The notes below the pieces were generated by a model. It did no database searches and had not been told where the DNA came from. It saw only the letters and a list, made by a program, of their open reading frames with translations. Below, piece by piece: positions 1 through 56,244 of a DNA stretch of 56,244 nt. The stretch lies in IMG/VR virus record IMGVR_UViG_3300032291_002769, positions 1 through 56,244 of that record; one strand, given 5' to 3'. A program made the position numbers and the translations under genes. Origin of the DNA: a virus. Position 1 is the first letter of the stretch. Every line of letters starts with the position of its first letter.

Positions 1-31
1 AAAATCCCACCTATAAAGATAAGATTTAATT

Positions 32-283
32 TTACTTCTCAATGGGTTTGACCATCTTTATATTAACGGTTGGTGTGTCCATCCATTGTCCGTTACACAT
101 TTTTATGGTGCTCATCCCACTTTCGTATGACAATACCTGTGTCGCTTCAATTTGTGATCCATCATTTAATATTACTAATTCATCACAAACTTTATTATTT
201 TGGGATGAGAGATATACAAAATAACCAAATGTTACAGATGTTAATATCATCATTAAAATTATAAGTATACTTTTTCTTATCAT
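32..283 (-). CDS. small signal-anchored protein, unknown function
   Basis: An 83-residue protein. Residues 4-26 form one hydrophobic segment that could be an uncleaved signal anchor or a signal peptide; the rest is a small soluble domain with two cysteines (CDEL near residue 33, MCNG near residue 63) that could form a disulfide outside the cytoplasm. It is the last minus-strand gene before the window edge and lies 13 bases below the homing endonuclease. I do not recognise the family. The ATG start fits the hydrophobic N-terminus. Confidence 0.6.
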   Translation of the reverse strand: MIRKSILIILMMILTSVTFGYFVYLSSQNNKVCDELVILNDGSQIEATQVLSYESGMSTIKMCNGQWMDTPTVNIKMVKPIEK

Positions 284-296
284 ATTATTTATTTTT

Positions 297-1109
297 TTAT
301 TTAGTGTATTTTTGTTTTATTTTTATAAAATTATTATTCTTACGTTTAAGTCCATAATCAAAAAATAATGGCTCTAATTTTAGAATTTCTTTACCATAAA
401 TTTTTAAAACCGAAGATTTATGATTCTTTTTTGAGATACTTTTATAAATATTAAATTTTTTTACTTCTAATTTGTTAATAAAATTTACCAACTCTAAATA
501 TTGATAATCATAGGTTGAGGCAATTTCAAAAAAAGCTCCTCGACCACTTAACCCAATACTCCCGTCACCATCAAAATAACCTTTCCAAAAGTAGATTTTT
601 AATTCATCTGGTATTTTATTTAAAATTAATGTTGGTTCTTTGGATGATTTATATTTATAATCATTACTATATAAAAATTCATACAAATCTTTATTGTTAG
701 TTGTAAATAATGTTACTTCACTATACGTACCTCTTTTTCTTTTTTGTATATTCCAGTCACCAAAACTTAAAAAAATATCACTAACAGTTATAGCATCTGA
801 AGATTTAATTTCTATGGAAACCACATTGTGTGTTATGTTGTTACTAACATAGTTATGTATATACCCATCAGCCCATAAAAACCCTAAAAAATATACAACT
901 TCTTTTTTTGTGATATTATTAAAATTATCAATAGAAACTTTTTGTAATGTTGGATGTGTTTGTTTATTTATAACTTTAATTCCCATTCTAATTGCCATTG
1001 CGTTTATTGCATCTAACTTTCTCCCACCAACAAATGGTTGACAATATTTACTACCGTATTTTGGGTAATTTTCTTTTAAAAATTCAATTTCATCTTCTTT
1101 CCACTTCAT
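297..1109 (-). CDS. LAGLIDADG homing endonuclease
   Basis: A 270-residue protein with the two LAGLIDADG helices of a one-chain homing endonuclease: FLGFLWADGYI near residues 74-84 and FWKGYFDGDGSI near residues 174-185. The acidic residue near the end of each motif is the expected metal-binding catalytic position. The N-terminal 50 residues look like a small helix-turn-helix DNA-binding segment. Such enzymes make one double-strand break at a long target and spread by repair. It is free-standing, not inside an intein or intron that I can see, and lies beside the NAD+ salvage operon. The TATTTATA motif 16 bases upstream suggests its own promoter. Confidence 0.85.
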   Translation of the reverse strand: MKWKEDEIEFLKENYPKYGSKYCQPFVGGRKLDAINAMAIRMGIKVINKQTHPTLQKVSIDNFNNITKKEVVYFLGFLWADGYIHNYVSNNITHNVVSIEIKSSDAITVSDIFLSFGDWNIQKRKRGTYSEVTLFTTNNKDLYEFLYSNDYKYKSSKEPTLILNKIPDELKIYFWKGYFDGDGSIGLSGRGAFFEIASTYDYQYLELVNFINKLEVKKFNIYKSISKKNHKSSVLKIYGKEILKLEPLFFDYGLKRKNNNFIKIKQKYTK

Positions 1110-1125
1110 AATGTTATGTATATAC

Positions 1126-1133
1126 TATAAATA
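1126..1133 (-). promoter_or_regulatory. TATTTATA motif, possible phage promoter
   Basis: The minus strand reads TATTTATA, ending 16 bases before the homing endonuclease ATG. The same motif precedes many genes in this window, but in such AT-rich DNA an 8-mer like this will also occur by chance. Confidence 0.35.
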
Positions 1134-1170
1134 TCACCAACATTACAAAAATCCCTAATATTTAAAAATT

Positions 1171-2631
1171 TTATCTCAATTTATTTCTGATTTCCTTTAA
1201 TGTTGTTTTGTTATAAAACTCACCATCTTGGTAGATTGTTTGGAGTGCTCCAATAGATTCTCCATCCCAAGATTGTTTGTCAAACAAAATAAAATCCCCA
1301 TTACTATTTTTAGTTACGTGTAACAAACCTGTTGCCGATTTCTTTGTTCCATCATCTGTGATTGGGTCCTTGAAGATCTCTCTACCAACTCCATCGACTT
1401 CAACGTAAGTTGCTTTAACGGCACCACCTTGATTATCTCTGGTTGCATATCCCATTGAGTATGAACCAACACCAAGAACCACATTTGTTGACGCAAATCC
1501 CTTTGTTTCCAATCTTTTACAGATTTCATCAGCTCTTTCAATCGTAATAGAATCGCCGTACAAGGCCCCAATGTGTGGATCTAAAACTTTATAACCTTGT
1601 TCGTTTACTGTTCCTCCGAATACACCCCAAAGTAATTCAATTACTCCATGTCTTTCAGGTAATTTATTGCACGCGTCATCCGCCATTCTTTGAGTACCAC
1701 AAAGAATATCCACCGGATCTCCAGAGTCAGGACGAATAACAAGTTTACCGTCACGAGCCATAATCTCATCTTTCAATTCAACAACAAACTTTGTACAAAC
1801 GTCCCACAGATTGAACGAATCTGATACTAAACTTAATATACCGGTTGGATATTGTTTGATTAATCGTCTAAACCCGTCAATTTCATTTTCTTTACCATAT
1901 GCTGTCATAACTGCGTGTTCTGATGCCGGAACTGAAAATGCAACATTTTCATCTCCATAATAATATTTGACAGCTTGTAGTGTTGGTATTGTATCGGTTC
2001 CCGAAAATGATGTTAAAAATCCCATCCCTGAGCTAATTGCCGATTCAGGATGTTGCATACCTCTAAATGAAAAATCGTGTCCTTGGAAATCAACAAAACC
2101 AATGTTTGTTTTATCTGTTTTTTCGGCGTGTTTTACCAATATTTTTTTATACCCATACGCTAATGATGCTGAATGTACTGGTTTCCATATTAAACTTGAA
2201 ATTAATGTCTCCAAGAAATTAGGCAACCAAAAGAAATCCGGATGTGTATTATAGATTGTCAACATTGGTATTTTTTCTGTTATAACAGTTCCTTCTGTTA
2301 AACCTTTCACTTTGATTGGTAAATAACCAAGATCGTGTAATGCTTCAAAATGTGAACAATCATAATCGGTTCCCAAATAGTTACTTAAAAATGTTTTTGC
2401 TTCACCAACAACCTCATCTTTTGGTCTATTAAAAAAGTTTTCTTGGTATAATTCGTGAATGTAAGTCATTACATATTGCAAACCAAAAACAACAATATCT
2501 TTTGCGTTCTCTGGCATTCGTTTAACACTTCTTGGTGTAAAGTTTGAATAAACTAATGTTGTTCCTTCCGGATACATTTTGTGATGTGATGTTTTATAAC
2601 CATCTGTCATCGATAGTGGATTGTTTTTCAT
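1171..2631 (-). CDS. nadV: nicotinamide phosphoribosyltransferase family (NAMPT/NadV; possibly nicotinamide ADP-ribose transferase)
   Basis: A 486-residue protein with full-length NAMPT features: FVDFQGHDFSFRGM at residues 179-192, SFSGTDT near 208-214, the ASEHAVM block with the catalytic-type histidine at 239, and VIRPDSGDPVDIL near 303-315, which binds the phosphoribosyl phosphates. The family joins nicotinamide to PRPP to make NMN. In phages, a homologue (Namat) instead uses ADP-ribose pyrophosphate and makes NAD+ directly. The PRPP-synthetase-like gene three genes upstream in the same operon fits that pairing. The sequence alone does not decide which substrate is used. Start ATG at 2629-2631. 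Confidence 0.95.
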   Translation of the reverse strand: MKNNPLSMTDGYKTSHHKMYPEGTTLVYSNFTPRSVKRMPENAKDIVVFGLQYVMTYIHELYQENFFNRPKDEVVGEAKTFLSNYLGTDYDCSHFEALHDLGYLPIKVKGLTEGTVITEKIPMLTIYNTHPDFFWLPNFLETLISSLIWKPVHSASLAYGYKKILVKHAEKTDKTNIGFVDFQGHDFSFRGMQHPESAISSGMGFLTSFSGTDTIPTLQAVKYYYGDENVAFSVPASEHAVMTAYGKENEIDGFRRLIKQYPTGILSLVSDSFNLWDVCTKFVVELKDEIMARDGKLVIRPDSGDPVDILCGTQRMADDACNKLPERHGVIELLWGVFGGTVNEQGYKVLDPHIGALYGDSITIERADEICKRLETKGFASTNVVLGVGSYSMGYATRDNQGGAVKATYVEVDGVGREIFKDPITDDGTKKSATGLLHVTKNSNGDFILFDKQSWDGESIGALQTIYQDGEFYNKTTLKEIRNKLR

Positions 2632-2664
2632 AATTTTATTTTTTTTATTTTTTTTTATTTTGTT

Positions 2665-3222
2665 TTAATTCCAGTCAATTTTTGGACAATACTTATGGTA
2701 TTTCGCCTTAATAAATTCTATTAAGATATTTGGTTTCGGTTCGTAGGGAACATAATCTGGATTAATCATATAATCATCCAATTCCTCATTCCAAATAAAT
2801 CGTAAATGTTTTTGTTGTTTTTTTTCTTTTCTACGTTTATATAGATATATCGGTAGAGCTATCAAACAACCTATAATTACACCAATCCAAAGTCCAATAC
2901 CAATCATTTGCCACGCATTAAATGTTGTATCCTTTGGAAACCACCCAACAAATAAATAAGTTATTGGAAATATAGCAATGAATATAAAAAACATCAACAA
3001 CCAACTAATAAAACTAACGGTAAGTCTTTCCCTAAAATCAAAATCCCCATAGTGAATCCTTTTAGAAAATATTGTTGGTAAGGTAATAATTCCAACCGGA
3101 ATTAAAAGTATATACATAACAACCAACTTCCAAAAGTATGGACATAAATTTGTTGGCATATCTTCGGTTAAATAAAACCAACGATAAAGGCGTGCACTAA
3201 TGCTGTTTTGATTTAATTTCAT
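2665..3222 (-). CDS. membrane protein with three hydrophobic segments, unknown
   Basis: A 185-residue protein with hydrophobic segments near residues 29-50, 70-92 and 105-127, followed by a basic stretch (YKRRKEKKQQK) and a hydrophilic C-terminal tail of about 50 residues, probably cytoplasmic. I do not recognise the family. It sits between the NAMPT-like and DUF3307 genes with short spacing on both sides, so it is probably co-transcribed with the NAD+ genes, though nothing shows a shared function. Confidence 0.7.
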   Translation of the reverse strand: MKLNQNSISARLYRWFYLTEDMPTNLCPYFWKLVVMYILLIPVGIITLPTIFSKRIHYGDFDFRERLTVSFISWLLMFFIFIAIFPITYLFVGWFPKDTTFNAWQMIGIGLWIGVIIGCLIALPIYLYKRRKEKKQQKHLRFIWNEELDDYMINPDYVPYEPKPNILIEFIKAKYHKYCPKIDWN

Positions 3223-3226
3223 AATT

Positions 3227-3646
3227 TTATTTTGTTAATAGATAATATGTTAAGAATAATTGTGTGTAATGAAGGACCTGATCAAATCCAATAATCGTGA
3301 AGGCCCCAAAGTTTGGGATTGGACTTCCGTAGTGTTGGTCTGCAAACCTTTTACTAACAATTTTACTTGTAAAGTAATCGGTGATTGTGTGGAAAACAAA
3401 AGTAATCACAGGAAATAACAACATCCATCCTGACCACCCCAAATCTTTGGCCGAGTATCCACCAAAATGATTCCCACATATCGCAAATACAAACATCACA
3501 AAATACCAAACCAATGAATATGTGATCGTATGTTTAAGTAGAGGTGTTATACCCTTACTTTTATTGTTTGCCCATTCCTCGGCTTGGAAAATAAAATCGG
3601 CAACCCAATGGATAAAGATGATTGATAATACTACTATAAGTGACAT
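3227..3646 (-). CDS. DUF3307 family membrane protein
   Basis: A 139-residue membrane protein. The N-terminus has HWVADFIFQ (residues 13-21), the signature of DUF3307, and a second histidine-rich part, HTITDYFTSKI, near residue 86. Three to four hydrophobic helices are visible. DUF3307 proteins occur in bacteria and phages; their function is not established. The gene ends 4 bases before the next gene's start and begins 1 base after the stop of the PRPP-synthetase-like gene, so it is tightly coupled in the operon. Confidence 0.75.
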   Translation of the reverse strand: MSLIVVLSIIFIHWVADFIFQAEEWANNKSKGITPLLKHTITYSLVWYFVMFVFAICGNHFGGYSAKDLGWSGWMLLFPVITFVFHTITDYFTSKIVSKRFADQHYGSPIPNFGAFTIIGFDQVLHYTQLFLTYYLLTK

Positions 3647-3647
3647 T

Positions 3648-4565
3648 TTAAAATACGTTTAATTGTTTAACAAATGAGTGAATTGTCTTGTGTCTTGAGA
3701 GCATATCTACAATTACCCCGTCCTGAATATCTTTTACACTATTAGTGCAAAATATACCGTCAAGATATTGTACTAAAAAGTCAAATCCTGAACTGAATAT
3801 ACCGTGAGTAACTACGAGATAGATTTTAGCATTTGGTTTTTGGTTTTTAATAGCTGTGGCAAGTTCAATAAACGTACGACCACCATCACATATGTCGTCA
3901 ACGATAACATACTTCATTTCATCACTATGATCTTCAATTGACGGAACTTCGGTTCTTAAAATCTTTCCGGTGTTTACATCTCTAACTTTACTGGCCGTAA
4001 TAATTTTGTTTATTTTAAAAAAGGTTGCAACATCAAATACTTTTTTATAAGCTCCGGCATCTGGTGAAACTAAACAGATACGTTCCTGTGCATCGTTCTT
4101 ATTATCAATTTCAGGTAGTGCCATTCTTAATAATTGGAAATTTGAATACTTCACAAAATTATTAATACATGCTTCCAAAACATCACTGTGAGGGTCCATA
4201 ATTCTAACCTCATCAAAATTTTGTGAATTAATAATTGGTGCAATTACCGTCTTGACATAATTAAGACCACCTTCCTGGAATTTTCTATCACTTCTTCCAC
4301 CAATACAGTATGGTATGTAAAGTTTAACAGACTTAACCCCAATTTCTTTTAATGCTTGGTTTGCACAGATTATAAGTTCAAGGTCTTGGAATGTGTTTAA
4401 TCTTGATTTTATTATAATTGGTGTTTTTTGTTCTGCTAAACTATAATAGGTGTCATAGTTATATTCCACAATCCTAATTGATTGCTGTCCGTCCGGAAAT
4501 CTACTTATCTCATAACTACAAGATAACACATCATCCGGATTTACTAAATTTAATGTTTCTACCAT
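3648..4565 (-). CDS. prs: ribose-phosphate pyrophosphokinase family (Prs; possibly ADP-ribose pyrophosphate synthetase)
   Basis: A 305-residue protein with two phosphoribosyltransferase-type halves. Visible motifs: RFPDGQQSIRI (residues 22-32), IPYCIGGRSDRKFQEGG (84-100), PHSDVLEA (125-132), and the PRPP-binding loop YVIVDDICDGGRTF (219-232). Prs makes PRPP from ribose 5-phosphate and ATP. The usual DLHAGQ region is replaced by DPHSDVLEA and the nucleotide-binding loop is divergent, as expected if the acceptor differs from ribose 5-phosphate. In the described NARP1 pathway a Prs homologue (Adps) makes ADP-ribose pyrophosphate for a NAMPT homologue. Both partners occur here in one operon, so that role is plausible; ordinary PRPP supply for NMN synthesis is the alternative. 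Confidence 0.92.
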   Translation of the reverse strand: MVETLNLVNPDDVLSCSYEISRFPDGQQSIRIVEYNYDTYYSLAEQKTPIIIKSRLNTFQDLELIICANQALKEIGVKSVKLYIPYCIGGRSDRKFQEGGLNYVKTVIAPIINSQNFDEVRIMDPHSDVLEACINNFVKYSNFQLLRMALPEIDNKNDAQERICLVSPDAGAYKKVFDVATFFKINKIITASKVRDVNTGKILRTEVPSIEDHSDEMKYVIVDDICDGGRTFIELATAIKNQKPNAKIYLVVTHGIFSSGFDFLVQYLDGIFCTNSVKDIQDGVIVDMLSRHKTIHSFVKQLNVF

Positions 4566-4576
4566 TTTACTTTTTT

Positions 4577-5242
4577 TTATTTATTCAAATTTTTATATTC
4601 TTCCAATAACTTAATTTCTTGTACCCTAAAAAGTAATCTCAATACTCTGTGATCACAAAAAAAATTTTTACATCCAGTGACCGACATTTGGTATTTAACT
4701 TTACCAAAAATTTCTTCGTCTCTAAATTTTTTGGTTACAGCCTTTTTTAATTGTTTTTTATATTTACGTGGTGTTCGTTTATATGAATCATCAAAAAATC
4801 TTGGTGGATTTGGATCTTTATGTTTAAATCGTTTGTGTTTCTTACAATACCATTTACCTTTGTAATCTTGACTGTGTGCCGTTGGTATTTTACATTTACA
4901 ACATTTTGTCAATGGTTCAAATACGGTTGAAGAATACGAACAATGTTTACAATACGCATACCCATCAGTTCGATCTCTACGTTCCATTTCGTGATCACAA
5001 GTCATAACTTTTTGGTACTTTTCCCAACATTGATTTTCAGCTTCCTCAATGGTACTTCCTTCTCCCCTTAAAAAACAACTGGGATTCTTTGGGAAAGCCT
5101 CAAAGAATGCTGTTGTGTAACTATTTTCTGTTGATTTGGAATTAAGTACGATACCACTATCACCACATTGGACAAAAATTTCATCTAACCAAGGTTGTTT
5201 ACAAATATAGGGGTTGTTAGAGGAATTTCTAGCCGTTTTCAT
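4577..5242 (-). CDS. zinc-ribbon phage protein, unknown function
   Basis: A 221-residue protein. The N-terminal 80 residues are a compact domain (WLDEIFVQ, SYTTAFFEAFP). A cysteine-rich middle follows: CDHEME, YCKHC, CCKCK, YCKKHKR (about residues 82-140), which looks like two treble-clef or ribbon zinc sites. The C-terminus is strongly basic and ends in a helical segment. Basic plus zinc-binding suggests nucleic-acid binding, but I cannot name a function. It is the first gene of the NAD+ operon, with a clear Bacteroidota-type promoter just upstream (5255-5285). Confidence 0.7.
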   Translation of the reverse strand: MKTARNSSNNPYICKQPWLDEIFVQCGDSGIVLNSKSTENSYTTAFFEAFPKNPSCFLRGEGSTIEEAENQCWEKYQKVMTCDHEMERRDRTDGYAYCKHCSYSSTVFEPLTKCCKCKIPTAHSQDYKGKWYCKKHKRFKHKDPNPPRFFDDSYKRTPRKYKKQLKKAVTKKFRDEEIFGKVKYQMSVTGCKNFFCDHRVLRLLFRVQEIKLLEEYKNLNK

Positions 5243-5254
5243 TTCTTTTTTTTA

Positions 5255-5285
5255 CAAAGTTAATCATTATTTTTTAATAGGTCAA
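5255..5285 (-). promoter_or_regulatory. Bacteroidota-type promoter for the 4577-5242 operon
   Basis: On the minus strand TAACTTTG (5262-5255) is preceded by TTG (5285-5283) with a 20-base spacer, matching the Bacteroidota consensus TTG-N19/20-TAnnTTTG. The ATG of the downstream gene begins 12 bases after the -7 box. The -33 TTG sits at the tail of the upstream terminator, so insulation and promoter are packed together. Confidence 0.8.
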
Positions 5286-5287
5286 AC

Positions 5288-5317
5288 AAAAAACCCCAAC
5301 TTTTTGTGTTGAGGTTT
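5288..5317 (-). terminator. rho-independent terminator after the SPFH gene
   Basis: Stem AAACCTCAAC / GTTGGGGTTT (5317-5308 with 5300-5291, one G-U pair), loop of 7, then a run of T on the minus strand. It lies 27 bases after the stop of the SPFH gene. Confidence 0.85.
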
Positions 5318-5343
5318 TATTATTTCTTGTTGTTTGAAAATTA

Positions 5344-6291
5344 TTATTTAATGTTCAAAAATGTTCCGGATCCACCTGCAACTGTTGAAGGTAACACCCC
5401 ATTCCAACTTTGGGCTTTCAAATACTCAACATAAAGTGGTGTAATTTCTTTTTGTTTTAATTTCATTGCCAAGGCCAAGGCTTGTGCGTCAATTATAACT
5501 TTTGCCGAATCACCACGAGCGATTGCGATTTTTTCTTGAGCTTCAGCTTCCGCAACTAACTTACGTTGTGTCGCCGCCTGTGCCTCCTGAACCGCCTTTG
5601 TTTTACCTTCAATTGCCTTTTGAAGAGACTCTGGCGGTGTGATATTAGTTCTTAACTGTGATACTTCAAACCATTTAGATAATCTTTTATTACACTCAGC
5701 AACAATAGCGGCCTCAAATTCTTCTCTTTTATTAAAGATTGCATCCACTTCCCACTTGTTAGCCACGTCATTTACTGAAGAGACAATTGCGTTCATTAAC
5801 CATCCTTGTTCAATTTGTTTTATATCTAAACGTAAGTTCTCAAACATATTACCAATTGCCGTTGGTTTTAATGAATAGTTAAAACTTGGTTTAATTGTTG
5901 CTGCAAATCCACCTTTTGTAATCACGGTCTGATCTTTATATTCAATATGTTGTTGGAATGTAGGAAACTCTAACATCTGTTCTGTCCAAGTGTTGTATAA
6001 TACCCACCCCGTTTTATATTCATAACTTGACACGCCTCTTTTGTCACCGGTTAAATTAACTTTAATCCCAACGTGTCCTGCATCTACTCTATCTAATGCG
6101 AATGGTTGGATACTAGAGATTATAATACCTAAGACAAAAATACCAATTGGTTTTAGTATCCACATTGTGTTAAACATCTCTTTACTATCACCCCATCTGT
6201 CTGTTCCTGTTACATACATTCGGTCTCTTGTTGTAAATGCAATAAATCCTGCAATTACCAATCCTAAAATAAAAATTAAAGTACTAATCAT
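5344..6291 (-). CDS. SPFH/band 7 (prohibitin-like) membrane protein
   Basis: A 315-residue protein with an N-terminal hydrophobic segment (residues 3-19), a second one near 45-60, then the SPFH domain (DAGHVGIKVNL near 70-80; RTNITPPESLQKAIEGK near 215) and the typical Ala/Glu/Gln-rich coiled coil (about 228-275, AVQEAQAATQRKLVAEAEAQ). SPFH proteins form large membrane-bound rings; prohibitin/HflKC types restrain membrane proteases. In phages a role in guarding the host membrane or excluding other phages is possible but unproven. Its start overlaps the stop of the upstream small membrane gene by 8 bases, and a terminator follows. Confidence 0.9.
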   Translation of the reverse strand: MISTLIFILGLVIAGFIAFTTRDRMYVTGTDRWGDSKEMFNTMWILKPIGIFVLGIIISSIQPFALDRVDAGHVGIKVNLTGDKRGVSSYEYKTGWVLYNTWTEQMLEFPTFQQHIEYKDQTVITKGGFAATIKPSFNYSLKPTAIGNMFENLRLDIKQIEQGWLMNAIVSSVNDVANKWEVDAIFNKREEFEAAIVAECNKRLSKWFEVSQLRTNITPPESLQKAIEGKTKAVQEAQAATQRKLVAEAEAQEKIAIARGDSAKVIIDAQALALAMKLKQKEITPLYVEYLKAQSWNGVLPSTVAGGSGTFLNIK

Positions 6292-6490
6292 TTTTTTCTT
6301 CTTTTTTGTTAAATAATTTTATTGTTTCATTTATTACATACATAAGGACCCCAACCAACCCAACGAAACTTAACAGTTGGAGGAACCCGTTTACTTCTCT
6401 ACTGACGATGTATTCGCCAAACATTGTTCCGATTGCGATAAAACCTAACCAGATCAGAAACACTTTAAAAAACTTCATTTCATTTTTCAT
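6284..6490 (-). CDS. small membrane protein, two helices
   Basis: A 68-residue protein with two hydrophobic segments (about residues 7-26 and 35-57) and a short charged tail (KKEEKND). It overlaps the start of the SPFH gene by 8 bases, so the two are translated together and this peptide may be an SPFH partner. The family is not recognised. Confidence 0.65.
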   Translation of the reverse strand: MKNEMKFFKVFLIWLGFIAIGTMFGEYIVSREVNGFLQLLSFVGLVGVLMYVINETIKLFNKKEEKND

Positions 6491-6495
6491 AATTT

Positions 6496-6879
6496 TTAAT
6501 CGTTAATAAAAACACATTTGTCAAACTCATAAACTTGTCCCGATCTTGATGATATTACAACTAATTCAATATTATAACCAATAATGTTTAATTTTTCTGA
6601 TTTAAAGTTTTTACCTATTCCTATCACTTTTAAATCAAATGGTGGGTCAAATACTATCCCTTGTCTATATGATATTCTTTTAACTGTGTCAGTCCAGGTT
6701 GATAATCCGTATTTTCCATTATACCTAAACTTTCTACCAACAAATCTTGGAATATCAAAACTTTCATCTTCAACATCTGTTGATAATGGGTTTTTCTCAC
6801 CGGTTAATTCTTCATAATACGGATTAAGTTCTCCGGTGTATGGGTCGTGTGTTGGTATATTATTTGCCGAATTTTCCAT
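6496..6879 (-). CDS. hypothetical protein, 127 residues
   Basis: A soluble 127-residue protein. The N-terminal 45 residues look disordered (Asn/Pro/Glu-rich, HDPYTGELNPYYEELTGEKN). The C-terminal 80 residues read as an all-beta domain (FRYNGKYGLSTW, GIVFDPPFDLKVIGIG, IGYNIELVVISS), possibly an SH3-like barrel. It overlaps the next upstream gene by 20 bases. No family recognised. Confidence 0.6.
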   Translation of the reverse strand: MENSANNIPTHDPYTGELNPYYEELTGEKNPLSTDVEDESFDIPRFVGRKFRYNGKYGLSTWTDTVKRISYRQGIVFDPPFDLKVIGIGKNFKSEKLNIIGYNIELVVISSRSGQVYEFDKCVFIND

Positions 6880-7054
6880 TAAATAATGCTTTCATTTGGT
6901 TCATTAGTTGAACTTGTCTTGTTTCCAATTCTTTAACTTTTTTCTTTTCTTCCTCATTTAGTTCAAAACTATTCGCTTTAATATCTGCTATCTCATTTTG
7001 AACTCTTCTATGTTCATTTAACATAGATTCATAAATCATTCTCTTATCGTTCAT
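6860..7054 (-). CDS. small coiled-coil protein
   Basis: A 64-residue, almost wholly helical, charged protein (EEEKKKVKELETRQVQLMNQM) expected to form a coiled coil. It overlaps both neighbours by 11-20 bases, in a run of co-translated small genes. Function unknown. Confidence 0.6.
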   Translation of the reverse strand: MNDKRMIYESMLNEHRRVQNEIADIKANSFELNEEEKKKVKELETRQVQLMNQMKALFNGKFGK

Positions 7055-7301
7055 TTTTTACTATTGCTTTTGTAAGTTGGTTTATCAGTCCTTGAACCTC
7101 TCCAAATTCGTGGAATCTTACAATTGGATCCGTATTAAAAACATCAACATACCAATTGTCTTCCTTTATTTCTTCATTGACTGGTGTAATAAAAGTTAAA
7201 CCATCAACGATATCAAGTACATAGTAATAAGACTCATCATCATCGTGTTCTCTGATTTCTTCACTTTTAAAACCTAAAAGTATTAATTCTCTTTCTGTCA
7301 T
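7044..7301 (-). CDS. hypothetical acidic protein, 85 residues
   Basis: An 85-residue acidic protein with alternating strands (YYYVLDIVDGLTFITPVN) and a C-terminal helix. ATG start; its end overlaps the start of the coiled-coil gene by 11 bases. No family recognised. Confidence 0.6.
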   Translation of the reverse strand: MTERELILLGFKSEEIREHDDDESYYYVLDIVDGLTFITPVNEEIKEDNWYVDVFNTDPIVRFHEFGEVQGLINQLTKAIVKNER

Positions 7302-7302
7302 A

Positions 7303-7566
7303 TTACTTTGTTTCTATAATGTTATAAGTTCCTTCAACTAATCCCCAAGATGACTCTTCTTGAAATTGATATGTCTGTGCCACATCGTTTGAATCCATTG
7401 GTCTTGTTAAATACCAAACTTGGGTTTCTTTCCAAGTTACATTAACTAACTTACGACCTTTTGGTAGGTTAATTGTTCCTTCTCCACCCCAGGCTTTAAC
7501 TCTTTCATTTTCCGTACAGGATGTTACCATAACACCCATCATAATCGCTAAAAATACTTTTTTCAT
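7303..7566 (-). CDS. predicted lipoprotein
   Basis: An 87-residue protein with a lipoprotein signal: MKK, a hydrophobic core to residue 14, then the lipobox VTSC with the lipid-modified cysteine at about residue 17. The mature part is only about 70 residues, beta-rich (KLVNVTWKETQVWYLTRPMD). It would be anchored in the host inner or outer membrane. Its start overlaps the stop of another predicted lipoprotein by 4 bases. Phage lipoproteins often block superinfection, which is a guess here. Confidence 0.75.
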   Translation of the reverse strand: MKKVFLAIMMGVMVTSCTENERVKAWGGEGTINLPKGRKLVNVTWKETQVWYLTRPMDSNDVAQTYQFQEESSWGLVEGTYNIIETK

Positions 7567-7811
7567 TTTATTAATTTTACTTTTTTTACTTCACCGTTTT
7601 TATCTGTTTTATATTTTATTCTTGCCGTGTCAACAATAATCCTATAATCATCATCCAAATCCAAACAAACCCAGTCACAAGTTTCGTGGTAATATAAATG
7701 GACGTGAATCTTTTCATTTTTTTTACACCTTAAATATGTAAATTCTTTATATTGCCAGTTAGAACAACTAACTAATAACATAATCAAAAATATACAGATA
7801 ATATTTTTCAT
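7563..7811 (-). CDS. predicted lipoprotein
   Basis: An 82-residue protein beginning at the ATG at 7811; an upstream TTG in frame is a less likely start. Signal peptide MKNIICIFLIMLLVSC with a lipobox LVSC and mature N-terminus CSNWQYKEF. Mature part about 67 residues with a further two cysteines (CDWVC) that could form a disulfide in the periplasm. Second of two adjacent lipoprotein genes. Confidence 0.75.
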   Translation of the reverse strand: MKNIICIFLIMLLVSCSNWQYKEFTYLRCKKNEKIHVHLYYHETCDWVCLDLDDDYRIIVDTARIKYKTDKNGEVKKVKLIK

Positions 7812-7813
7812 AA

Positions 7814-8074
7814 TCAAATTTCTCTTGAGGTTAATTCTTTAAGTGCTTCGTCAACAATCTTCATATATTTTTCTTGTTTTTTTTTATGGTAAAGATATAA
7901 TAAAAAACAAATTGGATATACAATTAAAAAGCTAACAACAAAATTAAAAATTAATAATATAGATTGTATTAATCCAATAATTACTAACACCATAGATGAA
8001 TAAAAATGTTTATCAGCAATTGCGAGGTTTTTGTATGCTAAGGATAGTAATTCACTATCAGTTAAATTCTTCAT
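7814..8074 (-). CDS. small membrane protein, two helices
   Basis: An 86-residue protein with a short helical N-terminus and two hydrophobic segments (about residues 25-45 and 48-65) separated by a very short turn, then a basic segment (YHKKKQEKYMK). The hairpin shape resembles small phage membrane proteins including some holins, but nothing places it in a lysis cassette. It lies next to the two lipoprotein genes. Confidence 0.6.
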   Translation of the reverse strand: MKNLTDSELLSLAYKNLAIADKHFYSSMVLVIIGLIQSILLIFNFVVSFLIVYPICFLLYLYHKKKQEKYMKIVDEALKELTSREI

Positions 8075-8313
8075 TCTAATTCTTTTGATTTAACACTTTG
8101 GTGTTTGTTATAAAATCTCATTAATGTTGTTACCAGTTCAGGTATGTTATCAAATGCCCATCTTTCAGTTTCAATAACATAAAAATCACCACCACCACCA
8201 TTTTCTGTTTTGATTGTTAAATATTGACCGTCACTAGAATCACAACAATCGGGATCTTGTGTAAATGTCATTTTAAATTGTTGTGACAACAAATATGTTT
8301 TTCTATCTTCCAT
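8071..8313 (-). CDS. hypothetical protein, 80 residues
   Basis: Read from the ATG at 8313 (MEDRKTYLL); an upstream in-frame TTG would add six residues but is less likely. A small soluble domain with a CCDSSDGQ segment and a GGGG turn. It overlaps the start of the next gene by 4 bases. A TATTTATT motif lies 19 bases upstream of the ATG. Function unknown. Confidence 0.6.
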   Translation of the reverse strand: MEDRKTYLLSQQFKMTFTQDPDCCDSSDGQYLTIKTENGGGGDFYVIETERWAFDNIPELVTTLMRFYNKHQSVKSKELE

Positions 8314-8332
8314 TTGTTTTATTTTCAACAAA

Positions 8333-8340
8333 AATAAATA
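8333..8340 (-). promoter_or_regulatory. TATTTATT motif, possible phage promoter
   Basis: Minus-strand TATTTATT, 19 bases before the ATG at 8313, in the first non-coding gap upstream of the small-gene run 5344-8313. Low-complexity surroundings make this uncertain. Confidence 0.3.
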
Positions 8341-8351
8341 TTTTTTTTTAA

Positions 8352-8573
8352 TTACACAAGTGTTATAATAATTTTTCCTGGATTTAAAAAATCTTCTTGG
8401 TATGTCATATTGTAATCATCAACACATTCTTTGACAACAATTTTCATTTGATTACTAATGCCGGTAATTATTGAAACTTCTTTTTGTTTCTTTTGCATAT
8501 TTTCCCAAATAAATTGGTCCAATATTTTTTTAACTTCGGAATGTTTAATCCCGTGAAGATCCAACTGTTTCAT
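8352..8573 (-). CDS. stand-alone Smr domain protein
   Basis: A 73-residue protein read from the ATG at 8573. It starts with LDLHG (residues 4-8), the hallmark of Smr domains, followed by the amphipathic helix HSEVKKILDQFIWENM, a strand VSIITGIS in place of the usual HGxGxG loop, and a final strand KIIITLV. Smr domains are nicking or endoribonuclease folds found in MutS2 and in RNA-quality-control proteins. The loop GISNQM departs from the usual HGKG pattern, so catalytic activity is uncertain. Confidence 0.7.
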   Translation of the reverse strand: MKQLDLHGIKHSEVKKILDQFIWENMQKKQKEVSIITGISNQMKIVVKECVDDYNMTYQEDFLNPGKIIITLV

Positions 8574-8748
8574 AAACAACTATTTGATTTGTGAATATAT
8601 TTACATCCACATTGTGTTTACCAAGGTTATAAGTTGTGTAAGTCCCATCTAAATTATTAATTCTTAACATAAGAAAACCTAAATCAGAAACATAAATCTT
8701 TTCAACTTCACCAACACCTTTTGGTGTTAAAACTTTAACATTATTCAT
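8545..8748 (-). CDS. small beta-rich protein, 67 residues
   Basis: A 67-residue protein with an SH3-like look (VLTPKGVGEVEKIYVSDL, LMLRINNLDGTYTTYNLG). It overlaps the Smr gene start by 29 bases, so translation of the two is probably coupled. Function unknown. Confidence 0.6.
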   Translation of the reverse strand: MNNVKVLTPKGVGEVEKIYVSDLGFLMLRINNLDGTYTTYNLGKHNVDVNIFTNQIVVYETVGSSRD

Positions 8749-8849
8749 CTTTTTTACCCTTTTTATAATTAATATATAATTGTGCAGTTACCGCAACAAT
8801 AACTAAAATTATTACAATAAAATCTAAAATTGTCTCTAAATTGTTCATT
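8741..8849 (-). pseudogene. small membrane-protein reading frame broken by one base
   Basis: From the ATG at 8849 the frame reads MNNLETILDF and then hits a run of five T (around 8819-8824). Shifting by one base after this run opens a frame coding a hydrophobic helix (IVIILVIVAVTAQLYIN), a basic tail (YKKGKKDE) and a stop overlapping the next gene's ATG as GAATAATG, exactly like its neighbours. As written the frame ends after 26 residues. Either one T is extra (sequence error or mutation) or a +1 shift occurs. Confidence 0.4.
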
Positions 8850-8850
8850 T

Positions 8851-9156
8851 TTAAATAGTATAAGTTATTACGCCATTTTCTTCAACAACCTCTAAAACAC
8901 CATCACCCTCTAATAAATTATCAATCTGGTTTTGAGTTAGATTTACTTTATCCGGACCCATAAAAATTTTGAATGGTTGTGTTAGAGTTAGTTTTGAATC
9001 GGTTATTAGATTTATAATTTGTTCATTAGCACACTCAACAATACTTGGGTATTTACCTCCAACTGTAACAATTGCTTTATCCCCAACTTCAATTTTTTCA
9101 AGTGATACAAGGTATGGTTGTTCATCAACCATAAATAATTTAACTTTCTTTGTCAT
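8851..9156 (-). CDS. hypothetical protein, 101 residues
   Basis: A 101-residue protein with a beta-rich first half (KVKLFMVDEQPYLVSLEKIEV, DKAIVTVGG) and a C-terminal helix plus strand. It overlaps the next upstream gene by 17 bases. Family not recognised; similar small proteins are common in large phages. Confidence 0.6.
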   Translation of the reverse strand: MTKKVKLFMVDEQPYLVSLEKIEVGDKAIVTVGGKYPSIVECANEQIINLITDSKLTLTQPFKIFMGPDKVNLTQNQIDNLLEGDGVLEVVEENGVITYTI

Positions 9157-9460
9157 TTTCTTTCTTTATATATACATATTTATGGTTGTAATTTCCACAC
9201 TGATCACAGGAATTTCCTTCGTCAGATTCATCAACTTTATATTTGTATTCACCGGACAATTGGATAACAATTTCAGCAATTGTGGTCCAATCATTCATTC
9301 CCATACCACCTTTTAATTCGTGTAGTTTTGAAATCAACTTATCCTGTAAATGTTCAATTAACTTTGGGTCTCTATTATCGTACTCGTGAATAAATAATGA
9401 TTCACCGTCAATTTCAACGTCTGGACCAAAACAATTTTCACTTAATACAATTTTTTTCAT
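9140..9460 (-). CDS. hypothetical protein with C-terminal CxxC
   Basis: A 106-residue protein. The first part is strand-rich and acidic (VEIDGESLFIHEYDN), then a helix, and the C-terminus carries CDQCGNYNHK, a half zinc site or redox pair. It overlaps both neighbours by 4-17 bases. Function unknown. Confidence 0.6.
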   Translation of the reverse strand: MKKIVLSENCFGPDVEIDGESLFIHEYDNRDPKLIEHLQDKLISKLHELKGGMGMNDWTTIAEIVIQLSGEYKYKVDESDEGNSCDQCGNYNHKYVYIKKENDKES

Positions 9461-9771
9461 AACCTTAAATCGTTTTTAGCGTTCATAGTTATAATATAAT
9501 CCATTAAATTTTTAACTAAAGAATCGGCATCAACTTTTTCATATAGTTCTGGATATCTATCTTGAAGTAATTTATTTTCTTCATATTCCCTACAACTTGT
9601 AAGTATATCGGATAACATAGATTTTAGCATATGTTCCTTATTATAGTTGTCTTCAATTTTTTTTTCAAAGATTTCACCTTCAAGGTCCTGGATATATGTA
9701 ACAAGTTCTTTAACCTCCGGGTTGTCAAGAAGTCCTGGATTTCTACGAAATAATTTATTTATGCTTATCAT
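9457..9771 (-). CDS. helical hypothetical protein, 104 residues
   Basis: Read from ATG at 9771 (MISINKLFRR); a TTG three codons earlier is also open. All-helical, with acidic coiled-coil-like segments (EVKELVTYIQDLEGEIFEKK). Overlaps the downstream gene's start by 4 bases. Function unknown. Confidence 0.6.
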   Translation of the reverse strand: MISINKLFRRNPGLLDNPEVKELVTYIQDLEGEIFEKKIEDNYNKEHMLKSMLSDILTSCREYEENKLLQDRYPELYEKVDADSLVKNLMDYIITMNAKNDLRL

Positions 9772-9844
9772 AAGTCCCAAATAGTTTTTCTTTTGTTTTT
9801 TGGTAATCTATATGACAACCAAAATAATATTTTTTTAAAAAGTC

Positions 9845-10390
9845 TCAAATCAAAAATTTTATAATTTTTTCTTTAATTCCTGATTGTTTGATACCTTCAA
9901 GATTAGGTCGTTTACAGTGAACAAAGTTTTCAAGTCCCCAACCATCTCGTTTTGACATATCAAGATCATCAACAGCAACCCAATGTGTTACTTCAGGATG
10001 TTCTTTTAACCAATGTAAAATTTCAATATGTCGTTCATACTCTGTTTTATTAAAATGTGGTAAAACAAAATCATCTGGCAATTTACCTTCACGAAATAGA
10101 ACACTACAAAATGGTGTTATATCAATTGGTGGTTTAATTCCACGAGTAATAAACATTTCTTTTATTTGATTTAATGTTCCGTGTTTTTTCCAATCAGATG
10201 AAATAACTAATTCACAACCGGTTTCTTCTATGATTTTATTTAAAACTTTAACCGCTTTCTCATTAAAGTTATCCATTCGTATATCCATAGGTGTTTCGGG
10301 ATTTGAGTCAAACCCTTTTTTCTTATATCGCCCACCCCACTCTGAAGAAAGACAAATAACCCCGTCGTGATCTAAAAACATTACCTTCAT
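9845..10390 (-). CDS. HAD-family phosphatase of the RNA-repair-associated type
   Basis: A 181-residue HAD-fold protein: motif I FLDHDGV (residues 5-11; nucleophile D7, acid/base D9), motif II in LVISSDWKK, and motif IV in WVAVDDLDM with paired aspartates. The LVISSDW context and small size match the HAD domain reported in multi-domain RNA-repair proteins. It probably removes a phosphate from a nucleic-acid end or small molecule. It has its own host-like promoter 5 bases before its ATG and stands near other RNA-repair-type genes. The substrate cannot be read from the sequence. Confidence 0.75.
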   Translation of the reverse strand: MKVMFLDHDGVICLSSEWGGRYKKKGFDSNPETPMDIRMDNFNEKAVKVLNKIIEETGCELVISSDWKKHGTLNQIKEMFITRGIKPPIDITPFCSVLFREGKLPDDFVLPHFNKTEYERHIEILHWLKEHPEVTHWVAVDDLDMSKRDGWGLENFVHCKRPNLEGIKQSGIKEKIIKFLI

Positions 10391-10395
10391 AATAA

Positions 10396-10425
10396 CAAAG
10401 ATAGTAAAATAAAATTAAATTCCAA
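10396..10425 (-). promoter_or_regulatory. Bacteroidota-type promoter, HAD gene
   Basis: Minus strand: TTG (10425-10423), 19-base spacer, TATCTTTG (10403-10396), then ATG after 5 bases. The spacing implies a leaderless or near-leaderless mRNA. The -33 element lies inside the 3' end of the upstream coding sequence. Confidence 0.85.
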
Positions 10426-10708
10426 TTAAATCATCACCAACAATCTCATATTTTTTTTTAAGCCATTCATTAACAAAATCATAAGTTTCATTATAGTCTG
10501 TTTGGAATATTTTTAATATTGGGTCAATTACAACTTTTGAATTGACATACGCTAAATTATGTTTTTCTTCATATAAAAAATATTTAGTACCACCTTCGGT
10601 TTTGGATAAGATTACATAGTTATTATTTTTATGATAGTCGTGTTTAATTAAATCACCCATATGGTGTTCAAGAAATTTTTCTACACCAAACTTTTGTTTA
10701 TCGGTCAT
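10415..10708 (-). CDS. hypothetical protein, 97 residues
   Basis: Read from the ATG at 10708 (MTDKQKFGVEKF), which overlaps the stop of a small membrane gene; a longer frame upstream exists but would run through that gene. An alpha/beta protein (YVILSKTEGGTKYFLYEEKH; NEWLKKKYEIVGDDLIGI). Family not recognised. Its 3' end carries the -33 element of the HAD gene promoter. Confidence 0.6.
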   Translation of the reverse strand: MTDKQKFGVEKFLEHHMGDLIKHDYHKNNNYVILSKTEGGTKYFLYEEKHNLAYVNSKVVIDPILKIFQTDYNETYDFVNEWLKKKYEIVGDDLIGI

Positions 10709-10817
10709 CTTTTTTAAAAAACATATCAAAGGGATGTTTAATGTTAGCTCTTTTTTTTGTTTTACCAAAAAAACCAATAACAATCATTATAATTAAAAAT
10801 ACTGTAAGAAATAACAT
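10698..10817 (-). CDS. small single-helix membrane protein, 39 residues
   Basis: ATG at 10817, stop at 10698-10700. It encodes a strongly hydrophobic N-terminal segment (MLFLTVFLIIMIVIGFF) followed by a basic tail (KTKKR ... FFKKDDR). The stop overlaps the next gene's start by 11 bases, the arrangement typical of this region. The predicted topology is one membrane helix with the tail in the cytoplasm. Function unknown. Confidence 0.6.
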   Translation of the reverse strand: MLFLTVFLIIMIVIGFFGKTKKRANIKHPFDMFFKKDDR

Positions 10818-10847
10818 ATTGTAAATATATAAAAATTTTTAAAATAA

Positions 10848-10880
10848 AAAAACCCCAAACTAAATTAGAATGGGGTTTTT
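10848..10880 (-). terminator. rho-independent terminator after the fibre-like gene
   Basis: Perfect 10-bp stem AAAAACCCCA / TGGGGTTTTT (10848-10857 with 10871-10880), loop of 13, with T-runs on both strands, so it could work in both directions. It follows the stop of the 750-residue repeat protein by 18 bases. Confidence 0.85.
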
Positions 10881-10897
10881 ATTTTATTTTTTAATTG

Positions 10898-13150
10898 TTA
10901 TGGAACAATAAATAATCCATTTGTTGCTGGATCTCTCCAAACTGAACCAGTTGGTAAACCAGCTGAACTTGTTGGTATATTCATAATTGAAAGATTATTT
11001 ACAAACGTAGCACACTGTCTATTAGAGGTTATATCAGAACCAACTATAAATGAAAGACAATCATTAACAGAATTGTTTTTACCACCTAAAATACCAGATT
11101 TTGATCTTGTAATTTTATTACATTCACCACCAGAAATAACTGAATAACCACCATAAACAGTATTTTGGAACCCAGCACCAATTAAATTAAAAGCACCATT
11201 TAAAGTTGTATTACAATAACCACCAACAATAACATCAGCACTATTTGTTGTATTAAATATACCAGCACCAATGAACGCAAAGGCACCTCCTTGATTAGTT
11301 GTATTGTATATACCACTACCAATAATACTATTGTCGGATCTATTTAAATTACTTGAGCCACCTACTATTGCCGCACCACAACCGATTGCAGTGTTTGAAC
11401 ACCCACCAATAACAGAAGAATGAGGACCACTAAGATAGTTAAGTTCACCACCTAAAATTGATGCAAAATTACCAAGTTCAACAAGATTATTTCTTCCATC
11501 AACAATTGATGAATAACAACCAGAAACCGTATTACATAGACCAGCACCAATAAAGGATCTTGTTTTTGTTATTAAATTACATTCCCCAGCACCAATAAAA
11601 CTTTGACTGGCGGTAGAACCAGATATCTTATTATTATACCCGCTACCAACAAAACCATAATCTGCGGATAATATTTGGTTTTGCCAACCACCAGTAATGA
11701 CAGAATAATTAGCAATTGCAAAATTAAATTGTCCATTACCAACAAATGAGTGTAGTGAGTTTGCGGTATTACGATACCCACCAACCACTGTTGAGTAGCA
11801 CCCACTTGCTGTGTTTTGTCTTCCACCATTTATTGCTGAAGCTTGACCTACCGCTGTGTTACATAGCCCACCATTTACTGTTGAATGAGTATTAGATGCT
11901 GAATTACGACATCCACCGGCTACAGTAGAAAAGTTAGCACCATTTGCTCTGTTGCAAACACCACCACCAACAGTATTTCCGAATTGTGTGGCTTGGTTGC
12001 AATATCCACCACTCACTGTTGACCATTGCCCATCTGCAGAGTTGTTAAGCCCACATCTTAGAGTTGATCCTGTGCCGTTACCAACAATGATAATACCAGA
12101 CCCACCAGTTGCCCCAGTAAAAAATCCGGATGCGGTAACTATTGACCCATTACTATTGTTTAAACTTAAAACTCCAGTTCCAGAATTGTATGAGGCACCA
12201 GTTAATAATACATCTGTAAATCCAGTTAAAAAACCAGACACATTAAATGTATTTCCAGAATTTGTTGTGAATGTTGCAACACCGGTATTAGAATTATATG
12301 TTCCACCAGTAACTGTCATATCGGATGATAAAATTCCTAAATTAACCGTATAATCATTACCATCACTAACAGATGCTGTTAAATCAAAATTTCCAGGATT
12401 CCAAGTAAGACCTGTTAAATAATAGTCAGTTCCACCAGTGTATAAGCCATTTATTGTAACTGTCCCATCTTGTCTTTCCAAAGTAATAGTGCCATTAGAG
12501 TATGTACCACCAGTTACATAAAAATCATCTGTTTGGAAACCAGAAGCATTTAATGTATTACCATTAGAATTTGTTAATGTTAATACTCCAGTTCCGTTAT
12601 TGTATGTTAATCCAGAAACAAAAATATCTGTTGTTGTAACACCGGTTACAACAAATCCAGATGAATCTAAACCAAGGTTTATTACTGGACTTCCGTTTCC
12701 AACATTTCTAATGTTAAGGTTTGGAACATATGCCGTATCTGAAGCTGTTGCTGTAATGTTTCTTCCAGCTAAGATAGAAGAATAAGAACCAGTTACTTTA
12801 TTATTACAACCACCTAATATGGAACTAAAAATACCACTAACTGTGTTGTTATTTCCTCCATTTATAACACCATAATCACCTGTTGATAGTATTTTATTAA
12901 ATCTACCACCACCGATAATTGTTGCATATCCATCGGTTGTATTTGCATTACCACCGCCGATTGTGGAATAAGAAGTTAATCCACTTGTGATTGTATTTTT
13001 ATATCCGCCACTAACTGTTGTGTATGTGTTTCTAACTACATTACCTCTACCACCACTAACTGTAGCGTAGTTTGCTGGTGCTGTGTTACAGTTTCCACAT
13101 CTAACTGTTGAAGTTGGAAATCCAGGATTATCGATAATTACAAAAGCCAT
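10898..13150 (-). CDS. fibre-like protein of about 15-residue S-x-I-x-G-G-x-x-N repeats
   Basis: A 750-residue protein with four parts. Residues 16-137 and 362-712 are tandem 14-18-residue repeats with consensus S-x-I/V-x-G-G-x-x-N-T/K-A/V-x-G, about 7 and 22 copies, resembling the trimeric beta-roll of YadA-type adhesin heads. Residues 168-345 hold another repeat (V-T-G-G-T-Y-N-x-G-T-G-V-x-x-x-x, about 5 copies). The last 25 residues (AGLPTGSVWRDP) look like the C-terminal cap common in phage fibre and baseplate proteins. It is probably a surface-exposed virion fibre for host or polysaccharide binding. Many repeats carry Cys next to the conserved Asn (GGCRN, GGLCN, GGECN). It is flanked by terminators, so it is a single-gene unit with a TATTTATA motif upstream. 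Confidence 0.75.
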   Translation of the reverse strand: MAFVIIDNPGFPTSTVRCGNCNTAPANYATVSGGRGNVVRNTYTTVSGGYKNTITSGLTSYSTIGGGNANTTDGYATIIGGGRFNKILSTGDYGVINGGNNNTVSGIFSSILGGCNNKVTGSYSSILAGRNITATASDTAYVPNLNIRNVGNGSPVINLGLDSSGFVVTGVTTTDIFVSGLTYNNGTGVLTLTNSNGNTLNASGFQTDDFYVTGGTYSNGTITLERQDGTVTINGLYTGGTDYYLTGLTWNPGNFDLTASVSDGNDYTVNLGILSSDMTVTGGTYNSNTGVATFTTNSGNTFNVSGFLTGFTDVLLTGASYNSGTGVLSLNNSNGSIVTASGFFTGATGGSGIIIVGNGTGSTLRCGLNNSADGQWSTVSGGYCNQATQFGNTVGGGVCNRANGANFSTVAGGCRNSASNTHSTVNGGLCNTAVGQASAINGGRQNTASGCYSTVVGGYRNTANSLHSFVGNGQFNFAIANYSVITGGWQNQILSADYGFVGSGYNNKISGSTASQSFIGAGECNLITKTRSFIGAGLCNTVSGCYSSIVDGRNNLVELGNFASILGGELNYLSGPHSSVIGGCSNTAIGCGAAIVGGSSNLNRSDNSIIGSGIYNTTNQGGAFAFIGAGIFNTTNSADVIVGGYCNTTLNGAFNLIGAGFQNTVYGGYSVISGGECNKITRSKSGILGGKNNSVNDCLSFIVGSDITSNRQCATFVNNLSIMNIPTSSAGLPTGSVWRDPATNGLFIVP
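11015..12067 (-). repeat. protein-coding tandem repeat block, about 22 copies of 45 bases
   Basis: Codes for residues 362-712 of the fibre-like protein. Typical units: STVAGGCRNSASNTH, STVNGGLCNTAVGQA, STVVGGYRNTANSLH, SVISGGECNKITRSK. DNA copies are diverged rather than identical, so this is an old expansion under selection for protein shape. Confidence 0.8.
12740..13105 (-). repeat. N-terminal copy of the repeat block, about 7 units
   Basis: Codes for residues 16-137 of the fibre-like protein, with units such as SSILGGCNNKVTGSY and STIGGGNANTTDGY. It has the same consensus as the larger C-terminal block but is separated from it by about 230 residues of a different repeat. Confidence 0.75.
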
Positions 13151-13188
13151 TTTTAATTGTTTTTTTTTTGATTTATTATTTACTTTTA

Positions 13189-13196
13189 TATAAATA
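13189..13196 (-). promoter_or_regulatory. TATTTATA motif upstream of the fibre-like gene
   Basis: The minus strand reads GTATTTATATAAAAG about 38 bases before the fibre ATG, matching the motif placed before other probable virion genes. Terminators flank the gene on both sides, so a promoter must lie in this gap. Confidence 0.5.
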
Positions 13197-13220
13197 CATT
13201 AAAACAAAATAAAAACAAAA

Positions 13221-13252
13221 AAACCCCAAAACTTTTTATGGTCTTGGGGTTC
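13221..13252 (-). terminator. rho-independent terminator
   Basis: Minus-strand hairpin AACCCCAA / TTGGGGTT (13251-13244 with 13229-13222), followed by a long T-run. It would end transcripts coming from the gene at 13414-13860. Confidence 0.8.
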
Positions 13253-13413
13253 AAAGGTAATAGTAATATAATTTTCAGTGTTTTTTAAGAGTTTTAAATT
13301 TTGACAAAATGATTTTTGAACATTTGACTTTTGAATGTTAAGAGCATCATCAAATCTACAATCGTGATCAAGAATTTTGTATTATGTTGAAAATATATAC
13401 TATACTACCTTTA
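13253..13413. other. 161-base intergenic stretch, no gene seen
   Basis: AT-rich and without a convincing reading frame on either strand. A TACCTTTG box (plus 13252-13259) is present on the minus strand but lacks a TTG at 19-20 bases upstream. It probably holds only the 3' untranslated end of the 13414-13860 gene. Confidence 0.5.
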
Positions 13414-13860
13414 TTACAATCCTTCGATTTCTGTTGTAATATTATGATAATCCAACTCCTCTTGTAACTCTTCGATTCTATTTTCTAAAAACTTAATCTC
13501 ATTGTCTCTCTCTACTGTTGAGATTTCAGCGATTTTAACAATTGGTGTATCACTTCTTCTTGATAAATAATCAATAGCAACACCACTTGTACAATCCAAA
13601 AATTTTAATTTATTAACTGCTGATTTCAACTCAGATAAAAGAAAAATTTTATCATAAACTGGTGCGTTTGCTTTATGAATTTGAGTTTTAATTGCTGTTA
13701 ACTCATCAATTCTTACATACATTTCTGCTAACAATTCTTTTGCCGAATAATCTCTTGTGTTACCCTCAATAACTGAATTGTTATTATGTAACTTTTCTGT
13801 AAGTTTATTCAAATCTTGAACCAACTTATTTTTTAATTTTAATGCTTGCTTTACTGTCAT
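13414..13860 (-). CDS. DIP1984-like helical protein
   Basis: A 148-residue all-helical protein resembling the DIP1984 family (members sometimes labelled septicolysin): an N-terminal helix with LKLKNKLVQDLNKLTEKLHNN, the NNSVIEGNT turn, ELLAEMYVRIDELTAIKTQIHKAN, and a later ERDNEIKFLENRIEELQEEL coiled coil. Length matches the family. Biochemical role not established. It ends at a terminator. Confidence 0.6.
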   Translation of the reverse strand: MTVKQALKLKNKLVQDLNKLTEKLHNNNSVIEGNTRDYSAKELLAEMYVRIDELTAIKTQIHKANAPVYDKIFLLSELKSAVNKLKFLDCTSGVAIDYLSRRSDTPIVKIAEISTVERDNEIKFLENRIEELQEELDYHNITTEIEGL

Positions 13861-13899
13861 AATTATTTGTTTTGTGCTGAAATTATAATTTATTTATTT

Positions 13900-14241
13900 T
13901 TAATAGTCAATGTTTTCTGTTAAACAAATTTCAGTTTCCGCTAACTCACTATAAACCCAAATGTCCCAACCTAACCCGCCGGTTGATTTAAACTTATATT
14001 CAAAGTTACCATACTTACCATAAACACCTTTAATATGTCCCATCCAATTATTTAACACTTCAACTTCATTTGGTTGAATTGTAAATGTCATAGGTTTTAA
14101 TGTTTCACTAACTTCTGTTTTTTCTTGGTATTTTTTTGCAACTTCTTCACTTGTGAAATATGATAAATTCACAACTCTTTCTTTCATTTTTGAAAGCCTT
14201 TCATTTTCTTTTTCAATAATTCGTTCTTCAAATTTGCTCAT
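13900..14241 (-). CDS. hypothetical protein, 113 residues
   Basis: The N-terminal 50 residues are charged and helical (EERIIEKENERLSKMKERV). The C-terminal half is beta-rich with aromatic residues (FEYKFKSTGGLGWDIWVYS). Not recognised. It is followed by the DIP1984-like gene after 39 bases and preceded by the zinc-ribbon gene after 8. Confidence 0.55.
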   Translation of the reverse strand: MSKFEERIIEKENERLSKMKERVVNLSYFTSEEVAKKYQEKTEVSETLKPMTFTIQPNEVEVLNNWMGHIKGVYGKYGNFEYKFKSTGGLGWDIWVYSELAETEICLTENIDY

Positions 14242-14249
14242 AATGTTTT

Positions 14250-14801
14250 TTATTTAAATTCAATTACTTTAACGGACCAGGGATCAAAAAAATTATCCAC
14301 TTCACATTTTAATACTTTATGTGTTTGTGCATTATAATATAAATCACCATTTTTTATTTGTCCAGTTTCTTTTATGAGATATTTTTTACCATCATCTTCA
14401 ATAATAAGTCTTTCATCTCTATGTTCATCGCAAAGTGTGTGAATCCAATTTTTTATTCTATGTTGTTCTCCAGGTTCACCACAAACTTCACAAACAGAAA
14501 ATGTTTCTCTTTCGGCTTCTACAATAAAATTAAAACCGTTTTCCGGTATGTTGTCAATAAAAATACTCATACCACCAAACTTTTCTTTAACATTGATAAA
14601 TTGTTTGTCCCATCCAAGTTTAATTAAAACCTCAAAAAGTCTCTGTATAATTCCCAACCATCCGTTACCAACACCAAAATACCTTCTTTCCATTATTGGT
14701 CCCAAATGTGGTTTGTGTTGTATGGTAACACCACCAATGTTTTTCAAAAAGTTTTCAAACTCCTGATCTGTTCTATGATTATCATTCATCCTTATTCCCA
14801 T
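14250..14801 (-). CDS. phage protein with central zinc ribbon
   Basis: A 183-residue protein. Residues 35-110 hold a conserved-looking core (YFGVGNGWLGIIQRLFEVL, VKEKFGGMSIFID), followed by CEVCGEPGEQHRIKNWIHTLCDEH near residues 110-133, a Cys4/His zinc site. The VKEKFGG plus CxVCG layout occurs in many uncharacterised phage proteins. No function can be given. Two in-frame ATGs (codons 1 and 5) are possible starts; it overlaps the next gene by about 20 bases. Confidence 0.6.
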   Translation of the reverse strand: MGIRMNDNHRTDQEFENFLKNIGGVTIQHKPHLGPIMERRYFGVGNGWLGIIQRLFEVLIKLGWDKQFINVKEKFGGMSIFIDNIPENGFNFIVEAERETFSVCEVCGEPGEQHRIKNWIHTLCDEHRDERLIIEDDGKKYLIKETGQIKNGDLYYNAQTHKVLKCEVDNFFDPWSVKVIEFK

Positions 14802-15210
14802 TTTTTCTTTCTTTTCTCACAATTGCAAGTGCTGTTGATAATGTCTCATAACTATCCCAGAACCCACCTCTATCATCAAGGAAGATATTTGCGTATATTT
14901 TCCCATTAATACCATAAGGTTTATCCCATTCTGGGTGCATCTCATTAACACCGTGGACTTCAATTCCCAAATTTTCAACTTGTTCTTTTGCTCGTTCTAA
15001 TTGTAATCCACTTCTTGCCGTGTTTATTAAAAACACAATACCTTCCTTTTGACATTCCAAAATTAAATCAACCATTTTTTTACAGTTGTCTTTAATTTCT
15101 TCATTGTAAGGAATAATTGTGTCGTCAAGATCACAACCAATTATAATCTTACCGTTTTTTAACCATTCGGTTACTAATCTATTTGTATAAAAATTTGCGT
15201 GATATCTCAT
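14782..15210 (-). CDS. HAD-like phosphatase
   Basis: A 142-residue protein read from the ATG at 15210 (MRYHANFYTN), 4 bases after the upstream stop; an in-frame start 8 codons earlier would overlap the ATPase gene. HAD motif I is GCDLDDTIIPY (about residues 25-35), motif II is the Thr/Ser of LINTAR, and motif IV is FLDDRGG near residue 118. It is compact, with little cap domain. It is probably a nucleotide or nucleic-acid-end phosphatase; the neighbouring ATPase and RNA ligase make an RNA-repair link possible but unproven. Confidence 0.7.
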   Translation of the reverse strand: MRYHANFYTNRLVTEWLKNGKIIIGCDLDDTIIPYNEEIKDNCKKMVDLILECQKEGIVFLINTARSGLQLERAKEQVENLGIEVHGVNEMHPEWDKPYGINGKIYANIFLDDRGGFWDSYETLSTALAIVRKERKNGNKDE

Positions 15211-15214
15211 AATT

Positions 15215-16219
15215 TTATTTTCCAAATCCAACACTACCTGATCCTTTAATTCTTGGTCTTTCAGCTAAAGATTCCAAGTTGTTCATAGTTTCTTCAAAAG
15301 TTCTACCCATAACAATAACTGAAATAACAACTTCTTTCAAGTGTGAAAGTGACATTCCATCAGTTCTTTTAACCCATTCCTCAATGTCAATATCATTAAT
15401 ATCCTCTTCATTTAATTTATGTTGGATGTAGGCTTTTCTTATTTCAGCATTTGGTGTTTCAACTTTATATCTTCTATCAAAACGAGATGGTCTATTTGTA
15501 ATTCTCTCCTGGAGTTTCTCCGGGTAGTTCGTTGTTGCAATATATACAACACCCTCAATTTGTTTAACACCATCAAGAATATTTAATAGTCTTGCAGTCT
15601 GATACCTATTTTCACTGGCAATCGAATCAATGTCTTCCAATAAGACAACAAGTGGTCTATTTGGCTCTATCTTTCTAAATGTAGCAATAAATGATGTAAA
15701 CCTATCAACATCTTCTTCATCTTTTACATTTATTACAATGCCGTCTCTTTCAATTAACTTTTGTGATATAAGTTGAATAATACCTGACTTTCCACAACCT
15801 GGGTCACCATACATCAAAATACCTCTTTTGTGTATAAAGTTGTACTGTTTATATTTATCAGCTCTGTTCCAGAAATTTTCAATATCTTGTAATATGTCTG
15901 TAATTTCTGGTGATGGTAAATGGTACAACTCATCCGTTTTGAATGGTTGTTTTTTAAGAGTGTGTGTTTGTAAATTTCCATTCCAACCAATCTCATATAC
16001 ACCGGCAGGTACTTTTGGTACGGTCACATAGGCCGGAGCATATTCATCATTTTTTAGATTACTCCAACAACAAGGAATATCCAGTTCTTTTTTATCTTCT
16101 GTATTTTTTCTAGTTCTATTTCTTGCAAGTATTTCATCTGTTGTTAAATAGCTTTCTTCGGGTTCAGATGTTAACCCCTCATATGGGTATTCATATTCTT
16201 CTTCAATTATATCACTCAT
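15215..16219 (-). CDS. AAA+ ATPase (BCS1/FtsH-like module)
   Basis: A 334-residue AAA+ protein: Walker A GDPGCGKSG (138-146), Walker B VVLLEDIDS (191-199), sensor-1 ATTNYP (228-233) and arginine-finger-type NRPSRFDRRY (242-251), then a small C-terminal lid. Residues 1-110 form an N-terminal domain with a short cysteine pair (PCCW). Such ATPases remodel or unfold protein complexes. The YPEKL and RPSRFDRR segments look like BCS1/ATAD-type proteins. It is encoded just upstream of a HAD phosphatase; its substrate is unknown. Confidence 0.85.
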   Translation of the reverse strand: MSDIIEEEYEYPYEGLTSEPEESYLTTDEILARNRTRKNTEDKKELDIPCCWSNLKNDEYAPAYVTVPKVPAGVYEIGWNGNLQTHTLKKQPFKTDELYHLPSPEITDILQDIENFWNRADKYKQYNFIHKRGILMYGDPGCGKSGIIQLISQKLIERDGIVINVKDEEDVDRFTSFIATFRKIEPNRPLVVLLEDIDSIASENRYQTARLLNILDGVKQIEGVVYIATTNYPEKLQERITNRPSRFDRRYKVETPNAEIRKAYIQHKLNEEDINDIDIEEWVKRTDGMSLSHLKEVVISVIVMGRTFEETMNNLESLAERPRIKGSGSVGFGK

Positions 16220-16403
16220 TTTCTTTTAATTTTAAATTATTCCAATCTTCTTTTTTCATTGCCACTCTAACACCATCGATACTTACAAAAACTTCATCTG
16301 TAAAAACCATTGGGTCTTCCATTTTTGTGGGGTCTATTTTTATCTTATTGTAATAGACACTTTCATTTGCAAACCTAACTAAAACTTCAACTTTCTCTAT
16401 CAT
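16212..16403 (-). CDS. small beta-rich protein, 63 residues
   Basis: A 63-residue protein with strands VEVLVRFANESVYY and VFVSIDGVRVAMKK. It overlaps the ATPase start by 8 bases. An open frame from upstream (16387-16545) ends inside its first codons. Function unknown. Confidence 0.55.
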   Translation of the reverse strand: MIEKVEVLVRFANESVYYNKIKIDPTKMEDPMVFTDEVFVSIDGVRVAMKKEDWNNLKLKENE

Positions 16404-16545
16404 AACTTTTGTGAATATGTTCGAGAATTTGTTGTTCCAATTCTTCTCTACAGATTTCTACAGCTGCTTTAGCTTCTTCCAAATATTCTTCACTACATTT
16501 TTCTTCCGTTACATCTTCTTCGTGTGGTTCACGAGTGAGCAGGTA
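16387..16545 (-). other. open frame without a start: possible frameshifted C-terminus of the WCT protein
   Basis: A 53-codon open stretch in the +1 frame relative to the end of the gene at 16529-17500. It reads as a natural acidic helical protein (REPHEEDVTEEKCSEEYLEE ... REELEQQILEHIHKSYDRES) and ends by overlapping the next gene start by 17 bases, as neighbouring genes do. It has no ATG. It overlaps the last codons of the WCT gene, so a +1 shift (mutation, sequence error or programmed) would fuse the two. Confidence 0.45.
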
Positions 16546-17500
16546 TTAATCTTGCTGTGTTTCTTCTTAAACGACGAAGTGCTGGTGCTTCTATATATCC
16601 TGGTAATTCATCCGATACCTTCATTTCTTCTCCACAAAGATTATCTTCCGGTAATGATCCATTGTATTTTCTCATTTCATTTTTTTCCTCTTCAGAAAAT
16701 AACCTATAATTTGGAATTGTTGTTGGTGATTTTAAATCACATTCCATTAAAATGATTTGAAGGATATTCATTGGAAGACCGGTCTGTATTGTATCAATTT
16801 GTTTATCTTCCTGGTTATATGTTTTAAACACATATTGTTCGTGATCATCCATTATTTCATATGGTTGTGGGAAACTTCTATAAAAAGCAAACTTTTTATT
16901 TTCTTTTTTATCGATAAGATAAATTAAGATTCCTCTTGAATGATTGTAGAAATAACCGGGATCATTAATCATTGCTGTACACCATTTTGTTTGATACCCA
17001 TATGAACAAGATGACGCATAGGTTAATGGTTTAAAAATCATATAATTATCGTCTTCAAAAATCTTGTGAATTTCTTTTTTTGATTTTTTAAACAACTCAC
17101 GATTCTTGGCTTCAAATAATTGTGTTTCCAACATATCCCAGGAATCGTATTTACTGATGTCTTTTTCATCAATTACACCTTTTTCCATTAGTTCTGTAAA
17201 CTCAACAAATCTTTCCATACTATTCCAAGTAAATATGGAATCACAAAAAACCATTCTTGATAACATATTTTCAAAAGAATTATTTGGTACAACTCTTTCT
17301 AATGGGGGTTGGTTTGTTTCTTGTATTCTAAATGTTCTATTTTCATCTTGTTCTTTTTGCCACGATTCAATTCTTTTATTGAGCATCTTAACCAAAAACT
17401 GTGAATATTTTTTGGTTTTACTAGTATCAAATCTTTCCAACATATTGGCAAGATTTAAATTTAAAATTTCATTTTCTTTTTTTAATTTCTTAATCCCCAT
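16529..17500 (-). CDS. WCT-motif protein, paralogue 1
   Basis: Read from the ATG at 17500 (323 residues); a TTG six codons earlier is the only longer option. Residues 145-215 hold a domain shared with two other proteins in this window: EDDNYMIFKPLTYASS, TKWCTAM (172-178), then a Tyr-rich stretch and LIYLIDKKENKKFAF. Residues 30-45 (YSQFLVKMLNKR) and DISKY also match paralogue 2. The function of this domain is unknown to me; the invariant Trp-Cys-Thr suggests an active site or metal/ligand site. The C-terminus may continue in another frame (16387-16545). Confidence 0.7.
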   Translation of the reverse strand: MGIKKLKKENEILNLNLANMLERFDTSKTKKYSQFLVKMLNKRIESWQKEQDENRTFRIQETNQPPLERVVPNNSFENMLSRMVFCDSIFTWNSMERFVEFTELMEKGVIDEKDISKYDSWDMLETQLFEAKNRELFKKSKKEIHKIFEDDNYMIFKPLTYASSCSYGYQTKWCTAMINDPGYFYNHSRGILIYLIDKKENKKFAFYRSFPQPYEIMDDHEQYVFKTYNQEDKQIDTIQTGLPMNILQIILMECDLKSPTTIPNYRLFSEEEKNEMRKYNGSLPEDNLCGEEMKVSDELPGYIEAPALRRLRRNTARLIPAHS

Positions 17501-17527
17501 TTTATTTATTTTATACAATTTGTAATC

Positions 17528-17767
17528 TTACCTTAAAACAAATGCGTGAACTATTATTACAATTGTCTCTTTTATACCATCTGATGTTACAGCTCTATCT
17601 TCTTTTACAATAATATCCATAAATCCAAGATCTTCTTTTAATCTATTAGCTTGGATTTCAACTTCTTTTTTTGCGTCTTCTTCATTTTTGAAGAATCCAA
17701 AATACGAATCACAATTTCCGGTTTTATCACAAACTCCAAAAATCACTTCTCTTACTGGTTTTATCAT
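17528..17767 (-). CDS. hypothetical protein, 79 residues
   Basis: A small alpha/beta protein (REVIFGVCDKTGNCDSYFGF; EEDAKKEVEIQANRL; IVIIVHAFVLR) of about the size of a ferredoxin-like fold. It overlaps the next upstream gene by 4 bases. Not recognised. Confidence 0.55.
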   Translation of the reverse strand: MIKPVREVIFGVCDKTGNCDSYFGFFKNEEDAKKEVEIQANRLKEDLGFMDIIVKEDRAVTSDGIKETIVIIVHAFVLR

Positions 17768-18030
17768 AATCTATTTGCTAGTTGTTTTATTAATAATTCT
17801 TCTTCATTTGTTAATCGGTGATAAGAGTTCCAAATTTTACTTAAATTATCTCTCAATTCTTTTTCTCCGTTTGACTCTTCATCACCTCTAACAATTTTTC
17901 TTATTTCAGTGTTTGGGTGTGTATCTAATATTCCATCTTCGTATAACCATTCGGCCATATTATTTTTATCACTTCTACCCATTTGGTCATAAACCTCATC
18001 CAAATAAACATCTATTCTAACGTAACTCAT
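17764..18030 (-). CDS. hypothetical protein, 88 residues
   Basis: An alpha-helical acidic protein (VDVYLDEVYDQMGRSDKNN-like start; REIRKIVRG; RLTNEEELLIKQLANRL). It heads a unit driven by the promoter at 18044-18074, with a 13-base leader. Small helical phage proteins of this length often bind DNA or host factors, but nothing here proves it. Confidence 0.55.
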   Translation of the reverse strand: MSYVRIDVYLDEVYDQMGRSDKNNMAEWLYEDGILDTHPNTEIRKIVRGDEESNGEKELRDNLSKIWNSYHRLTNEEELLIKQLANRL

Positions 18031-18043
18031 TTTTTTCTTTTTA

Positions 18044-18074
18044 CAAAGTTAATAAAAAAAAGTGACTCCATCAA
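18044..18074 (-). promoter_or_regulatory. Bacteroidota-type promoter
   Basis: Minus strand: TTG (18074-18072), 20-base spacer, TAACTTTG (18051-18044), ATG 13 bases later. The -33 element overlaps the stop codon and hairpin of the RNA ligase gene. Confidence 0.8.
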
Positions 18075-18084
18075 TGGGAGTCAC
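18058..18084 (-). terminator. terminator overlapping the RNA ligase stop codon
   Basis: Minus-strand stem GTGACTCC / GGAGTCAC (18084-18077 with 18069-18062), loop of 7, then seven T. The left arm encodes the last residues of the ligase and the stop codon lies in the loop. Confidence 0.8.
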
Positions 18085-19204
18085 CAACATTATTTTTTTC
18101 ACTGAATATACTGTAGTCCGGATTTATCACTTTGCTCACCTTTCCTCGGTTACCTGATACCGATTTAACAACAACACCTTCGTGTGGTACTTTGGTACCT
18201 TCTATGAAATTATCAAACACAAATTTATCCTGTTCTTCTTTAGACCAATTGCCCTGGTATAATAACTCAACTTGTGGTAACTGGAGACAATTAAAATGTA
18301 CTGTCTCATTTATGTATGGTTGGTATTCTCCATCAACTTGGACATCAAATCCAGCAAATTTTATGTCGGTTAATCCGTAGTCATAATTTTTTTGTATACC
18401 AGCACCGTATATCTCACCGTATATAACAACACCTTCACTCAAGTCAAATGGTTCGTAAGTATCTTTTACGTGATCCCACAATTTTTGACGTATGTCGTAT
18501 TTTATAGCCACTTCTTCCCATACGTTGGTGTCATAAAAACCTTGTGAATCAGATCCTTTTTCGACATTATGACTACCCAAAACATATTCAAATGCAACCC
18601 ATTGATTTCCGAAAAACATTTTAACACGGTCCCATAAAGAAAGTTTTTTCTTTCTTACTATTCCGTATCTGGCATTTGTTCCGTGTAACTTACGAGTTAT
18701 AACAACCTCATCTTCTTCACTGAACATATCGGGTACATTCTTCTGGTTAGGAAACTTGTAGTAAACTTTGAAGTTAGGGTTTTGGTGGTATTTTATTTTA
18801 CGACCACCAACACTTAACTGAACGGTTTTAACTGGGGGTTCAAACTTAGTTATCCCAAGTATAGTCATCATATCATCACCTTCATTTACGTTATTCTCCA
18901 AAGATTTTGGTGCCAAGTATTTGAATGGTATTAATAAACACTCGGAATAAACACCACGAAGTTTAACAGTACGTACTCTTTGTCCTTTGCGAAGGTAGTT
19001 AGTTACTTCCATTAAGTCAGATAGTGCTTGTGGTATTACCGCGTCAGTAGTCGCAACAACAACCTTATCTCCAACCTGGTATTCACCTTTTTTAGTTATG
19101 GCATTCCACCCACCAACAGTAACTAACTCTATGTTATCAGCATTTGGTATTTCAGACACGGATCCTATTTTTCCTACGTATGCAACACTATTTAAATTTT
19201 CCAT
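18071..19204 (-). CDS. RNA ligase, DRB0094 (Rnl5-like) family
   Basis: A 377-residue nucleotidyltransferase. Residues 1-115 form the N-terminal OB-like domain typical of the DRB0094 family (VGDKVVVATTDAVIP, RKGQRVRTVKLRGVYSE). The ligase core has motif I KLHGTNAR with the adenylated lysine at residue 172, motif III-like FEYVLGS, motif IIIa/IV VVIYGEIYGAGIQ and EGVVVKS, and a final lysine-containing motif V near VSKVINPDY. These enzymes seal 3'-OH/5'-phosphate RNA nicks. In phages RNA ligase usually repairs host or phage tRNA cut by anticodon nucleases. It sits near a cREC protein, a P-loop kinase and phosphatases. Confidence 0.88.
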   Translation of the reverse strand: MENLNSVAYVGKIGSVSEIPNADNIELVTVGGWNAITKKGEYQVGDKVVVATTDAVIPQALSDLMEVTNYLRKGQRVRTVKLRGVYSECLLIPFKYLAPKSLENNVNEGDDMMTILGITKFEPPVKTVQLSVGGRKIKYHQNPNFKVYYKFPNQKNVPDMFSEEDEVVITRKLHGTNARYGIVRKKKLSLWDRVKMFFGNQWVAFEYVLGSHNVEKGSDSQGFYDTNVWEEVAIKYDIRQKLWDHVKDTYEPFDLSEGVVIYGEIYGAGIQKNYDYGLTDIKFAGFDVQVDGEYQPYINETVHFNCLQLPQVELLYQGNWSKEEQDKFVFDNFIEGTKVPHEGVVVKSVSGNRGKVSKVINPDYSIFSEKNNVGDSH

Positions 19205-19206
19205 TT

Positions 19207-19467
19207 TTATATATTTTCAAATTCTTCTTTTACTGAATCTATTTCTTCTTTCAACCTTTCAAGTTCTTTGGATAACATTTCTTTAATAGCTCCTTTGTTA
19301 TAAAGACTAACCTCATCTTTTCTTGGAAAAGACCCTCCTATTGAGTAACCAATTGTTACACCTAAAGAACAAGATTTTAACGCAGATTCCAATTTATACT
19401 TCTGTCTTTCCAACCTATCAAGATCTTCTTTAACTTTTTTCGCTTGTTCAAATTTTTCTAATTCCAT
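19207..19467 (-). CDS. coiled-coil protein upstream of the RNA ligase
   Basis: An 86-residue helical hairpin: two charged coiled-coil arms (FEQAKKVKEDLDRLERQKYK and MLSKELERLKEEIDSVKEEF) flanking a Gly/Ser-rich middle. It ends 3 bases before the ligase ATG, so it is in the same unit and could be a ligase partner. Its promoter leaves only 4 bases before the ATG. Confidence 0.6.
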   Translation of the reverse strand: MELEKFEQAKKVKEDLDRLERQKYKLESALKSCSLGVTIGYSIGGSFPRKDEVSLYNKGAIKEMLSKELERLKEEIDSVKEEFENI

Positions 19468-19471
19468 AATA

Positions 19472-19502
19472 CAAAGGTATAAATTGTTTTTTAATTATTC
19501 AA
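19472..19502 (-). promoter_or_regulatory. Bacteroidota-type promoter, RNA ligase unit
   Basis: Minus strand: TTG (19502-19500), 20-base spacer, TACCTTTG (19479-19472), ATG after 4 bases: a leaderless arrangement. The -33 TTG lies in the upstream gene's last codons. Confidence 0.85.
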
Positions 19503-20013
19503 CGTCGTCTTCAAGATATTTCTTCATAGATCTTGGTTCAACAAAATCCCACTTCTTACTTTCAAATTCTTCAATCCATTCTTTCAAATCTTCTCTTGTC
19601 CATATTGGTCCAAAAGAAGGTCTGTATTGGAATGGTACATTATCTTTATTTTCCCACTCATCAAGTCGTTGTGTTACATCATCAATAAAGTTTTTAGTTT
19701 TAGTGTGTTTAATCCACTCTCTGTAATCATCCTCGGATTTAATAAACATAACATCACCATAATTATAAAACTCCATTTCAGGAAATTCTAAATTTGGGTT
19801 GTTAGTATAAACATCAACAATACCATTGTCTCCATTATATGAATCACAAAGTTCTCTTAAAGAATATAAACTACTTGGTCTTTCTTCCCAGACACTACCG
19901 AACTGACGGACAGAACAGATATATAAATAACCATCTTCATAAGAATTTATTTTATATTCAATTTTATTTCGTAATAAAATAAGTTCGTCCATTGTTAGTT
20001 TATCTAAGTTCAT
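19495..20013 (-). CDS. hypothetical protein, 172 residues
   Basis: An acidic, Trp/Tyr-rich protein (VRQFGSVWEERPSSLYSLREL, YRPSFGPIWTREDLKEWIEE). The N-terminal helix (TMDELILLRNKIEYKI) is followed by a mixed domain. It overlaps the FlbD-like gene's stop by 4 bases. No known family that I can name. Confidence 0.6.
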   Translation of the reverse strand: MNLDKLTMDELILLRNKIEYKINSYEDGYLYICSVRQFGSVWEERPSSLYSLRELCDSYNGDNGIVDVYTNNPNLEFPEMEFYNYGDVMFIKSEDDYREWIKHTKTKNFIDDVTQRLDEWENKDNVPFQYRPSFGPIWTREDLKEWIEEFESKKWDFVEPRSMKKYLEDDVE

Positions 20014-20258
20014 ATTATTTGTGAGCTATTTGTGTTTCTAATTAATCTAATTTTTTCAATTATTTCTTCAGGTGTTTCTTTAACTTTGAAGCCTCCGTTA
20101 TTATGTGTTGTTACACCAATCACAGTATGTTTTTTTGATATTGGTTCTCCTTGATGCCACATTTGGCTTTCCTTTACTTCGTAAAAATGTCCAATTTCAT
20201 TAATATTAACGTAAATGAAACCATCGTCTTTATGGGATGTTAATTTAATTAATTTCAT
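20010..20258 (-). CDS. FlbD-like small protein
   Basis: An 82-residue protein beginning MKLIKLTSHKDDGFIYVNI and ending in VKETPEEIIEKIRLIRN, the layout of the small FlbD-like beta-barrel family that is common in phages. The start is fixed by the promoter 4 bases upstream of the ATG at 20258; a longer open frame running to 20525 is antisense-free but lies inside the cREC gene in another frame and is a shadow. Function in phages is unknown. Confidence 0.65.
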   Translation of the reverse strand: MKLIKLTSHKDDGFIYVNINEIGHFYEVKESQMWHQGEPISKKHTVIGVTTHNNGGFKVKETPEEIIEKIRLIRNTNSSQII

Positions 20259-20259
20259 A

Positions 20260-20682
20260 TTACAAAGATAAATGTTTTTTTGTGTTTTCCAAAAATGACT
20301 CAATGTTTTTCTTACCAACAGGATTTGCCGAATGGACCAAATATTCCGGTAGTGGTTGGTTCTCATCCGCACAGTATTCAACAAGGAATTTTGCACAGTC
20401 AAGCCCGGTTTTTTCTTTAATATTGTCGTAATCCAAAATTCCGTTGGTTGCAACATTTCTAAAATATTCATCCATTGCAGTATCACCAAGATCATGATCA
20501 AATGAGACAAACTTAGGAGTACCATTCACTTCTAAGTATTGTACGAACTCATCATAATTTCTTACAACATCCCAATCATTCTCCCAATAAAACTTATTAT
20601 GTTTATCCGGGACCAATCCAATTGCGTCCTTTGGTGAACGCACATCATCTAAAAAAAGTTTACAATTCTTCATATAATCCAT
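20260..20682 (-). CDS. cyclic-phosphate-processing receiver-domain protein (cREC)
   Basis: A 140-residue receiver-like domain: LFLDDVRSP (residues 9-17, paired aspartates), WDVVRNYDEFVQYLE, FVSFDHDLGD (about 58-67), the KTGLDCAKFLVEYC helix, and VHSANPVGKKNI near the C-terminus. This pattern marks the cREC family, described from comparative genomics as associated with RNA-repair systems and suggested to process cyclic phosphates on RNA ends. The conserved DHD and HSANP residues are present. Two in-frame ATGs (codons 1 and 4) are possible. It lies about 1 kb upstream of the RNA ligase. Confidence 0.8.
   Translation of the reverse strand: MDYMKNCKLFLDDVRSPKDAIGLVPDKHNKFYWENDWDVVRNYDEFVQYLEVNGTPKFVSFDHDLGDTAMDEYFRNVATNGILDYDNIKEKTGLDCAKFLVEYCADENQPLPEYLVHSANPVGKKNIESFLENTKKHLSL
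20263..20292 (-). promoter_or_regulatory. Bacteroidota-type promoter, FlbD-like gene
   Basis: Minus strand: TTG (20292-20290), 19-base spacer, TTATCTTTG box ending at 20263, ATG after 4 bases. It lies inside the 3' end of the cREC gene. Confidence 0.8.
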
Positions 20683-21202
20683 TTTCTTCGTCGTCTTTCA
20701 TCATTTGTGTTAATCTGGCTTCTCTCGAATACCTTCGTATAAGTTTGAAGATTTCCTCAATATCTGTAAATTCAGATACCGGACTATCGTTTCTACCAGG
20801 AAGAAATATTAAAGTGAATCCGTGGTTTGCTTGAAATCTTTCTGTAACTCTAATTCCACAGATCTCATCAATATAAACCCAAGGGAAGTTTCCTGATAGT
20901 TTTACATCAATACCAATTTTTTTCAATCTCTCAACAAACCTTGTGATTTTATCACCGGTTATTTTTGTACTACTTTCAGTTTCCACGTAAGTTCCAAATT
21001 TAGTTTCTTTTGTTTTCATACTAGAATTTTTCCATTCTTTCCAAACATCAAAGTCTTTAAGTTTTTCTAAAAACTCATCATCCATTTTTTTTGCTTGTTC
21101 AAATAATTCATCAAACCTATCCCAATTTAAGTTAAGAAATGTTGTATCACCATCTTTTTCAAATTGTTCTTTTAACCATTTTAACGTCTGTTTTACTTCC
21201 AT
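20660..21202 (-). CDS. hypothetical protein, 180 residues
   Basis: The N-terminal 75 residues are helical and charged (WLKEQFEKDGDTTFLNLNW, EQAKKMDDEFLEKLKDFDVW). The C-terminal part is alpha/beta (VKLSGNFPWVYIDEICGIRV, GFTLIFLPGRND). It overlaps the cREC start by 23 bases and its own start overlaps the small Cys-rich gene by 44 bases. No family recognised. Confidence 0.6.
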   Translation of the reverse strand: MEVKQTLKWLKEQFEKDGDTTFLNLNWDRFDELFEQAKKMDDEFLEKLKDFDVWKEWKNSSMKTKETKFGTYVETESSTKITGDKITRFVERLKKIGIDVKLSGNFPWVYIDEICGIRVTERFQANHGFTLIFLPGRNDSPVSEFTDIEEIFKLIRRYSREARLTQMMKDDEENGLYEEL

Positions 21203-21359
21203 AACATTCTAATTTTTTATCTTTAACATTCCACAAATCTTTTTTTCCTTCTGTCATATGACAATTGTGTTTCTTACCGGTTCTGTCGGCAAAATCAACA
21301 ATCATATCGTTGTGACGATTACGAATAAAGTGGGGGCATTCTTTACAGGGTTTTTTCAC
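21159..21359 (-). CDS. small Cys-rich protein with GTG start
   Basis: A 66-residue protein with CKECPHF (residues 5-11), HNCHMTEG and a later Cys, suggesting one zinc site. The start is a GTG at 21359, chosen because a strong promoter leaves just 4 bases before it, the same spacing as at the ATG-starting genes. Basic at the C-terminus. It overlaps the next gene by 44 bases. Function unknown. Confidence 0.6.
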   Translation of the reverse strand: MKKPCKECPHFIRNRHNDMIVDFADRTGKKHNCHMTEGKKDLWNVKDKKLECYGSKTDVKMVKRTI

Positions 21360-21363
21360 CTTA

Positions 21364-21394
21364 CAAAGGTAGGAAACTAATTTGAATTAAACAA
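21364..21394 (-). promoter_or_regulatory. Bacteroidota-type promoter with GTG start 4 bases away
   Basis: Minus strand: TTG (21394-21392), 20-base spacer, TACCTTTG (21371-21364), then GTG. It supports the GTG as true start of a leaderless mRNA. Confidence 0.85.
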
Positions 21395-21395
21395 A

Positions 21396-22628
21396 TTATT
21401 TTTTGTATTTGTAGGAAGTTTCTATTGGTCTTTTACCATATCTTTTTTCCATAAGTTTTTGGTGTAGGTCCCAATTTAATATAGATTCATTTGTTTGTTC
21501 TTTTTCATCTGGGATTAATGAATAAACTTTTGATATTCTTTTAATTAGTTTTGTTGCAACATAATTAAATCTTTCACATTCATCTTTAAAAAAATCCATC
21601 TCTCTATCAGCATATTTTGTAACGTGATTTTTATATTTTTTAAGAACTTTTGATTTATCTTCTGTTGGTTCTTTTCCACCAAAAAGTTGTGATAAAGGAC
21701 CCATTTTTGAAAAGATCTGTTCTTCGTGTGACAATACCATATTTTCAAAAAACCCAACTTTAAGACCTGATAAATTAATATAAACTAACTCTAAAACTAT
21801 TTTTATATTTTCTTCAGGTGAGTTTTCTTTTGGTTTTTCTCCGGCATGTTCAAGTAATGCAAATACTTTGTCCATTTGATCGTATAAACCTTGAATCAAG
21901 TATTCAAATGAAAAGTTTTGTATTCTTTTTAATTCTTTGATAACATCGTCTTTCATCAAAAATTCATAAAACTTTTCTTTTGTTATTCCATTTTGTATCA
22001 TTCTTGATGCAATCTCTGTCGGTCTAACAACATTTTCTTCGTTCTGAATAAAATAACTATACCTCATAAATTCATTTATAACTGGTATTCCAAAATTTAA
22101 CTTTCCGGATGCGTATGTCTGATAATCAGCGGTATTGCCGGCCAAACCTTTTGACTTTTTAGTTCTTCTAAATCTGTGCATTAATTCGTGGGCCATTATA
22201 GAAGTATTATGTATTTTTTGTTCTATAAAAACCATATACAAATCAATTGGTTCCCAACCTTCAGGAACTACGAACTGGATGTGTAAATCTATGGTTGATG
22301 TTTCCTTATTTAATTGCATCATTATGCCTTCATCAAAATCAAATTCATTTCCAACACCCATTGCTGCGATTATAGGTTCAGAACCATCATAATCTTCTAA
22401 TTCATCAACTCTAACAATAAAATTTAAATTTGTAAAATTTACATCAGAAACAGTTAAATCAATTTTAATATCCTCAAACAAATATTCTTCTTTGTCGGTT
22501 GAGTTTATTTCCTTTAATTTATCTTTAACAATATTGTATAATACTCTGGCTTCGTTTAGAATATTTTCTGGAACACCTGCAGCTTCTTTGATTAAATTAT
22601 ATTGAGATTCTGTTATAATGATTTTCAT
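21396..22628 (-). CDS. HExxH metallopeptidase-like protein with N-terminal ESQY tag
   Basis: A 410-residue protein. It begins MKIIITESQY, matching the first ten residues of the sigma factor at 24944 in nine of ten positions, followed by ENILNEA. In the middle, MAHELMHRF places an HExxH zinc-protease motif (H147, E148, H151) on a helix; a third ligand could be among later Glu/His residues. The C-terminal 200 residues are helical. It is probably a zinc peptidase acting in or after infection; the tag suggests packaging into the virion. A TATTTATT motif lies 3 bases before the ATG. I do not recognise a named peptidase family. Confidence 0.7.
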   Translation of the reverse strand: MKIIITESQYNLIKEAAGVPENILNEARVLYNIVKDKLKEINSTDKEEYLFEDIKIDLTVSDVNFTNLNFIVRVDELEDYDGSEPIIAAMGVGNEFDFDEGIMMQLNKETSTIDLHIQFVVPEGWEPIDLYMVFIEQKIHNTSIMAHELMHRFRRTKKSKGLAGNTADYQTYASGKLNFGIPVINEFMRYSYFIQNEENVVRPTEIASRMIQNGITKEKFYEFLMKDDVIKELKRIQNFSFEYLIQGLYDQMDKVFALLEHAGEKPKENSPEENIKIVLELVYINLSGLKVGFFENMVLSHEEQIFSKMGPLSQLFGGKEPTEDKSKVLKKYKNHVTKYADREMDFFKDECERFNYVATKLIKRISKVYSLIPDEKEQTNESILNWDLHQKLMEKRYGKRPIETSYKYKK

Positions 22629-22631
22629 AAT

Positions 22632-22639
22632 AATAAATA
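22632..22639 (-). promoter_or_regulatory. TATTTATT motif before the metallopeptidase gene
   Basis: Minus strand TATATTTATTATTATG: the motif ends 3 bases before the start codon. It belongs to the second promoter class suggested for virion genes. Confidence 0.4.
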
Positions 22640-22654
22640 TAATGGAGTTGTGAT

Positions 22655-23308
22655 TTAACCCACAACTCCAATTAAATCATCCAAATGGTGATCTCCAGAC
22701 ATATCGGACCCAACTGGTCTTTTATCCATAATTTTGATTATTTCATCAACACTATATGGATCCAGTCCGTTTCCATCAACACCAACATCCATTTTTTTAC
22801 CATTACCGAATTTAGCTTCTCTTCCAAGATGTACGTGTCCGTGTAAATGGATAACACCTTTATTTAGACCATGCCAGCTCTGTAATGGATAATGACATAA
22901 AACAAAGTTTCTATCATTTATTTTAACTTCAAGGTAGTGTTGAACACTTAAAAATCGTCCTTGAATAAAATCTCTATTTTTTTCTATACTTGTATCATGA
23001 TTTCCTAATATAAGGTGAATGTTTTTACACACCAGTCTATCAAGGAATAATCCGATATTATCAAATCCCCCAAATGAAACATCACCTAACATTATTAGTG
23101 TGTCGTCTTGTCCTACCATATTGTTAATACCGTCAATAAGTCTTTCGTTCATTTGTTCAATAGTTTCAAAATCCCTAACCGAATCAACTGGTATTTGTCC
23201 ATCCTGGGTTCTCCAGTTTGTCACACCACGAACAATATTTTTATGACCGTAGTGTGTGTCTGAAGTTATATATACTTTTCCTGTTGTTAATATTTTTTTA
23301 AAGTTCAT
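22655..23308 (-). CDS. calcineurin-like metallophosphoesterase
   Basis: A 217-residue protein with all five metallophosphatase blocks: SDTHYGHKN (residues 16-24), MLGDVSFGG, ILGNHD, CHYPL and HLHGHVH. These ligate two metal ions. Family members remove phosphates from nucleic-acid ends, cyclic nucleotides or proteins. Close to the P-loop kinase and cREC genes, a 2',3'-cyclic phosphate or RNA 3'-end phosphatase role is attractive, but general phosphodiesterase activity is equally possible. It lies 12 bases downstream of a WCT-motif gene. Confidence 0.88.
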   Translation of the reverse strand: MNFKKILTTGKVYITSDTHYGHKNIVRGVTNWRTQDGQIPVDSVRDFETIEQMNERLIDGINNMVGQDDTLIMLGDVSFGGFDNIGLFLDRLVCKNIHLILGNHDTSIEKNRDFIQGRFLSVQHYLEVKINDRNFVLCHYPLQSWHGLNKGVIHLHGHVHLGREAKFGNGKKMDVGVDGNGLDPYSVDEIIKIMDKRPVGSDMSGDHHLDDLIGVVG

Positions 23309-23320
23309 AATTTTTATTTT

Positions 23321-24277
23321 TTAAGGTAAAACATCACCGGTATAATTAACACTTATCCTTGGATAATCACTGATTCTTCTTGTTACTTCATATTCACCTT
23401 GGTTTGGTAAATCATCGATTGGTCCTACTACTGGTTTCATATACTGTTCAGATGTCCAATTACTATTATAACGATTAAGATCCATTAAACTTCTTATTCT
23501 GTCAAGTATAGTTGGACCGTCTTCCGCTCCAATATTACCTTGGTGAATATTAATTATATCTGAAATAGAAACTGGTTTATTTCTGGTTTCACCATAAATC
23601 AAATCAATTGTTCTTTCATTTTTTTGTAATTCTTTTCTAATTTTTAAAAAGATTTCATCCGGAATAAAATCCACAAACATTGGACTAACTTCACTATCGT
23701 CCGCGGTCCAAGCTTGGAATTTATCATCGCCATAATCTCTTGAGAAAGCGATTTTAGTATCAGTTTTTTTATTAATACAATAAACTAACCTATGTGTTTT
23801 TAAATATCTATCCCAATATCTTTCTTGTGTTGTACACCATTTTGTGTTTGATCCATAAACTCTTGAAGCATCAAAACTTAAAGGTGTTAATACTAACCAG
23901 GTATCATCTTCGTGTATTTTCAAAATTTGTTTTTCAACTTCTTTTTGTTTTTCAATATCTTCGGCAATCTTAACTTGTTCATTTAACTCTTTAAAATTTT
24001 TATATTTACTAATATCTTTTACTTTTATTCTATTAGCTCTTGAGTGTCTTTCAAATTCATTTAAAACTTCAATTTCATTTGACCCAAACAAAAATACTCC
24101 CAGATAACCTTTAAGTTCATCCAAATTTGGGCTGTAATATTGGTTATCCCTTTTAAAGTTTTTAATTAAAAACTCGGTATACTTGTAAGTACCGGTTGGG
24201 TCCAATGATGTTATTATATCAATTAATGATACATTTAAATCCGGATGTTGTTCTTTAAGTTTATCTAATCTACTCAT
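23321..24277 (-). CDS. WCT-motif protein, paralogue 2
   Basis: A 318-residue protein whose core matches paralogue 1: DISKYKNF, then IHEDDTWLVLTPLSFDASRV, SNTKWCTTQERYWDRYL (143-159) and VYCINKKTDTKIAFSRDYGDD. The upstream segment YTEFLIKNFKR also aligns with YSQFLVKMLNKR. The C-terminal 90 residues are not shared. Its start overlaps the P-loop kinase stop by 4 bases and a metallophosphatase follows, placing the WCT family among nucleic-acid-end processing genes. Function unknown. Confidence 0.7.
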   Translation of the reverse strand: MSRLDKLKEQHPDLNVSLIDIITSLDPTGTYKYTEFLIKNFKRDNQYYSPNLDELKGYLGVFLFGSNEIEVLNEFERHSRANRIKVKDISKYKNFKELNEQVKIAEDIEKQKEVEKQILKIHEDDTWLVLTPLSFDASRVYGSNTKWCTTQERYWDRYLKTHRLVYCINKKTDTKIAFSRDYGDDKFQAWTADDSEVSPMFVDFIPDEIFLKIRKELQKNERTIDLIYGETRNKPVSISDIINIHQGNIGAEDGPTILDRIRSLMDLNRYNSNWTSEQYMKPVVGPIDDLPNQGEYEVTRRISDYPRISVNYTGDVLP

Positions 24278-24684
24278 AATTTTATACTGAATCTATTTTT
24301 CATTTGTTCTATTTTATCTTCTGGAACATTATGAACATTTGTTCCTCCGTGTCTATTTTCAACAATTACAGTAAAAACTTTATATCCGTGTTTCTTTGCT
24401 AATTCAAAGTATGGTTCCATTTCCCACTCCTGGGTAAAGGTGTTTGAAACAACAATTTTATCTACATTAACTTGGGTTCCGTCGGTTTTCATCCAAGCTT
24501 CGGTTTGTGTTCTACAATATTCGTGAGCCAATTTTATTTTGGATCCATCAAATTTGTAATTACCATCACCATCAACAAAATATTGGTCCGCTTCAATGTG
24601 TGTTCCACCTAATGTTTTTGCGAATGTTGATTTTCCTGCACCACTAACGCCTCTTACGATATATAATATTTTTTCCATAGTCAT
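24274..24684 (-). CDS. P-loop kinase, polynucleotide-kinase-like
   Basis: A 136-residue protein with Walker A VRGVSGAGKSTFAK (residues 9-22), the acidic pair in HIEADQYF, and a later basic lid segment (EDKIEQMKNRF). It resembles the kinase half of T4 Pnkp and NEDD4BP2-like ATPases (EADQYF, VSNTFTQEWEM). It likely phosphorylates a nucleic-acid 5' end or small substrate, which would feed the RNA ligase. No phosphatase domain is fused, but separate HAD phosphatases are nearby. Start MTMEK; a second ATG at codon 3 is possible. Confidence 0.8.
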   Translation of the reverse strand: MTMEKILYIVRGVSGAGKSTFAKTLGGTHIEADQYFVDGDGNYKFDGSKIKLAHEYCRTQTEAWMKTDGTQVNVDKIVVSNTFTQEWEMEPYFELAKKHGYKVFTVIVENRHGGTNVHNVPEDKIEQMKNRFSIKL

Positions 24685-24896
24685 TATGCTTTAATCCAAC
24701 TTGCCCAGTTTTCTGGATTTACTTTAATTAAACCTTTTTTAATCAAATCATAAGCAATATAAGAAGTTTTATAATAAAAATATTTATCATAACCTTTTTT
24801 ATCTTTTGTTAAAAACTCAATTAGGTCAAAATCCCATACTACACCTTCTTTTTCAAGTTTGTCCAAAAATAACTGTTCTTTCTTTGTGATTTTCAT
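24684..24896 (-). CDS. small winged-helix-like protein
   Basis: A 70-residue protein (KKEQLFLDKLEKEGVVWDFDLIEFL ... YIAYDLIKKGLIKVN) with the helix pattern of a small winged-helix or HTH domain. It is driven by a strong promoter that leaves 4 bases before the ATG, and its stop overlaps the kinase start by 1 base. A regulator is possible but not shown. Confidence 0.6.
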   Translation of the reverse strand: MKITKKEQLFLDKLEKEGVVWDFDLIEFLTKDKKGYDKYFYYKTSYIAYDLIKKGLIKVNPENWASWIKA

Positions 24897-24900
24897 AATA

Positions 24901-24931
24901 CAAAGATATATATTTTTTTTTAATCTTACAA
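24901..24931 (-). promoter_or_regulatory. Bacteroidota-type promoter, kinase unit
   Basis: Minus strand: TTG (24931-24929), 20-base spacer, TATCTTTG (24908-24901), ATG after 4 bases. Its -33 end touches the plus-strand AAGTATTTATT motif of the sigma factor gene, so the two divergent promoters share bases. Confidence 0.85.
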
Positions 24932-24940
24932 GTATTTATT
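24931..24940 (+). promoter_or_regulatory. AGTATTTATT motif before the sigma factor gene
   Basis: Plus strand CAAGTATTTATTAATATG: the motif ends 3 bases before the sigma factor start codon. AAGTATTTAT also precedes the genes at 30515, 40908 and 44834 (minus). Confidence 0.45.
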
Positions 24941-24943
24941 AAT

Positions 24944-25501
24944 ATGAAAATTATAATTTCTGAATCACAATATAAAAAACTTTATAAGTTATTAACCGAA
25001 AATGTTAATTTTGATAATGTTTATCGTGAACTTTTTCCAAAAATATATAAAACTGTTTGTTTAAAATATGCAAAAGGTGACAGTGAAAAAGCACAAGATT
25101 TTTGTCAGGATGGTTTTATAAAGGCATATAATAAATTAAGTCAGTTTAGAGGTGATAATCTAAATGGTTGGGTTGCTATGATTGTAAGGAACAATATTAT
25201 TGATGAATTAAGAAAAGAAAAAGGTTCAAAAATTCAAGATTTTGATTTTGGTAGATATGATGCAAAACAAGAAGAATATGATGATTTATTTATGGGTAGG
25301 TATAGTGAAAAAGATATTCAAGATGCAATAAACACATTGTCACCACAATTTCAAAAAGTTTTTAGAATGTATTATTTTGATGGAATGAAACACCAAGAAA
25401 TTGCAAAAAAATTAGGTATTTCCGATAGTACATCAAAAACAAACTTACTTAGAGGAAAAGCAAAAGTTAAAGATTTCCTAGAAAATTTAAAGGAGGCCTA
25501 A
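24944..25501 (+). CDS. ECF-like sigma factor with N-terminal ESQY tag
   Basis: A 185-residue sigma-70 family protein. After MKIIISESQYKKLYKLLTEN (1-20) comes region 2 (about 26-92; QDFCQDGFIKAYNKLSQFRG and GWVAMIVRNNIIDELRK) and region 4 (about 126-180; LSPQFQKVFRMYYFDG, HQEIAKKLGISDST), with no region 1.1 or 3: the ECF layout. It would direct RNA polymerase to phage promoters. The first 20 residues are not part of sigma domains; they match the tag of the metallopeptidase at 21396-22628 and end in an LLTE site like T4 prohead-protease sites. This suggests, without proof, packaging and injection. It is one of few plus-strand genes here. Confidence 0.88.
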   Translation: MKIIISESQYKKLYKLLTENVNFDNVYRELFPKIYKTVCLKYAKGDSEKAQDFCQDGFIKAYNKLSQFRGDNLNGWVAMIVRNNIIDELRKEKGSKIQDFDFGRYDAKQEEYDDLFMGRYSEKDIQDAINTLSPQFQKVFRMYYFDGMKHQEIAKKLGISDSTSKTNLLRGKAKVKDFLENLKEA

Positions 25502-25546
25502 GCCCCCTTCAAAATTGGGTCGACATTGAATGTCAACTCTCCACCA

Positions 25547-25566
25547 CCTTGTTTTATTAAACAAGG
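25547..25566. other. perfect inverted repeat between convergent genes
   Basis: CCTTGTTT / AAACAAGG with a 4-base loop, between the sigma factor stop and the convergent lipoprotein stop. Neither strand has a strong T-run after it, so it may be a processing or weak termination hairpin. Confidence 0.45.
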
Positions 25567-25571
25567 AAAAA

Positions 25572-26012
25572 TCATTCTCTTGTCATCCAGAAGTAATAGT
25601 TGGTACCATTACCAGATCCCATTGTTATATCTGTAAATTTTAATCCATTCATAACACCCATATTTAAATTACCCTGGTATATTGTTCCACTTAAATTCCC
25701 AAACGGTGTAAAATTAAGTGTTAAGTTGTATGCCGATGCTGTAGTGTAAAATGAATACGGAGCTTCAATTCCATTATAAGTATAGGTGTTTAAATCTAAA
25801 AAAACAATAGTATCACTTAAAGGTATTAAATTTCCAAACTCACCAACTCTATATTGATTTATAACCCAAACTTGTCCAATCAAATTATAGCTAGAATCAA
25901 TTGTTGTTGAATCCGTAATTATCGGTTGTGGTGGATTTGGTGGTCCAATATCTTCTTTAATACAAGATGTTAAACCTAAAAAAACTAAAAATAAAAATGT
26001 TATATATTTCAT
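25572..26012 (-). CDS. predicted surface lipoprotein
   Basis: A 146-residue protein with signal peptide and lipobox LTSC (cysteine at residue 17). The mature start CIKEDIGPP has a Lys-Glu-Asp right after the cysteine, like the export signal reported for surface-exposed Bacteroidota lipoproteins. A Pro/Thr/Ser-rich linker (20-40) leads to a beta-rich, lipocalin-like domain (WVINQYRV, YSFYTTASAYNLTLNF). Possible roles are superinfection exclusion or envelope change; neither is proven. Its stop lies 2 bases upstream of the neighbouring unit on the same strand, so it is probably co-transcribed with the 26014 gene. Confidence 0.7.
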   Translation of the reverse strand: MKYITFLFLVFLGLTSCIKEDIGPPNPPQPIITDSTTIDSSYNLIGQVWVINQYRVGEFGNLIPLSDTIVFLDLNTYTYNGIEAPYSFYTTASAYNLTLNFTPFGNLSGTIYQGNLNMGVMNGLKFTDITMGSGNGTNYYFWMTRE

Positions 26013-26013
26013 A

Positions 26014-26289
26014 CTACTTTGTTACTAATGCTTCAATTTTACTTTTTACTTGTTCCGTTATTGAAATTTCTTTTGTTGATGTGACAATAACAGAGTCTTT
26101 TAAAATTCTTGATGGTACGTTAATCAAAAACGTATCACCATTAAAGAACGAAAGATTCTCATCCAATTCGATACTTGCGTGAACCATCTTCAAAAACAAT
26201 TTGAACTGAATTTGGTCAACAAATGTTTCGTTTAAGATTTCACCAACCTTATCATTAAATATCTTAATATTGTATCCGTGTTTATTCAT
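26014..26289 (-). CDS. hypothetical protein, 91 residues
   Basis: An alpha/beta protein (HGYNIKIFNDKVGEIL, FKLFLKMVHASIEL, DTFLINVPSRILKDSVIV). First gene of a two-gene unit with the lipoprotein gene, driven by a strong promoter with a 4-base spacing to ATG. Not recognised. Confidence 0.6.
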   Translation of the reverse strand: MNKHGYNIKIFNDKVGEILNETFVDQIQFKLFLKMVHASIELDENLSFFNGDTFLINVPSRILKDSVIVTSTKEISITEQVKSKIEALVTK

Positions 26290-26293
26290 ACAA

Positions 26294-26324
26294 CAAAGAT
26301 ATATATTTTTTTATTATAAAACAA
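26294..26324 (-). promoter_or_regulatory. Bacteroidota-type promoter
   Basis: Minus strand: TTG (26324-26322), 20-base spacer, TATCTTTG (26301-26294), ATG after 4 bases. Located directly below the terminator at 26325-26362. Confidence 0.85.
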
Positions 26325-26362
26325 AAAACCCACAAAATATTTTCTAGAAATTTGTGGGTTTT
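26325..26362 (-). terminator. rho-independent terminator after the Nudix gene
   Basis: Perfect 12-bp stem AAAACCCACAAA / TTTGTGGGTTTT (26325-26336 with 26351-26362), loop of 14 with further self-complementarity, and T-rich flanks on the minus strand. Confidence 0.85.
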
Positions 26363-26448
26363 AAAACTAAACCATTTTTTTTATAAGAAGAAGGCGGATT
26401 TAGGTTTTTTGTAAAATATAAATACTTCAACACAAATCAAAAGTCAAC

Positions 26449-26868
26449 TTATTTTAAAATTTTTTGGATAATTTTTAGTAATTGTTCATTATTTTTTTCT
26501 TTTGGTAATGTTTCTTTAGTGAAATAATCACATTCTGTGTGTTCGTGGCCGTCTTTAGCTTTCTTTAAGTTTGGTTTGTATTCTCTATCACCATCGTGAA
26601 AAAATACATAAACCAACCCTTTTTTTGTTGACCCATCTTTTTTGTATTTGTTTATAAAACCAACAAGATTTATATTATCTGGTAATTTTATATCGGTCTC
26701 TTCTTTAAATTCTCTAAGTGCTGCGTCTTTTGGCGACTCCTTACCTTCTATATGTCCGGATGGTATTGACCACGTACCTGGTAGTGATTTTTTTGGTGAT
26801 CTTTTACACATAAGAACTTTATTATCACTTTTTAATATAATCCCTGAATATCTTTTAAATTCTTCCAT
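26449..26868 (-). CDS. Nudix hydrolase
   Basis: A 139-residue protein with the Nudix box from GHIEGKESPKDAALREFKEE (residues 38-57) followed by TDI; the usual Gly near the end of the box is Asp. The rest fits the fold (LMCKRSPKKSLPGTWSIPSG; VFFHDGDREYKPNL). Nudix enzymes cleave nucleoside diphosphates linked to another group, such as oxidised dNTPs, ADP-ribose, NADH or RNA caps. The ADP-ribose or NAD possibility is worth noting beside the NAD+ genes. It diverges from the DUF192 gene through a shared palindromic motif. Confidence 0.88.
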   Translation of the reverse strand: MEEFKRYSGIILKSDNKVLMCKRSPKKSLPGTWSIPSGHIEGKESPKDAALREFKEETDIKLPDNINLVGFINKYKKDGSTKKGLVYVFFHDGDREYKPNLKKAKDGHEHTECDYFTKETLPKEKNNEQLLKIIQKILK

Positions 26869-26875
26869 AACAATA

Positions 26876-26887
26876 TATTTATAAATA
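26876..26887. promoter_or_regulatory. palindromic TATTTATAAATA between divergent genes
   Basis: The perfect palindrome TATTTATAAATA gives the TATTTATA motif on both strands: it ends 3-4 bases before the DUF192 ATG (plus) and 11 bases before the Nudix ATG (minus), so it may serve both genes. Confidence 0.45.
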
Positions 26888-27237
26888 TGAATGAGATAAA
26901 AATAAATAATAATCTATTTAATGTTGTTACAGTAATAACGGATAAGGATATTGAAGAGGGGATGATGGGTAAAAAATTCAACGAAAAATTCAACGGGATG
27001 TTATTTGTTATGAAGCCGGGTTCACATTCTTTTTGGATGAAAAATTGTGATATTTCGCTTGATATTATTTTCATAAAAGATATGAAAATTTCTAAAATAC
27101 ATAAAAATTGTCCTCCTTGTAGAGAGGACAACTGTAAAACTTATTCTGGTGAGGGTGATTTGATTTTAGAAATTGCTGGTGGTGATTGTGACAAATATCA
27201 GATAGAAGAAGGTGAACAAGTCTATATCGAATCTTAA
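26887..27237 (+). CDS. DUF192 family protein
   Basis: A 116-residue protein with the DUF192 core: GMMGKKFNEKFNGMLFVM, SFWMKNCDISLDIIFI (near residues 55-70) and a C-terminal EIAGGDCDKYQIEEGE. The family's function is not established; it is found in bacteria, archaea and large phages. It has an added CPPCREDNC loop (about residues 77-85) that may bind metal. Its stop overlaps the convergent gene at 27234 by 4 bases. Confidence 0.8.
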   Translation: MNEIKINNNLFNVVTVITDKDIEEGMMGKKFNEKFNGMLFVMKPGSHSFWMKNCDISLDIIFIKDMKISKIHKNCPPCREDNCKTYSGEGDLILEIAGGDCDKYQIEEGEQVYIES

Positions 27238-28070
27238 TTTTCCAATTTACTAATATGGTGTTGTAAATACCACATAGCTTTTTTCAAATCTTCTAATTCT
27301 TTTTGTTTATCTTTTTTACCGGCTCTTGAAATATATTTGACAGTATTTCCTAATGCAAAACCTAAGTCCCAGGCATCGATAACTTTTATAGCTTCATAAA
27401 CATTTGAGGATCCGCCATAATGAGCTGGATGGTCTACTTGTTCATATGGTTTAAGTAAATCCTCCAAAGTATAAATATTTGGTTGTTGTTTTTCAGCCCA
27501 GAATGCACCATCAATATAGTAAGTATTAAAACCTTCCCAATTTATTGTTTCGACACCTTTATCTACCGCCGGAATTGACATATTACTTGATTTGTAATCG
27601 TCAATATACACAACACCGCCTGGTTTTAATCTTGGTATTGTGTTTTTAGCATCTTCTAATAAACATTCAAATGTATGACAACCATCAATTTCAATAAAAT
27701 CAAATAATATGTCATTTGACATCATAAACTGTGGTATTGTTTCTAATGATGAACCGGGAATTAAGTTTAAGTAAATGTTATGTTTTTTAGCTTCTTCGGA
27801 TAATATTTCAAAATTTGGGACCGTACATTCGTGTTCACAAAGATCAAATACGTGAATTGTCACAGGGTCCTGTGTGTATTCGTTATTTTTTTTCATTAAG
27901 GCAATCACATCACAAATAAGTAATGCCGAATGTCCCATATTAAAACCAATTTGTATTAAGTTTGTTGGTTTAAGTTTAGTAATAATTTCACTTAAACTTT
28001 TTTGTCTTTCTGGAAACCAACTAATATTTCCTTCTTGACAATCGTTTCTCATTCCTTCTAATAACTCCAT
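27234..28070 (-). CDS. SAM-methyltransferase-like domain fused to DUF3310
   Basis: A 278-residue fusion. Residues 1-195 resemble a class I methyltransferase of the Methyltransf_24 type: LIQIGFNMGHSALLI (motif I), DFIEIDGCHTFECLLED and PGGVVYIDDYKS. Residues 210-278 are a DUF3310 module: QVDHPAHYGG, YEAIKVIDAWDLGFALGNTVKYISRAG, EDLKKAMWYLQHHI. DUF3310 usually occurs alone in phages as a small nucleotide-metabolism-linked protein. The combination is unusual; methyl acceptor unknown. Confidence 0.75.
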   Translation of the reverse strand: MELLEGMRNDCQEGNISWFPERQKSLSEIITKLKPTNLIQIGFNMGHSALLICDVIALMKKNNEYTQDPVTIHVFDLCEHECTVPNFEILSEEAKKHNIYLNLIPGSSLETIPQFMMSNDILFDFIEIDGCHTFECLLEDAKNTIPRLKPGGVVYIDDYKSSNMSIPAVDKGVETINWEGFNTYYIDGAFWAEKQQPNIYTLEDLLKPYEQVDHPAHYGGSSNVYEAIKVIDAWDLGFALGNTVKYISRAGKKDKQKELEDLKKAMWYLQHHISKLEN

Positions 28071-28204
28071 TATTTTTTAATCTTTTCTTTTTTATTTTCT
28101 ACTTGGAGTTTATTTACGAAACTTCTGATTTTTCTTCCTAAGTCTATGTCATTTGGAAATTCCTTTACGAATTTCTTAATTGTTTCTACTGAAATTGTTT
28201 CCAT
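28070..28204 (-). CDS. small basic helical protein, 44 residues
   Basis: ATG at 28204, stop at 28070-28072 overlapping the next gene's ATG by one base (TAATG). Sequence begins METISVETIKKFVKEF and ends in a lysine-rich tail (VENKKEKIKK). Likely a small regulator or accessory peptide; function unknown. The overlap supports it as a real, translationally coupled gene. Confidence 0.6.
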   Translation of the reverse strand: METISVETIKKFVKEFPNDIDLGRKIRSFVNKLQVENKKEKIKK

Positions 28205-28206
28205 AA

Positions 28207-28983
28207 TTAAATTTTTTGTTCTTCTTTAGATTTTTTATAATTTTCAATCATTTGTTTTTGACTAACATATGATATTAATTTTCTTTTAAACATTGGTAAT
28301 AGTGTTTCTTGTATTGGAAATTCACCTCGACAAATCATTTCAAATACCGGTAGTTTGTTTTTATTTTCAACATTCCATTGACTAAAATTTGTAATAATTT
28401 TCGATAATGTCAAATCATTTTTCTTATCAGAATAGATTAAATTAACTAAAACCTTACTTTCTGGTGAACCTTTTGCTGCCGGTTTTTTATGATACTCCCA
28501 AACATTAATGACTTCACCTTCATTGAAATAAAAATAACCTTTATTTTCTAAAACATTTTTTGTGTTCTTTCTCATTTTTATGTGAACACTGTCAAAAACA
28601 AGTTCCCACACAGATTTTGCAAAACCAAAATATTCAAACATTCTTGGGGCTGAATATGTTAAAATTTTTATAAATTCTTCATATTCATCTTTTGACATTT
28701 CAGGAACATCTTTGATTTTTAAATCCTTAACAAGAAGTTCGTCATCAACTGTTGTGAATTTTTTTGTGGTGTATAAAAGTTTTTTATCTTTCACAAGTGT
28801 CTGGACATTTGCTAAATGAAGTGATAACTCAATAAATCCTGGGTATAATTCCATATTATCCAGTTTTTCACCTACCTTTTGAAAATACGATAAAAGTTTG
28901 TATTCTTTGTGCTCTCTGTCAATTGGTTTCTCGAACATCCAGTCGGTGTTCATTAAAAATTCTATTTTCTTTTTTCTTGCCAT
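28207..28983 (-). CDS. hypothetical phage protein, 258 residues
   Basis: A basic-start protein (MARKKKIEFLMNTDWMFEKPID) with helix-rich middle (KYKLLSYFQKV; YPGFIELSLHLANVQTL) and later strands (GYFYFNEGEVINVWEYH). The opening (TDWMFEKPIDREHKEYKLL) looks like a conserved family of large phages, possibly structural or assembly-related, but I cannot name it. It is followed by the small basic gene after 2 bases. Confidence 0.6.
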   Translation of the reverse strand: MARKKKIEFLMNTDWMFEKPIDREHKEYKLLSYFQKVGEKLDNMELYPGFIELSLHLANVQTLVKDKKLLYTTKKFTTVDDELLVKDLKIKDVPEMSKDEYEEFIKILTYSAPRMFEYFGFAKSVWELVFDSVHIKMRKNTKNVLENKGYFYFNEGEVINVWEYHKKPAAKGSPESKVLVNLIYSDKKNDLTLSKIITNFSQWNVENKNKLPVFEMICRGEFPIQETLLPMFKRKLISYVSQKQMIENYKKSKEEQKI

Positions 28984-29021
28984 TTGACATAATAATAGTG
29001 ATATAATATTACCTGTAAATA

Positions 29022-30515
29022 TTAATCGGTTCTCATTACAATATAATCGGTCCCATTAATATTAATTTGATCATACTCTCCATCGTATCCATTAAGATCA
29101 CTGTAACTACCATCTCGAACTAAACTATCTAATAAATCATCTTTATCAATAAAACTTATCATAGCTCTAAAATCATAACCCATTTCTTCTAAAAATCCAA
29201 GTGGGTCTCTTCTTATATCATCTAATCTATCTTCTACAGCTTCCTCAATTTCATTCTCATTAGGATCACCATCCGGATTATATTTTATTTCTTGTATTTC
29301 ATATTCAATATCTGAAATTCTACTATCACGGTCGTCTTTGTGGTCTTGTGTATCTTCATCATCATATATTTGATGTGGAGAAACAACAGCACCATCTTTA
29401 TATAAAACCCAATGACTTCTATTTGGGTCTGTACTTGTATTTTTATATTGGAATCTATTACCTTCTACGTCTTCAAAATCAAACACATCGCCGTCTTCTC
29501 TTGTTGGTTCAGATATTGGGGCTCTTACACCTTCGTTCTCATATACCCACTTTTCCATTTCAAGTAACCAAATTTCTTCTTCTTGACTATCACTTAAATC
29601 TTTTTCAACACTGTAATTATCCGGGTCCTCTCTTACCCACTCTTCAATCATACTTTCAAATTCATCAGCAACGCTATCGCCATCAATATGATATGAAATT
29701 GTATCACTATTAAGATATGTTACTGGATCATCGACCCAATCTTGATAGTAGTCTCTCATTGATTCATCAGCTTCACTTTCTGTTCCAACAGCAATTACAA
29801 AATCTTCACTTATTGACCTAAATGAATCTAATTCATAATGACTACCATCTGGGATTAAATCATAAACATCGGCATATTCACCCTCAAGTTCATCAACTCT
29901 TTCTTGTACCTCATCAAATTCGCTAGATAATTCATCATATCTTTCTTCATCATCTTCTTGTTCCATTTGAGTTTCAAGTTCCGATAATTTTGTTTTTAAT
30001 TCTCTTAACTCGTTATCTTCGTCTTCCATTCTAGCTTTTAATAAACCTTGTTGTACGGCATATTCAAAAGCAGCATTTGCTCTTTCACCTTCATTATCTG
30101 TATCGTTTAAATTCCAAGCGTCTTCTTCTCTTCTTTCTTCAGCGTCAGCTAATTCTCTTTGTCTTTTTCTTCTTGTAAGTTCTTTTTCCCAAGGTGTCTG
30201 CCAAATACGAGGATATCCAGTAACTTCTACATTGTCCAAAGATTTTATATTTGTATGTGAGATATCTAAATTTCCCTCAACTCTAATTGGACCTAAATCT
30301 GTAATTCTTTCATCACCATTTAAACTTAAATTACCAGTAACAACTAATTTCTTACCTCTAAATTTTGGTAATCGTAATAAACCGTGAGCTTGACCGGCAA
30401 CCTTATTTAAAAGGTCCATATATTCTTGTGGAGAAATTCTTACTTCCTCAACTTCTTCCAAAATTAATTTCTTAATTCTTGATATTAATTGTGATTCTTT
30501 AATAAATCTTTTCAT
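29022..30515 (-). CDS. highly acidic protein with N-terminal tag (possible internal virion protein)
   Basis: A 497-residue protein. It opens FIKESQLISRIKKLILEEVE, a tag-like amphipathic helix with ESQ and LILEE. Residues 55-105 (NLSLNGDERITDLGPIRV, GNLDISHTNIKSLDNVEV) look like a short leucine-rich or beta-solenoid module. The remainder is extremely acidic with coiled coils (ELRELKTKLSELETQMEQEDD; EEWVREDPDNYSVEKD). Internal proteins injected with DNA would fit, but acidic phage proteins can also mimic DNA. A GTATTTATA motif lies 5 bases before the ATG. Family not recognised. Confidence 0.65.
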   Translation of the reverse strand: MKRFIKESQLISRIKKLILEEVEEVRISPQEYMDLLNKVAGQAHGLLRLPKFRGKKLVVTGNLSLNGDERITDLGPIRVEGNLDISHTNIKSLDNVEVTGYPRIWQTPWEKELTRRKRQRELADAEERREEDAWNLNDTDNEGERANAAFEYAVQQGLLKARMEDEDNELRELKTKLSELETQMEQEDDEERYDELSSEFDEVQERVDELEGEYADVYDLIPDGSHYELDSFRSISEDFVIAVGTESEADESMRDYYQDWVDDPVTYLNSDTISYHIDGDSVADEFESMIEEWVREDPDNYSVEKDLSDSQEEEIWLLEMEKWVYENEGVRAPISEPTREDGDVFDFEDVEGNRFQYKNTSTDPNRSHWVLYKDGAVVSPHQIYDDEDTQDHKDDRDSRISDIEYEIQEIKYNPDGDPNENEIEEAVEDRLDDIRRDPLGFLEEMGYDFRAMISFIDKDDLLDSLVRDGSYSDLNGYDGEYDQININGTDYIVMRTD

Positions 30516-30520
30516 ACAAA

Positions 30521-30528
30521 TATAAATA
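30521..30528 (-). promoter_or_regulatory. TATTTATA motif (AAGTATTTATA) before the acidic gene
   Basis: Minus strand TTAAGTATTTATATTTGTATG: motif ends 5 bases before the ATG. Confidence 0.45.
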
Positions 30529-30560
30529 CTTAAAACTTTACAAATAATATAATGGTTTGA

Positions 30561-30568
30561 TATTTATA
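30561..30568 (+). promoter_or_regulatory. TATTTATA motif before the MGCGC gene
   Basis: Plus strand GATATTTATAATC, ending 31 bases before the ATG at 30600. The gene is a single-cistron unit ended by a terminator, so a promoter is needed here. Confidence 0.45.
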
Positions 30569-30599
30569 ATCAAATAAACATTCAAAAAAACAATTTATT

Positions 30600-30743
30600 A
30601 TGGGATGTGGATGTAAAAACAAAGGAAACCAAGCTGCAACTCCTCAACAAGCGCCCCAACAAGCGCAAAAACCTGCGGTTCAAAACCAAACGGTTCAAGA
30701 GTCAGTTAAAAAAGTAATTGAAAAATATTACAACAAAAAATAA
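30600..30743 (+). CDS. small MGCGC protein, 47 residues
   Basis: A 47-residue protein: MGCGCKNKGN, a Gln/Ala/Pro-rich linker (AATPQQAPQQAQKPAVQNQ) and a helical end (VKKVIEKYYNKK). Small proteins starting MGCGCK are frequent in virion gene regions of T4-like marine phages. The two cysteines could bind metal or be modified. It has its own upstream motif and a strong terminator 23 bases downstream. Confidence 0.65.
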   Translation: MGCGCKNKGNQAATPQQAPQQAQKPAVQNQTVQESVKKVIEKYYNKK

Positions 30744-30766
30744 TTTCCTTTGGCCAAAGAAAAACA

Positions 30767-30797
30767 AAAGGTGGGAGTAATTTTCCACCTTTTTTTA
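30767..30797 (+). terminator. rho-independent terminator
   Basis: Plus-strand stem AAAGGTGG / CCACCTTT (30767-30774 with 30785-30792), loop of 10, followed by T. It separates the MGCGC gene from the next plus-strand gene. Confidence 0.85.
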
Positions 30798-30805
30798 TAT
30801 TTATA
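30798..30805 (+). promoter_or_regulatory. TATTTATA motif before the 30810 gene
   Basis: Plus strand TATATTTATAAAATATG, 4 bases before the ATG and directly after the terminator T-run, so a new transcript must start about here. Confidence 0.5.
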
Positions 30806-30809
30806 AAAT

Positions 30810-31913
30810 ATGAATTTAGAAAACTACATAGAACATTTTAATGATAATTATTTTGATGATTTTTTATCAAAGGTATTTGTTAAAGTAAGAAATTTTTTAA
30901 ATGTTGTTGCAAAAAAAGGAAAACAAGACGAAATTAATATTTCAATGCTTAGGTATGAAGATTATGAAAATGATTCGGATTTATTTGATTTTTTAGAAGA
31001 AAAAGGTTTTACTGAAAATGCTACGTATGATGATTTTGAGGATGTTGCAAAAAATTATTATTTAGAATACTGGATAAATAATGCACCAGATGTTGCTTTA
31101 AAATATATTTGTGATAATATTTTAACTGATGTTGAGGTAAGATCCGATGGTTATTGGTTAAAGTTAAGTGATAGGGAAGAATTAGCCGAATTTTTTGATG
31201 ATAGAGGTCGTGACGGAACAGCTAGAGATGTGGCAAAACACGTTTTTAGTGAGGATATGTGGGAACCATATTGGGATACAACTTCTGATGTATACCGTGA
31301 TGTGATTGAGGATCTTAATGACAATAACAAAAAACATTTAGGTGAATACATACTTAAACATATTGGAAATAGAGATTTAAATGTTGAGGATTATGATGAT
31401 GATTTTTTCCAAGAACTATCCGATATTCAAGCTCGTGATGGTATATTTCAAATAACACAAGATAATGTACTATCTTTAATTGACAATGAAGAAGCAATGA
31501 ATGAACTTCTTAATGGTGATTTGGACGAACTAAAAAGTGAATTATATTCTCTACATAATAATGCCTATAACAGTGCATATGAAAGTGAATGTTATGATCT
31601 TGTGTATAATGGACTTGATGAATATTTTTCATCAAAAATTATGGAAGAAACAAAACAAGTTGGTGAAAAAACAAAATATATACCATATATTAAAATAAGA
31701 GATTTTAAAAGTGATGTTATGGCCTTTGTTAATCAAAATAAAGGTGATGCTTATAGTGATTCTACATTAGACTATTGGGGTAGTTATACCAGTATGATGG
31801 AACATCTATTTGATTATGATACTTATTCAGAAATAGATTTTAGAACACCAGATTACGCTGATTGGGATTATGTTAGAAAAAACATTAACGATATGTTAGG
31901 TGATTATATCTAA
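30810..31913 (+). CDS. acidic hypothetical protein, 367 residues
   Basis: Rich in Asp, Glu, Tyr and Asn (NYIEHFNDNYFDDFLSK; DLNVEDYDDDFFQELSDIQ; EYWINNAPDVALKYICDNIL). Mostly helical with no recognised domain. The first residues lack the ESQ-type tag of the neighbouring acidic protein, though composition is similar. It has its own promoter-like motif 4 bases before the ATG. Possible DNA mimic or internal virion protein; both are guesses. Confidence 0.6.
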   Translation: MNLENYIEHFNDNYFDDFLSKVFVKVRNFLNVVAKKGKQDEINISMLRYEDYENDSDLFDFLEEKGFTENATYDDFEDVAKNYYLEYWINNAPDVALKYICDNILTDVEVRSDGYWLKLSDREELAEFFDDRGRDGTARDVAKHVFSEDMWEPYWDTTSDVYRDVIEDLNDNNKKHLGEYILKHIGNRDLNVEDYDDDFFQELSDIQARDGIFQITQDNVLSLIDNEEAMNELLNGDLDELKSELYSLHNNAYNSAYESECYDLVYNGLDEYFSSKIMEETKQVGEKTKYIPYIKIRDFKSDVMAFVNQNKGDAYSDSTLDYWGSYTSMMEHLFDYDTYSEIDFRTPDYADWDYVRKNINDMLGDYI

Positions 31914-31963
31914 ACTATTTAACAATTCAATAAAAATTCATATCCATTATAAAAAAATGGTAT

Positions 31964-32659
31964 ATGAGAAAAATCAATAAAAATTCCAGAAGAGGCATTG
32001 TAAATTTACTTGCCGATTTTATTCTTACAAGAATAGACAAAAAAGAAAATTCAATTATCCAGGTTACAGATTGTGAAACATTTTTTGTTATAAATGGTCA
32101 AACCACAAGTGAAACTGTCCTTGATATTGAAAAGATTAAAACCGATTTTTCCGAATGGTTTGGTGACATTTTAAAAGAGGTTGGTGTTGAAAAGATAAAC
32201 ACAATTGATGTTATCCGGTATAGTCAGGAAATAAACAACATTGAGAAAGGTTGGGTTAATATAAATAAAGATGTTTTTGTCGAGGAACCAGAACCAATCT
32301 ATGAACTAGCAATAACATCCGAATTTCCTTATGGTTACAGTCTTAATTGTGGTCGTCTAATGACTTACTATTCACACTACATTTTTAATCATATGTATAG
32401 TCTTATGGGTACTGATGAGGTTAAATTCTATTTTACAAAAGAAGAAGATGAAGATGAGGATTTGAAAATTAAAATCGTTTCCAATTCTAAATATAATAAA
32501 GATATTGTTAAGTCTTTGGTTCTTGACGTATTTTCCTTTGATTTAACAGAGTTTAATGAATATGTTAAGGATTACGACTTATTGCAGGATATCTTGTTTC
32601 CTGGTAAAGATAAACCTTACACAAAACAAGATAAATTAGAACACATAATAGTATTTTAA
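31964..32659 (+). CDS. hypothetical protein, 231 residues
   Basis: An alpha/beta protein. Notable stretches: RKINKNSRRGIVNLLADFIL, ETFFVINGQTTSETVLDIE, and YSLNCGRLMTYYSHYIFNHMYSL around residue 128. The composition and the conserved-looking middle suggest an enzyme or structural family of large phages, which I cannot name. A bidirectional terminator follows. Confidence 0.6.
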   Translation: MRKINKNSRRGIVNLLADFILTRIDKKENSIIQVTDCETFFVINGQTTSETVLDIEKIKTDFSEWFGDILKEVGVEKINTIDVIRYSQEINNIEKGWVNINKDVFVEEPEPIYELAITSEFPYGYSLNCGRLMTYYSHYIFNHMYSLMGTDEVKFYFTKEEDEDEDLKIKIVSNSKYNKDIVKSLVLDVFSFDLTEFNEYVKDYDLLQDILFPGKDKPYTKQDKLEHIIVF

Positions 32660-32663
32660 AAAG

Positions 32664-32690
32664 AAACCCCACCTTTTGAGTGGGGTTTTT
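32664..32690. terminator. bidirectional terminator between convergent genes
   Basis: Stem AAACCCCAC / GTGGGGTTT (32664-32672 with 32680-32688), loop of 7; T-runs follow on both strands. It ends the plus-strand 31964 gene and the minus-strand glutaredoxin unit. Confidence 0.88.
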
Positions 32691-32692
32691 TA

Positions 32693-32977
32693 TTATCCAT
32701 TAATAAATGATTTTATAATTTCAAAACCTTCATTAATATCTTCAAAATCTCGATCAGGCGCAAACAATTCTGTTACCGGTTCTTTTTCCGGATTTTCAAT
32801 TAACATAAATGCCGGAACGTATTCATTACCAGTTATTTCAACAAATAAATCATATTCTTCTTCGTTTTCGTGTATGTCACGATCAACAAATGGAATATTG
32901 TCTTTTTCTAACATTTCTTTTAATTCAACACAAAAAGGACAACCTTTCATTGTGAAAACTACGGCAATCTTATCCAT
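32693..32977 (-). CDS. glutaredoxin
   Basis: A 94-residue protein with the redox motif CPFC (C13, C16), strand-helix layout of the thioredoxin fold, and the cis-proline region NEYVPAFMLIEN (about residues 50-61). Phage glutaredoxins supply electrons to ribonucleotide reductase. It overlaps the thioredoxin stop by 8 bases, so both are made together. No reductase gene is in the window. Confidence 0.9.
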   Translation of the reverse strand: MDKIAVVFTMKGCPFCVELKEMLEKDNIPFVDRDIHENEEEYDLFVEITGNEYVPAFMLIENPEKEPVTELFAPDRDFEDINEGFEIIKSFING

Positions 32978-33284
32978 TTATTAAATCTTTTACCATTTCG
33001 TTTATTTGTCCTTCAGACAACATTCCAACTTTAGTTTCAATAATCTGACCAGCGTTAAACATTTTTACTGTTGGTATACTTCTAATACCTAAAGCGGCAC
33101 CGATTTCTCTATTTAAATCAACATTCATTGTATACAGTTGAACATCACTTGTGTTTTCATTTGCGACTTTTTCAAATGTTGGTTTCATTATACGACAAGG
33201 TCCACACCATTCGGCCCAGAACTCAACAATTAATTTTTCACCATTGTTAATTTTTTCTTGTAATTCAACACTACTAATTTCCAT
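32970..33284 (-). CDS. thioredoxin
   Basis: A 104-residue thioredoxin with WAEWCGPCRIMKP (C27, C30), the buried-Asp region replaced by FW..., and the cis-proline segment GIRSIPTVKMF. Full family length. It reduces disulfides in ribonucleotide reductase and other proteins; in some phages it aids DNA polymerase. It overlaps both neighbours by 8-11 bases. Confidence 0.93.
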   Translation of the reverse strand: MEISSVELQEKINNGEKLIVEFWAEWCGPCRIMKPTFEKVANENTSDVQLYTMNVDLNREIGAALGIRSIPTVKMFNAGQIIETKVGMLSEGQINEMVKDLING

Positions 33285-33636
33285 TTTTTTCTTTTAATTT
33301 AATTAAGTTATTTATGAAGAAACGAACCTCGTTTAATTTTTCAGAATCAAAATAAATCATCAATTGATAATTTAATTCACTACCACTACTCCTAGATAAA
33401 TACAAGTAAAGTTGTGACTTGTTTTCAAAAATAGCATCATAATATATAAAAGATTCCTTTATTTCAACCATCTTTACATATTCTAATCTAAAATTTTTTT
33501 CTAATAAAATTTCTGGTGTGATTTTAATCGGTGTATTTACTCTTAATTTAGAATAGACTTTACCATATCTTTCATAGAACAATTTTAAAAGTTCCTCTTC
33601 TTTTTCAAAGTATATATCTTTTTTAATTTCTTCCAT
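33274..33636 (-). CDS. hypothetical protein, 120 residues
   Basis: A mixed alpha/beta protein (FYERYGKVYSKLRVNT; EYVKMVEIKESFIYYDAIFE; YQLMIYFDSEKLNEVRFFI). It overlaps the thioredoxin start by 11 bases and would be the first gene of the redox operon. Not recognised. Confidence 0.55.
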   Translation of the reverse strand: MEEIKKDIYFEKEEELLKLFYERYGKVYSKLRVNTPIKITPEILLEKNFRLEYVKMVEIKESFIYYDAIFENKSQLYLYLSRSSGSELNYQLMIYFDSEKLNEVRFFINNLIKLKEKNGN

Positions 33637-33717
33637 TTGATAAAATATAAAACCAATAATTAAAAAGTCATTATTTGATTTTAAAACAAATTTAAGATTT
33701 TTTTTTAAATAAAAAAA

Positions 33718-33999
33718 TTAATTTAAAATAATATTACCAAATTTTGTCTTTTGGATAACTTTATCAAGTTTATTATATTTCATATCTGGTATTTTAAGGT
33801 CAACAACAATATTAATAATTTGTTCTTTACTTAAAACAATATCCTTACCATCTTCTAAGTTTTTTTCGGACTGATCTCTTAATTTCTTATAAAATTCGTC
33901 TTTTTGTAAATCACCAATTAATGTTAATAAATCATTTGGGTTTTTTTCAAAAAATGCAATTAAGTTTGAAATATAAATTTCTATGTCTACGTTTTTCAT
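33718..33999 (-). CDS. hypothetical protein, 93 residues
   Basis: A helical acidic protein (YISNLIAFFEKNPNDLLTLIG; VLSKEQIINIVVDLKI) ending in a short strand. It follows the WCT-LRR gene by 10 bases on the same strand, so it is probably co-transcribed with it. Function unknown. Confidence 0.55.
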   Translation of the reverse strand: MKNVDIEIYISNLIAFFEKNPNDLLTLIGDLQKDEFYKKLRDQSEKNLEDGKDIVLSKEQIINIVVDLKIPDMKYNKLDKVIQKTKFGNIILN

Positions 34000-34009
34000 A
34001 AGTTATTTT

Positions 34010-35959
34010 TTAACATCCGTTTGCTTCTCTCATTTCCGGTGGGAAATTAATATCCCAAAACTCACCAACTGGATCAATATATCTTGTAATTTCTTTTGGT
34101 AATGATTCAACATCAATAGCACAATTAATTACTGAAATAAAATCAAGACAAGCTAAAGTACCTACCGATGCTGGAAGCGTAGTCAAACTTCTATTATTTG
34201 TCAAATTAAGGAATGTTAATTTTCTACAGTTACCAATTGATTCTGGTATTTCGTTAACAATGTTATCCAATACTAATGTTGATAAATTTTCAAAGTTACC
34301 AATAGATTCCGGTATTTTGAAGATGATTTCATCGTTTGATTTATTTTCGATTTGTAGGAATGTTACATTCTCTGGTAATACCTCAAATAAATCTTCTAAT
34401 CCAAACATTCTTATATATTTAGCATTTGAATCATTCGGGTATTGTATCGTTACGTAATCAGGATCAAAAGCAGACTCAAGTTCATTTCTATATTTAGCTT
34501 TTAAGTTTCTAAAATAAGGTCTCATTTCTTTACTCATAATAACCTCCATATCGTTTTCACTTAAATCTTTAAGTGATTTTTGAAGTAATTTTTCTCTCTT
34601 TTTAGAAACGTAATAAGCCATAGCACTAGGTGTTAGTTTTCTAACCATACCGGCACTTAATTCATTTCCTAAACCAATATATTTTTTCTGTAATTCTTCT
34701 GGTAGGTTACCAAATATTTCATCGCCACCTTGCGTGCTTTTGAAATCTGGACTTCTTAATTCCATCCATAATTCAACCTCTTCTTCACTACCTAATTCTG
34801 AAATTGGATCTGTTGTTTTTAAATTATAGTATTTGTACTTATTCAGTTTTTCCATATCTTCATCACTATATGGTTTTGCTTCAAAATATTGTTCCTTACC
34901 TTGTAAGACTGGGATTTTACTTAATATTTCTTTCCAAGGAATTACAGTACCACCTGAAAATCTTCCGGAGTTAGAACCATCTGCCAATCTTTTATCACCA
35001 TATCTATCAACTAATATTACTGAAGCGTAATTTAAATCAGAAGTTGGTAAGTTTTTATTTATTACATAATACAATGTTAAATTTTGATTTAATCGGTAAT
35101 TGTAATAGTAATTTGACGAACCTTCCCAGGATGTACACCATCTTCTATCTGGCGCATATTTTTTTCTAATATTAATACACTTATGTTTTTGATCCGGAGC
35201 AAAGATTAACACATCATCATCTTCATATTTGATATCAACATCACTTGTATCAATTTCTGGAACATCATATTCACTTTCTTCCATTGGTGTGTAACCATCA
35301 ACAACGTGTTCAAATTCTTCAAAGTTCATAAACTTACTTAATTTTGTGTTGATTGGTATTAACTCAAAGTGTCTAACAAATCTTTTAGCTCTTGGTAAAA
35401 ATGTTGTCATTGCATCTTCTTCTGGATTTTCATCGTGGAATTTCTGTGTGATTGCCGCAACAAGTTCATTTATACCTTGGTTGTTAAACTTTGAAAAGTA
35501 CTTTTCTACTAAGCTATTTAGCTGTGATGGATTAAATGTTGTTACATCTTTTTTAAATTCTTTAAGTTGTGGAAAATGTGTTTTAACTTCAAAAAACTTC
35601 TTGATATTTAATTTTGTTAACTGTAAGTCAACTTGTACTTTATCTCTCCAGGTATTAAGGTAATCTTGTACCATACCTTCTAAATCTTTTTTTGATTTTT
35701 GTTTTGTTACTTTATCAGCAATCAAACTTTTAATTTTTTCATATGAATGTCTAAAGATATCCTTATCTTCATTAGAGAATGCAGCTTTGAATCTTTCAAA
35801 ATCAGCAATTGTTTTTCTAATGTCATCTTCTGTATCTTCAGTTTCTTTTGAGTACTTATCAACAAGTTTTTTAACTGTTGATTCAGGATATTCTAATAAT
35901 ATTTTTCTTGTATTATAATTTTCTTTTACAACTTTAGAAAGTACTTTGATTAATTCCAT
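34010..35959 (-). CDS. WCT-motif protein fused to leucine-rich repeats, paralogue 3
   Basis: A 649-residue, three-part protein. Residues 1-25 (LIKVLSKVVKENYNTRKILL) form a tag-like helix ending in LLE. After a helical stretch, residues 243-330 carry the WCT domain: DDDVLIFAPDQ, RRWCTSWEG (272-280), Tyr-rich stretch, LTLYYVINK, matching the two other paralogues. Residues about 535-625 contain leucine-rich repeats (IPESIGNFENLSTLVLDNI, IPESIGNCRKLTFLNLTNN). LRRs bind proteins and are common in injected bacterial effectors; they are rare in phages. It is probably a virion-packaged or host-acting protein; biochemical activity unknown. Confidence 0.72.
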   Translation of the reverse strand: MELIKVLSKVVKENYNTRKILLEYPESTVKKLVDKYSKETEDTEDDIRKTIADFERFKAAFSNEDKDIFRHSYEKIKSLIADKVTKQKSKKDLEGMVQDYLNTWRDKVQVDLQLTKLNIKKFFEVKTHFPQLKEFKKDVTTFNPSQLNSLVEKYFSKFNNQGINELVAAITQKFHDENPEEDAMTTFLPRAKRFVRHFELIPINTKLSKFMNFEEFEHVVDGYTPMEESEYDVPEIDTSDVDIKYEDDDVLIFAPDQKHKCINIRKKYAPDRRWCTSWEGSSNYYYNYRLNQNLTLYYVINKNLPTSDLNYASVILVDRYGDKRLADGSNSGRFSGGTVIPWKEILSKIPVLQGKEQYFEAKPYSDEDMEKLNKYKYYNLKTTDPISELGSEEEVELWMELRSPDFKSTQGGDEIFGNLPEELQKKYIGLGNELSAGMVRKLTPSAMAYYVSKKREKLLQKSLKDLSENDMEVIMSKEMRPYFRNLKAKYRNELESAFDPDYVTIQYPNDSNAKYIRMFGLEDLFEVLPENVTFLQIENKSNDEIIFKIPESIGNFENLSTLVLDNIVNEIPESIGNCRKLTFLNLTNNRSLTTLPASVGTLACLDFISVINCAIDVESLPKEITRYIDPVGEFWDINFPPEMREANGC

Positions 35960-35972
35960 AATGTTTTTTCTT

Positions 35973-35980
35973 TATAAATA
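35973..35980 (-). promoter_or_regulatory. TATTTATA motif before the WCT-LRR gene
   Basis: Minus strand TAATATTTATAAAG, ending 13 bases before the ATG. Confidence 0.45.
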
Positions 35981-36033
35981 TTAGATTGTGGTAAAAAAAA
36001 ATGATAATAAAATCTTTAAATGTCAATATACTA

Positions 36034-36041
36034 TATTTATT
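36034..36041 (+). promoter_or_regulatory. TATTTATT motif before the 36049 gene
   Basis: Plus strand CTATATTTATTTTTAAGTATGG; the motif ends 7 bases before the chosen ATG, supporting the internal start over the longer frame from 36001. Confidence 0.4.
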
Positions 36042-36048
36042 TTTAAGT

Positions 36049-36210
36049 ATGGAAAAAAAAGAAGCAACAAAAGTAGGATGTCAGTCATGTAAAACAAATA
36101 AAGGTGTTATTAGAACACAAAAATTTGTGTTCATAGTTGGTGGTTTTTTATTTAGTTTATCAGTTTATGGTGGGATTAGATTAATACAAGATATTGTTTC
36201 TTTGTTTTAA
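36049..36210 (+). CDS. small membrane protein, 53 residues
   Basis: Read from ATG at 36049 (MEKKEATKVGCQSCKTNKG). A CxxC pair near residue 11 is followed by a hydrophobic helix (FVFIVGGFLFSLSVYGGI). Its stop overlaps the convergent DnaJ stop by 4 bases. Function unknown. Confidence 0.55.
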   Translation: MEKKEATKVGCQSCKTNKGVIRTQKFVFIVGGFLFSLSVYGGIRLIQDIVSLF

Positions 36211-37142
36211 TCTCTATCATATTTTACAAATTGATTAACTAGTAAATCACCATTGGTTTCAGTTTTAAAACCTTTACCTTTAATTCTTAACGGTTTTGAT
36301 GTATCAAATTTCTTTGGGAACTTAACTGTTAGTTCACCATCCGGATGTGGTATTATAAAAGATTCATTTTTTAAATCATCAAGTTCAAAAAACGCATTAT
36401 AAACTAAATTATTTGCAAATTTCTCAAATCCGTTTTCTTTTTCCATTTGGATTCTAACAATTAAATCACCAAAAATTCCATTTCTATAATCTCCCATTCC
36501 TTGTAATCTAAAAAATTGTCCGTCATCAATTCCATGTGGAATTTTAATTTCAACACTTTTCATTTCATCTTTACCGCCGCTACCATTACATACAAAACAA
36601 GGATTTGGGTTAATGGATCCGGAACCAGAACAAACCGGACATGCCATTGCAATCATTTGAATAAACATGCCACTACCCATTTGTTGCATCACCTGTCCCA
36701 TACCATTACATTGTGAACAGGCTCTTTTATCACCGCCGGTACCACTACAAGTGTCACAACTTGTTTTTCTTTTATAAGTAATTTCTTTTTTAGGTGAAAG
36801 ATATGATTCTAACACACCAACATTTACATTAATATTTGTTGTGTGAACTCTTTGTTGTTGTCTTTGTTGGCCAAACACACTATTGAAAAGGTCACTCATT
36901 GAATTACCAAACCCACCCCCTCGCATTCCAGCAAATGGATTTTTTCTTTCCATATCATACTGTTTTCTTTTTTCGTCATCACCAATTGTGTCGTAGGCCA
37001 CAGATATTTTTTTAAACAATTCTTCATCACCACCTTTATCCGGATGATTTTCTTTTGCTAAATTTCTATATGCTTTTTTAATTTCATCTTGTGTTGCGGT
37101 TTCTTCAACCCCTAGTATTGAGTAATGTGTTTCAGTATTCAT
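36207..37142 (-). CDS. dnaJ: DnaJ-type co-chaperone
   Basis: A 311-residue, complete type I J-protein: J-domain with HPD at residues 33-35 and the KKAYR helix; G/F-rich linker (NPFAGMRGGGFGNS); four zinc-binding repeats (CDTCSGTGG, CSQCNGMG, CPVCSGSG, CFVCNGSGG) between about 133 and 190; and C-terminal substrate domains (VEIKIPHGIDDGQFFRLQGMG). It would stimulate host DnaK for folding or particle assembly. The full architecture is unusual in a phage, where J-only proteins are commoner. Confidence 0.92.
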   Translation of the reverse strand: MNTETHYSILGVEETATQDEIKKAYRNLAKENHPDKGGDEELFKKISVAYDTIGDDEKRKQYDMERKNPFAGMRGGGFGNSMSDLFNSVFGQQRQQQRVHTTNINVNVGVLESYLSPKKEITYKRKTSCDTCSGTGGDKRACSQCNGMGQVMQQMGSGMFIQMIAMACPVCSGSGSINPNPCFVCNGSGGKDEMKSVEIKIPHGIDDGQFFRLQGMGDYRNGIFGDLIVRIQMEKENGFEKFANNLVYNAFFELDDLKNESFIIPHPDGELTVKFPKKFDTSKPLRIKGKGFKTETNGDLLVNQFVKYDRD

Positions 37143-37187
37143 TTATTTTTAAATTTTGGTATTTTTATATATTATAGGAAATTATTT

Positions 37188-37826
37188 ATGAAATATCTAA
37201 TAGTTTTATTCAAAAATAAAGAAAGAAAACGAATAATCAAGAAATTTAAAACTTATGAGAGAGCTATAAACTTTTTTGATTCACAAATTTTAAAAAATAA
37301 AGAGGTCATTTTTGACAAGTCTATTGAAAATGGGGAGTCCTGTTCATTTGAGATTGGTTTACTAGAAAAGGATTCAAACAATTTTGATTTATACTTTATT
37401 AAAGATGATATGGGTAGAAATCTAAAAATTGATCTTGATGATCCGGAATACAAAATATTAAATATTTCAAATTACCGGGTTGAGGAATTGGTATTTGATA
37501 TTTCAAAAAATAAAAAAATATCTTTTAATAAATTTGTTACAAACTATCTAACAAAAGGTTCAATAAAGTTAATTTCTAAATTAAATAATAAGGTTGTTGT
37601 CCAGGATGATGATGTTGTAAATTTATTTTCATTAAAAAGTGATGAAGATTGTTATAGGTTTCTTGATATTTTAGAAAATTATATGTTTAACAAAAAAAGG
37701 TCAGATTGTATCATAGTAACTGATGGTAATATAGCACAAAAAAAATACCTTTATAATCTATTACAATCTAAAGGTATTTCTAAATCAATTTTATACAAAC
37801 AATCAACAACTCATTTTAAAGGTTGA
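37188..37826 (+). CDS. hypothetical protein, 212 residues
   Basis: Read from ATG at 37188 (MKYLIVLFKNKERKRIIKKF); the frame upstream is only AT-rich spacer. A lysine- and asparagine-rich alpha/beta protein with strands such as KYLIVLF and FDLYFIKDDMGRNLKIDL, and a C-terminal segment CIIVTDGNIAQKKYLYNLL. Not recognised. Its stop overlaps the convergent gene at 37816 by 11 bases. Confidence 0.6.
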   Translation: MKYLIVLFKNKERKRIIKKFKTYERAINFFDSQILKNKEVIFDKSIENGESCSFEIGLLEKDSNNFDLYFIKDDMGRNLKIDLDDPEYKILNISNYRVEELVFDISKNKKISFNKFVTNYLTKGSIKLISKLNNKVVVQDDDVVNLFSLKSDEDCYRFLDILENYMFNKKRSDCIIVTDGNIAQKKYLYNLLQSKGISKSILYKQSTTHFKG

Positions 37827-38157
37827 AAAGTCTTTTAAAGAATCCTTTTTTGGGTTCTTCAACATTAACTTCCTCTTCTTTAACCTCATCTTCTTTAACC
37901 TCTTCTTCTTTAGTCTCTTGGTTAAACTCATAAGAATTTTCCAAAATAAAAACTATCTCGGTTCCGGAAATATCAATCTTTAATTGGTTTTCATCTATTT
38001 TAATATTTTTAAAGTTTGATCTTACATTATTAAAATTTTTTTGTGATAACTCATATAATATGACAGACTTACTTTCTGGATATATTTTTTGTAATCCATC
38101 AACTACTAAAGCTAAGTTAGTTAATTTAAACTCAAAACTGTTTTGATCTTCTGCCAT
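37816..38157 (-). CDS. hypothetical protein with EEVK repeats
   Basis: A 113-residue protein: residues 1-75 form a small alpha/beta domain (LTNLALVVDGLQKIYP; TEIVFILENSYEF), then an acidic repeat (KEEEVKEDEVKEEEVNVEE, about 80-100) and a basic hydrophobic tail GFFKRLFNL. The layout suggests a flexible linker with a terminal docking peptide. Function unknown. Confidence 0.6.
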   Translation of the reverse strand: MAEDQNSFEFKLTNLALVVDGLQKIYPESKSVILYELSQKNFNNVRSNFKNIKIDENQLKIDISGTEIVFILENSYEFNQETKEEEVKEDEVKEEEVNVEEPKKGFFKRLFNL

Positions 38158-38315
38158 AATGTTAATTTTTTAATTTCAGTTTTTGGTTTTACAACTTCAT
38201 CTTTTTTAAGATTTTTAATATGTTGTATAAAATAATTTTTTTCTTTTTCTAAATCTTCTTGGTCCTTCTTAATTTCATTCTGTAACCACTGAATCTGCGT
38301 CTCTTTGTTCTTCAT
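38121..38315 (-). CDS. small coiled-coil protein
   Basis: Read from the ATG at 38315 (an upstream GTG is possible). 64 residues, nearly all helix (QIQWLQNEIKKDQEDLEKEK), with the C-terminal LTLWQKIKTVLSLN hydrophobic-basic tail, similar in style to that of the next gene. It overlaps both neighbours by about 40 bases. Function unknown. Confidence 0.6.
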   Translation of the reverse strand: MKNKETQIQWLQNEIKKDQEDLEKEKNYFIQHIKNLKKDEVVKPKTEIKKLTLWQKIKTVLSLN

Positions 38316-38700
38316 CACTAATACCTAAATTAAATTCGTTTAATTCAAACTTTAATGTTTGTAATTTAGTTAAATCTTGTCTTTCAAATATCCTTTTAAG
38401 TTCATCAACTTTATTTGCAAATAATAATTCTTTTTGTTCTAATTCTTTATTAAACTCAATAATTGAATTGATGTTCCCGGTTGTTTTATTTATCTCTTCT
38501 TCGTTAAAGTCAGAAACAAAACTTAACAATTTCATTCCAGGCTGTGACTTTTCTTGTTCAACAACTTTACCTTCAATTGTATATCTTTTTGGGAACTTCC
38601 AAGTTTGTGGGAATTCAACATCAAAACTTAAGTAGTTTTTTAATTTCCTAATTGATTTCAAATATGGAAATAATTTTTCGGTTTCGTTATAAAATGACAT
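38275..38700 (-). CDS. hypothetical protein, 141 residues
   Basis: N-terminal alpha/beta part (LFPYLKSIRKLKNYLSFDVEF, QTWKFPKRYTIEGKVVEQE) and C-terminal helices (LEQKELLFANKVDELKRIFER). Common-looking family in large phages but unnamed here. It overlaps the coiled-coil gene by 41 bases. Confidence 0.58.
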   Translation of the reverse strand: MSFYNETEKLFPYLKSIRKLKNYLSFDVEFPQTWKFPKRYTIEGKVVEQEKSQPGMKLLSFVSDFNEEEINKTTGNINSIIEFNKELEQKELLFANKVDELKRIFERQDLTKLQTLKFELNEFNLGISDEEQRDADSVVTE

Positions 38701-38703
38701 AAT

Positions 38704-38889
38704 TTAGTTAAATATATAAGTTAATATGTATGATAGAAAAAGTCCAAATAAAAGGGTTTCCCTATTTGTTAATTCCAATTTTGTTGGGGGATTCCTAAAT
38801 AGGGAAACAACACTCAATAGAATTACTCTTGTAACACCTAATAGTGAAAAAATAAAAATGAATAAAAATATTGTATCGGTTTTTAACAT
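38704..38889 (-). CDS. small membrane protein, two helices
   Basis: A 61-residue protein with hydrophobic helices at about 8-28 and 46-60 and a polar loop (RNPPTKLELTNRET). Located between the histone-H1-like gene and the 38275 gene, 3 bases from the next start. Holin-like size, but no adjacent lysin. Confidence 0.55.
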   Translation of the reverse strand: MLKTDTIFLFIFIFSLLGVTRVILLSVVSLFRNPPTKLELTNRETLLFGLFLSYILTYIFN

Positions 38890-38890
38890 A

Positions 38891-39067
38891 TTATTTTTTT
38901 CTTTCTTCTAAAATTTCACCTCTTAATGTTTTTAAAAGCTCTCTTACTTCTTGTGAAGTTTTTCTAGCTCTAGTTCCTGCAGCTTTATTACCACTTTGTG
39001 ATTTTTCAACATCAACACTCAAAGATTCAACTAGAGTTTTAATTTTTTGTATTGTACTTTCTTCCAT
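38891..39067 (-). CDS. histone-H1-like DNA-binding protein
   Basis: ATG at 39067, stop at 38891-38893, 58 residues. The sequence follows the bacterial histone-H1-like (Hc1-type) pattern: an N-terminal helix (IQKIKTLVESLSVDVEK), the signature GNKAAGTRARKTSQEVRELL, and a basic helix end (KTLRGEILEERKK). In Bacteroidota such proteins bind and compact DNA. In the phage it may organise packaged DNA or control transcription. It precedes the small membrane gene by 1 base. Confidence 0.8.
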   Translation of the reverse strand: MEESTIQKIKTLVESLSVDVEKSQSGNKAAGTRARKTSQEVRELLKTLRGEILEERKK

Positions 39068-39126
39068 CTTTAATATTAAAATAAGTTTATTATATAATAT
39101 ACATTATAGCTATTATATTGATAATG

Positions 39127-39600
39127 TCAATATATTATAACCATATTTGTATCTATTGATCTATAGATTGTTAATATGACATCTAAATCAGATTTTGTAA
39201 ATGGTGTTTTTCTATCAAACATCTGTATAAAAAAGTCTCCAATTGATTTTCTTACCTTTTCTTCTTTGTGTTTATAAAAAATCTCACTAAAAAAGTCTTT
39301 AAAATATTCGTAATGTTCTCCTTCTTCATTTATGATTAAACCTTCTTTTTGAAAGTTTTCAATGTTTTTTTTCCAACACCAGTTAAAATGATTTAAGGTA
39401 TCTTTATCGGACATATCAACTAAACTTTCGTTTTTTTCTAAATCACCACCAAGATAAGTGTCAACAATAATTAAAGTAAGACTATATGAAAAATCAAAGA
39501 AAAGTTCTAACTTTTCATTCACAATATTATGTGACCTAAACCATATGTCAACTTCATCATAATTCAATGGTTTTGTTATATAATTAAAAAAATTCTCCAT
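39127..39600 (-). CDS. hypothetical protein, 157 residues
   Basis: A helical, Trp/Phe-rich acidic protein (DEVDIWFRSHNIVNEKLELF; LNHFNWCWKKNIENFQ; YEYFKDFFSEIFYK). Not recognised. A perfect hairpin covers its start codon, so expression may be restricted. Confidence 0.55.
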   Translation of the reverse strand: MENFFNYITKPLNYDEVDIWFRSHNIVNEKLELFFDFSYSLTLIIVDTYLGGDLEKNESLVDMSDKDTLNHFNWCWKKNIENFQKEGLIINEEGEHYEYFKDFFSEIFYKHKEEKVRKSIGDFFIQMFDRKTPFTKSDLDVILTIYRSIDTNMVIIY

Positions 39601-39623
39601 AAGACTATATCCTATGGAGAATT
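39591..39623 (-). promoter_or_regulatory. hairpin covering the start codon of the 39127 gene
   Basis: Minus-strand perfect 10-bp inverted repeat AATTCTCCAT / ATGGAGAATT (39623-39614 with 39600-39591), loop of 13, followed by a run of seven T in the coding sequence. The right arm contains the ATG. It could end upstream transcription or hide the start codon. Confidence 0.6.
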
Positions 39624-39648
39624 ATAAGTTCATTTAAGATTTTGTAAA

Positions 39649-40908
39649 TTATTGAGTCTTTTGATTATAACCCATTAATTGTTGTATTCTGCTAAACTCC
39701 TCGTTTAATTTTTTATTTTCAACACTTTCTGTTTTTATTTTAATTCCATTACCACCATTTTCACCAACACCATCAGTTACAGGTTGTTTTGATTTACGAT
39801 AAGCAGTCATTTTTGCTTTATGATATTTTTGTTCTTTTCTTTTTTTGTTAATTCTTTCACCAAGTTCAGTTTCTTCAGCATTAGCCCATTCTGGATTATT
39901 ACCAGTTCTTGATGAACCAGCAATATTATCGTCCATCCATTTATTATCGTATTGAACTTCGTCTGGTACTAAATCCTCCATTCCTGGGTGCGTAAAATCA
40001 TCTAAAAATTCTTTACCATCATCAGACATTGTATATTTTTTTGCGCTCATTTTAGCTAATTGTCCATTTCCTTTTGGAAAATGCTTTGGGTTTGTTTCGT
40101 ACTTACCTTTAGAACCGTCTTTTAAATAATCCGTAAGTTTTTTAGCTACAGAATCAAGGTATTCTTTATTTTCTTTACCAGAACCTTTGTGTGCTTTTTC
40201 ATAAGCTGAAAGTCCTTTTGGTTGTACACCTTTTTTAATATTATCTTTTTTCTTTTCTTCATTAACAATTCCTTCGATAATATCAATAATTTCATTTTCA
40301 GTAAACAATGCCGATTCTTTACCATCGACTAATCTATATAGTGTTTCATCAAGGTCACCTTTTACCGGATAAGTTTTACCGTCAACTTTAAATGATTTTT
40401 TCCCTGCGTCTATGGCCTTCTCTCGGGCACCACTAAAAGCGTTTCCTTCCTCAACTTCTTCATCCATTCCAGCTGTAAAGTTTTGACTAGAACCAAACTC
40501 TAAAATATCACCTTTTTTCATTCCACATTCAACACACTGTCCTTCATAAAATTCACTAGAACCACATTCACAAACATTACCTTCCATATATTCACCTTTA
40601 TTGCCGCACTCCATACATTCTTTTTCTTTCATCTCACCTCTTAATTGTTTGAAGTCGTATCTATCTAGTCTACCGTTTTTATTTTTATCTAGTTTGCGTT
40701 GTTTACCATAAAGTTTTTCCATAACTTCACCGGACATTTTTCCACATTCTAAACATTCACCTTCAACCATTGGTGAACCACATTCACAAATTTCACCTTC
40801 AGACATATGATCTCTTTTAATTTTTCCCATAACATCATTAGCCTTATCTGCCAATGTTTCTGCTATAATATTATTAACTAATTTTTTTAAATATTCCTTA
40901 TTATTCAT
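39649..40908 (-). CDS. zinc-ribbon and EF-hand protein with N-terminal tag (possible internal virion protein)
   Basis: A 419-residue protein. N-terminal tag-like helix YLKKLVNNIIAETLADKAND with IIAE. Two similar zinc-ribbon units: CECGSPMVEGECLECG (41-56) and VCECGSSEFYEGQCVECG (about 112-129), plus CMECGN between. A complete EF-hand loop DKNKNGRLDRYD at residues 74-85 could bind calcium. The rest is lysine-rich and low-complexity, and the end FSRIQQLMGYNQKTQ looks like a processed virion motif. Probably a structural or internal protein. An AAGTATTTATT motif lies 14 bases upstream. Confidence 0.7.
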   Translation of the reverse strand: MNNKEYLKKLVNNIIAETLADKANDVMGKIKRDHMSEGEICECGSPMVEGECLECGKMSGEVMEKLYGKQRKLDKNKNGRLDRYDFKQLRGEMKEKECMECGNKGEYMEGNVCECGSSEFYEGQCVECGMKKGDILEFGSSQNFTAGMDEEVEEGNAFSGAREKAIDAGKKSFKVDGKTYPVKGDLDETLYRLVDGKESALFTENEIIDIIEGIVNEEKKKDNIKKGVQPKGLSAYEKAHKGSGKENKEYLDSVAKKLTDYLKDGSKGKYETNPKHFPKGNGQLAKMSAKKYTMSDDGKEFLDDFTHPGMEDLVPDEVQYDNKWMDDNIAGSSRTGNNPEWANAEETELGERINKKRKEQKYHKAKMTAYRKSKQPVTDGVGENGGNGIKIKTESVENKKLNEEFSRIQQLMGYNQKTQ

Positions 40909-40922
40909 AATATGTTTTTTAT

Positions 40923-40930
40923 AATAAATA
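40923..40930 (-). promoter_or_regulatory. TATTTATT motif (AAGTATTTATT) before the 39649 gene
   Basis: Minus strand ATAAGTATTTATTATAAAA, ending 14 bases before the ATG at 40908. Confidence 0.45.
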
Positions 40931-40931
40931 C

Positions 40932-41633
40932 TTATAACTTATTGTTTATTTTAATTTCCTTTAATATAATTTCCTGTATTTGATTTTCATTCAAACCATA
41001 TTTTATTGACATTTTTTTGATAGTTGATTTAAGAGTTTCATTTTCAAAAATATTAAGTGCGTTAATGTCACCTTGATTACAATATGGAAATCTTTTACAT
41101 TTTTTTTTAACCTCCACAAATTTACCACCAGGTAATTGTGTTTTCTTAAATGATCTACCGCTACCTCTTGTATGATTACCTTTCATTTTAACGTCTTCAA
41201 AACCTGGGGCGTCATAGATTCCAAAACCAGTTGATGTAGCTTCTTTAGTTTCAACTTTCTTTGTATTAAATGATAGTGCGGGTTCAAATGCACCAACACC
41301 GGCACCGGCTGACATTGCTTCTTTATTTTCTTCCCTTTTACCTCTAATATTTAATATTGATTGTAAAAAATCTTTTAATTCTTCAGGATTTTTAAGAAAT
41401 TCTTTAATCCCAGATTTTATTTTATTTGCGGATAACTTTTTATTTTTAACAAGTTTTAAAATATCAACCATATCATTTTTATTATTTAAAAAATCATAGG
41501 GTGTTTTCCTTGTTTCTTCGCTATTTTCTTCAAACATATCTTTTTTAGCGTTACCGGCGTCAATACCAATAACGCCTTGATTGAATAGCTCGTCATCAAA
41601 AGCGGACTTAAAGTCGTCTACTAAATTGTTCAT
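40932..41633 (-). CDS. probable virion-assembly protein, unknown
   Basis: A 233-residue protein. Two similar short cassettes, EAMSAGAGVGAFEPA and EATSTGFGIYDAPGFED, lie in the middle, followed by KMKGNHTRGSGRSFKKTQLPGGKFV and CKRFPYCNQGDINALNIF. I recognise the EAT..YDAPGF and FPYCNQGD style as recurrent in virion-gene regions of large Bacteroidota phages, but no exact role is known to me. The C-terminus is helical. Its ATG shares one base with the upstream stop. Confidence 0.6.
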   Translation of the reverse strand: MNNLVDDFKSAFDDELFNQGVIGIDAGNAKKDMFEENSEETRKTPYDFLNNKNDMVDILKLVKNKKLSANKIKSGIKEFLKNPEELKDFLQSILNIRGKREENKEAMSAGAGVGAFEPALSFNTKKVETKEATSTGFGIYDAPGFEDVKMKGNHTRGSGRSFKKTQLPGGKFVEVKKKCKRFPYCNQGDINALNIFENETLKSTIKKMSIKYGLNENQIQEIILKEIKINNKL

Positions 41634-41881
41634 TATAATCCTTTAAATTTAGATTCCCAGAAACTTCTTTGTTGGTACATTATAGTGTAAAACTCTCTGA
41701 AAGATTTTATTATTAAGTCTTTGACTTCATTATTTAATTTACCATTTTTTTTCATCTCCTTTGTTATTCTGTCAACAAGTTTATCCTCAAACTGTTTCGC
41801 AGTACTTGAATTTAGAAAGTCTTTTATTTCTTTTCTAACAAGGGTTTCTATTTCTCTTTTTTCAGCTTGATTAAACGGCAT
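41633..41881 (-). CDS. small helical phage protein, 82 residues
   Basis: An 82-residue helical protein (AEKREIETLVRKEIKDFLN; QFEDKLVDRITKEMKKNGK; IKSFREFYTIMYQQRSFWE). Similar short proteins are frequent near head/tail genes of T4-like phages. Starts and ends share a base with neighbours. Confidence 0.6.
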   Translation of the reverse strand: MPFNQAEKREIETLVRKEIKDFLNSSTAKQFEDKLVDRITKEMKKNGKLNNEVKDLIIKSFREFYTIMYQQRSFWESKFKGL

Positions 41882-42294
41882 TATTTAAAAAGTTGTATAT
41901 AAGTTATGGTAGCAAAGAATGCTGCCGAAACAATTTCAATTATTGTTGTTTTTGTTTTTAGTCTATGAATTTCATCTCTTAAATCTTTATTGTCTTCTTC
42001 GACTAAATTATATTTTTCTTTATTTGCACCAATAATAACCATACTTTCTTTGTCTTTTTTTTCAAGGTCAACAATTATTAATTCTTGTTTTTTAATCTTA
42101 TTTTCAAGTTCGGTTACTTCATTATTGAATAAAACTTCATTTTTTCTTAAACGATCCAAATCATTTAAATCTAGAAGAATTTTTTTTACAATTTCATTTG
42201 GTATACAAACAACATTAGTATCAATTGTTACCATATTTTGTGATAAAGTAATGTTTGAAAATAATAGAAATAGTATAAAAATTAAATTTTTCAT
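41881..42294 (-). CDS. exported coiled-coil protein with C-terminal membrane helix (possible lysis accessory)
   Basis: A 137-residue protein: signal peptide (FILFLLFSNITLSQ, 4-19), a periplasmic coiled coil (LDLNDLDRLRKNEVLFNNEV ... LEKKDKE ... LRDEIHRLKTKT) and a C-terminal hydrophobic helix (IEIVSAAFFATITYIQLF). Such topology resembles spanin-type proteins linking membranes. With the next gene and the amidase it may form the lysis set. Confidence 0.6.
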   Translation of the reverse strand: MKNLIFILFLLFSNITLSQNMVTIDTNVVCIPNEIVKKILLDLNDLDRLRKNEVLFNNEVTELENKIKKQELIIVDLEKKDKESMVIIGANKEKYNLVEEDNKDLRDEIHRLKTKTTIIEIVSAAFFATITYIQLFK

Positions 42295-42295
42295 A

Positions 42296-42649
42296 TTAGT
42301 AATTGTATCTTTTTTTTAATGTGCTGTCAATCTGTTTATTTGTCATGCCCGGAATCTCTTTTTTCTTTTGTTCGTAATAATTGTTTATTACAGTTTTTTG
42401 AGATCTAATATTTTCAATATTTTCATCAATTCTTTGTATGTCTTTTTTATATAAAGCAATACTATCGTCAAGTTGTTTTTGTCTTTTTTGAGCTTCAATA
42501 ATTTTTTTATCTAACTCTTCTAATTTATATTTTAATAATTCACTTTTATCTGATACTGGTGTAAAAACTCTAACAAGTAAGAATATTAGTACGCACCCTA
42601 ATAAAATTAGGATAATATCTCTAAAATTTTTTGTAAAAAACTCTTTCAT
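42296..42649 (-). CDS. i-spanin-like membrane protein
   Basis: A 117-residue protein with one N-terminal membrane helix (DIILILLGCVLIFLLVRV, 11-28) and a long coiled coil (YKLEELDKKIIEAQKRQKQL ... KKDIQRIDENIENIRSQ), the Rz inner-membrane spanin layout. Spanins fuse inner and outer membranes at the end of lysis. It overlaps the upstream gene by one base and stands two genes from the amidase. The outer-membrane partner is not certain. Confidence 0.6.
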   Translation of the reverse strand: MKEFFTKNFRDIILILLGCVLIFLLVRVFTPVSDKSELLKYKLEELDKKIIEAQKRQKQLDDSIALYKKDIQRIDENIENIRSQKTVINNYYEQKKKEIPGMTNKQIDSTLKKRYNY

Positions 42650-43293
42650 TATTCTTTTGTTTTTTTTCTAACAGCAATAACTTTTGACCATTTTGTTTTG
42701 AACTTTTCATAGAATGATTTTAATTTATTTACCATTTTTAAAAATTCTTCATCAATTTGCATCATTGTACCATTTATGTAAACACCATTATTTTCTCCGA
42801 TTGAAAAGAAGAACTCAACGTCATACTCGGTTATCTTTCCGGACCACTCAACATTGTTTGGATATAAGTTTAATTTATTAAAATCAACAATCTCAGCAAC
42901 CTCATTAACAAACTCATCCATACTTTCCTGGAACGCTGTTTTATCGTCTGTTGTTAATTGTAAATCTTTTTCAGATTTTCCGTGGATATATAATATTCCA
43001 CCTGAAATCCTATAACCTTTTTTCTTATCACTTTTTACTGTTTCTTCTTCCTTATCATCACCATCTTCAGTTGTTTCATAATCAATTTCGTTTTTAATAC
43101 TATCCATAGGATTATCTCTTTTGGTGATATTATTTGGCTCATCGATTTTACCCATCTGTTCATCTGTTATTGGTTGTTCCATTAAAAGATTATATTTTCT
43201 TTTAATTTCATAATCTTCATTAAGTTTTTTTTCACCACCAAGTAAAGTTCTTGATGCTTTAAGTAAGTTTTTAATTTCTTCGTAGTTATTCAT
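42649..43293 (-). CDS. hypothetical protein with C-terminal basic domain, 214 residues
   Basis: N-terminal 45 residues include a tag-like segment ending YNLLMEQPI (LLME), then an acidic linker, and a soluble alpha/beta domain (KKGYRISGGILYIHG; VEWSGKITEYDVEFFFSIGE; NGVYINGTMMQIDEEFLKM). The tag-like start and position suggest a virion or assembly protein. It overlaps the amidase stop by 8 bases. Not recognised. Confidence 0.55.
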   Translation of the reverse strand: MNNYEEIKNLLKASRTLLGGEKKLNEDYEIKRKYNLLMEQPITDEQMGKIDEPNNITKRDNPMDSIKNEIDYETTEDGDDKEEETVKSDKKKGYRISGGILYIHGKSEKDLQLTTDDKTAFQESMDEFVNEVAEIVDFNKLNLYPNNVEWSGKITEYDVEFFFSIGENNGVYINGTMMQIDEEFLKMVNKLKSFYEKFKTKWSKVIAVRKKTKE

Positions 43294-43879
43294 TTTCTAA
43301 TTGTTTTATAAAGTATTCAAAATCAAAAGCCGGACTAACATCTGTTGCATCATCATCAATGTTTGACCTTGTTAATATGCCGTTGAATGTCTCCATTCTA
43401 CTTGTTTTTGTATTATGTCCAATACAAGTTAGGTTTATTGATAAATCTTCTGATAACTTTTGACATAATTTTGCAGTTTGTTCTAACTGAATTTTTGTAT
43501 ATGGTTCCCAGAAAAAATAATCTCTCCACTTTCTATCTACAACTTTTTCTTTATAAATACTTCCAATCCAGTTAATGTGATGATTTTTTAAAGGTTCTTT
43601 TTCAAGCCAACCTAAATTTTCTAAACTTATAATTATTGACTGTTTATCATATACTGGTATTCCAACATATTTCGTATATTGATTAAGGTCAAGTGTGTTT
43701 ACAACATTACCAGATTTATCAACAACAAAGTGTGGGATTCTATTGTAAGTCTTATTATGCCTATATTTTAGTGATGTTAAATATTCTTCAATATTTCTTG
43801 AGGTATGTGTTAAAATTATTTGAGTTTTAACTTCAGAAACTTTGTGTTCTGCAATTTTTTTTTCAATTATCTTAATCAT
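43286..43879 (-). CDS. N-acetylmuramoyl-L-alanine amidase (endolysin)
   Basis: A 197-residue Amidase_2-type protein: LTHTSRNIEEYL (H25 as first zinc ligand), RIPHFVVDKSGNVVNTL (H50), and IIISLENLGWL in the core. The C-terminus FNGILTRSNIDDDATDVSPAFDF is a family-specific end seen in Bacteroidota enzymes. It cleaves the bond between muramic acid and the peptide in peptidoglycan to release progeny. No signal peptide is visible, so a holin is expected. It overlaps neighbours by 8 bases on both sides. Confidence 0.85.
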   Translation of the reverse strand: MIKIIEKKIAEHKVSEVKTQIILTHTSRNIEEYLTSLKYRHNKTYNRIPHFVVDKSGNVVNTLDLNQYTKYVGIPVYDKQSIIISLENLGWLEKEPLKNHHINWIGSIYKEKVVDRKWRDYFFWEPYTKIQLEQTAKLCQKLSEDLSINLTCIGHNTKTSRMETFNGILTRSNIDDDATDVSPAFDFEYFIKQLENE

Positions 43880-44834
43880 ATTTGCGATAAGTCAATCTTT
43901 TAGGTTTTTGGATATCATCTTGTTCTGGGTAGTAATAATCTTTAACATCAAAATATTCATCATTATCAACTTCGTCGGCACTTGGTCGGTAGTTAGTCGG
44001 TACTTGGTCGGTAACTTGGTCGGTAACTTCTTCTTTTCTATTTTTTTTAAACGCTTGGTTTGTTGCAATAACTAAAGTTATTGCCAGTGGATCAAAAACA
44101 AATATTAATATTAATATAAAAAGATTTGCAGTTTTTTTAACATTCCAGTCTAATAATTCGCTAATGTATTTAATGGCTCCAAGTTCACTTCCGGATATCT
44201 CCTGGGCTTGCATATCAAGTATCTGAACATCAAGTTTTGTAATACTATCATTAAAAGAATCAATTTTTTTTGATATTGTATCTCTTCTTACTTGAGCTTC
44301 TTTTAGTTGTCCCTCAAATGATTTTCTATTTGCGTTATTTGCTCTTGTAATTAGTTGTCCTGTTTTTTGATCCACCGTTTGTGTTGTGGTATTCGTTGAA
44401 AGTCCGTCTCTTAATTTTGTTATATCACCGTCAAGAGTTGTTTTTTCTTTTGTTAATTCAAGTTTTATTTCCTCAAATCTTTTCTTTTTAACTTCAACAT
44501 TTTTAACTTGTTTTTCACCTATTTCAAGTTTTGCGATATTCCCTTGGAACCCTGTGCTCAATAAACCGTAAATACCAAGTGAGGTAATGATTGATAATGT
44601 AATAAGTGCTATTGTCATATAGATTTTTAATGCACCATATGTTTCTTTCCACTTGTCGTGAAGGTATGTGGCTATGGCAATCTTTGAAATTTCAAGGAAG
44701 GTTCCCATAATTATAACTGGTATTGCAACACCAACAAATACAACAGATAAACCGACAACACTATAATATGCGGCAGTTCCAGATAGACCTAAAGCACAAA
44801 ATAACAAAAACCAAGGTAAAAATTTTTCTTTCAT
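43872..44834 (-). CDS. membrane protein with cytoplasmic or periplasmic coiled coil
   Basis: A 320-residue protein with hydrophobic segments near 8-27, 29-48 and 72-94, a long coiled-coil middle (about 108-210; VEVKKKRFEEIKLELTKEKT) and another helix (ANLFILILIFVFDPLAITLVI, about 236-257), then an acidic tail with a TDQVTDQVP repeat. The layout fits a membrane protein of large phages with an unknown role; holin or antiholin functions are possible because it overlaps the amidase start by 8 bases. Confidence 0.65.
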   Translation of the reverse strand: MKEKFLPWFLLFCALGLSGTAAYYSVVGLSVVFVGVAIPVIIMGTFLEISKIAIATYLHDKWKETYGALKIYMTIALITLSIITSLGIYGLLSTGFQGNIAKLEIGEKQVKNVEVKKKRFEEIKLELTKEKTTLDGDITKLRDGLSTNTTTQTVDQKTGQLITRANNANRKSFEGQLKEAQVRRDTISKKIDSFNDSITKLDVQILDMQAQEISGSELGAIKYISELLDWNVKKTANLFILILIFVFDPLAITLVIATNQAFKKNRKEEVTDQVTDQVPTNYRPSADEVDNDEYFDVKDYYYPEQDDIQKPKRLTYRKYD

Positions 44835-44852
44835 AATAATTAAACTATAATT

Positions 44853-44860
44853 AATAAATA
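44853..44860 (-). promoter_or_regulatory. TATTTATT motif (AAGTATTTATT) in a divergent gap
   Basis: Minus strand ATAAGTATTTATTAATTATAG, ending 18 bases before the ATG of the 43872 gene. The gap also must hold the promoter of the divergent gene at 44883. Confidence 0.4.
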
Positions 44861-44882
44861 CTTATAATAAAGTTTAATTAAT

Positions 44883-45302
44883 ATGTCACAACTTAGAGAG
44901 TTAATTAGAGAACATTTATTAATGGAAGAAGTAATTGCAAATTTAAAAAGTAATATTACAATAGATTTTCAAATATCAAAACACGATACTGGTGTTCATT
45001 TTAATAAAAGACAAGGTAGACACGACGAATATATTTATCGTGAAAAAATTGAAGGTCTAATTGAGGATGCTATTGACGAAATTGCAACACAAATTGTTCA
45101 ACACAATATAAGACATATGAGAAGATTTGTGATAAGTCGAGAAGGTGGTGACTATTTAAATGTTGTCATTGAACCTAGTATTATTAATGGTAATTCTTGG
45201 AATTTGGCTGTTGTAACTGTTATGATGAAACCAAATTTTGATGTAAAGCCTGGACAGCTTAGGTTTTTTGTGTCTACAAATGAAGACGAAGATTATGATT
45301 AA
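44883..45302 (+). CDS. 139-residue protein with N-terminal tag
   Basis: It begins SQLRELIREHLLMEEVIANL, an amphipathic helix with a LLMEE site like the tags of other probable packaged proteins. The rest is an alpha/beta domain (ITIDFQISKHDTGVHFNKRQG; RRFVISREGGDYLNVVIEPS; NLAVVTVMMKP). Function unknown. It is the only gene on its strand in this part and is transcribed away from the lysis group. Confidence 0.6.
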   Translation: MSQLRELIREHLLMEEVIANLKSNITIDFQISKHDTGVHFNKRQGRHDEYIYREKIEGLIEDAIDEIATQIVQHNIRHMRRFVISREGGDYLNVVIEPSIINGNSWNLAVVTVMMKPNFDVKPGQLRFFVSTNEDEDYD

Positions 45303-45330
45303 AAAAAACCACACCGCTTTGAGTGTGGTT
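45301..45330 (-). terminator. rho-independent terminator
   Basis: Minus-strand stem AACCACAC / GTGTGGTT (45330-45323 with 45314-45307), loop of 8, followed by eight T. It serves the short unit from promoter 45374-45403 and probably the methyltransferase operon. Confidence 0.85.
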
Positions 45331-45368
45331 GCCTAAGTGTATGATGACAAATAGGTCTTTTTAAATAA
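45301..45368 (-). ncRNA. candidate small non-coding RNA of about 65-70 nt
   Basis: A consensus Bacteroidota promoter (45374-45403) directs minus-strand transcription into a stretch with no start codon that ends about 65 bases later in a strong terminator. No reading frame fits. Upstream of the terminator hairpin it is mostly unstructured (AAAAAGACCTATTTG ...), as in antisense small RNAs. Expression is inferred only from promoter and terminator. Confidence 0.5.
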
Positions 45369-45373
45369 CTATA

Positions 45374-45403
45374 CAAAGATATAAATATTTTTTAATCTAC
45401 CAA
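45374..45403 (-). promoter_or_regulatory. Bacteroidota-type promoter with no gene downstream
   Basis: Minus strand: TTG of TTTTG (45403-45401), 19-base spacer, TATCTTTG (45381-45374). A perfect consensus match. It lies just past the stop of the cytosine methyltransferase gene and faces a terminator, not a gene. Confidence 0.8.
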
Positions 45404-46294
45404 AATTTCTTGTTTAATATTTTTAAAAATATGTGCAATCACATCAACGGTCCATCCATTACCAATCATATTTTTTCTTTGATTAAGAGATGCTAATGAT
45501 GTATAACCGTCTGGAAGTGTTTGTAGTCTTTCATATTCTGTTATATTCAACTCACGCAGATTACCATTAACAACAACACCATAGTTACAGGCGGTGTTTA
45601 ATGTGTTTGTTTTACCGTTACTTACTCTACCTCTTCTATTTTGACTCTTCGGAAATTCTAAATTAACACAATCACCCTCTTTTGCATATAAGTAACCAGT
45701 TTTAGTTCCGTTCTTGATTTTAAAACCTTCTTCATTTATATCAAGTACAAGTATATGGTCATTAATTATTTTTTCTTCACCAGTTGGTGTAAGGATGTCC
45801 AATATATGAATATTCTTATCCTCAATGTTTTTATCTAATGGAATGTTTGTCCAATAAAGTCTTTGTCTTTTTTGTGCTGAAAATAATTTACTATCAATCA
45901 TTACTGGTTCAACACCAATAGCTTCTGTTATAATATTTTCCCATTCCTTTTTCATTACAACATTTTCAAGTAAAAAATAGGTTGGTTTAACCTCATTTAA
46001 TATTCTAACATATTCCCAAAATAAACCACTCTTACCATCAAAACCAGTATTGTCTCCAGATCTACTAAAAGACTGACAAGGTGATCCTCCAATTAATAAA
46101 TCAATCGTTGGTAATTTTGATGTATCTAAACCAACCACACTTCCTAGTTGAACTGTGTTTGGGAAATGGTGTTGTGTTACACTAATTGCGTGTTTATCAA
46201 TTTCAGAAGCAAAATAATTTTCTACCTCAACACCAGCTCTTTGTAATGCCAGTTGACCACAAGAAATTCCATCAAATAGACTCAATACATTCAT
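45392..46294 (-). CDS. DNA (cytosine-5) methyltransferase, copy B
   Basis: A 300-residue C5 methyltransferase: motif I VLSLFDGISCGQLAL (3-17), motif IV GGSPCQSFS with the catalytic Cys, motif VI ENVVMKK, motif VIII QKRQRLYWTNIP, and C-terminal motifs IX-X (NITEYERLQTLPDGYTS, IGNGWTVDVIAHIF). It probably protects phage DNA from host restriction. Paralogue of the next gene upstream, which it overlaps by 23 bases. No restriction partner is next to these two. Motif I context (SLFDGISCG) resembles DNMT3-like phage enzymes. Confidence 0.92.
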   Translation of the reverse strand: MNVLSLFDGISCGQLALQRAGVEVENYFASEIDKHAISVTQHHFPNTVQLGSVVGLDTSKLPTIDLLIGGSPCQSFSRSGDNTGFDGKSGLFWEYVRILNEVKPTYFLLENVVMKKEWENIITEAIGVEPVMIDSKLFSAQKRQRLYWTNIPLDKNIEDKNIHILDILTPTGEEKIINDHILVLDINEEGFKIKNGTKTGYLYAKEGDCVNLEFPKSQNRRGRVSNGKTNTLNTACNYGVVVNGNLRELNITEYERLQTLPDGYTSLASLNQRKNMIGNGWTVDVIAHIFKNIKQEILVD

Positions 46295-47126
46295 ATTCTA
46301 TGTTTTTAAAAATATGTGCAATCACATCAACGGTCCAACCATTACCTAATAAATTAAACCTTTGCGTGTTTGAAACTATTGATGAATAATTGTCTGGTAC
46401 TGTTTGTAGTCTTTCACATTCAAGTGGTGAAAATAATCGATCTTCTCCTGTTATAGTTTTTATTTCAACATAGCATTTTGGTGTTATATTTTTACCCCAT
46501 CCGTGAGCTAACTCACGAGTAAGTGTTGGTGCTTTGCCGGTTGCTTTATAATTTTTAGCGTAATAAAGTTGTGCTTGGATTGTTTTTGGTGGAAGTATCT
46601 TATGTTCTCCAGAATAATCAATAATATCTTTAACTAAAATTCCTTTATCTTCCGGTTGTCCAATACCTGGTATATTTGTCCAGTATAACCTTTCTCTACT
46701 TTGAGCTGAAACTAAATTACTATTTATTCTTATTGGTTCTACACCCATATGTTCCGTGATTACTTGTTCGTGTTCTTTTTTCATTTTAACATTTTCAAGT
46801 AAAAAATATTTTGGGTTTAACTCATCTCGTAATCTTACAAATTCAAAAAACAACTTACTTCTTGGGTCCTCAAAATTTAACCTTTTGCCGGCAAATGAAA
46901 ATCCTTGACAAGGTGACCCACCAAACATTAAATCAATTTGTGGTAGGTCACTTCCTTTAACATCTAAAATGTCACCAATTTGGATTGTTTCCGGATAGTT
47001 GTGTTGTGTTACCTGGATGGCATATTTATCAATTTCTGAAGCAAAATACTTATCATACTTTATCCCAACCCTATTAAGGGCAATTTGACCACAGCTCATT
47101 CCGTCGAAAAGAGAAAGTACATTCAT
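46272..47126 (-). CDS. DNA (cytosine-5) methyltransferase, copy A
   Basis: A 284-residue C5 methyltransferase with SLFDGMSCGQIAL (5-17), GGSPCQGFSFAG (catalytic Cys), ENVKMKKEH, QSRERLYWTNIPG and a C-terminus LLGNGWTVDVIAHIFKNI identical in its last part to copy B. The target-recognition region between motifs VIII and IX differs from that of copy B, so the two probably methylate different sites. It lies 3 bases from the RpoD-like sigma gene stop. Confidence 0.92.
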   Translation of the reverse strand: MNVLSLFDGMSCGQIALNRVGIKYDKYFASEIDKYAIQVTQHNYPETIQIGDILDVKGSDLPQIDLMFGGSPCQGFSFAGKRLNFEDPRSKLFFEFVRLRDELNPKYFLLENVKMKKEHEQVITEHMGVEPIRINSNLVSAQSRERLYWTNIPGIGQPEDKGILVKDIIDYSGEHKILPPKTIQAQLYYAKNYKATGKAPTLTRELAHGWGKNITPKCYVEIKTITGEDRLFSPLECERLQTVPDNYSSIVSNTQRFNLLGNGWTVDVIAHIFKNIEYECIESI

Positions 47127-47129
47127 ATC

Positions 47130-47930
47130 TTATATATAATCAAATAATTCAGATGATTCATTACGAAGTCTACGAAGAGCTTTTTCTTTTATCTGTCTAA
47201 CCCTTTCTTTTGTAAGGTTAAAATCAGAACCAATGTCTTCTAAAGTTCTTGGTGTTCCGGTAAGACCAAAGTAATCACCTATGATAGATTTTTCACGGTC
47301 ATCTAAAACATTTAGTAATGATAATAACTTATCTTTTAAAATGTCTTTTGTATCAAACCCAGCGTCTGGTGCTACTGCGTCCGGATTTTCAATTAGGTCA
47401 ATAAGTGTATCGCCTTCCTCATTGATATTCATATCAAGATTGATGATTGAAGGTAGTGATGTGAACTTGTCATCAAGTTTTTTGCCGGATTGTTCAACCT
47501 CTTTTTTGGCTTTATGTAAATCTTGGACAACATTAACTGGGAGTCTAATTGTTCTGGCATTGTCATTTAGTGACTGGATAATTGATTGTTTAACCCACCA
47601 TACAGCATAAGATATAAACCTCAAATCCTTATTCCAATCAAAGTTTTTAATTGCTTTCATAAGACCAAAGTTACCTTCAGCAATTAAATCTGGAAGATCA
47701 AGACCTTGATTTTGATACTGTTTTGCAACAGTAATTACAAATCTTAAATTACCTTCAAGTAATTCTTCTTCTATTTTCTTTCTTTCTCTTTCAGAAATCT
47801 CATCAGACTTCATTTTTATAGCCAATTCTTTTTCACGATCAGGTGTCATAACCTTAATCTTTCTAATATCTTTTAGGTAGTGATAAATCTCTTCCTGGTT
47901 GATTGGGGCACCTGTGTTTTTTTCTTTCAT
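47130..47930 (-). CDS. RpoD-like sigma-70 factor
   Basis: A 266-residue group 1/2-type sigma factor: region 1.2 (EIYHYLKDIRKIKVMT), region 2 (NLRFVITVAKQYQNQGLDLP, AEGNFGLMKAIKNFDW, FISYAVWWVKQSIIQSL), region 3 and region 4 (LEDIGSDFNLTKERVRQIKE). Size and order match the short Bacteroidota housekeeping sigma factor. Encoded by a phage, it may steer host polymerase to phage or TAnnTTTG-type promoters. It is co-oriented with two methyltransferases downstream and a 172-residue gene upstream. Confidence 0.93.
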   Translation of the reverse strand: MKEKNTGAPINQEEIYHYLKDIRKIKVMTPDREKELAIKMKSDEISERERKKIEEELLEGNLRFVITVAKQYQNQGLDLPDLIAEGNFGLMKAIKNFDWNKDLRFISYAVWWVKQSIIQSLNDNARTIRLPVNVVQDLHKAKKEVEQSGKKLDDKFTSLPSIINLDMNINEEGDTLIDLIENPDAVAPDAGFDTKDILKDKLLSLLNVLDDREKSIIGDYFGLTGTPRTLEDIGSDFNLTKERVRQIKEKALRRLRNESSELFDYI

Positions 47931-47934
47931 ATAT

Positions 47935-48453
47935 TTACGCTTGTTTTGAATATTCGTCTAATTTATCTTTTTCCGCTCTTGTTAAGGAATCCATACCAGT
48001 TTGTAAAATTTTATCCAAAATTTCATCCAAAGTCAAATCACAAACATTATTTTTTAAAAATTCGTCAACTTTTTTTCTGTGTTCATCAAGAAATGCTGCA
48101 ACATCAAAATTAGGTTTTGGTGTTTGATTTACCACTTTAGGTTTTCTTCCTCTTTTTTTCTTTCCCATAAGATGTTCAAAGTTGGTTTTATCCATATCGG
48201 ATGAAACGCTCTTTGCGTTTTGTACAAGAACAAACATAAATTCCGGAACATCATCTTTTATAAGATCAACATATCCTTCAACTTCACTTTGTGACATATC
48301 ACTTTCAAAGTTGAAGATTGTGTGACTTTCACCATAAACAAATTTAAGTTTTTCATCTTTGATGATTTGAACGAGTTCTTGTGCAAACTTTTGGTTTGAC
48401 TCGGTTTCATCCCAGTTATCATCACAGGGGTAGACAAATAGTAAGTATTTCAT
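47935..48453 (-). CDS. hypothetical protein with AT-hook-like motif
   Basis: A 172-residue protein. Residues 1-92 read as an alpha/beta domain (KYLLFVYPCDDNWDETESN; VPEFMFVLVQNAKSV). The middle has KKKRGRKPK (about 98-106), an AT-hook that could bind AT-rich DNA minor groove, then a helical C-terminus. It lies 4 bases upstream of the sigma factor gene. A TATCTTTG box 20 bases before the ATG may be its promoter. Confidence 0.6.
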   Translation of the reverse strand: MKYLLFVYPCDDNWDETESNQKFAQELVQIIKDEKLKFVYGESHTIFNFESDMSQSEVEGYVDLIKDDVPEFMFVLVQNAKSVSSDMDKTNFEHLMGKKKRGRKPKVVNQTPKPNFDVAAFLDEHRKKVDEFLKNNVCDLTLDEILDKILQTGMDSLTRAEKDKLDEYSKQA

Positions 48454-48472
48454 AGAGTTTTTATTTATACGA

Positions 48473-48480
48473 CAAAGATA
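48473..48480 (-). promoter_or_regulatory. TATCTTTG box without clear -33 element
   Basis: Minus strand TATCTTTG, 19 bases before the ATG of the AT-hook gene. No TTG at the usual 19-20 base distance, so weaker than the other sites. Confidence 0.45.
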
Positions 48481-48510
48481 AGAAAAAGTTTCTGATATTT
48501 TGTTTTTTTA

Positions 48511-49428
48511 CTAGATTAAATTTTTTATTCTTTTTTGCGTTAAATCAAAATAATTCTTGTCTAATTCACAACCTATAAAATTTCTTTCATTATTAATACA
48601 AGAAATAGCAGTCGAACCTCCACCCATAAATGGGTCTAAAATTATATCGCCCTTATTTGAACATACATTGACTAATCTTTCTATCAATTTTAAAGGTTTT
48701 TCTGTTGGGTGAATTTTTTCTTCTTTTGGTATATAAAAATTTATATCATCAAAAACATCTGTTAATCCCATTGGTAGATTAAAAGTATAAACAATGTCTT
48801 CATATTTTGGTAAACCCCCAAATAAACTACTTAATTTATCCCAATCCTCTTTAGTTGGTTCTTGTAATTTTTTTTGTTTTTTGCCAGCAATTGAAGACCA
48901 TGTCCCACCACCATTAGTTGCCTTACCTAAAAAAGTATTAATTTCTTTTGCGTTTAAGCCCTTTTCATTTGCTTTTGATTGTAATAAGTCTCTAATATAA
49001 TCATTACTATCTTTAACAAAATAATAAATATGTTCAGTAGTTGTTGGGAACATTTTTAATTTTGGGGATATCCTACCGGCCGCACTCTTCATTCCTTTCC
49101 AAATAACAATTTGTTGTCTAAATTTAAAACCATTTTCTTCTATTATTGGTAATAAATTAGCTAATTGGTAACTGTAACCAAAAATAAAAAATGAAGCGCT
49201 TTTTTTTGTTATTCTAGATATTTCAACAATCCACTCTGAACACCAATTTTTATATTCATCAATTGTTTTCCATTGTTTATCCCATTCTTCATCAACAACA
49301 CCCCAATATGGTGGATCTGTTATACAAGAGTCAACACACTCATCTGGTAAATTTTTTAAAAATTCAACACAATCTTGATTATATATTTTATTTAATTCTA
49401 CGAATTGTTTTTCCTCTTTCTTTTCCAT
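48511..49428 (-). CDS. DNA N4-cytosine/N6-adenine methyltransferase
   Basis: A 305-residue beta-class amino-methyltransferase: the catalytic block DPPYWGVVDEEW (residues 38-49) comes before the SAM-binding block DPFMGGGSTAISCIN near 268-282, with GCELDKNYF at the end. HPTEKPLKLIERLV precedes the latter. DPPY-type enzymes methylate adenine N6 or cytosine N4. It overlaps the upstream gene's coding end by 41 bases, typical of tightly linked partner genes. Specificity is unreadable from sequence. Confidence 0.9.
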   Translation of the reverse strand: MEKKEEKQFVELNKIYNQDCVEFLKNLPDECVDSCITDPPYWGVVDEEWDKQWKTIDEYKNWCSEWIVEISRITKKSASFFIFGYSYQLANLLPIIEENGFKFRQQIVIWKGMKSAAGRISPKLKMFPTTTEHIYYFVKDSNDYIRDLLQSKANEKGLNAKEINTFLGKATNGGGTWSSIAGKKQKKLQEPTKEDWDKLSSLFGGLPKYEDIVYTFNLPMGLTDVFDDINFYIPKEEKIHPTEKPLKLIERLVNVCSNKGDIILDPFMGGGSTAISCINNERNFIGCELDKNYFDLTQKRIKNLI

Positions 49429-50179
49429 GTGTTGTTTTTTTATTTTTTATATCAATAAATTCAAATATTTCATTGTATTGATAAATATCTTTAATTATTT
49501 TAAAGTCTTTATTTAAAACCTTGGACATTTTTTTTAAAATTTTTTCATCATATTCGATTTTTTTAGTTTCATTTCTTTCAACAACAATACCAAAATCATC
49601 ATCAAATTTTATTGTAATTGATGTTGTTTCAATTGGGTTTGATGCGTAAAAATCAGCAGAAAAGGGTAAAAAATTTTTATTTTTAGATTTACCAAGTTTA
49701 TTTTGTGTTTTTAATATTTGAATAAAATGTTCATTATTAGCATCAATAACATATTGTTTTAAATAAAATGTGTTACACTCATAAGAATTTTTTTCTGGAT
49801 ATAAAACCCATAAATGATATAATGGTATTCCATATTCAAAATTAGCCTTAGTATCTATTGACCATCGTGAATCCGAAATATATTCAAAATCTGTTGAACT
49901 ACATAAACATTTTTCAGCAAAAAAATGTAATTTTCCACCACAATTAATACACTTTTTTGGTTGTACCAAGGACGTAGCTTTAGTCTCATCTTTATTATCG
50001 TGGTCATATCCATGGGATATCGAACCGGTACCTTTTATGTCGTGTTCAATACATGTTAGTAATTCAAATTCATCATCAGAAAAACCAATAGAAATTGGTG
50101 TGTTATATTTCTTACCAAGTTTGATTTTTTCAAACCAATTACTGGTTAAATTTTTTATTGTTATTAATGTTTTGTCCAT
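49388..50179 (-). CDS. protein of unknown function linked to the methyltransferase (possible restriction enzyme)
   Basis: A 263-residue soluble protein with a zinc-ribbon-like CINCGGKLHFFAEKCLC (about 78-94), strands such as GIPLYHLWVLYP and ITIKFDDDFGIVVE, and helices near the C-terminus (YDEKILKKMSKVLN). No catalytic PD-ExK motif is clear. It is transcribed first, from its own promoter with a 5-base spacing to ATG, and overlaps the methyltransferase start by 41 bases. In restriction-modification systems such pairs are common, so a nuclease partner is possible. Confidence 0.5.
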   Translation of the reverse strand: MDKTLITIKNLTSNWFEKIKLGKKYNTPISIGFSDDEFELLTCIEHDIKGTGSISHGYDHDNKDETKATSLVQPKKCINCGGKLHFFAEKCLCSSTDFEYISDSRWSIDTKANFEYGIPLYHLWVLYPEKNSYECNTFYLKQYVIDANNEHFIQILKTQNKLGKSKNKNFLPFSADFYASNPIETTSITIKFDDDFGIVVERNETKKIEYDEKILKKMSKVLNKDFKIIKDIYQYNEIFEFIDIKNKKTTHGKERGKTIRRIK

Positions 50180-50184
50180 AACAA

Positions 50185-50215
50185 CAAACTTACAAAAAAT
50201 ATTTTAATTTACCAA
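50185..50215 (-). promoter_or_regulatory. Bacteroidota-type promoter of the methyltransferase unit
   Basis: Minus strand: TTG (50215-50213), 20-base spacer, TAAGTTTG (50192-50185), ATG after 5 bases: leaderless arrangement. Confidence 0.8.
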
Positions 50216-52582
50216 AACTTTTGAAATATTTTCTTCTTTTTTAATCTTCACAGAAAAATCACACCATTGGTTAATTAATGGGTTATGCGAAATAATGAAT
50301 ATCTTATCAAAATAATCTTTAATTTTAACAAAAAACTCAAACACCATTTCCAAGTTATCGTTACTAATTTTCCCAAAAACTTCATCAAATACAACCGAAT
50401 TTGGTTTCGGCAAACTACATATTTTGCTCAATACCGATCTTAATGCAAGAGAGGCTAAAGTCCTCTCGAAACCTGATCCGGAAACCATTAATTTCTCAAT
50501 ACCGGTGCTATTATCGATCATTAAAAATTCAACTTCACTTTTGTCATTAATTCTAATTTCCATTTTAAAATGACAACTATCTTCCATCAATCTTTGTAAT
50601 TCAGAGTTAATTAGTGGCATCATAGTTTTCATAATAATTTTTGATACACCGTTTTTACCATAAGATTCAAGATATATTTTGTAAATTTTATCTTTATCTT
50701 CTTCTTCCTGGATTTTCACAATCATTTTTTTATTATGGTCAATTTTTTCCTCGGTTGTTTTAATACTATACTCGGTTGAAGAAATTTGTTGGTTCTTATC
50801 CTTTTTCATTCGTTCAAGTTCATCAATTCTAATATCAGCTTTAATTAACATTTCGTCAATTTTCAAATTAGATTTGATTTTGTCTTGAGCTTCATTCCAT
50901 CTTTCCAACTTACTATTTAACCCAGAAATTTTTAAATCGCAGCTTTCAATACTTAAATCGTATTTTTCTTTGATAAGTTTGTTTTTTTCATACTCATCAA
51001 ATTGTCTTTTGGTTTCAACAAATTCTTTTTCTTTGACCGATAACTCATTCAACAATACTTCTTTATGTGATTTATGAGTGATAAGTCCTGCAAGTTCTGA
51101 AATTTTTAGTTGGGTAATTGCAGCGTTCATTAACTCAATACCACAGTGTTCACACTTAATACCACCTTTAACAGAACTTTTTAATTTTTCAATTTCAGAT
51201 ATTTTTGTATCAAGTGTAATCTTTTCGGTATTAACTTTTTTGTATTCTTCCTTAACCTCATCATGTTTATCTTCATAATAATAGTTTTCCGGTTCAACAA
51301 CATTTAATTCCTTTAATTTTTCCTGGAAAGATTCTTTTTGACCATTCAAATTCTGGATTTCAATTTGAGTTTCTTGTGGGTTCATAAGGGCAATTTCCTT
51401 ATCAATGTCTGTATGTTTTTTCTTCAACATATCATCACGATATTCTTTACCCTTACTTAATTTTTCTTCAATATCTTTTAACTCATTCTTATACTCAACA
51501 ATTGATTCATTATAACTAACGATTTGGTCCTCATAAGTTTTAATATCCGATTTTAATTGTTCAGAACTATATAAATTTGATAGTTTTGATTTATTAAAGT
51601 CTGAATAAATTTCTTTTGCAACCTCCTCTTTCCGTTTTAAAAACTCAAGACCCATAAATCTTGAAAGGACTTGTCCTCTGGCTGTTGGTTTTGACTCCAA
51701 CAAATCTTCAAGATTTGTTGCTGTTGTTAGAATGGTCATTAAGAAATCCTCCTTGGTTCCAATGGAATTTTTAATGAACGCTTCAGTTTCCCTTCTTTGT
51801 TCTCCGGTGAAGTTTTGTAGTGATCCGTCGTGTAATTTTTTAAAGAAATCTAATTCTGTTTTTACATTCCAGTCACCTTTTTTAGATTTTTTTCTTTCAA
51901 TCTTTCTTAAAATTATATAATCTTCACCATCGATTGTGATTTCACCTTTAACAACTACCGAGTCTTTATCGGTAAATCGGTTAAAGATTTCCTCAGCTTT
52001 TGATGTCTTTGTTGTCTCATTAAAAAATAAGAACATCAATAAATCCACAGTAAGAACCGTTTTTCCACCAAAATTAGGTGGATTAGATTCAACAACGACT
52101 AAACCATTTAGTTTGTCAAAATCTAATCTTTGATTTTCACCATACGATAAAAAATTTGAGAACTCAATGTTTCTAATATACCACTTTTTAAATTGTGTTA
52201 TATCAACATTACCTTCTTCCATTTTGTTTTCAACCATTCGGTTTAATTCCAAAACTTTATCTAGACTTTTTTCATAATTTTTTGATTCCAAAAATTTCTT
52301 TAATAAATCCAATTGATAATTTGTGTCAGTAATATTAACTGAAACGTCAACTGTTTGCATTGTTTCCTGGTCTACATTCTTAACTTTTGTTAACACATTA
52401 ACATTAGTTGTGTTGTATTTCTTTTGGAAATAATGTTTAACACTTTTAATTTTATCTTGTGTAAAATTTTCTTGGAAATCTTCCCACACTACTTGTATGG
52501 ATGGGTTTTCAAACTTTGAAAAGTCCAAATCTTTTATCATAATATTGTAATTATATAATCTTGGTGGATTGAATAAATCCAT
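50204..52582 (-). CDS. SbcC/Rad50-type recombination ATPase (T4 gp46-like)
   Basis: A 792-residue SMC-like ATPase: P-loop PPNFGGKTVL near residues 172-181, long coiled coils, a zinc hook CEHCG near residue 483 in the middle, then a signature SGSGFERTLASLALRS and Walker B SVVFDEVFG near 727-735. With SbcD/Mre11 (54760-55542) it processes DNA ends for recombination-dependent replication and repair. The P-loop lacks the usual GxxGxGK spacing (NFGGKT) but keeps GKT. Two in-frame ATGs (codons 1 and 15) are possible. Confidence 0.93.
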   Translation of the reverse strand: MDLFNPPRLYNYNIMIKDLDFSKFENPSIQVVWEDFQENFTQDKIKSVKHYFQKKYNTTNVNVLTKVKNVDQETMQTVDVSVNITDTNYQLDLLKKFLESKNYEKSLDKVLELNRMVENKMEEGNVDITQFKKWYIRNIEFSNFLSYGENQRLDFDKLNGLVVVESNPPNFGGKTVLTVDLLMFLFFNETTKTSKAEEIFNRFTDKDSVVVKGEITIDGEDYIILRKIERKKSKKGDWNVKTELDFFKKLHDGSLQNFTGEQRRETEAFIKNSIGTKEDFLMTILTTATNLEDLLESKPTARGQVLSRFMGLEFLKRKEEVAKEIYSDFNKSKLSNLYSSEQLKSDIKTYEDQIVSYNESIVEYKNELKDIEEKLSKGKEYRDDMLKKKHTDIDKEIALMNPQETQIEIQNLNGQKESFQEKLKELNVVEPENYYYEDKHDEVKEEYKKVNTEKITLDTKISEIEKLKSSVKGGIKCEHCGIELMNAAITQLKISELAGLITHKSHKEVLLNELSVKEKEFVETKRQFDEYEKNKLIKEKYDLSIESCDLKISGLNSKLERWNEAQDKIKSNLKIDEMLIKADIRIDELERMKKDKNQQISSTEYSIKTTEEKIDHNKKMIVKIQEEEDKDKIYKIYLESYGKNGVSKIIMKTMMPLINSELQRLMEDSCHFKMEIRINDKSEVEFLMIDNSTGIEKLMVSGSGFERTLASLALRSVLSKICSLPKPNSVVFDEVFGKISNDNLEMVFEFFVKIKDYFDKIFIISHNPLINQWCDFSVKIKKEENISKVLVN

Positions 52583-52586
52583 TTAT

Positions 52587-52931
52587 TTATTTTTCTAATT
52601 CTGAAATTTGGTCTTCAACTTGTGATTCTTCTCTGTCTGCAATTGAAAATCCGGCACTATCAAATTCTGGTTCTTCCACTTGGAACATACCTTGGTTGTT
52701 TTCTTTAAATTCAACAATTGAGTTTAATTCAGTATCGTCAATAACACTAAATGGTGTTTCATTACCCCCAACAGTTACATTTAATTGTTGTTCAAGACTT
52801 TCAGCATCTTTTTGTTCTGCCATTTGTTTCATCATCTTGTTTAGTGCGTTTTGCATTGCATATCTTTCTTGTGCAATTCTACGGTTTTTTTTTTCTACTT
52901 TTGCTCTATGAGCTTTTGCTGCTTTTCCCAT
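52587..52931 (-). CDS. hypothetical protein, basic head and acidic tail
   Basis: A 114-residue protein: residues 1-25 are very basic (GKAAKAHRAKVEKKNRRIAQ), then a helix, then a long acidic and disordered tail (EFKENNQGMFQVEEPEFDSA). It lies 4 bases from the SbcC start and so is in the recombination operon; DNA or RNA contact is likely from the basic part. Not recognised. Confidence 0.58.
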   Translation of the reverse strand: MGKAAKAHRAKVEKKNRRIAQERYAMQNALNKMMKQMAEQKDAESLEQQLNVTVGGNETPFSVIDDTELNSIVEFKENNQGMFQVEEPEFDSAGFSIADREESQVEDQISELEK

Positions 52932-52943
52932 TTTTATTTATAT

Positions 52944-53342
52944 TTAATCGTTTAAAATTTCTTGTTCATTTTCTGGTTCTTGATAATACTCCATTTTTGG
53001 CGGTCTATTTTCCTCAAACCATTCTATAATTGCATTGATTGCCCATACTGCTCCGGCAGATGTTATACCATCAAAAAACCAAGATATGTTTTGGTTAACA
53101 CCAAATAGTAGATATGTCGGTGAAAATATTACCATACCTAAAAAAAAACCACCCCAGGTAGAAAAACAAAGTGGACAACTTATAAGTCCTGATAAAAACT
53201 TACCTAAATACTGAAATGGTGCGTATTCGTTATTACCCCAATTGTGAATGGATTGTCTAAATCCGTTAAAAATTGATCCGTAGACCATAATGTTCATTAA
53301 TCCATAACTCATAATGAACCAAACTAAAATTTTAATTGTCAT
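52944..53342 (-). CDS. DUF1360-like membrane protein
   Basis: A 132-residue membrane protein with hydrophobic helices near 4-24, 49-75 and 85-104. Between, LISCPLCFSTWGGFFLG carries the CxxC and TWGG pattern of DUF1360-type proteins found in phages and bacteria. C-terminus polar and acidic. Function unknown. Its start overlaps the HNH gene stop by 11 bases. Confidence 0.65.
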   Translation of the reverse strand: MTIKILVWFIMSYGLMNIMVYGSIFNGFRQSIHNWGNNEYAPFQYLGKFLSGLISCPLCFSTWGGFFLGMVIFSPTYLLFGVNQNISWFFDGITSAGAVWAINAIIEWFEENRPPKMEYYQEPENEQEILND

Positions 53343-54063
53343 ATTTTCTATTTTTTTTTAAATTATCCTCCGCCCATAATGGTTGTAGGTTTGTATAATG
53401 ATTTAATTTTATTAAATCTTCTTCATTTTCTGAAAGGTATAGTGGTTTTATATGATCTAAATGCCACTTACCATAATTTTCCCAAGTCATACCTTCAGTA
53501 AACTTATTTTCAATATAAGATTTAAATTTTTCTTTATCAAGTCCTATAATATCAAAAGTTCTTTTACTTTTATTTTCACCCGTTAAATATTCACGAACTC
53601 TGTCTCTAATATTTTTTTTAATTCGTTCAAGTGGATCAATTTTTAATTTATTTTTCTTCCACTCATTTGATTTTTTTCTTTCTTGTTCTTTGTTGTTGTG
53701 GTAATACAATTTTCTTTTTTCTCTTTCTTTTTCTATATTATTTTGATAATATAATCTTCTTCTTTCTTTTTCTTTTTCAACAAATTCTGGATTTTCTCTA
53801 TATTTTTTCATTCTAACAGAACTAGTCATATGTGGGTTTTTTTCCAAATAGTTTTTAATAATTTGTTTATGTTTTTCTTTGTTTTTTTCTAACCATTTTT
53901 TTGCTGTTACCCTTCTTTTTTCTGGATTATTTTTATTATATAATTTGTATCTTTTATTTTCACACTCTTTACAATAAATTGAGATCCCATCTTTTTTGTT
54001 TTTATTTTTACCAAAATCAGAAATTGGTTTAAATTCTAAACATCTTTTACAATTTTTTTCCAT
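53332..54063 (-). CDS. free-standing HNH homing endonuclease
   Basis: A 243-residue protein. N-terminal zinc finger: CKRCLEFKPISDF ... YCKECENKRY (5-38), typical of phage HNH enzymes; a long basic helix rich in Lys, Glu and Asn; and a C-terminal HNH nuclease core KWHLDHIKPL ... NLQPLWAEDNLKKN (about residues 200-238). It nicks or cuts near its insertion site and spreads. It sits inside the SbcC/SbcD module, whose neighbours are typical homing targets. Confidence 0.88.
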   Translation of the reverse strand: MEKNCKRCLEFKPISDFGKNKNKKDGISIYCKECENKRYKLYNKNNPEKRRVTAKKWLEKNKEKHKQIIKNYLEKNPHMTSSVRMKKYRENPEFVEKEKERRRLYYQNNIEKEREKRKLYYHNNKEQERKKSNEWKKNKLKIDPLERIKKNIRDRVREYLTGENKSKRTFDIIGLDKEKFKSYIENKFTEGMTWENYGKWHLDHIKPLYLSENEEDLIKLNHYTNLQPLWAEDNLKKNRKYDN

Positions 54064-54119
54064 AATATCTATTTTTATTGATAAATATTACTTAAATGTG
54101 TTTTATGTACATAGACAAA

Positions 54120-54788
54120 TCATATTGTATCATTTAAATTTGAACCCCTCATAAAAATTGCTTTTAATGGATTTTTTGTATTTTGGAGGTCCTGGTTTAT
54201 TTTTTCTAAATTTTTTATTTTTTCATTTTTATCTGAAATTTCTTTTCTTAACTTCTGGAGTGTTTCCTGAAGCATTTTTTGGTTTGTGTCGTCTAACTTT
54301 TCGTCTAAATTACGTCTAACTTCGTCTAATTCTTTATCCTTTTTAGACATTTCTTTTTGGAAAGAATTTTCCATTTCTTCGGTCTTAGTGGAAAAAATTT
54401 TCCGTTCTGACTCCAAATCATTGTTTAACTGGAAAATTTTTTCTTCAAGTTCTTCATTATTGGTTATTGTTACAATTTTTTCAACTTCTTTTATAATCTC
54501 CTTTTCAACAATAACTTCCTTTATTACCTCAATCTCCTTGATAACTTCAACCGGTACTTCCACCCGTATTTCACGGATTACCTCAATTTCTACCTGTTTT
54601 TCACCAACAATACCCGTTTTTAAGTCTTTTTCACCTTCATTAAGTGGTTTTTCCAAAAGTCCGTACTTTTCAATGTTAAAACCAGTGTCAAAACATTTTT
54701 TAATAAACCCATCAACATCTTCAATGTTATTTAGTTTACAATAACTTTCAACACTTTTACTAAAAATTTTTGAGTACTTCGGTTCCAT
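54120..54788 (-). CDS. coiled-coil protein between SbcD and SbcC genes
   Basis: Read from ATG at 54788 (MEPKYSKIFSKSVESYC); a TTG five codons earlier is also open. 222 residues: a helical head (about 1-50), a valine/glutamate repeat (IREIRVEVPVEVIKEIEVIK, 75-105) and a long coiled coil to the end. The VPVEV-type repeats recur in large phages. It may tether the recombination complex; no proof. It overlaps the SbcD end by 29 bases. Confidence 0.62.
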   Translation of the reverse strand: MEPKYSKIFSKSVESYCKLNNIEDVDGFIKKCFDTGFNIEKYGLLEKPLNEGEKDLKTGIVGEKQVEIEVIREIRVEVPVEVIKEIEVIKEVIVEKEIIKEVEKIVTITNNEELEEKIFQLNNDLESERKIFSTKTEEMENSFQKEMSKKDKELDEVRRNLDEKLDDTNQKMLQETLQKLRKEISDKNEKIKNLEKINQDLQNTKNPLKAIFMRGSNLNDTI

Positions 54789-55542
54789 TTTCAATATCTT
54801 CAAATGATTTTATGGAAAACTTTAAAAATGGTTTTGTATTTAAAAGATTAACAAATTTATATTCATCCGTCTCCACATCATAAATCCCGTATCCGTGATT
54901 GTTTACACTCTCCCCAAAGTTTTGTTGTATGCAACTTCCAACCATCACACCTCTCTTACCATTAGGTATATTAAATGTCGCTCGCTTATGTATGTCCCCA
55001 CATAAAACAATATCTAAACCATCAAATTTATCAATATCATATGCGTGGTCACCAAAATCAAATCCAAGATCCGTTTTTAAACCAGAGATTGGTCCGTGAA
55101 ATAGACCGATTTTAATCCCAGTCGCGACATTAATGTCCGGTGGAACGTTTCCTTGAAATTGTGAGTAAACACACCAACTAACATTTTCATCCTCATAAAC
55201 ACCTCTATCCTTATAATATATAATGTTTTTGTTATTCATTGAATTTATAATCGGTGTTAATGTGTCTAATCTATCTAAATTATTTATTACAGCATCATGA
55301 TTTCCAGGTATAATAATTGTTGGTGTAATATAAGAACATTCAGTAAGAACCCATCTAACCATTTCAATAAGTTCTGGTGTTAATTGATTTTTTGAATGTA
55401 CCAAATCACCGGTAAATACAATTCGGTCCGGTTCCATCTCTCTCCATTGTTCAATTGCAGTTTCCAAAATTGATTTATACAAATCGTGATCTTTAAAAAG
55501 ACGAATATGTAAATCAGAAAAGTGTACAAGTTTTTTTATCAT
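54760..55542 (-). CDS. SbcD/Mre11-type nuclease (T4 gp47-like)
   Basis: A 260-residue metallophosphatase-fold nuclease with SDLHIRL (9-15), TGDLVHSK, IIPGNHDAV, LFHGPISG and CGDIHKR near 187-193, i.e. all metal-binding blocks. It is shorter than the roughly 340 residues of T4 gp47, so the C-terminal capping part is small. It works with the SbcC protein encoded about 2 kb downstream to resect DNA ends. Confidence 0.93.
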   Translation of the reverse strand: MIKKLVHFSDLHIRLFKDHDLYKSILETAIEQWREMEPDRIVFTGDLVHSKNQLTPELIEMVRWVLTECSYITPTIIIPGNHDAVINNLDRLDTLTPIINSMNNKNIIYYKDRGVYEDENVSWCVYSQFQGNVPPDINVATGIKIGLFHGPISGLKTDLGFDFGDHAYDIDKFDGLDIVLCGDIHKRATFNIPNGKRGVMVGSCIQQNFGESVNNHGYGIYDVETDEYKFVNLLNTKPFLKFSIKSFEDIENGTEVLKNF

Positions 55543-55775
55543 TACATTACAATTTTTGGTGGTTTTCCTAAATCATCATACCCATCATCTTTGAATGGAT
55601 TTTTTGGTGTTGGTATTTGAATTGGTATTGTGGTTCTTGAATTTGGAAAAAGTGGGTTAACCTCTTTAACTTCATTCATTTTTTCAATGATTGGTGACAT
55701 AGAGATATGTTCATCTTCTAATCTACCGTGTAAATAACCTTCTAACCAAAAATAAAATTCTTTGTGTGTTAACAT
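55542..55775 (-). CDS. small phage protein, 77 residues
   Basis: It starts MLTHKEFYFWLEGYLHGR, a pattern common in T4-like phages near replication genes, followed by a Pro-rich tail (TTIPIQIPTPKNPFKDDGYD). It shares one base with the SbcD start. Function unknown. Confidence 0.62.
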   Translation of the reverse strand: MLTHKEFYFWLEGYLHGRLEDEHISMSPIIEKMNEVKEVNPLFPNSRTTIPIQIPTPKNPFKDDGYDDLGKPPKIVM

Positions 55776-55915
55776 AATTCTCTGTTATAAAGATTTACTA
55801 AAATAATTCTTGCAAATCTGAAATCTTTTGTTTTATTTAATTTTAAACCATACGCGTTTGCAATAGTTTTGAGGTGCGGATAAGCCTCACTAATTGTCAT
55901 TTTACCAATTTCCAT
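55769..55915 (-). CDS. small helical protein, 48 residues
   Basis: ATG at 55915, stop at 55769-55771 overlapping the next gene's start by 7 bases. Sequence MEIGKMTISEAYPHLKTIAN ... FRFARIILVNLYNRELC; compact helical with a basic middle (KLNKTKDFRFAR). Likely a real gene by overlap and codon pattern; function unknown. Confidence 0.6.
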   Translation of the reverse strand: MEIGKMTISEAYPHLKTIANAYGLKLNKTKDFRFARIILVNLYNRELC

Positions 55916-55917
55916 AA

Positions 55918-56133
55918 TTAGTCAATAAAAAGTTCAAAATCTTTATTTACGTGTCCACAGTCATTACACATATATGTTGGGAATGGTACTAATGTATCTT
56001 CAGAACTTCCAGTTAATAATTTTGGTACTTTTTTTAACATTGTCACTTCTTTGAAGTACTTTGACTCACATTTTTCACATTTAACAGTTTCTTGTTGTTT
56101 TAAATCAATTCTAGGTTTAATAATATCTTCCAT
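55918..56133 (-). CDS. zinc-ribbon phage protein, 71 residues
   Basis: CEKCESKYF and CNDCGHVN (two CxxC pairs, near residues 19-22 and 57-60) form one zinc ribbon; between them KKVPKLLTGSSEDTLVPFP resembles a family common in T4-like phages. Function unknown; likely binds nucleic acid or protein. Confidence 0.68.
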   Translation of the reverse strand: MEDIIKPRIDLKQQETVKCEKCESKYFKEVTMLKKVPKLLTGSSEDTLVPFPTYMCNDCGHVNKDFELFID

Positions 56134-56155
56134 AATTTTTTTATTTAAATATAGT

Positions 56156-56244
56156 TTATTTTTTAAGTTTTGTCAATTCTGATTTTATATCCATTTGGAG
56201 TATTGTATCAATTGTATTTTTATCAACTCTATATTCAACAAATT
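56156..56244 (-). CDS. partial gene at the window edge (C-terminus only)
   Basis: The minus-strand frame entering from the right edge reads FVEYRVDKNTIDTILQMDIK and ends in ELTKLKK, stop at 56156-56158. Too short to identify; it lies 22 bases upstream of the zinc-ribbon gene. Confidence 0.5.
   Translation of the reverse strand, partial: FVEYRVDKNTIDTILQMDIKSELTKLKK

Follow-up and report, generated by a model that had tools for sequence, protein, structure and literature searches.

The DNA analysed here, referred to throughout as the window, is an IMG/VR viral record of 56,244 bases with about 30% G+C. Near its left end lies an accessory block of about 5.05 kb (approximately 292-5341, delimited by its junctions in relatives), whose elements follow one another along the minus strand. 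An intrinsic-terminator-like hairpin after the band-7 gene (5290-5318; an 11-pair stem with a T tail) is followed by a promoter-like site (5255-5286), by ORF221 (4577-5242; 221 residues), and by a gene for a Prs-fold protein of 305 residues that we predict to be an Adps-type ADP-ribose pyrophosphate synthetase (3648-4565). Next come two membrane protein genes, one with a DUF3307 match (3227-3646; Pfam, 1.7e-5, plus hydrophobic stretches) and one, Mem2, matching phrog_944 (2665-3222; 6.7e-21, about three hydrophobic stretches). They precede a gene for a predicted Namat-type nicotinamide ADP-ribose transferase of 486 residues (1171-2631). The distal end of the block is occupied by a LAGLIDADG homing-endonuclease-like gene (297-1109; LAGLIDADG_3 in Pfam, 1.4e-6; phrog_4645 endonuclease, 2e-16).

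A sequence-only reading of this DNA had placed a NAMPT-family and a Prs-family gene in one operon, and the layout bears this out. The four ORFs from adps through DUF3307 and Mem2 to namat all lie on the minus strand, and since the gaps between them are only 1, 4 and 33 nt, the arrangement suggests a single transcription unit. ORF221, co-directional and 11 nt upstream of adps, is its first gene. It has no match in Pfam or PHROGs, occurs outside the window only in two related contigs, and is precisely absent from a third, L004. The site in front of it matches the Bacteroidota-type pattern TTTG-N20-TAACTTTG; as the whole window holds 12 such sites against 7.6 expected, a weak enrichment, we regard it as suggestive. 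The start codons of the operon are preceded by A-rich leaders and no Shine-Dalgarno sequence.

By family membership alone, the two enzymes could be read as ordinary NAD+ salvage, in which Prs makes PRPP, NAMPT or NadV makes NMN, and an NMN adenylyltransferase of the host completes NAD+. These are the names assigned by public annotations, by Pfam (NAPRTase, 8.5e-38, and NAMPT_N, 2e-9, for the Namat-type protein; Pribosyltran, 8.6e-8, for the Adps-type protein) and by PHROGs (nicotinamide phosphoribosyl transferase, 9.6e-182, and ribose-phosphate pyrophosphokinase, 9.5e-63). The matches of both ORFs are far beyond chance. The nearest characterised protein to the NAMPT-family member is, however, the Namat of the Bacillus phage SPbetaL1 (49.6% identity over 98% of the query, with a range of 48-50%; phmmer match to PDB 9w5x, E 1.5e-144), for which structures and NAD+ synthesis dependent on ADP-ribose pyrophosphate (ADPR-PP) have been published (PMC12774641). 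All catalytic positions are kept in the alignment: F187, S188, R190, D213, H239, R300, D302, G359 and D360.

What separates Namat from NadV and Nampt, which have the same NAPRTase fold and catalytic core, is an adenine clamp. The SCH clamp helix of the window protein reads GSYSMGYATRD, with the adenine-contacting aromatics Y391 and Y395 at positions 3 and 7 of the motif GSX.X.X.TRD; compared with the usual consensus, position 5 is Met where an aromatic is usual and position 6 is Gly where Gln or Asn is usual. The SCL stacking position of Namat proteins holds Arg, or else Lys or Tyr with a stacking residue after it. Where SPbetaL1 Namat has Arg40, the window protein has K37 followed by R38, and with a lysine here it is the following residue that does the stacking (PMC12774641). 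Seven NadV-type controls, three of them adjoining an NMN adenylyltransferase-type gene, carry GGG or GGA at the helix equivalent to SCH (for example GGGLLQ) and lack the aromatic pair. The window protein thus has the clamp and not the NadV-type helix, which speaks against salvage.

Trees of Namat and of Adps/Prs, both quick searches without bootstrap, point the same way. The split between Namat and NadV has an SH-aLRT of 100, with the window protein on the Namat side, and cellular Prs proteins form one clade (SH-aLRT 98-100) outside which the window Adps falls. Clustering with ordinary Prs and NadV, the outcome that would have told against the initial reading, did not occur. The predicted structure of the window Namat (pLDDT 89.6) has Namat 9w5x as its best structural match (TM 0.93), followed by NadV of Haemophilus ducreyi (HdNadV; TM 0.91) and human NAMPT (TM 0.84-0.85).

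HdNadV (L119:3828-5315; PDB 9ke8) is the exception among the NadV and Nampt proteins, which otherwise form a clade separate from Namat: it groups inside the Namat clade and has been used as a PRPP-dependent Nampt (PMC6095924). A clade member can therefore be a true Nampt, the substrate cannot be told from the clade by itself, and the use of ADPR-PP is argued here from the clamp. In HdNadV the corresponding stretch reads GAQTYQRN and lacks the clamp aromatics, as though the protein had gone back to using PRPP. The plasmid that bears this gene also carries one annotated as a major capsid protein.

The Adps-type protein keeps the catalytic set of Prs (R91, D93, R94, P168, D169, K193, R195, D223, D224) and departs from cellular Prs in its loops. 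The altered loops that had first drawn attention, DPHSDVLEA and GGRSDRKF, are both present and both differ from the cellular enzymes. Where cellular Prs has the segment DLHAxQIQGFF, the window protein has DPHSDVLEACI, and at the ribose-5-phosphate loop it reads DDICDGGRTF instead of DDMIDTGGT. A replacement of the PHSDV type is common to the proven Adps enzymes (EPHSDV in SPbetaL1, DPHSDV in the Vibrio phage ICP1), and the altered loops may be what admits ADP-ribose; there is as yet no Adps structure in which to place the PHSDV loop (PMC12774641). The window Adps resembles the proven enzymes only modestly: it is 28% identical to that of SPbetaL1 and, taken as a whole, 33% identical to that of ICP1, a figure that rises to about 41% across the central 218 residues. 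The model shows a Prs fold (pLDDT 79.3; TM about 0.7 to Prs structures), and TIGR01251, the model for Prs itself, scores the protein at 86.3 bits, below its cut-off of 113 bits.

These features make ordinary salvage improbable, even granting that Namat also turns PRPP into NMN in vitro, about half as fast as human Nampt does (PMC12774641). No NMN adenylyltransferase was found among the window proteins scanned, which included part of the small ORFs of what is itself a fragment. We consider it very probable that the operon is instead NARP1, an Adps/Namat pair that rebuilds NAD+. The observations behind this assignment are gene identity, motifs, clade, fold, conserved pairing, and the block's presence or absence at a single site in the genome; by every feature that can be tested in sequence, the predicted operon fits. 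The pairing is seen in 90 of the 104 loci with the Namat motif: these have Adps nearby, mostly within about 1 kb, in the same orientation. Among the other 14, the sequence mostly breaks off just upstream.

In the proposed pathway, Adps would use ATP to pyrophosphorylate the distal ribose of ADP-ribose at 1'', giving ADPR-PP, which Namat would condense directly with nicotinamide to NAD+. Because the substrates are the very products that TIR, SIR2 and SEFIR defence effectors release, ADP-ribose and nicotinamide, a phage with NARP1 would be able to reverse NAD+ depletion during infection. By analogy with the characterised systems, the window pair would be specific for ADP-ribose and would act against such defences. 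Might the pathway have decayed here, or been repurposed, with one protein inactive or acting on another nucleoside diphosphate sugar? The SMGYA variant of the clamp helix, common to a subclade, and the divergent GGRSDRKF loop would agree with this. Yet both ORFs are intact with every catalytic position conserved, and SMGYA is found again in more than 10 contigs, some quite divergent, that still have an Adps partner, so that we hold such a loss or change of function to be very improbable.

Homology to the known systems supports the NARP1 reading. SPbetaL1 NARP1 (PDB 9w5w, 9w5x) encodes both families on a single strand and in the order seen here, and its Namat shares the catalytic residues and the clamp logic. 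It differs in lacking the two membrane genes that the window has between adps and namat, in its clamp helix (GSFTYQYNTRD against GSYSMGYATRD), and in the Adps loops SRMDRSED and SFGGTF, where the window has GRSDRKF and DGGRTF. The NrsAB pair of ICP1 (ORF228/229) likewise combines both families, the DPHSDV loop and the clamp motif, but comes from a different phage and host and has no membrane genes in between. In vivo it overcomes the Nezha system (SIR2-HerA) by regenerating NAD+, and it costs fitness when Nezha is absent (PMC11559045). Phage NadV proteins encoded beside an NMN adenylyltransferase, by contrast, lack the adenine clamp.

Bacterial NARP1 has been reported already (PMC12774641). 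The 80 best cellular relatives of the window Namat, the closest found, are all from Bacteroidota (54-58% identity), and all carry the clamp as GS(F/Y)TYQ(Y/F)(N/K)TRD. An Adps-type gene lies near about 54 of these 80, downstream where offsets are listed. Unlike in the window, namat mostly comes before adps in these chromosomal loci, and their Adps mostly has HPHSxx together with DDLADGGRTF. The pair lies on long contigs (L264-L343) of many marine Bacteroidota, among them Maribacter, Aquimarina, Tenacibaculum and Polaribacter. NARP1 is known in kind, and what is new here is the slightly variant clamp and the setting of an accessory cassette; with the window, an anti-defence pathway proven elsewhere is now seen, in a distinct form of the Namat clamp, in a phage that probably infects Bacteroidota.

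This setting can be read from relatives that have no block. In five related contigs (L344, L346, L347, L352 and L353), with band-7 gene identities of up to 98%, the band-7 gene is joined directly to the next gene (83 residues): window positions of about 2-297 abut base 5342, which shows that the stretch from about 292 to 5341 is absent there. In the window, the 9-bp TAAATAATA is found at both edges of the block. Among the band-7 contigs examined, 12 have NARP1 genes and 41 others, each with at least 2.5 kb downstream, have none. Presence or absence at one site fits a trait with costs and benefits, in line with the cost of ICP1 NrsAB without Nezha (PMC11559045). The LAGLIDADG gene at the block end suggests that homing may have assisted its spread. 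HNH endonuclease genes lie between or overlap adps and namat in the Felix-like phage Si3 and in Rhodococcus phage Weasels2 (L036:4118-4609, H62), a parallel to the LAGLIDADG gene beside namat in the window. In L004, the Adps protein is 95% identical to that of the window, whereas Namat is only 63% identical and ORF221 is missing; this mosaic points to recombination inside the block.

The initial reading had also pointed to the two membrane proteins between the enzymes and to a Nudix enzyme elsewhere. Both membrane genes are there, one of them with DUF3307, but a consistent link to the pathway did not emerge. Only some DUF3307 relatives adjoin NARP1 genes, chiefly those of the closest clade. 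The remoter relatives of Mem2 that a scan picked up lie away from NARP1, the exceptions being two contigs (L013 and L014) that carry a Mem2 relative together with it. Given this patchy association, we rejected the membrane genes as conserved parts of the pathway and read them as probably optional passengers. The Nudix gene exists as well (26449-26868, minus strand); it lies some 22 kb from the operon, no evidence connects the two, and its hinted role in the pathway was dropped. A HAD protein (14782-15234) was considered as a partner since its homologues separate namat from adps in crAss-like phages and others, and was rejected when only 1 of 34 close relatives proved to have NARP1 genes within 8 kb.

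Among related phages, different genes fill the slot that separates adps from namat. One recurrent occupant, present at nine loci (L016, L017, L055, L056, L058, L060, L067, L097 and L108), is a macrodomain-like gene with a weak Pfam Macro match and PDB matches to ADP-ribose 1''-phosphate phosphatase. Another recurrent occupant and frequent NARP1 neighbour, at eleven loci (L005, L007, L017, L055, L060, L063, L067, L071, L083, L097 and L108), encodes a nucleoside 2-deoxyribosyltransferase-like protein (Nuc_deoxyri_tr2, 2.2e-33). When scans were seeded with these proteins, NARP1 genes lay within 6 kb of 15 of the 27 macrodomain-like loci and 36 of the 45 Nuc_deoxyri_tr2 loci; the HAD protein, used as a seed for comparison, gave the 1 in 34 mentioned above. 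Part of this association may simply reflect synteny within the lineage. Neither gene was found in the window, and a search of the literature collection used here for NARP1 together with a macrodomain gave no paper.

An extra gene inside the operon is also a feature of the DyoEdafos system, where RyDEP, a cADPR hydrolase, makes ADP-ribose that feeds Adps (PMC13232231); the extra genes of the window encode membrane proteins instead. Because RyDEP supplies ADP-ribose in that operon, it is a fair hypothesis that the macrodomain-like and Nuc_deoxyri_tr2 proteins could be ADP-ribose suppliers too, and the recurrent genes inside the operons of relatives are candidates for which feeding can be tested. 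A broader proposal is that NARP1 is here a modular cassette of large aquatic phages whose inner slot extends the pathway, in relatives through ADP-ribose release by macrodomain- and nucleoside-deoxyribosyltransferase-like proteins and in this phage through the DUF3307/phrog_944 pair, which would act with NARP1 and not be a passenger; we think this rather unlikely.

As to the virus itself, a nucleotide search with window bases 1-20000 gave no near match among known or sequenced phages, and no tRNA genes were found in the 56,244 bases. The window is probably a fragment of a larger genome, and since relatives of its genes sit on contigs of up to 319 kb, a large phage is likely. The promoter-like site, the A-rich leaders lacking Shine-Dalgarno sequences, and the all-Bacteroidota cellular relatives of Namat lead us to infer, with moderate confidence, a host from Bacteroidota. 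The window also holds a tandem overlapping pair of C-5 cytosine methylase genes (45392-47126), genes of RNA-repair type for HAD_SAK_2 (9845-10390) and RNA ligase (18071-19204), and a phage-borne DnaJ gene (36207-37142) whose product is complete, comprising the J domain, the zinc centre and the C-terminal domain.

Follow-up and report, generated by a model that had tools for sequence, protein, structure and literature searches.

The sigma factor gene and its N-terminal extension

The window, by which we mean the whole stretch of DNA analysed (all 56,244 bases of the IMG/VR virus record IMGVR_UViG_3300032291_002769, GC 29.5%), encodes on its plus strand, at positions 24944-25501, a protein whose translation opens MKIIISESQYKKLYKLLTENVNFDN and which matches the Pfam models of sigma region 2 (PF04542, 2.8e-12, residues 36-93) and region 4 (PF08281, 6e-16, residues 124-174) as well as phrog_1740, RNA polymerase sigma factor (2.2e-23). 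PF04542, PF08281, PF04545 and PF07638 all scored above their cut-offs, and no Pfam model for sigma region 1.2 or 3 was among the matches at E ≤ 0.01. By this architecture of regions 2 and 4 the protein is an ECF sigma factor, for which binding to the RNA polymerase core and a role in transcription are predicted. The same architecture is seen by alignment in crAss-like cr7_1, in Bacteroides phage DAC16 and in ECF sigma factors of Bacteroidota (∼25-34% identity to the window protein), and the inspected ones among these lack the N-terminal tag described here.

The first 20 residues (MKIIISESQYKKLYKLLTEN) are N-terminal to the sigma domains and, because Pfam region 2 begins at residue 36, lie outside them, in agreement with a preliminary description of this DNA. 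The end of the extension had there been likened to a T4 prohead-protease site, and LLTE/N (a slash marks a predicted cut throughout) does fit the [LI]xE motif of gp21. Processing had been expected near residue 18, whereas the cut predicted here falls after E19; a second I-x-E inside the tag, at E7, could give an extra or alternative cut.

A minus-strand ORF at 21396-22628 encodes a protein with the HExxH motif HELMH whose first residues are MKIIITESQYNLIKEAAGVPE, and the translations confirm the initial observation that it agrees with the sigma factor in nine of the first ten residues. It had no Pfam or PHROG match. Homology of the HExxH and sigma bodies was considered and rejected, as no Pfam or PHROG family common to both was found. 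In 11 of 11 aligned homologues of the HExxH protein E15 and A16 are invariant despite varying tag length. Its AlphaFold model is of middling quality (pLDDT 67.8, falling below 50 for residues 1-17, with residues 7-17 helical at low confidence) and gave no fold match in the PDB at E ≤ 0.001.

The third tagged ORF (29022-30515, minus strand) opens MKRFIKESQLISRIKKLILEEVEE, and homologues of its body bear five other tags (in contigs G012, G004/G006, G002, L169 and L012), all of which have [LI]xE ahead of the common body. At E ≤ 1e-3 the collection of named phages contained no relative of this 497-residue protein or of the HExxH protein. Two ORFs with a different kind of tag are listed as candidates (Table 1): that at 39649-40908 is only a candidate because it scores below the cut-off of the tag profiles, and that at 34010-35959 contains an LRR-like stretch (residues 546-613, below the Pfam cut-off). 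Two neighbouring minus-strand ORFs at 45392-47126, presumably DNA cytosine methyltransferases, have a similar start (MNVLSLFDG), possibly reflecting a duplication.

Table 1. Features of the window and of related contigs.
Feature	Location	Strand	Basis or remark
Window: TATTTAT, late-promoter-like, upstream of sigma gene	24933..24939	+	ends 4 nt before ATG
Window: sigma-factor tag MKIIISESQYKKLYKLLTE, residues 1-19, next residue N	24944..25000	+	held-out profile score and motif statistics
Window: ECF-type sigma body (regions 2 and 4), predicted mature form from N20	25001..25498	+	Pfam, PHROG
Window: HExxH protein body (HELMH), putative metalloprotease	21396..22583	-	no Pfam or PHROG match
Window: HExxH protein tag MKIIITESQYNLIKE, predicted cut LIKE/AAGVPE	22584..22628	-	11 aligned homologues
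Window: TATTTAT upstream of HExxH gene	22633..22639	-	
Window: third tagged protein, body (497 aa in all, acidic)	29022..30455	-	homologues carry five other tags
Window: third tagged protein, tag MKRFIKESQLISRIKKLILE, predicted cut LILE/EVEE	30456..30515	-	held-out profiles
Window: TATTTAT upstream of third tagged gene	30522..30528	-	
Window: candidate with different tag MELIKVLSKVVKE, then N (V at P3); TATTTAT upstream	34010..35959	-	candidate only
Window: candidate with different tag MNNKEYLKKLVNNIIAE, then T; TATTTAT upstream	39649..40908	-	candidate only
Window: SigA-like second sigma factor without A/B tag	47130-47930	-	phrog_351, 2e-55
Sigma relatives with insert	L004 3787-4794; L012 4068-5081; L086 4051-5061		
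Sigma junction LLTE/NVNFD	L002, L003		as in window
Sigma junction ILTE/NVDFD or ILTE/DVDFD	L004-L009		
Sigma junction ILIE/HNFNK	L010, L011, L014		
Sigma junction RLKE/NFDFS	L012		
Sigma junction MLTE/GINFD	L013		
Sigma junction LLKE/NVDFN	L086-L088		
Sigma junction LLNE/VVDFN	L089-L093, L097-L100		
Sigma junction IINE/GFDFD	L094-L096		
Sigma junction LLKE/STELD	L101, L102		farther from sigma core
Tag examples in phage immuto	NC_055915: 117631, 118632, 103806, 1803 and 25061, 111675		

A module shared by unrelated proteins

The extension belongs to a family of N-terminal tags of which two main classes, A and B, were followed. The test set comprised 1,071 proteins in 466 body families from eight contigs (the window and seven relatives, three of the eight being parts of one phage). 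With profiles trained on tags from other contigs, 25 of the 466 families reached 10 bits or more at the N-terminus, and none of 76,673 internal positions did. The counts were identical when training was made stricter by removing every tag with a body homologue in the test set, which kept 34 of the 46 A and 89 of the 97 B tags. A chance likeness of two N-termini was considered and is ruled out by the same numbers. The search of related phages for the tag on other proteins, suggested in the preliminary description, thus had a positive outcome. Three of the 90 window ORFs of at least 60 aa carry a tag (the sigma factor, the HExxH protein and the ORF at 29022-30515), and 20 of 213 ORFs do so in G001, a related contig.

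Degenerate DNA patterns for the two classes (A, MKIII[ST]ESQ; B, MKKxIRLTES) were also scanned against IMG/VR. Among the matches listed from the two scans there were 271 ORFs, 266 of them of at least 40 aa (the five shorter ones were dropped) and 244 of these unique. They fall into 143 body families (46 A and 97 B), an upper bound for those matches because families were split wherever blastp of residues 33 onward gave no match at E ≤ 1e-3. When 86 of the 143 tagged representatives among these matches were scanned (A of at least 120 aa, B of at least 150 aa), no more than 13 matched Pfam families and no more than 28 matched PHROGs. The tagged cargo includes endolysin-, lysozyme- and HNH/homing-endonuclease-like proteins, which are less obvious cargo.

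The residues of the tag are written in many synonymous codons, e.g., TTA, CTT, CTA, TTG and CTG for Leu7 and TCN or AGT for Ser10, and this free variation indicates that the peptide is the conserved entity. The class-B pattern was absent from 395 of 395 Bacteroidota genomes and present, in 1 to 11 copies, in 18 of 22 tag-bearing contigs that encode an S77 protease (G003 was left out of this count, being the same phage as G001); a reversed-pattern control gave 0. A tblastn search of named phages with 23-residue tags returned nothing, which is no evidence of absence because the queries were short, and six tag fragments searched as text in a collection of open-access papers appeared in none of them. 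In another contig, G017, seven small ORFs were found through their tag region, six of them with a common body and the tag M[KR]IIITE[SN]QYKLIKEN.SLKEKL (ISE in one of the six), a tagged family that has multiplied in one phage.

The L/I-x-E end and exchange of tags

Motifs were counted in residues 11-28, an interval that the search patterns leave free apart from part of residue 10. Among the matches listed, [LI]xE occurs in this interval in 94 of 97 type-B families (37.0±4.5 after shuffling) and in 34 of 46 type-A families (15.7±3.0), and is missing from 3 and 12 families, respectively. Among the same matches [LI]xD is depleted in type B (7/97, shuffle 26.9±4.0) and not enriched in type A (12/46, shuffle 10.3±2.6). 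Some other spacings are enriched as well, namely [LI]xxE in type A (26 of 46 families among the matches listed, shuffle 15.1) and [LI]xK in type B (70 of 97, shuffle 31.5). Of the 97 listed type-B families 85 have E22, after which conservation drops sharply, the commonest residue at position 23 being found in 29 of 97.

T4 carries MKTYQEFIAE/A on IPII and IPIII, MAKINELLRE/S on gp24 and FLTE/A on gp23, the cut positions in gp23 and gp24 being assigned by motif. Compared by eye with MKTYQEFIAE, the A and B tags have in common only the start and an end of the L/I-x-E type, so that they would work like a capsid-targeting sequence (CTS) but show no sign of common descent with that of T4. In T4 the gp21 protease cleaves after L/I-x-E, and replacement of Glu by Asp at P1 blocks processing of the T4 tag (PMC9026906).

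Several bodies occur behind more than one tag, with the change at the predicted cut: MNLQENIQRIKQMMGLLKE/GLHDTSWQN versus MKKIIRLTESELILLVKRVINE/GLHDTSWQN, MKSILKE/SGIRNIN versus MKIIITETQYKRLINE/SGIRDIN, and the HExxH body behind the four tags MKIIITESQYNLIKE/A, MGKIIITENQFNQLTKKLLSE/A, MAKIIITEKQMDLMVTQLLSE/A and MKDLIKKLLRE/A. In 14 families an A or B tag, as judged by profile, stands on one side of such a comparison only. At the homology boundary [LIVM]xE is present in 10 of the 14 partners and absent from four; random positions in the same partners gave a mean of 2.8 and a maximum of 8 in 1000 draws. On the tagged side a boundary site is present in nine families and absent in five, and sites stand on both sides in 8 of 14 families versus 7 of 63 families without an A/B tag. 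The broader list of 77 families, which contains many ordinary N-terminal divergences, has sites on both sides in 16. The protein at 17392-19899 of G001, with a weak DHH-phosphoesterase match, and its relatives (e.g., in L310) carry either a type-A tag with an INE or KE end or the seven-residue MKSILKE.

Relatives of the sigma factor

A tag with [LI]xE precedes the sigma domain at all 30 sigma loci recovered in two scans (junctions in Table 1), despite changes in length, and a further tagged sigma factor, with LLLE/NLQF, is encoded by L400, an S77-bearing contig. The relatives in L004-L009, L012 and L086-L088 have an insert of about 150 residues after the tag, with a second predicted site between the insert and the sigma domain. 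This insert is hydrophobic and predicted at low confidence to be helical, with the pattern DPTG..DI..AI.Y..QGK..FALLSLISAIPG flanked by the two predicted cut sites; PL[ST]E/[GAS]W stands N-terminal to it in five of five aligned relatives, and the relative in L009 has VNQ where others have the upstream INE. It had no Pfam match, and the structure model of the two-domain sigma protein was poor (59.1). The insert could be a membrane-acting part released beside the sigma factor, and the window protein looks like the product of a deletion of this domain that fused the first tag to the second site.

Bacterial relatives bear on whether the extension also occurs in ECF sigma factors outside phages, which, according to the preliminary description, would speak against its proposal. 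It is absent from all eight found (26-34% identity to the window protein), and the tag is likewise absent from the four ECF proteins of named phages inspected. Five of the eight bacterial proteins do have [LI]xE near the start (QLIEGC, LLEDC or LLLEGC), at roughly double the distance from the sigma core. The motif alone is therefore no mark of a phage sigma factor, and the tag is the special part.

Prohead protease and capsid in tag-bearing contigs

The preliminary description also suggested a search for the prohead protease in related phages. The S77 family (PF03420) was found in 23 of 35 tag-bearing contigs and Gp23 (PF07068) in the same 23, comprising every listed contig of at least 100 kb together with L010, L011, L014 and L100; all 12 contigs of at least 240 kb have both. 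A tagged sigma factor and S77 are encoded on one contig in G001, G003 (the same phage) and G037. Neither S77 in the window nor the terminase, portal, protease and capsid proteins of G001 compared with it gave a match, the latter none better than E 0.21, and S77 was likewise not found in ten (G002 and G004-G012, all fragments) of an initial set of 12 related records. Among 18 control contigs, listed AT-rich viral contigs of at least 54 kb that were picked out by an arbitrary AT-rich pattern and are shorter than the tag contigs, six had S77 and none the class-B tag. Since S77 is thus not rare, its co-occurrence with the tag is supportive only and mildly informative.

G001 contains a T4-like head cluster of terminase, portal, protease and capsid genes. 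It overlaps G002 with 99.9-100% identity at both ends, so the two seemingly belong to a single phage with a genome of about 305 kb, and 57 of the 90 window ORFs have a match in G002, largely in the same order. Among 22 distinct capsid proteins, 21 have a predicted propeptide, with sites assigned by motif, that ends in [LI]xE/A (LINE/A, LIYE/A or LLTE/A); two capsid propeptides have V at P3, again as predicted by motif (LVTE/T in L375 and IVSE/A in Flavobacterium phage immuto, NC_055915). In G001 (118842-120698) and other capsids the propeptide end ENQAS.LINE/A resembles tag A (ESQY..LLTE), and the tag may therefore mimic a signal that belongs to the capsid protein. Two of 84,595 internal positions have the form E[NS]Q-x(2-6)-[LIV]xE, one of them in the capsid protein itself. 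Immuto is among the nearest cultured phages by capsid, which makes a host of the Bacteroidota probable.

An upstream motif shared with structural genes

TATTTAT stands within 60 nt upstream of 23 of the 26 tagged genes that have an upstream gap of at least 25 nt (shuffle 2.2), a count that excludes 6 of 38 tagged genes which overlap their upstream neighbour and 6 with a gap under 25 nt. Over all genes the motif precedes 25 of 38 tagged versus 109 of 627 untagged ones (24 of 32 tagged genes with a gap of at least 0), and per body family 15 of 18 tagged versus 59 of 193 untagged. It was found upstream of 9 of 16 genes in the structural region of G001 and of 67 of 257 other genes. When genes were labelled from their immuto homologues, the motif stood upstream of 7 of 10 structural ones (capsid, terminase, sheath, tube and others) versus 1 of 7 replication genes, four of the seven being dnaG orthologues. 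Since the motif is common to tagged and structural genes, the tagged genes are probably late, and TATTTAT is probably a late-promoter-like motif. It is unlike the T4 motif TATAAATA found upstream of alt, 22 and 24.

Just before the TATTTAT of the HExxH gene, within window positions 22629-22678 (minus strand), lies an inverted repeat, GGAGTTGTG...CACAACTCC, which also occurs, with changes, in G004, G006, G011 and G012 and is possibly a terminator or operator.

A proposed capsid-targeted sigma factor and alternative explanations

The preliminary description compared the extension with the cleavable capsid-targeting sequences of T4. That analogy is strongly supported by what the computations found: a module shared by different proteins, its L/I-x-E end, exchanges near the boundary, conservation before the sigma domain, absence of the extension from the bacterial ECF relatives found, the upstream motif, and a protease and capsid of the T4 type in relatives. 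Late timing, packaging in the virion, cutting, ejection and an early choice of promoters, with the immediate start of transcription that had been proposed, are steps that we infer beyond these observations. On balance we consider it likely that the extension acts as a capsid-targeting propeptide like those of T4 and that the sigma factor is packed, cut, ejected and active early in infection. The sigma factor would be made late, from the type of promoter that serves structural genes; its 19-residue tag would draw it into the prohead core, where a gp21-type (S77) protease would cut after LLTE and leave the ECF sigma factor in the head. Ejected along with the DNA, it could then bind the host RNA polymerase ahead of any phage gene expression.

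Alternatively, the tag might lead to the prohead while the sigma factor works as a normal late regulator of the cycle in which it is made, packaging then serving to remove it from the cytoplasm or being incidental. The late-promoter-like motif, by which the protein is probably made late, would suit this, as would the untagged SigA-like factor, which suggests that the phage already has a means of controlling transcription within the cell. A tag with [LI]xE kept at every sigma locus found would, however, be costly for a protein needed in the cytoplasm, and in T4 tagged cargo, Alt for example, acts once it has been ejected (PMC9026906). We regard this alternative as unlikely. Slightly less likely still is that the tag stays uncut and directs proteins elsewhere (a replication compartment, the membrane, or a place among scaffold-bound assembly factors), with L/I-x-E as a helix-capping or binding feature. 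The resemblance of some tagged families to lysis or nuclease proteins, the low-confidence helix at residues 7-17 of the HExxH model and the enrichment of some other hydrophobic/charged spacings would all fit. Against it stand the enrichment of [LI]xE over [LI]xD, the sharp drop of class-B conservation after the glutamate, swap boundaries that fall at this residue and the same motif at the end of the predicted gp23 propeptide.

Two further explanations seem to us very improbable. The likeness of the tags could reflect an expression element in the DNA around a common start region, given that both the upstream motif and the start region are common, but the variety of synonymous codons contradicts and rules out an element at the DNA level only, and class-B conservation reaches residue 22 and ends at the protease motif. 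That the extension belongs to the ECF sigma fold, to which its conservation in phage relatives and the near-start helix with [LI]xE in five of eight bacterial ECFs might point, is hardly to be credited either: the bacterial and named-phage ECFs start without the tag, for which reason this explanation was rejected; the same tag is found on unrelated proteins, and about 150 residues can separate it from the sigma domain.

The capsid-targeted reading is close to known systems. Like the CTS system of T4 (IPI, IPII, IPIII and Alt, with gp21), it involves a short N-terminal peptide on different proteins with an L/I-x-E end, and a protease of the gp21 family and a capsid protein of the gp23 family, here in relatives; the T4 peptides MKTYQEFIAE/A and MAKINELLRE/S resemble some of the shorter tags in form, e.g., MKDLIKKLLRE/A. 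It differs from T4 in the sequences of the tags, in having two main tag classes plus further ones, in the many cargo families per phage group, a sigma factor among them, and in the host, which is probably of the Bacteroidota. T4 Alt, a virion ADP-ribosyltransferase packed in the head, acts on the host RNA polymerase upon entry (PMC9026906). Both proteins would thus act on RNA polymerase at entry, as predicted for the sigma factor, but where Alt modifies a subunit the sigma factor would shift promoter choice directly. Virion RNA polymerases are described for the giant phages 201phi2-1 and SPN3US and for N4 (PMC5694885, PMC9026906 and PMC5512222). They share with the present case the packing of transcription machinery, whereas here only a specificity factor would be delivered, borrowing the host core enzyme.

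A wider reading, which in our judgement may equally well prove right or wrong, is that a broad programme of protein injection operates in large T4-like phages of Bacteroidota, in which dozens of unrelated late proteins per genome would carry interchangeable, removable head-entry tags. Among them would be an ECF sigma factor that seizes the host RNA polymerase as the DNA enters and that, in several relatives, follows a hydrophobic helical domain to which a second cut site connects it. No virion-delivered sigma factor was found, judging by listings, in a collection of open-access papers, which mostly does not extend to subscription papers. If the reading is true, a sigma factor delivered by the virion would let the phage decide which host promoters are used before any of its own genes is read, and the tag with its L/I-x-E end would provide a simple sequence rule for predicting injected proteins in a large group of uncultured phages; the tags themselves might be tried as labels for cargo. 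Part of the idea is testable now in immuto, a cultured relative with tags of other sequence.

In the immuto genome (NC_055915) other repeated N-terminal tags with L/I-x-E (MENFDLKKFLVENKLTTNSKILKE; MKKQILSEQFKRMQFLAGIITE) are found on different proteins, some of them encoded near head genes (Table 1).
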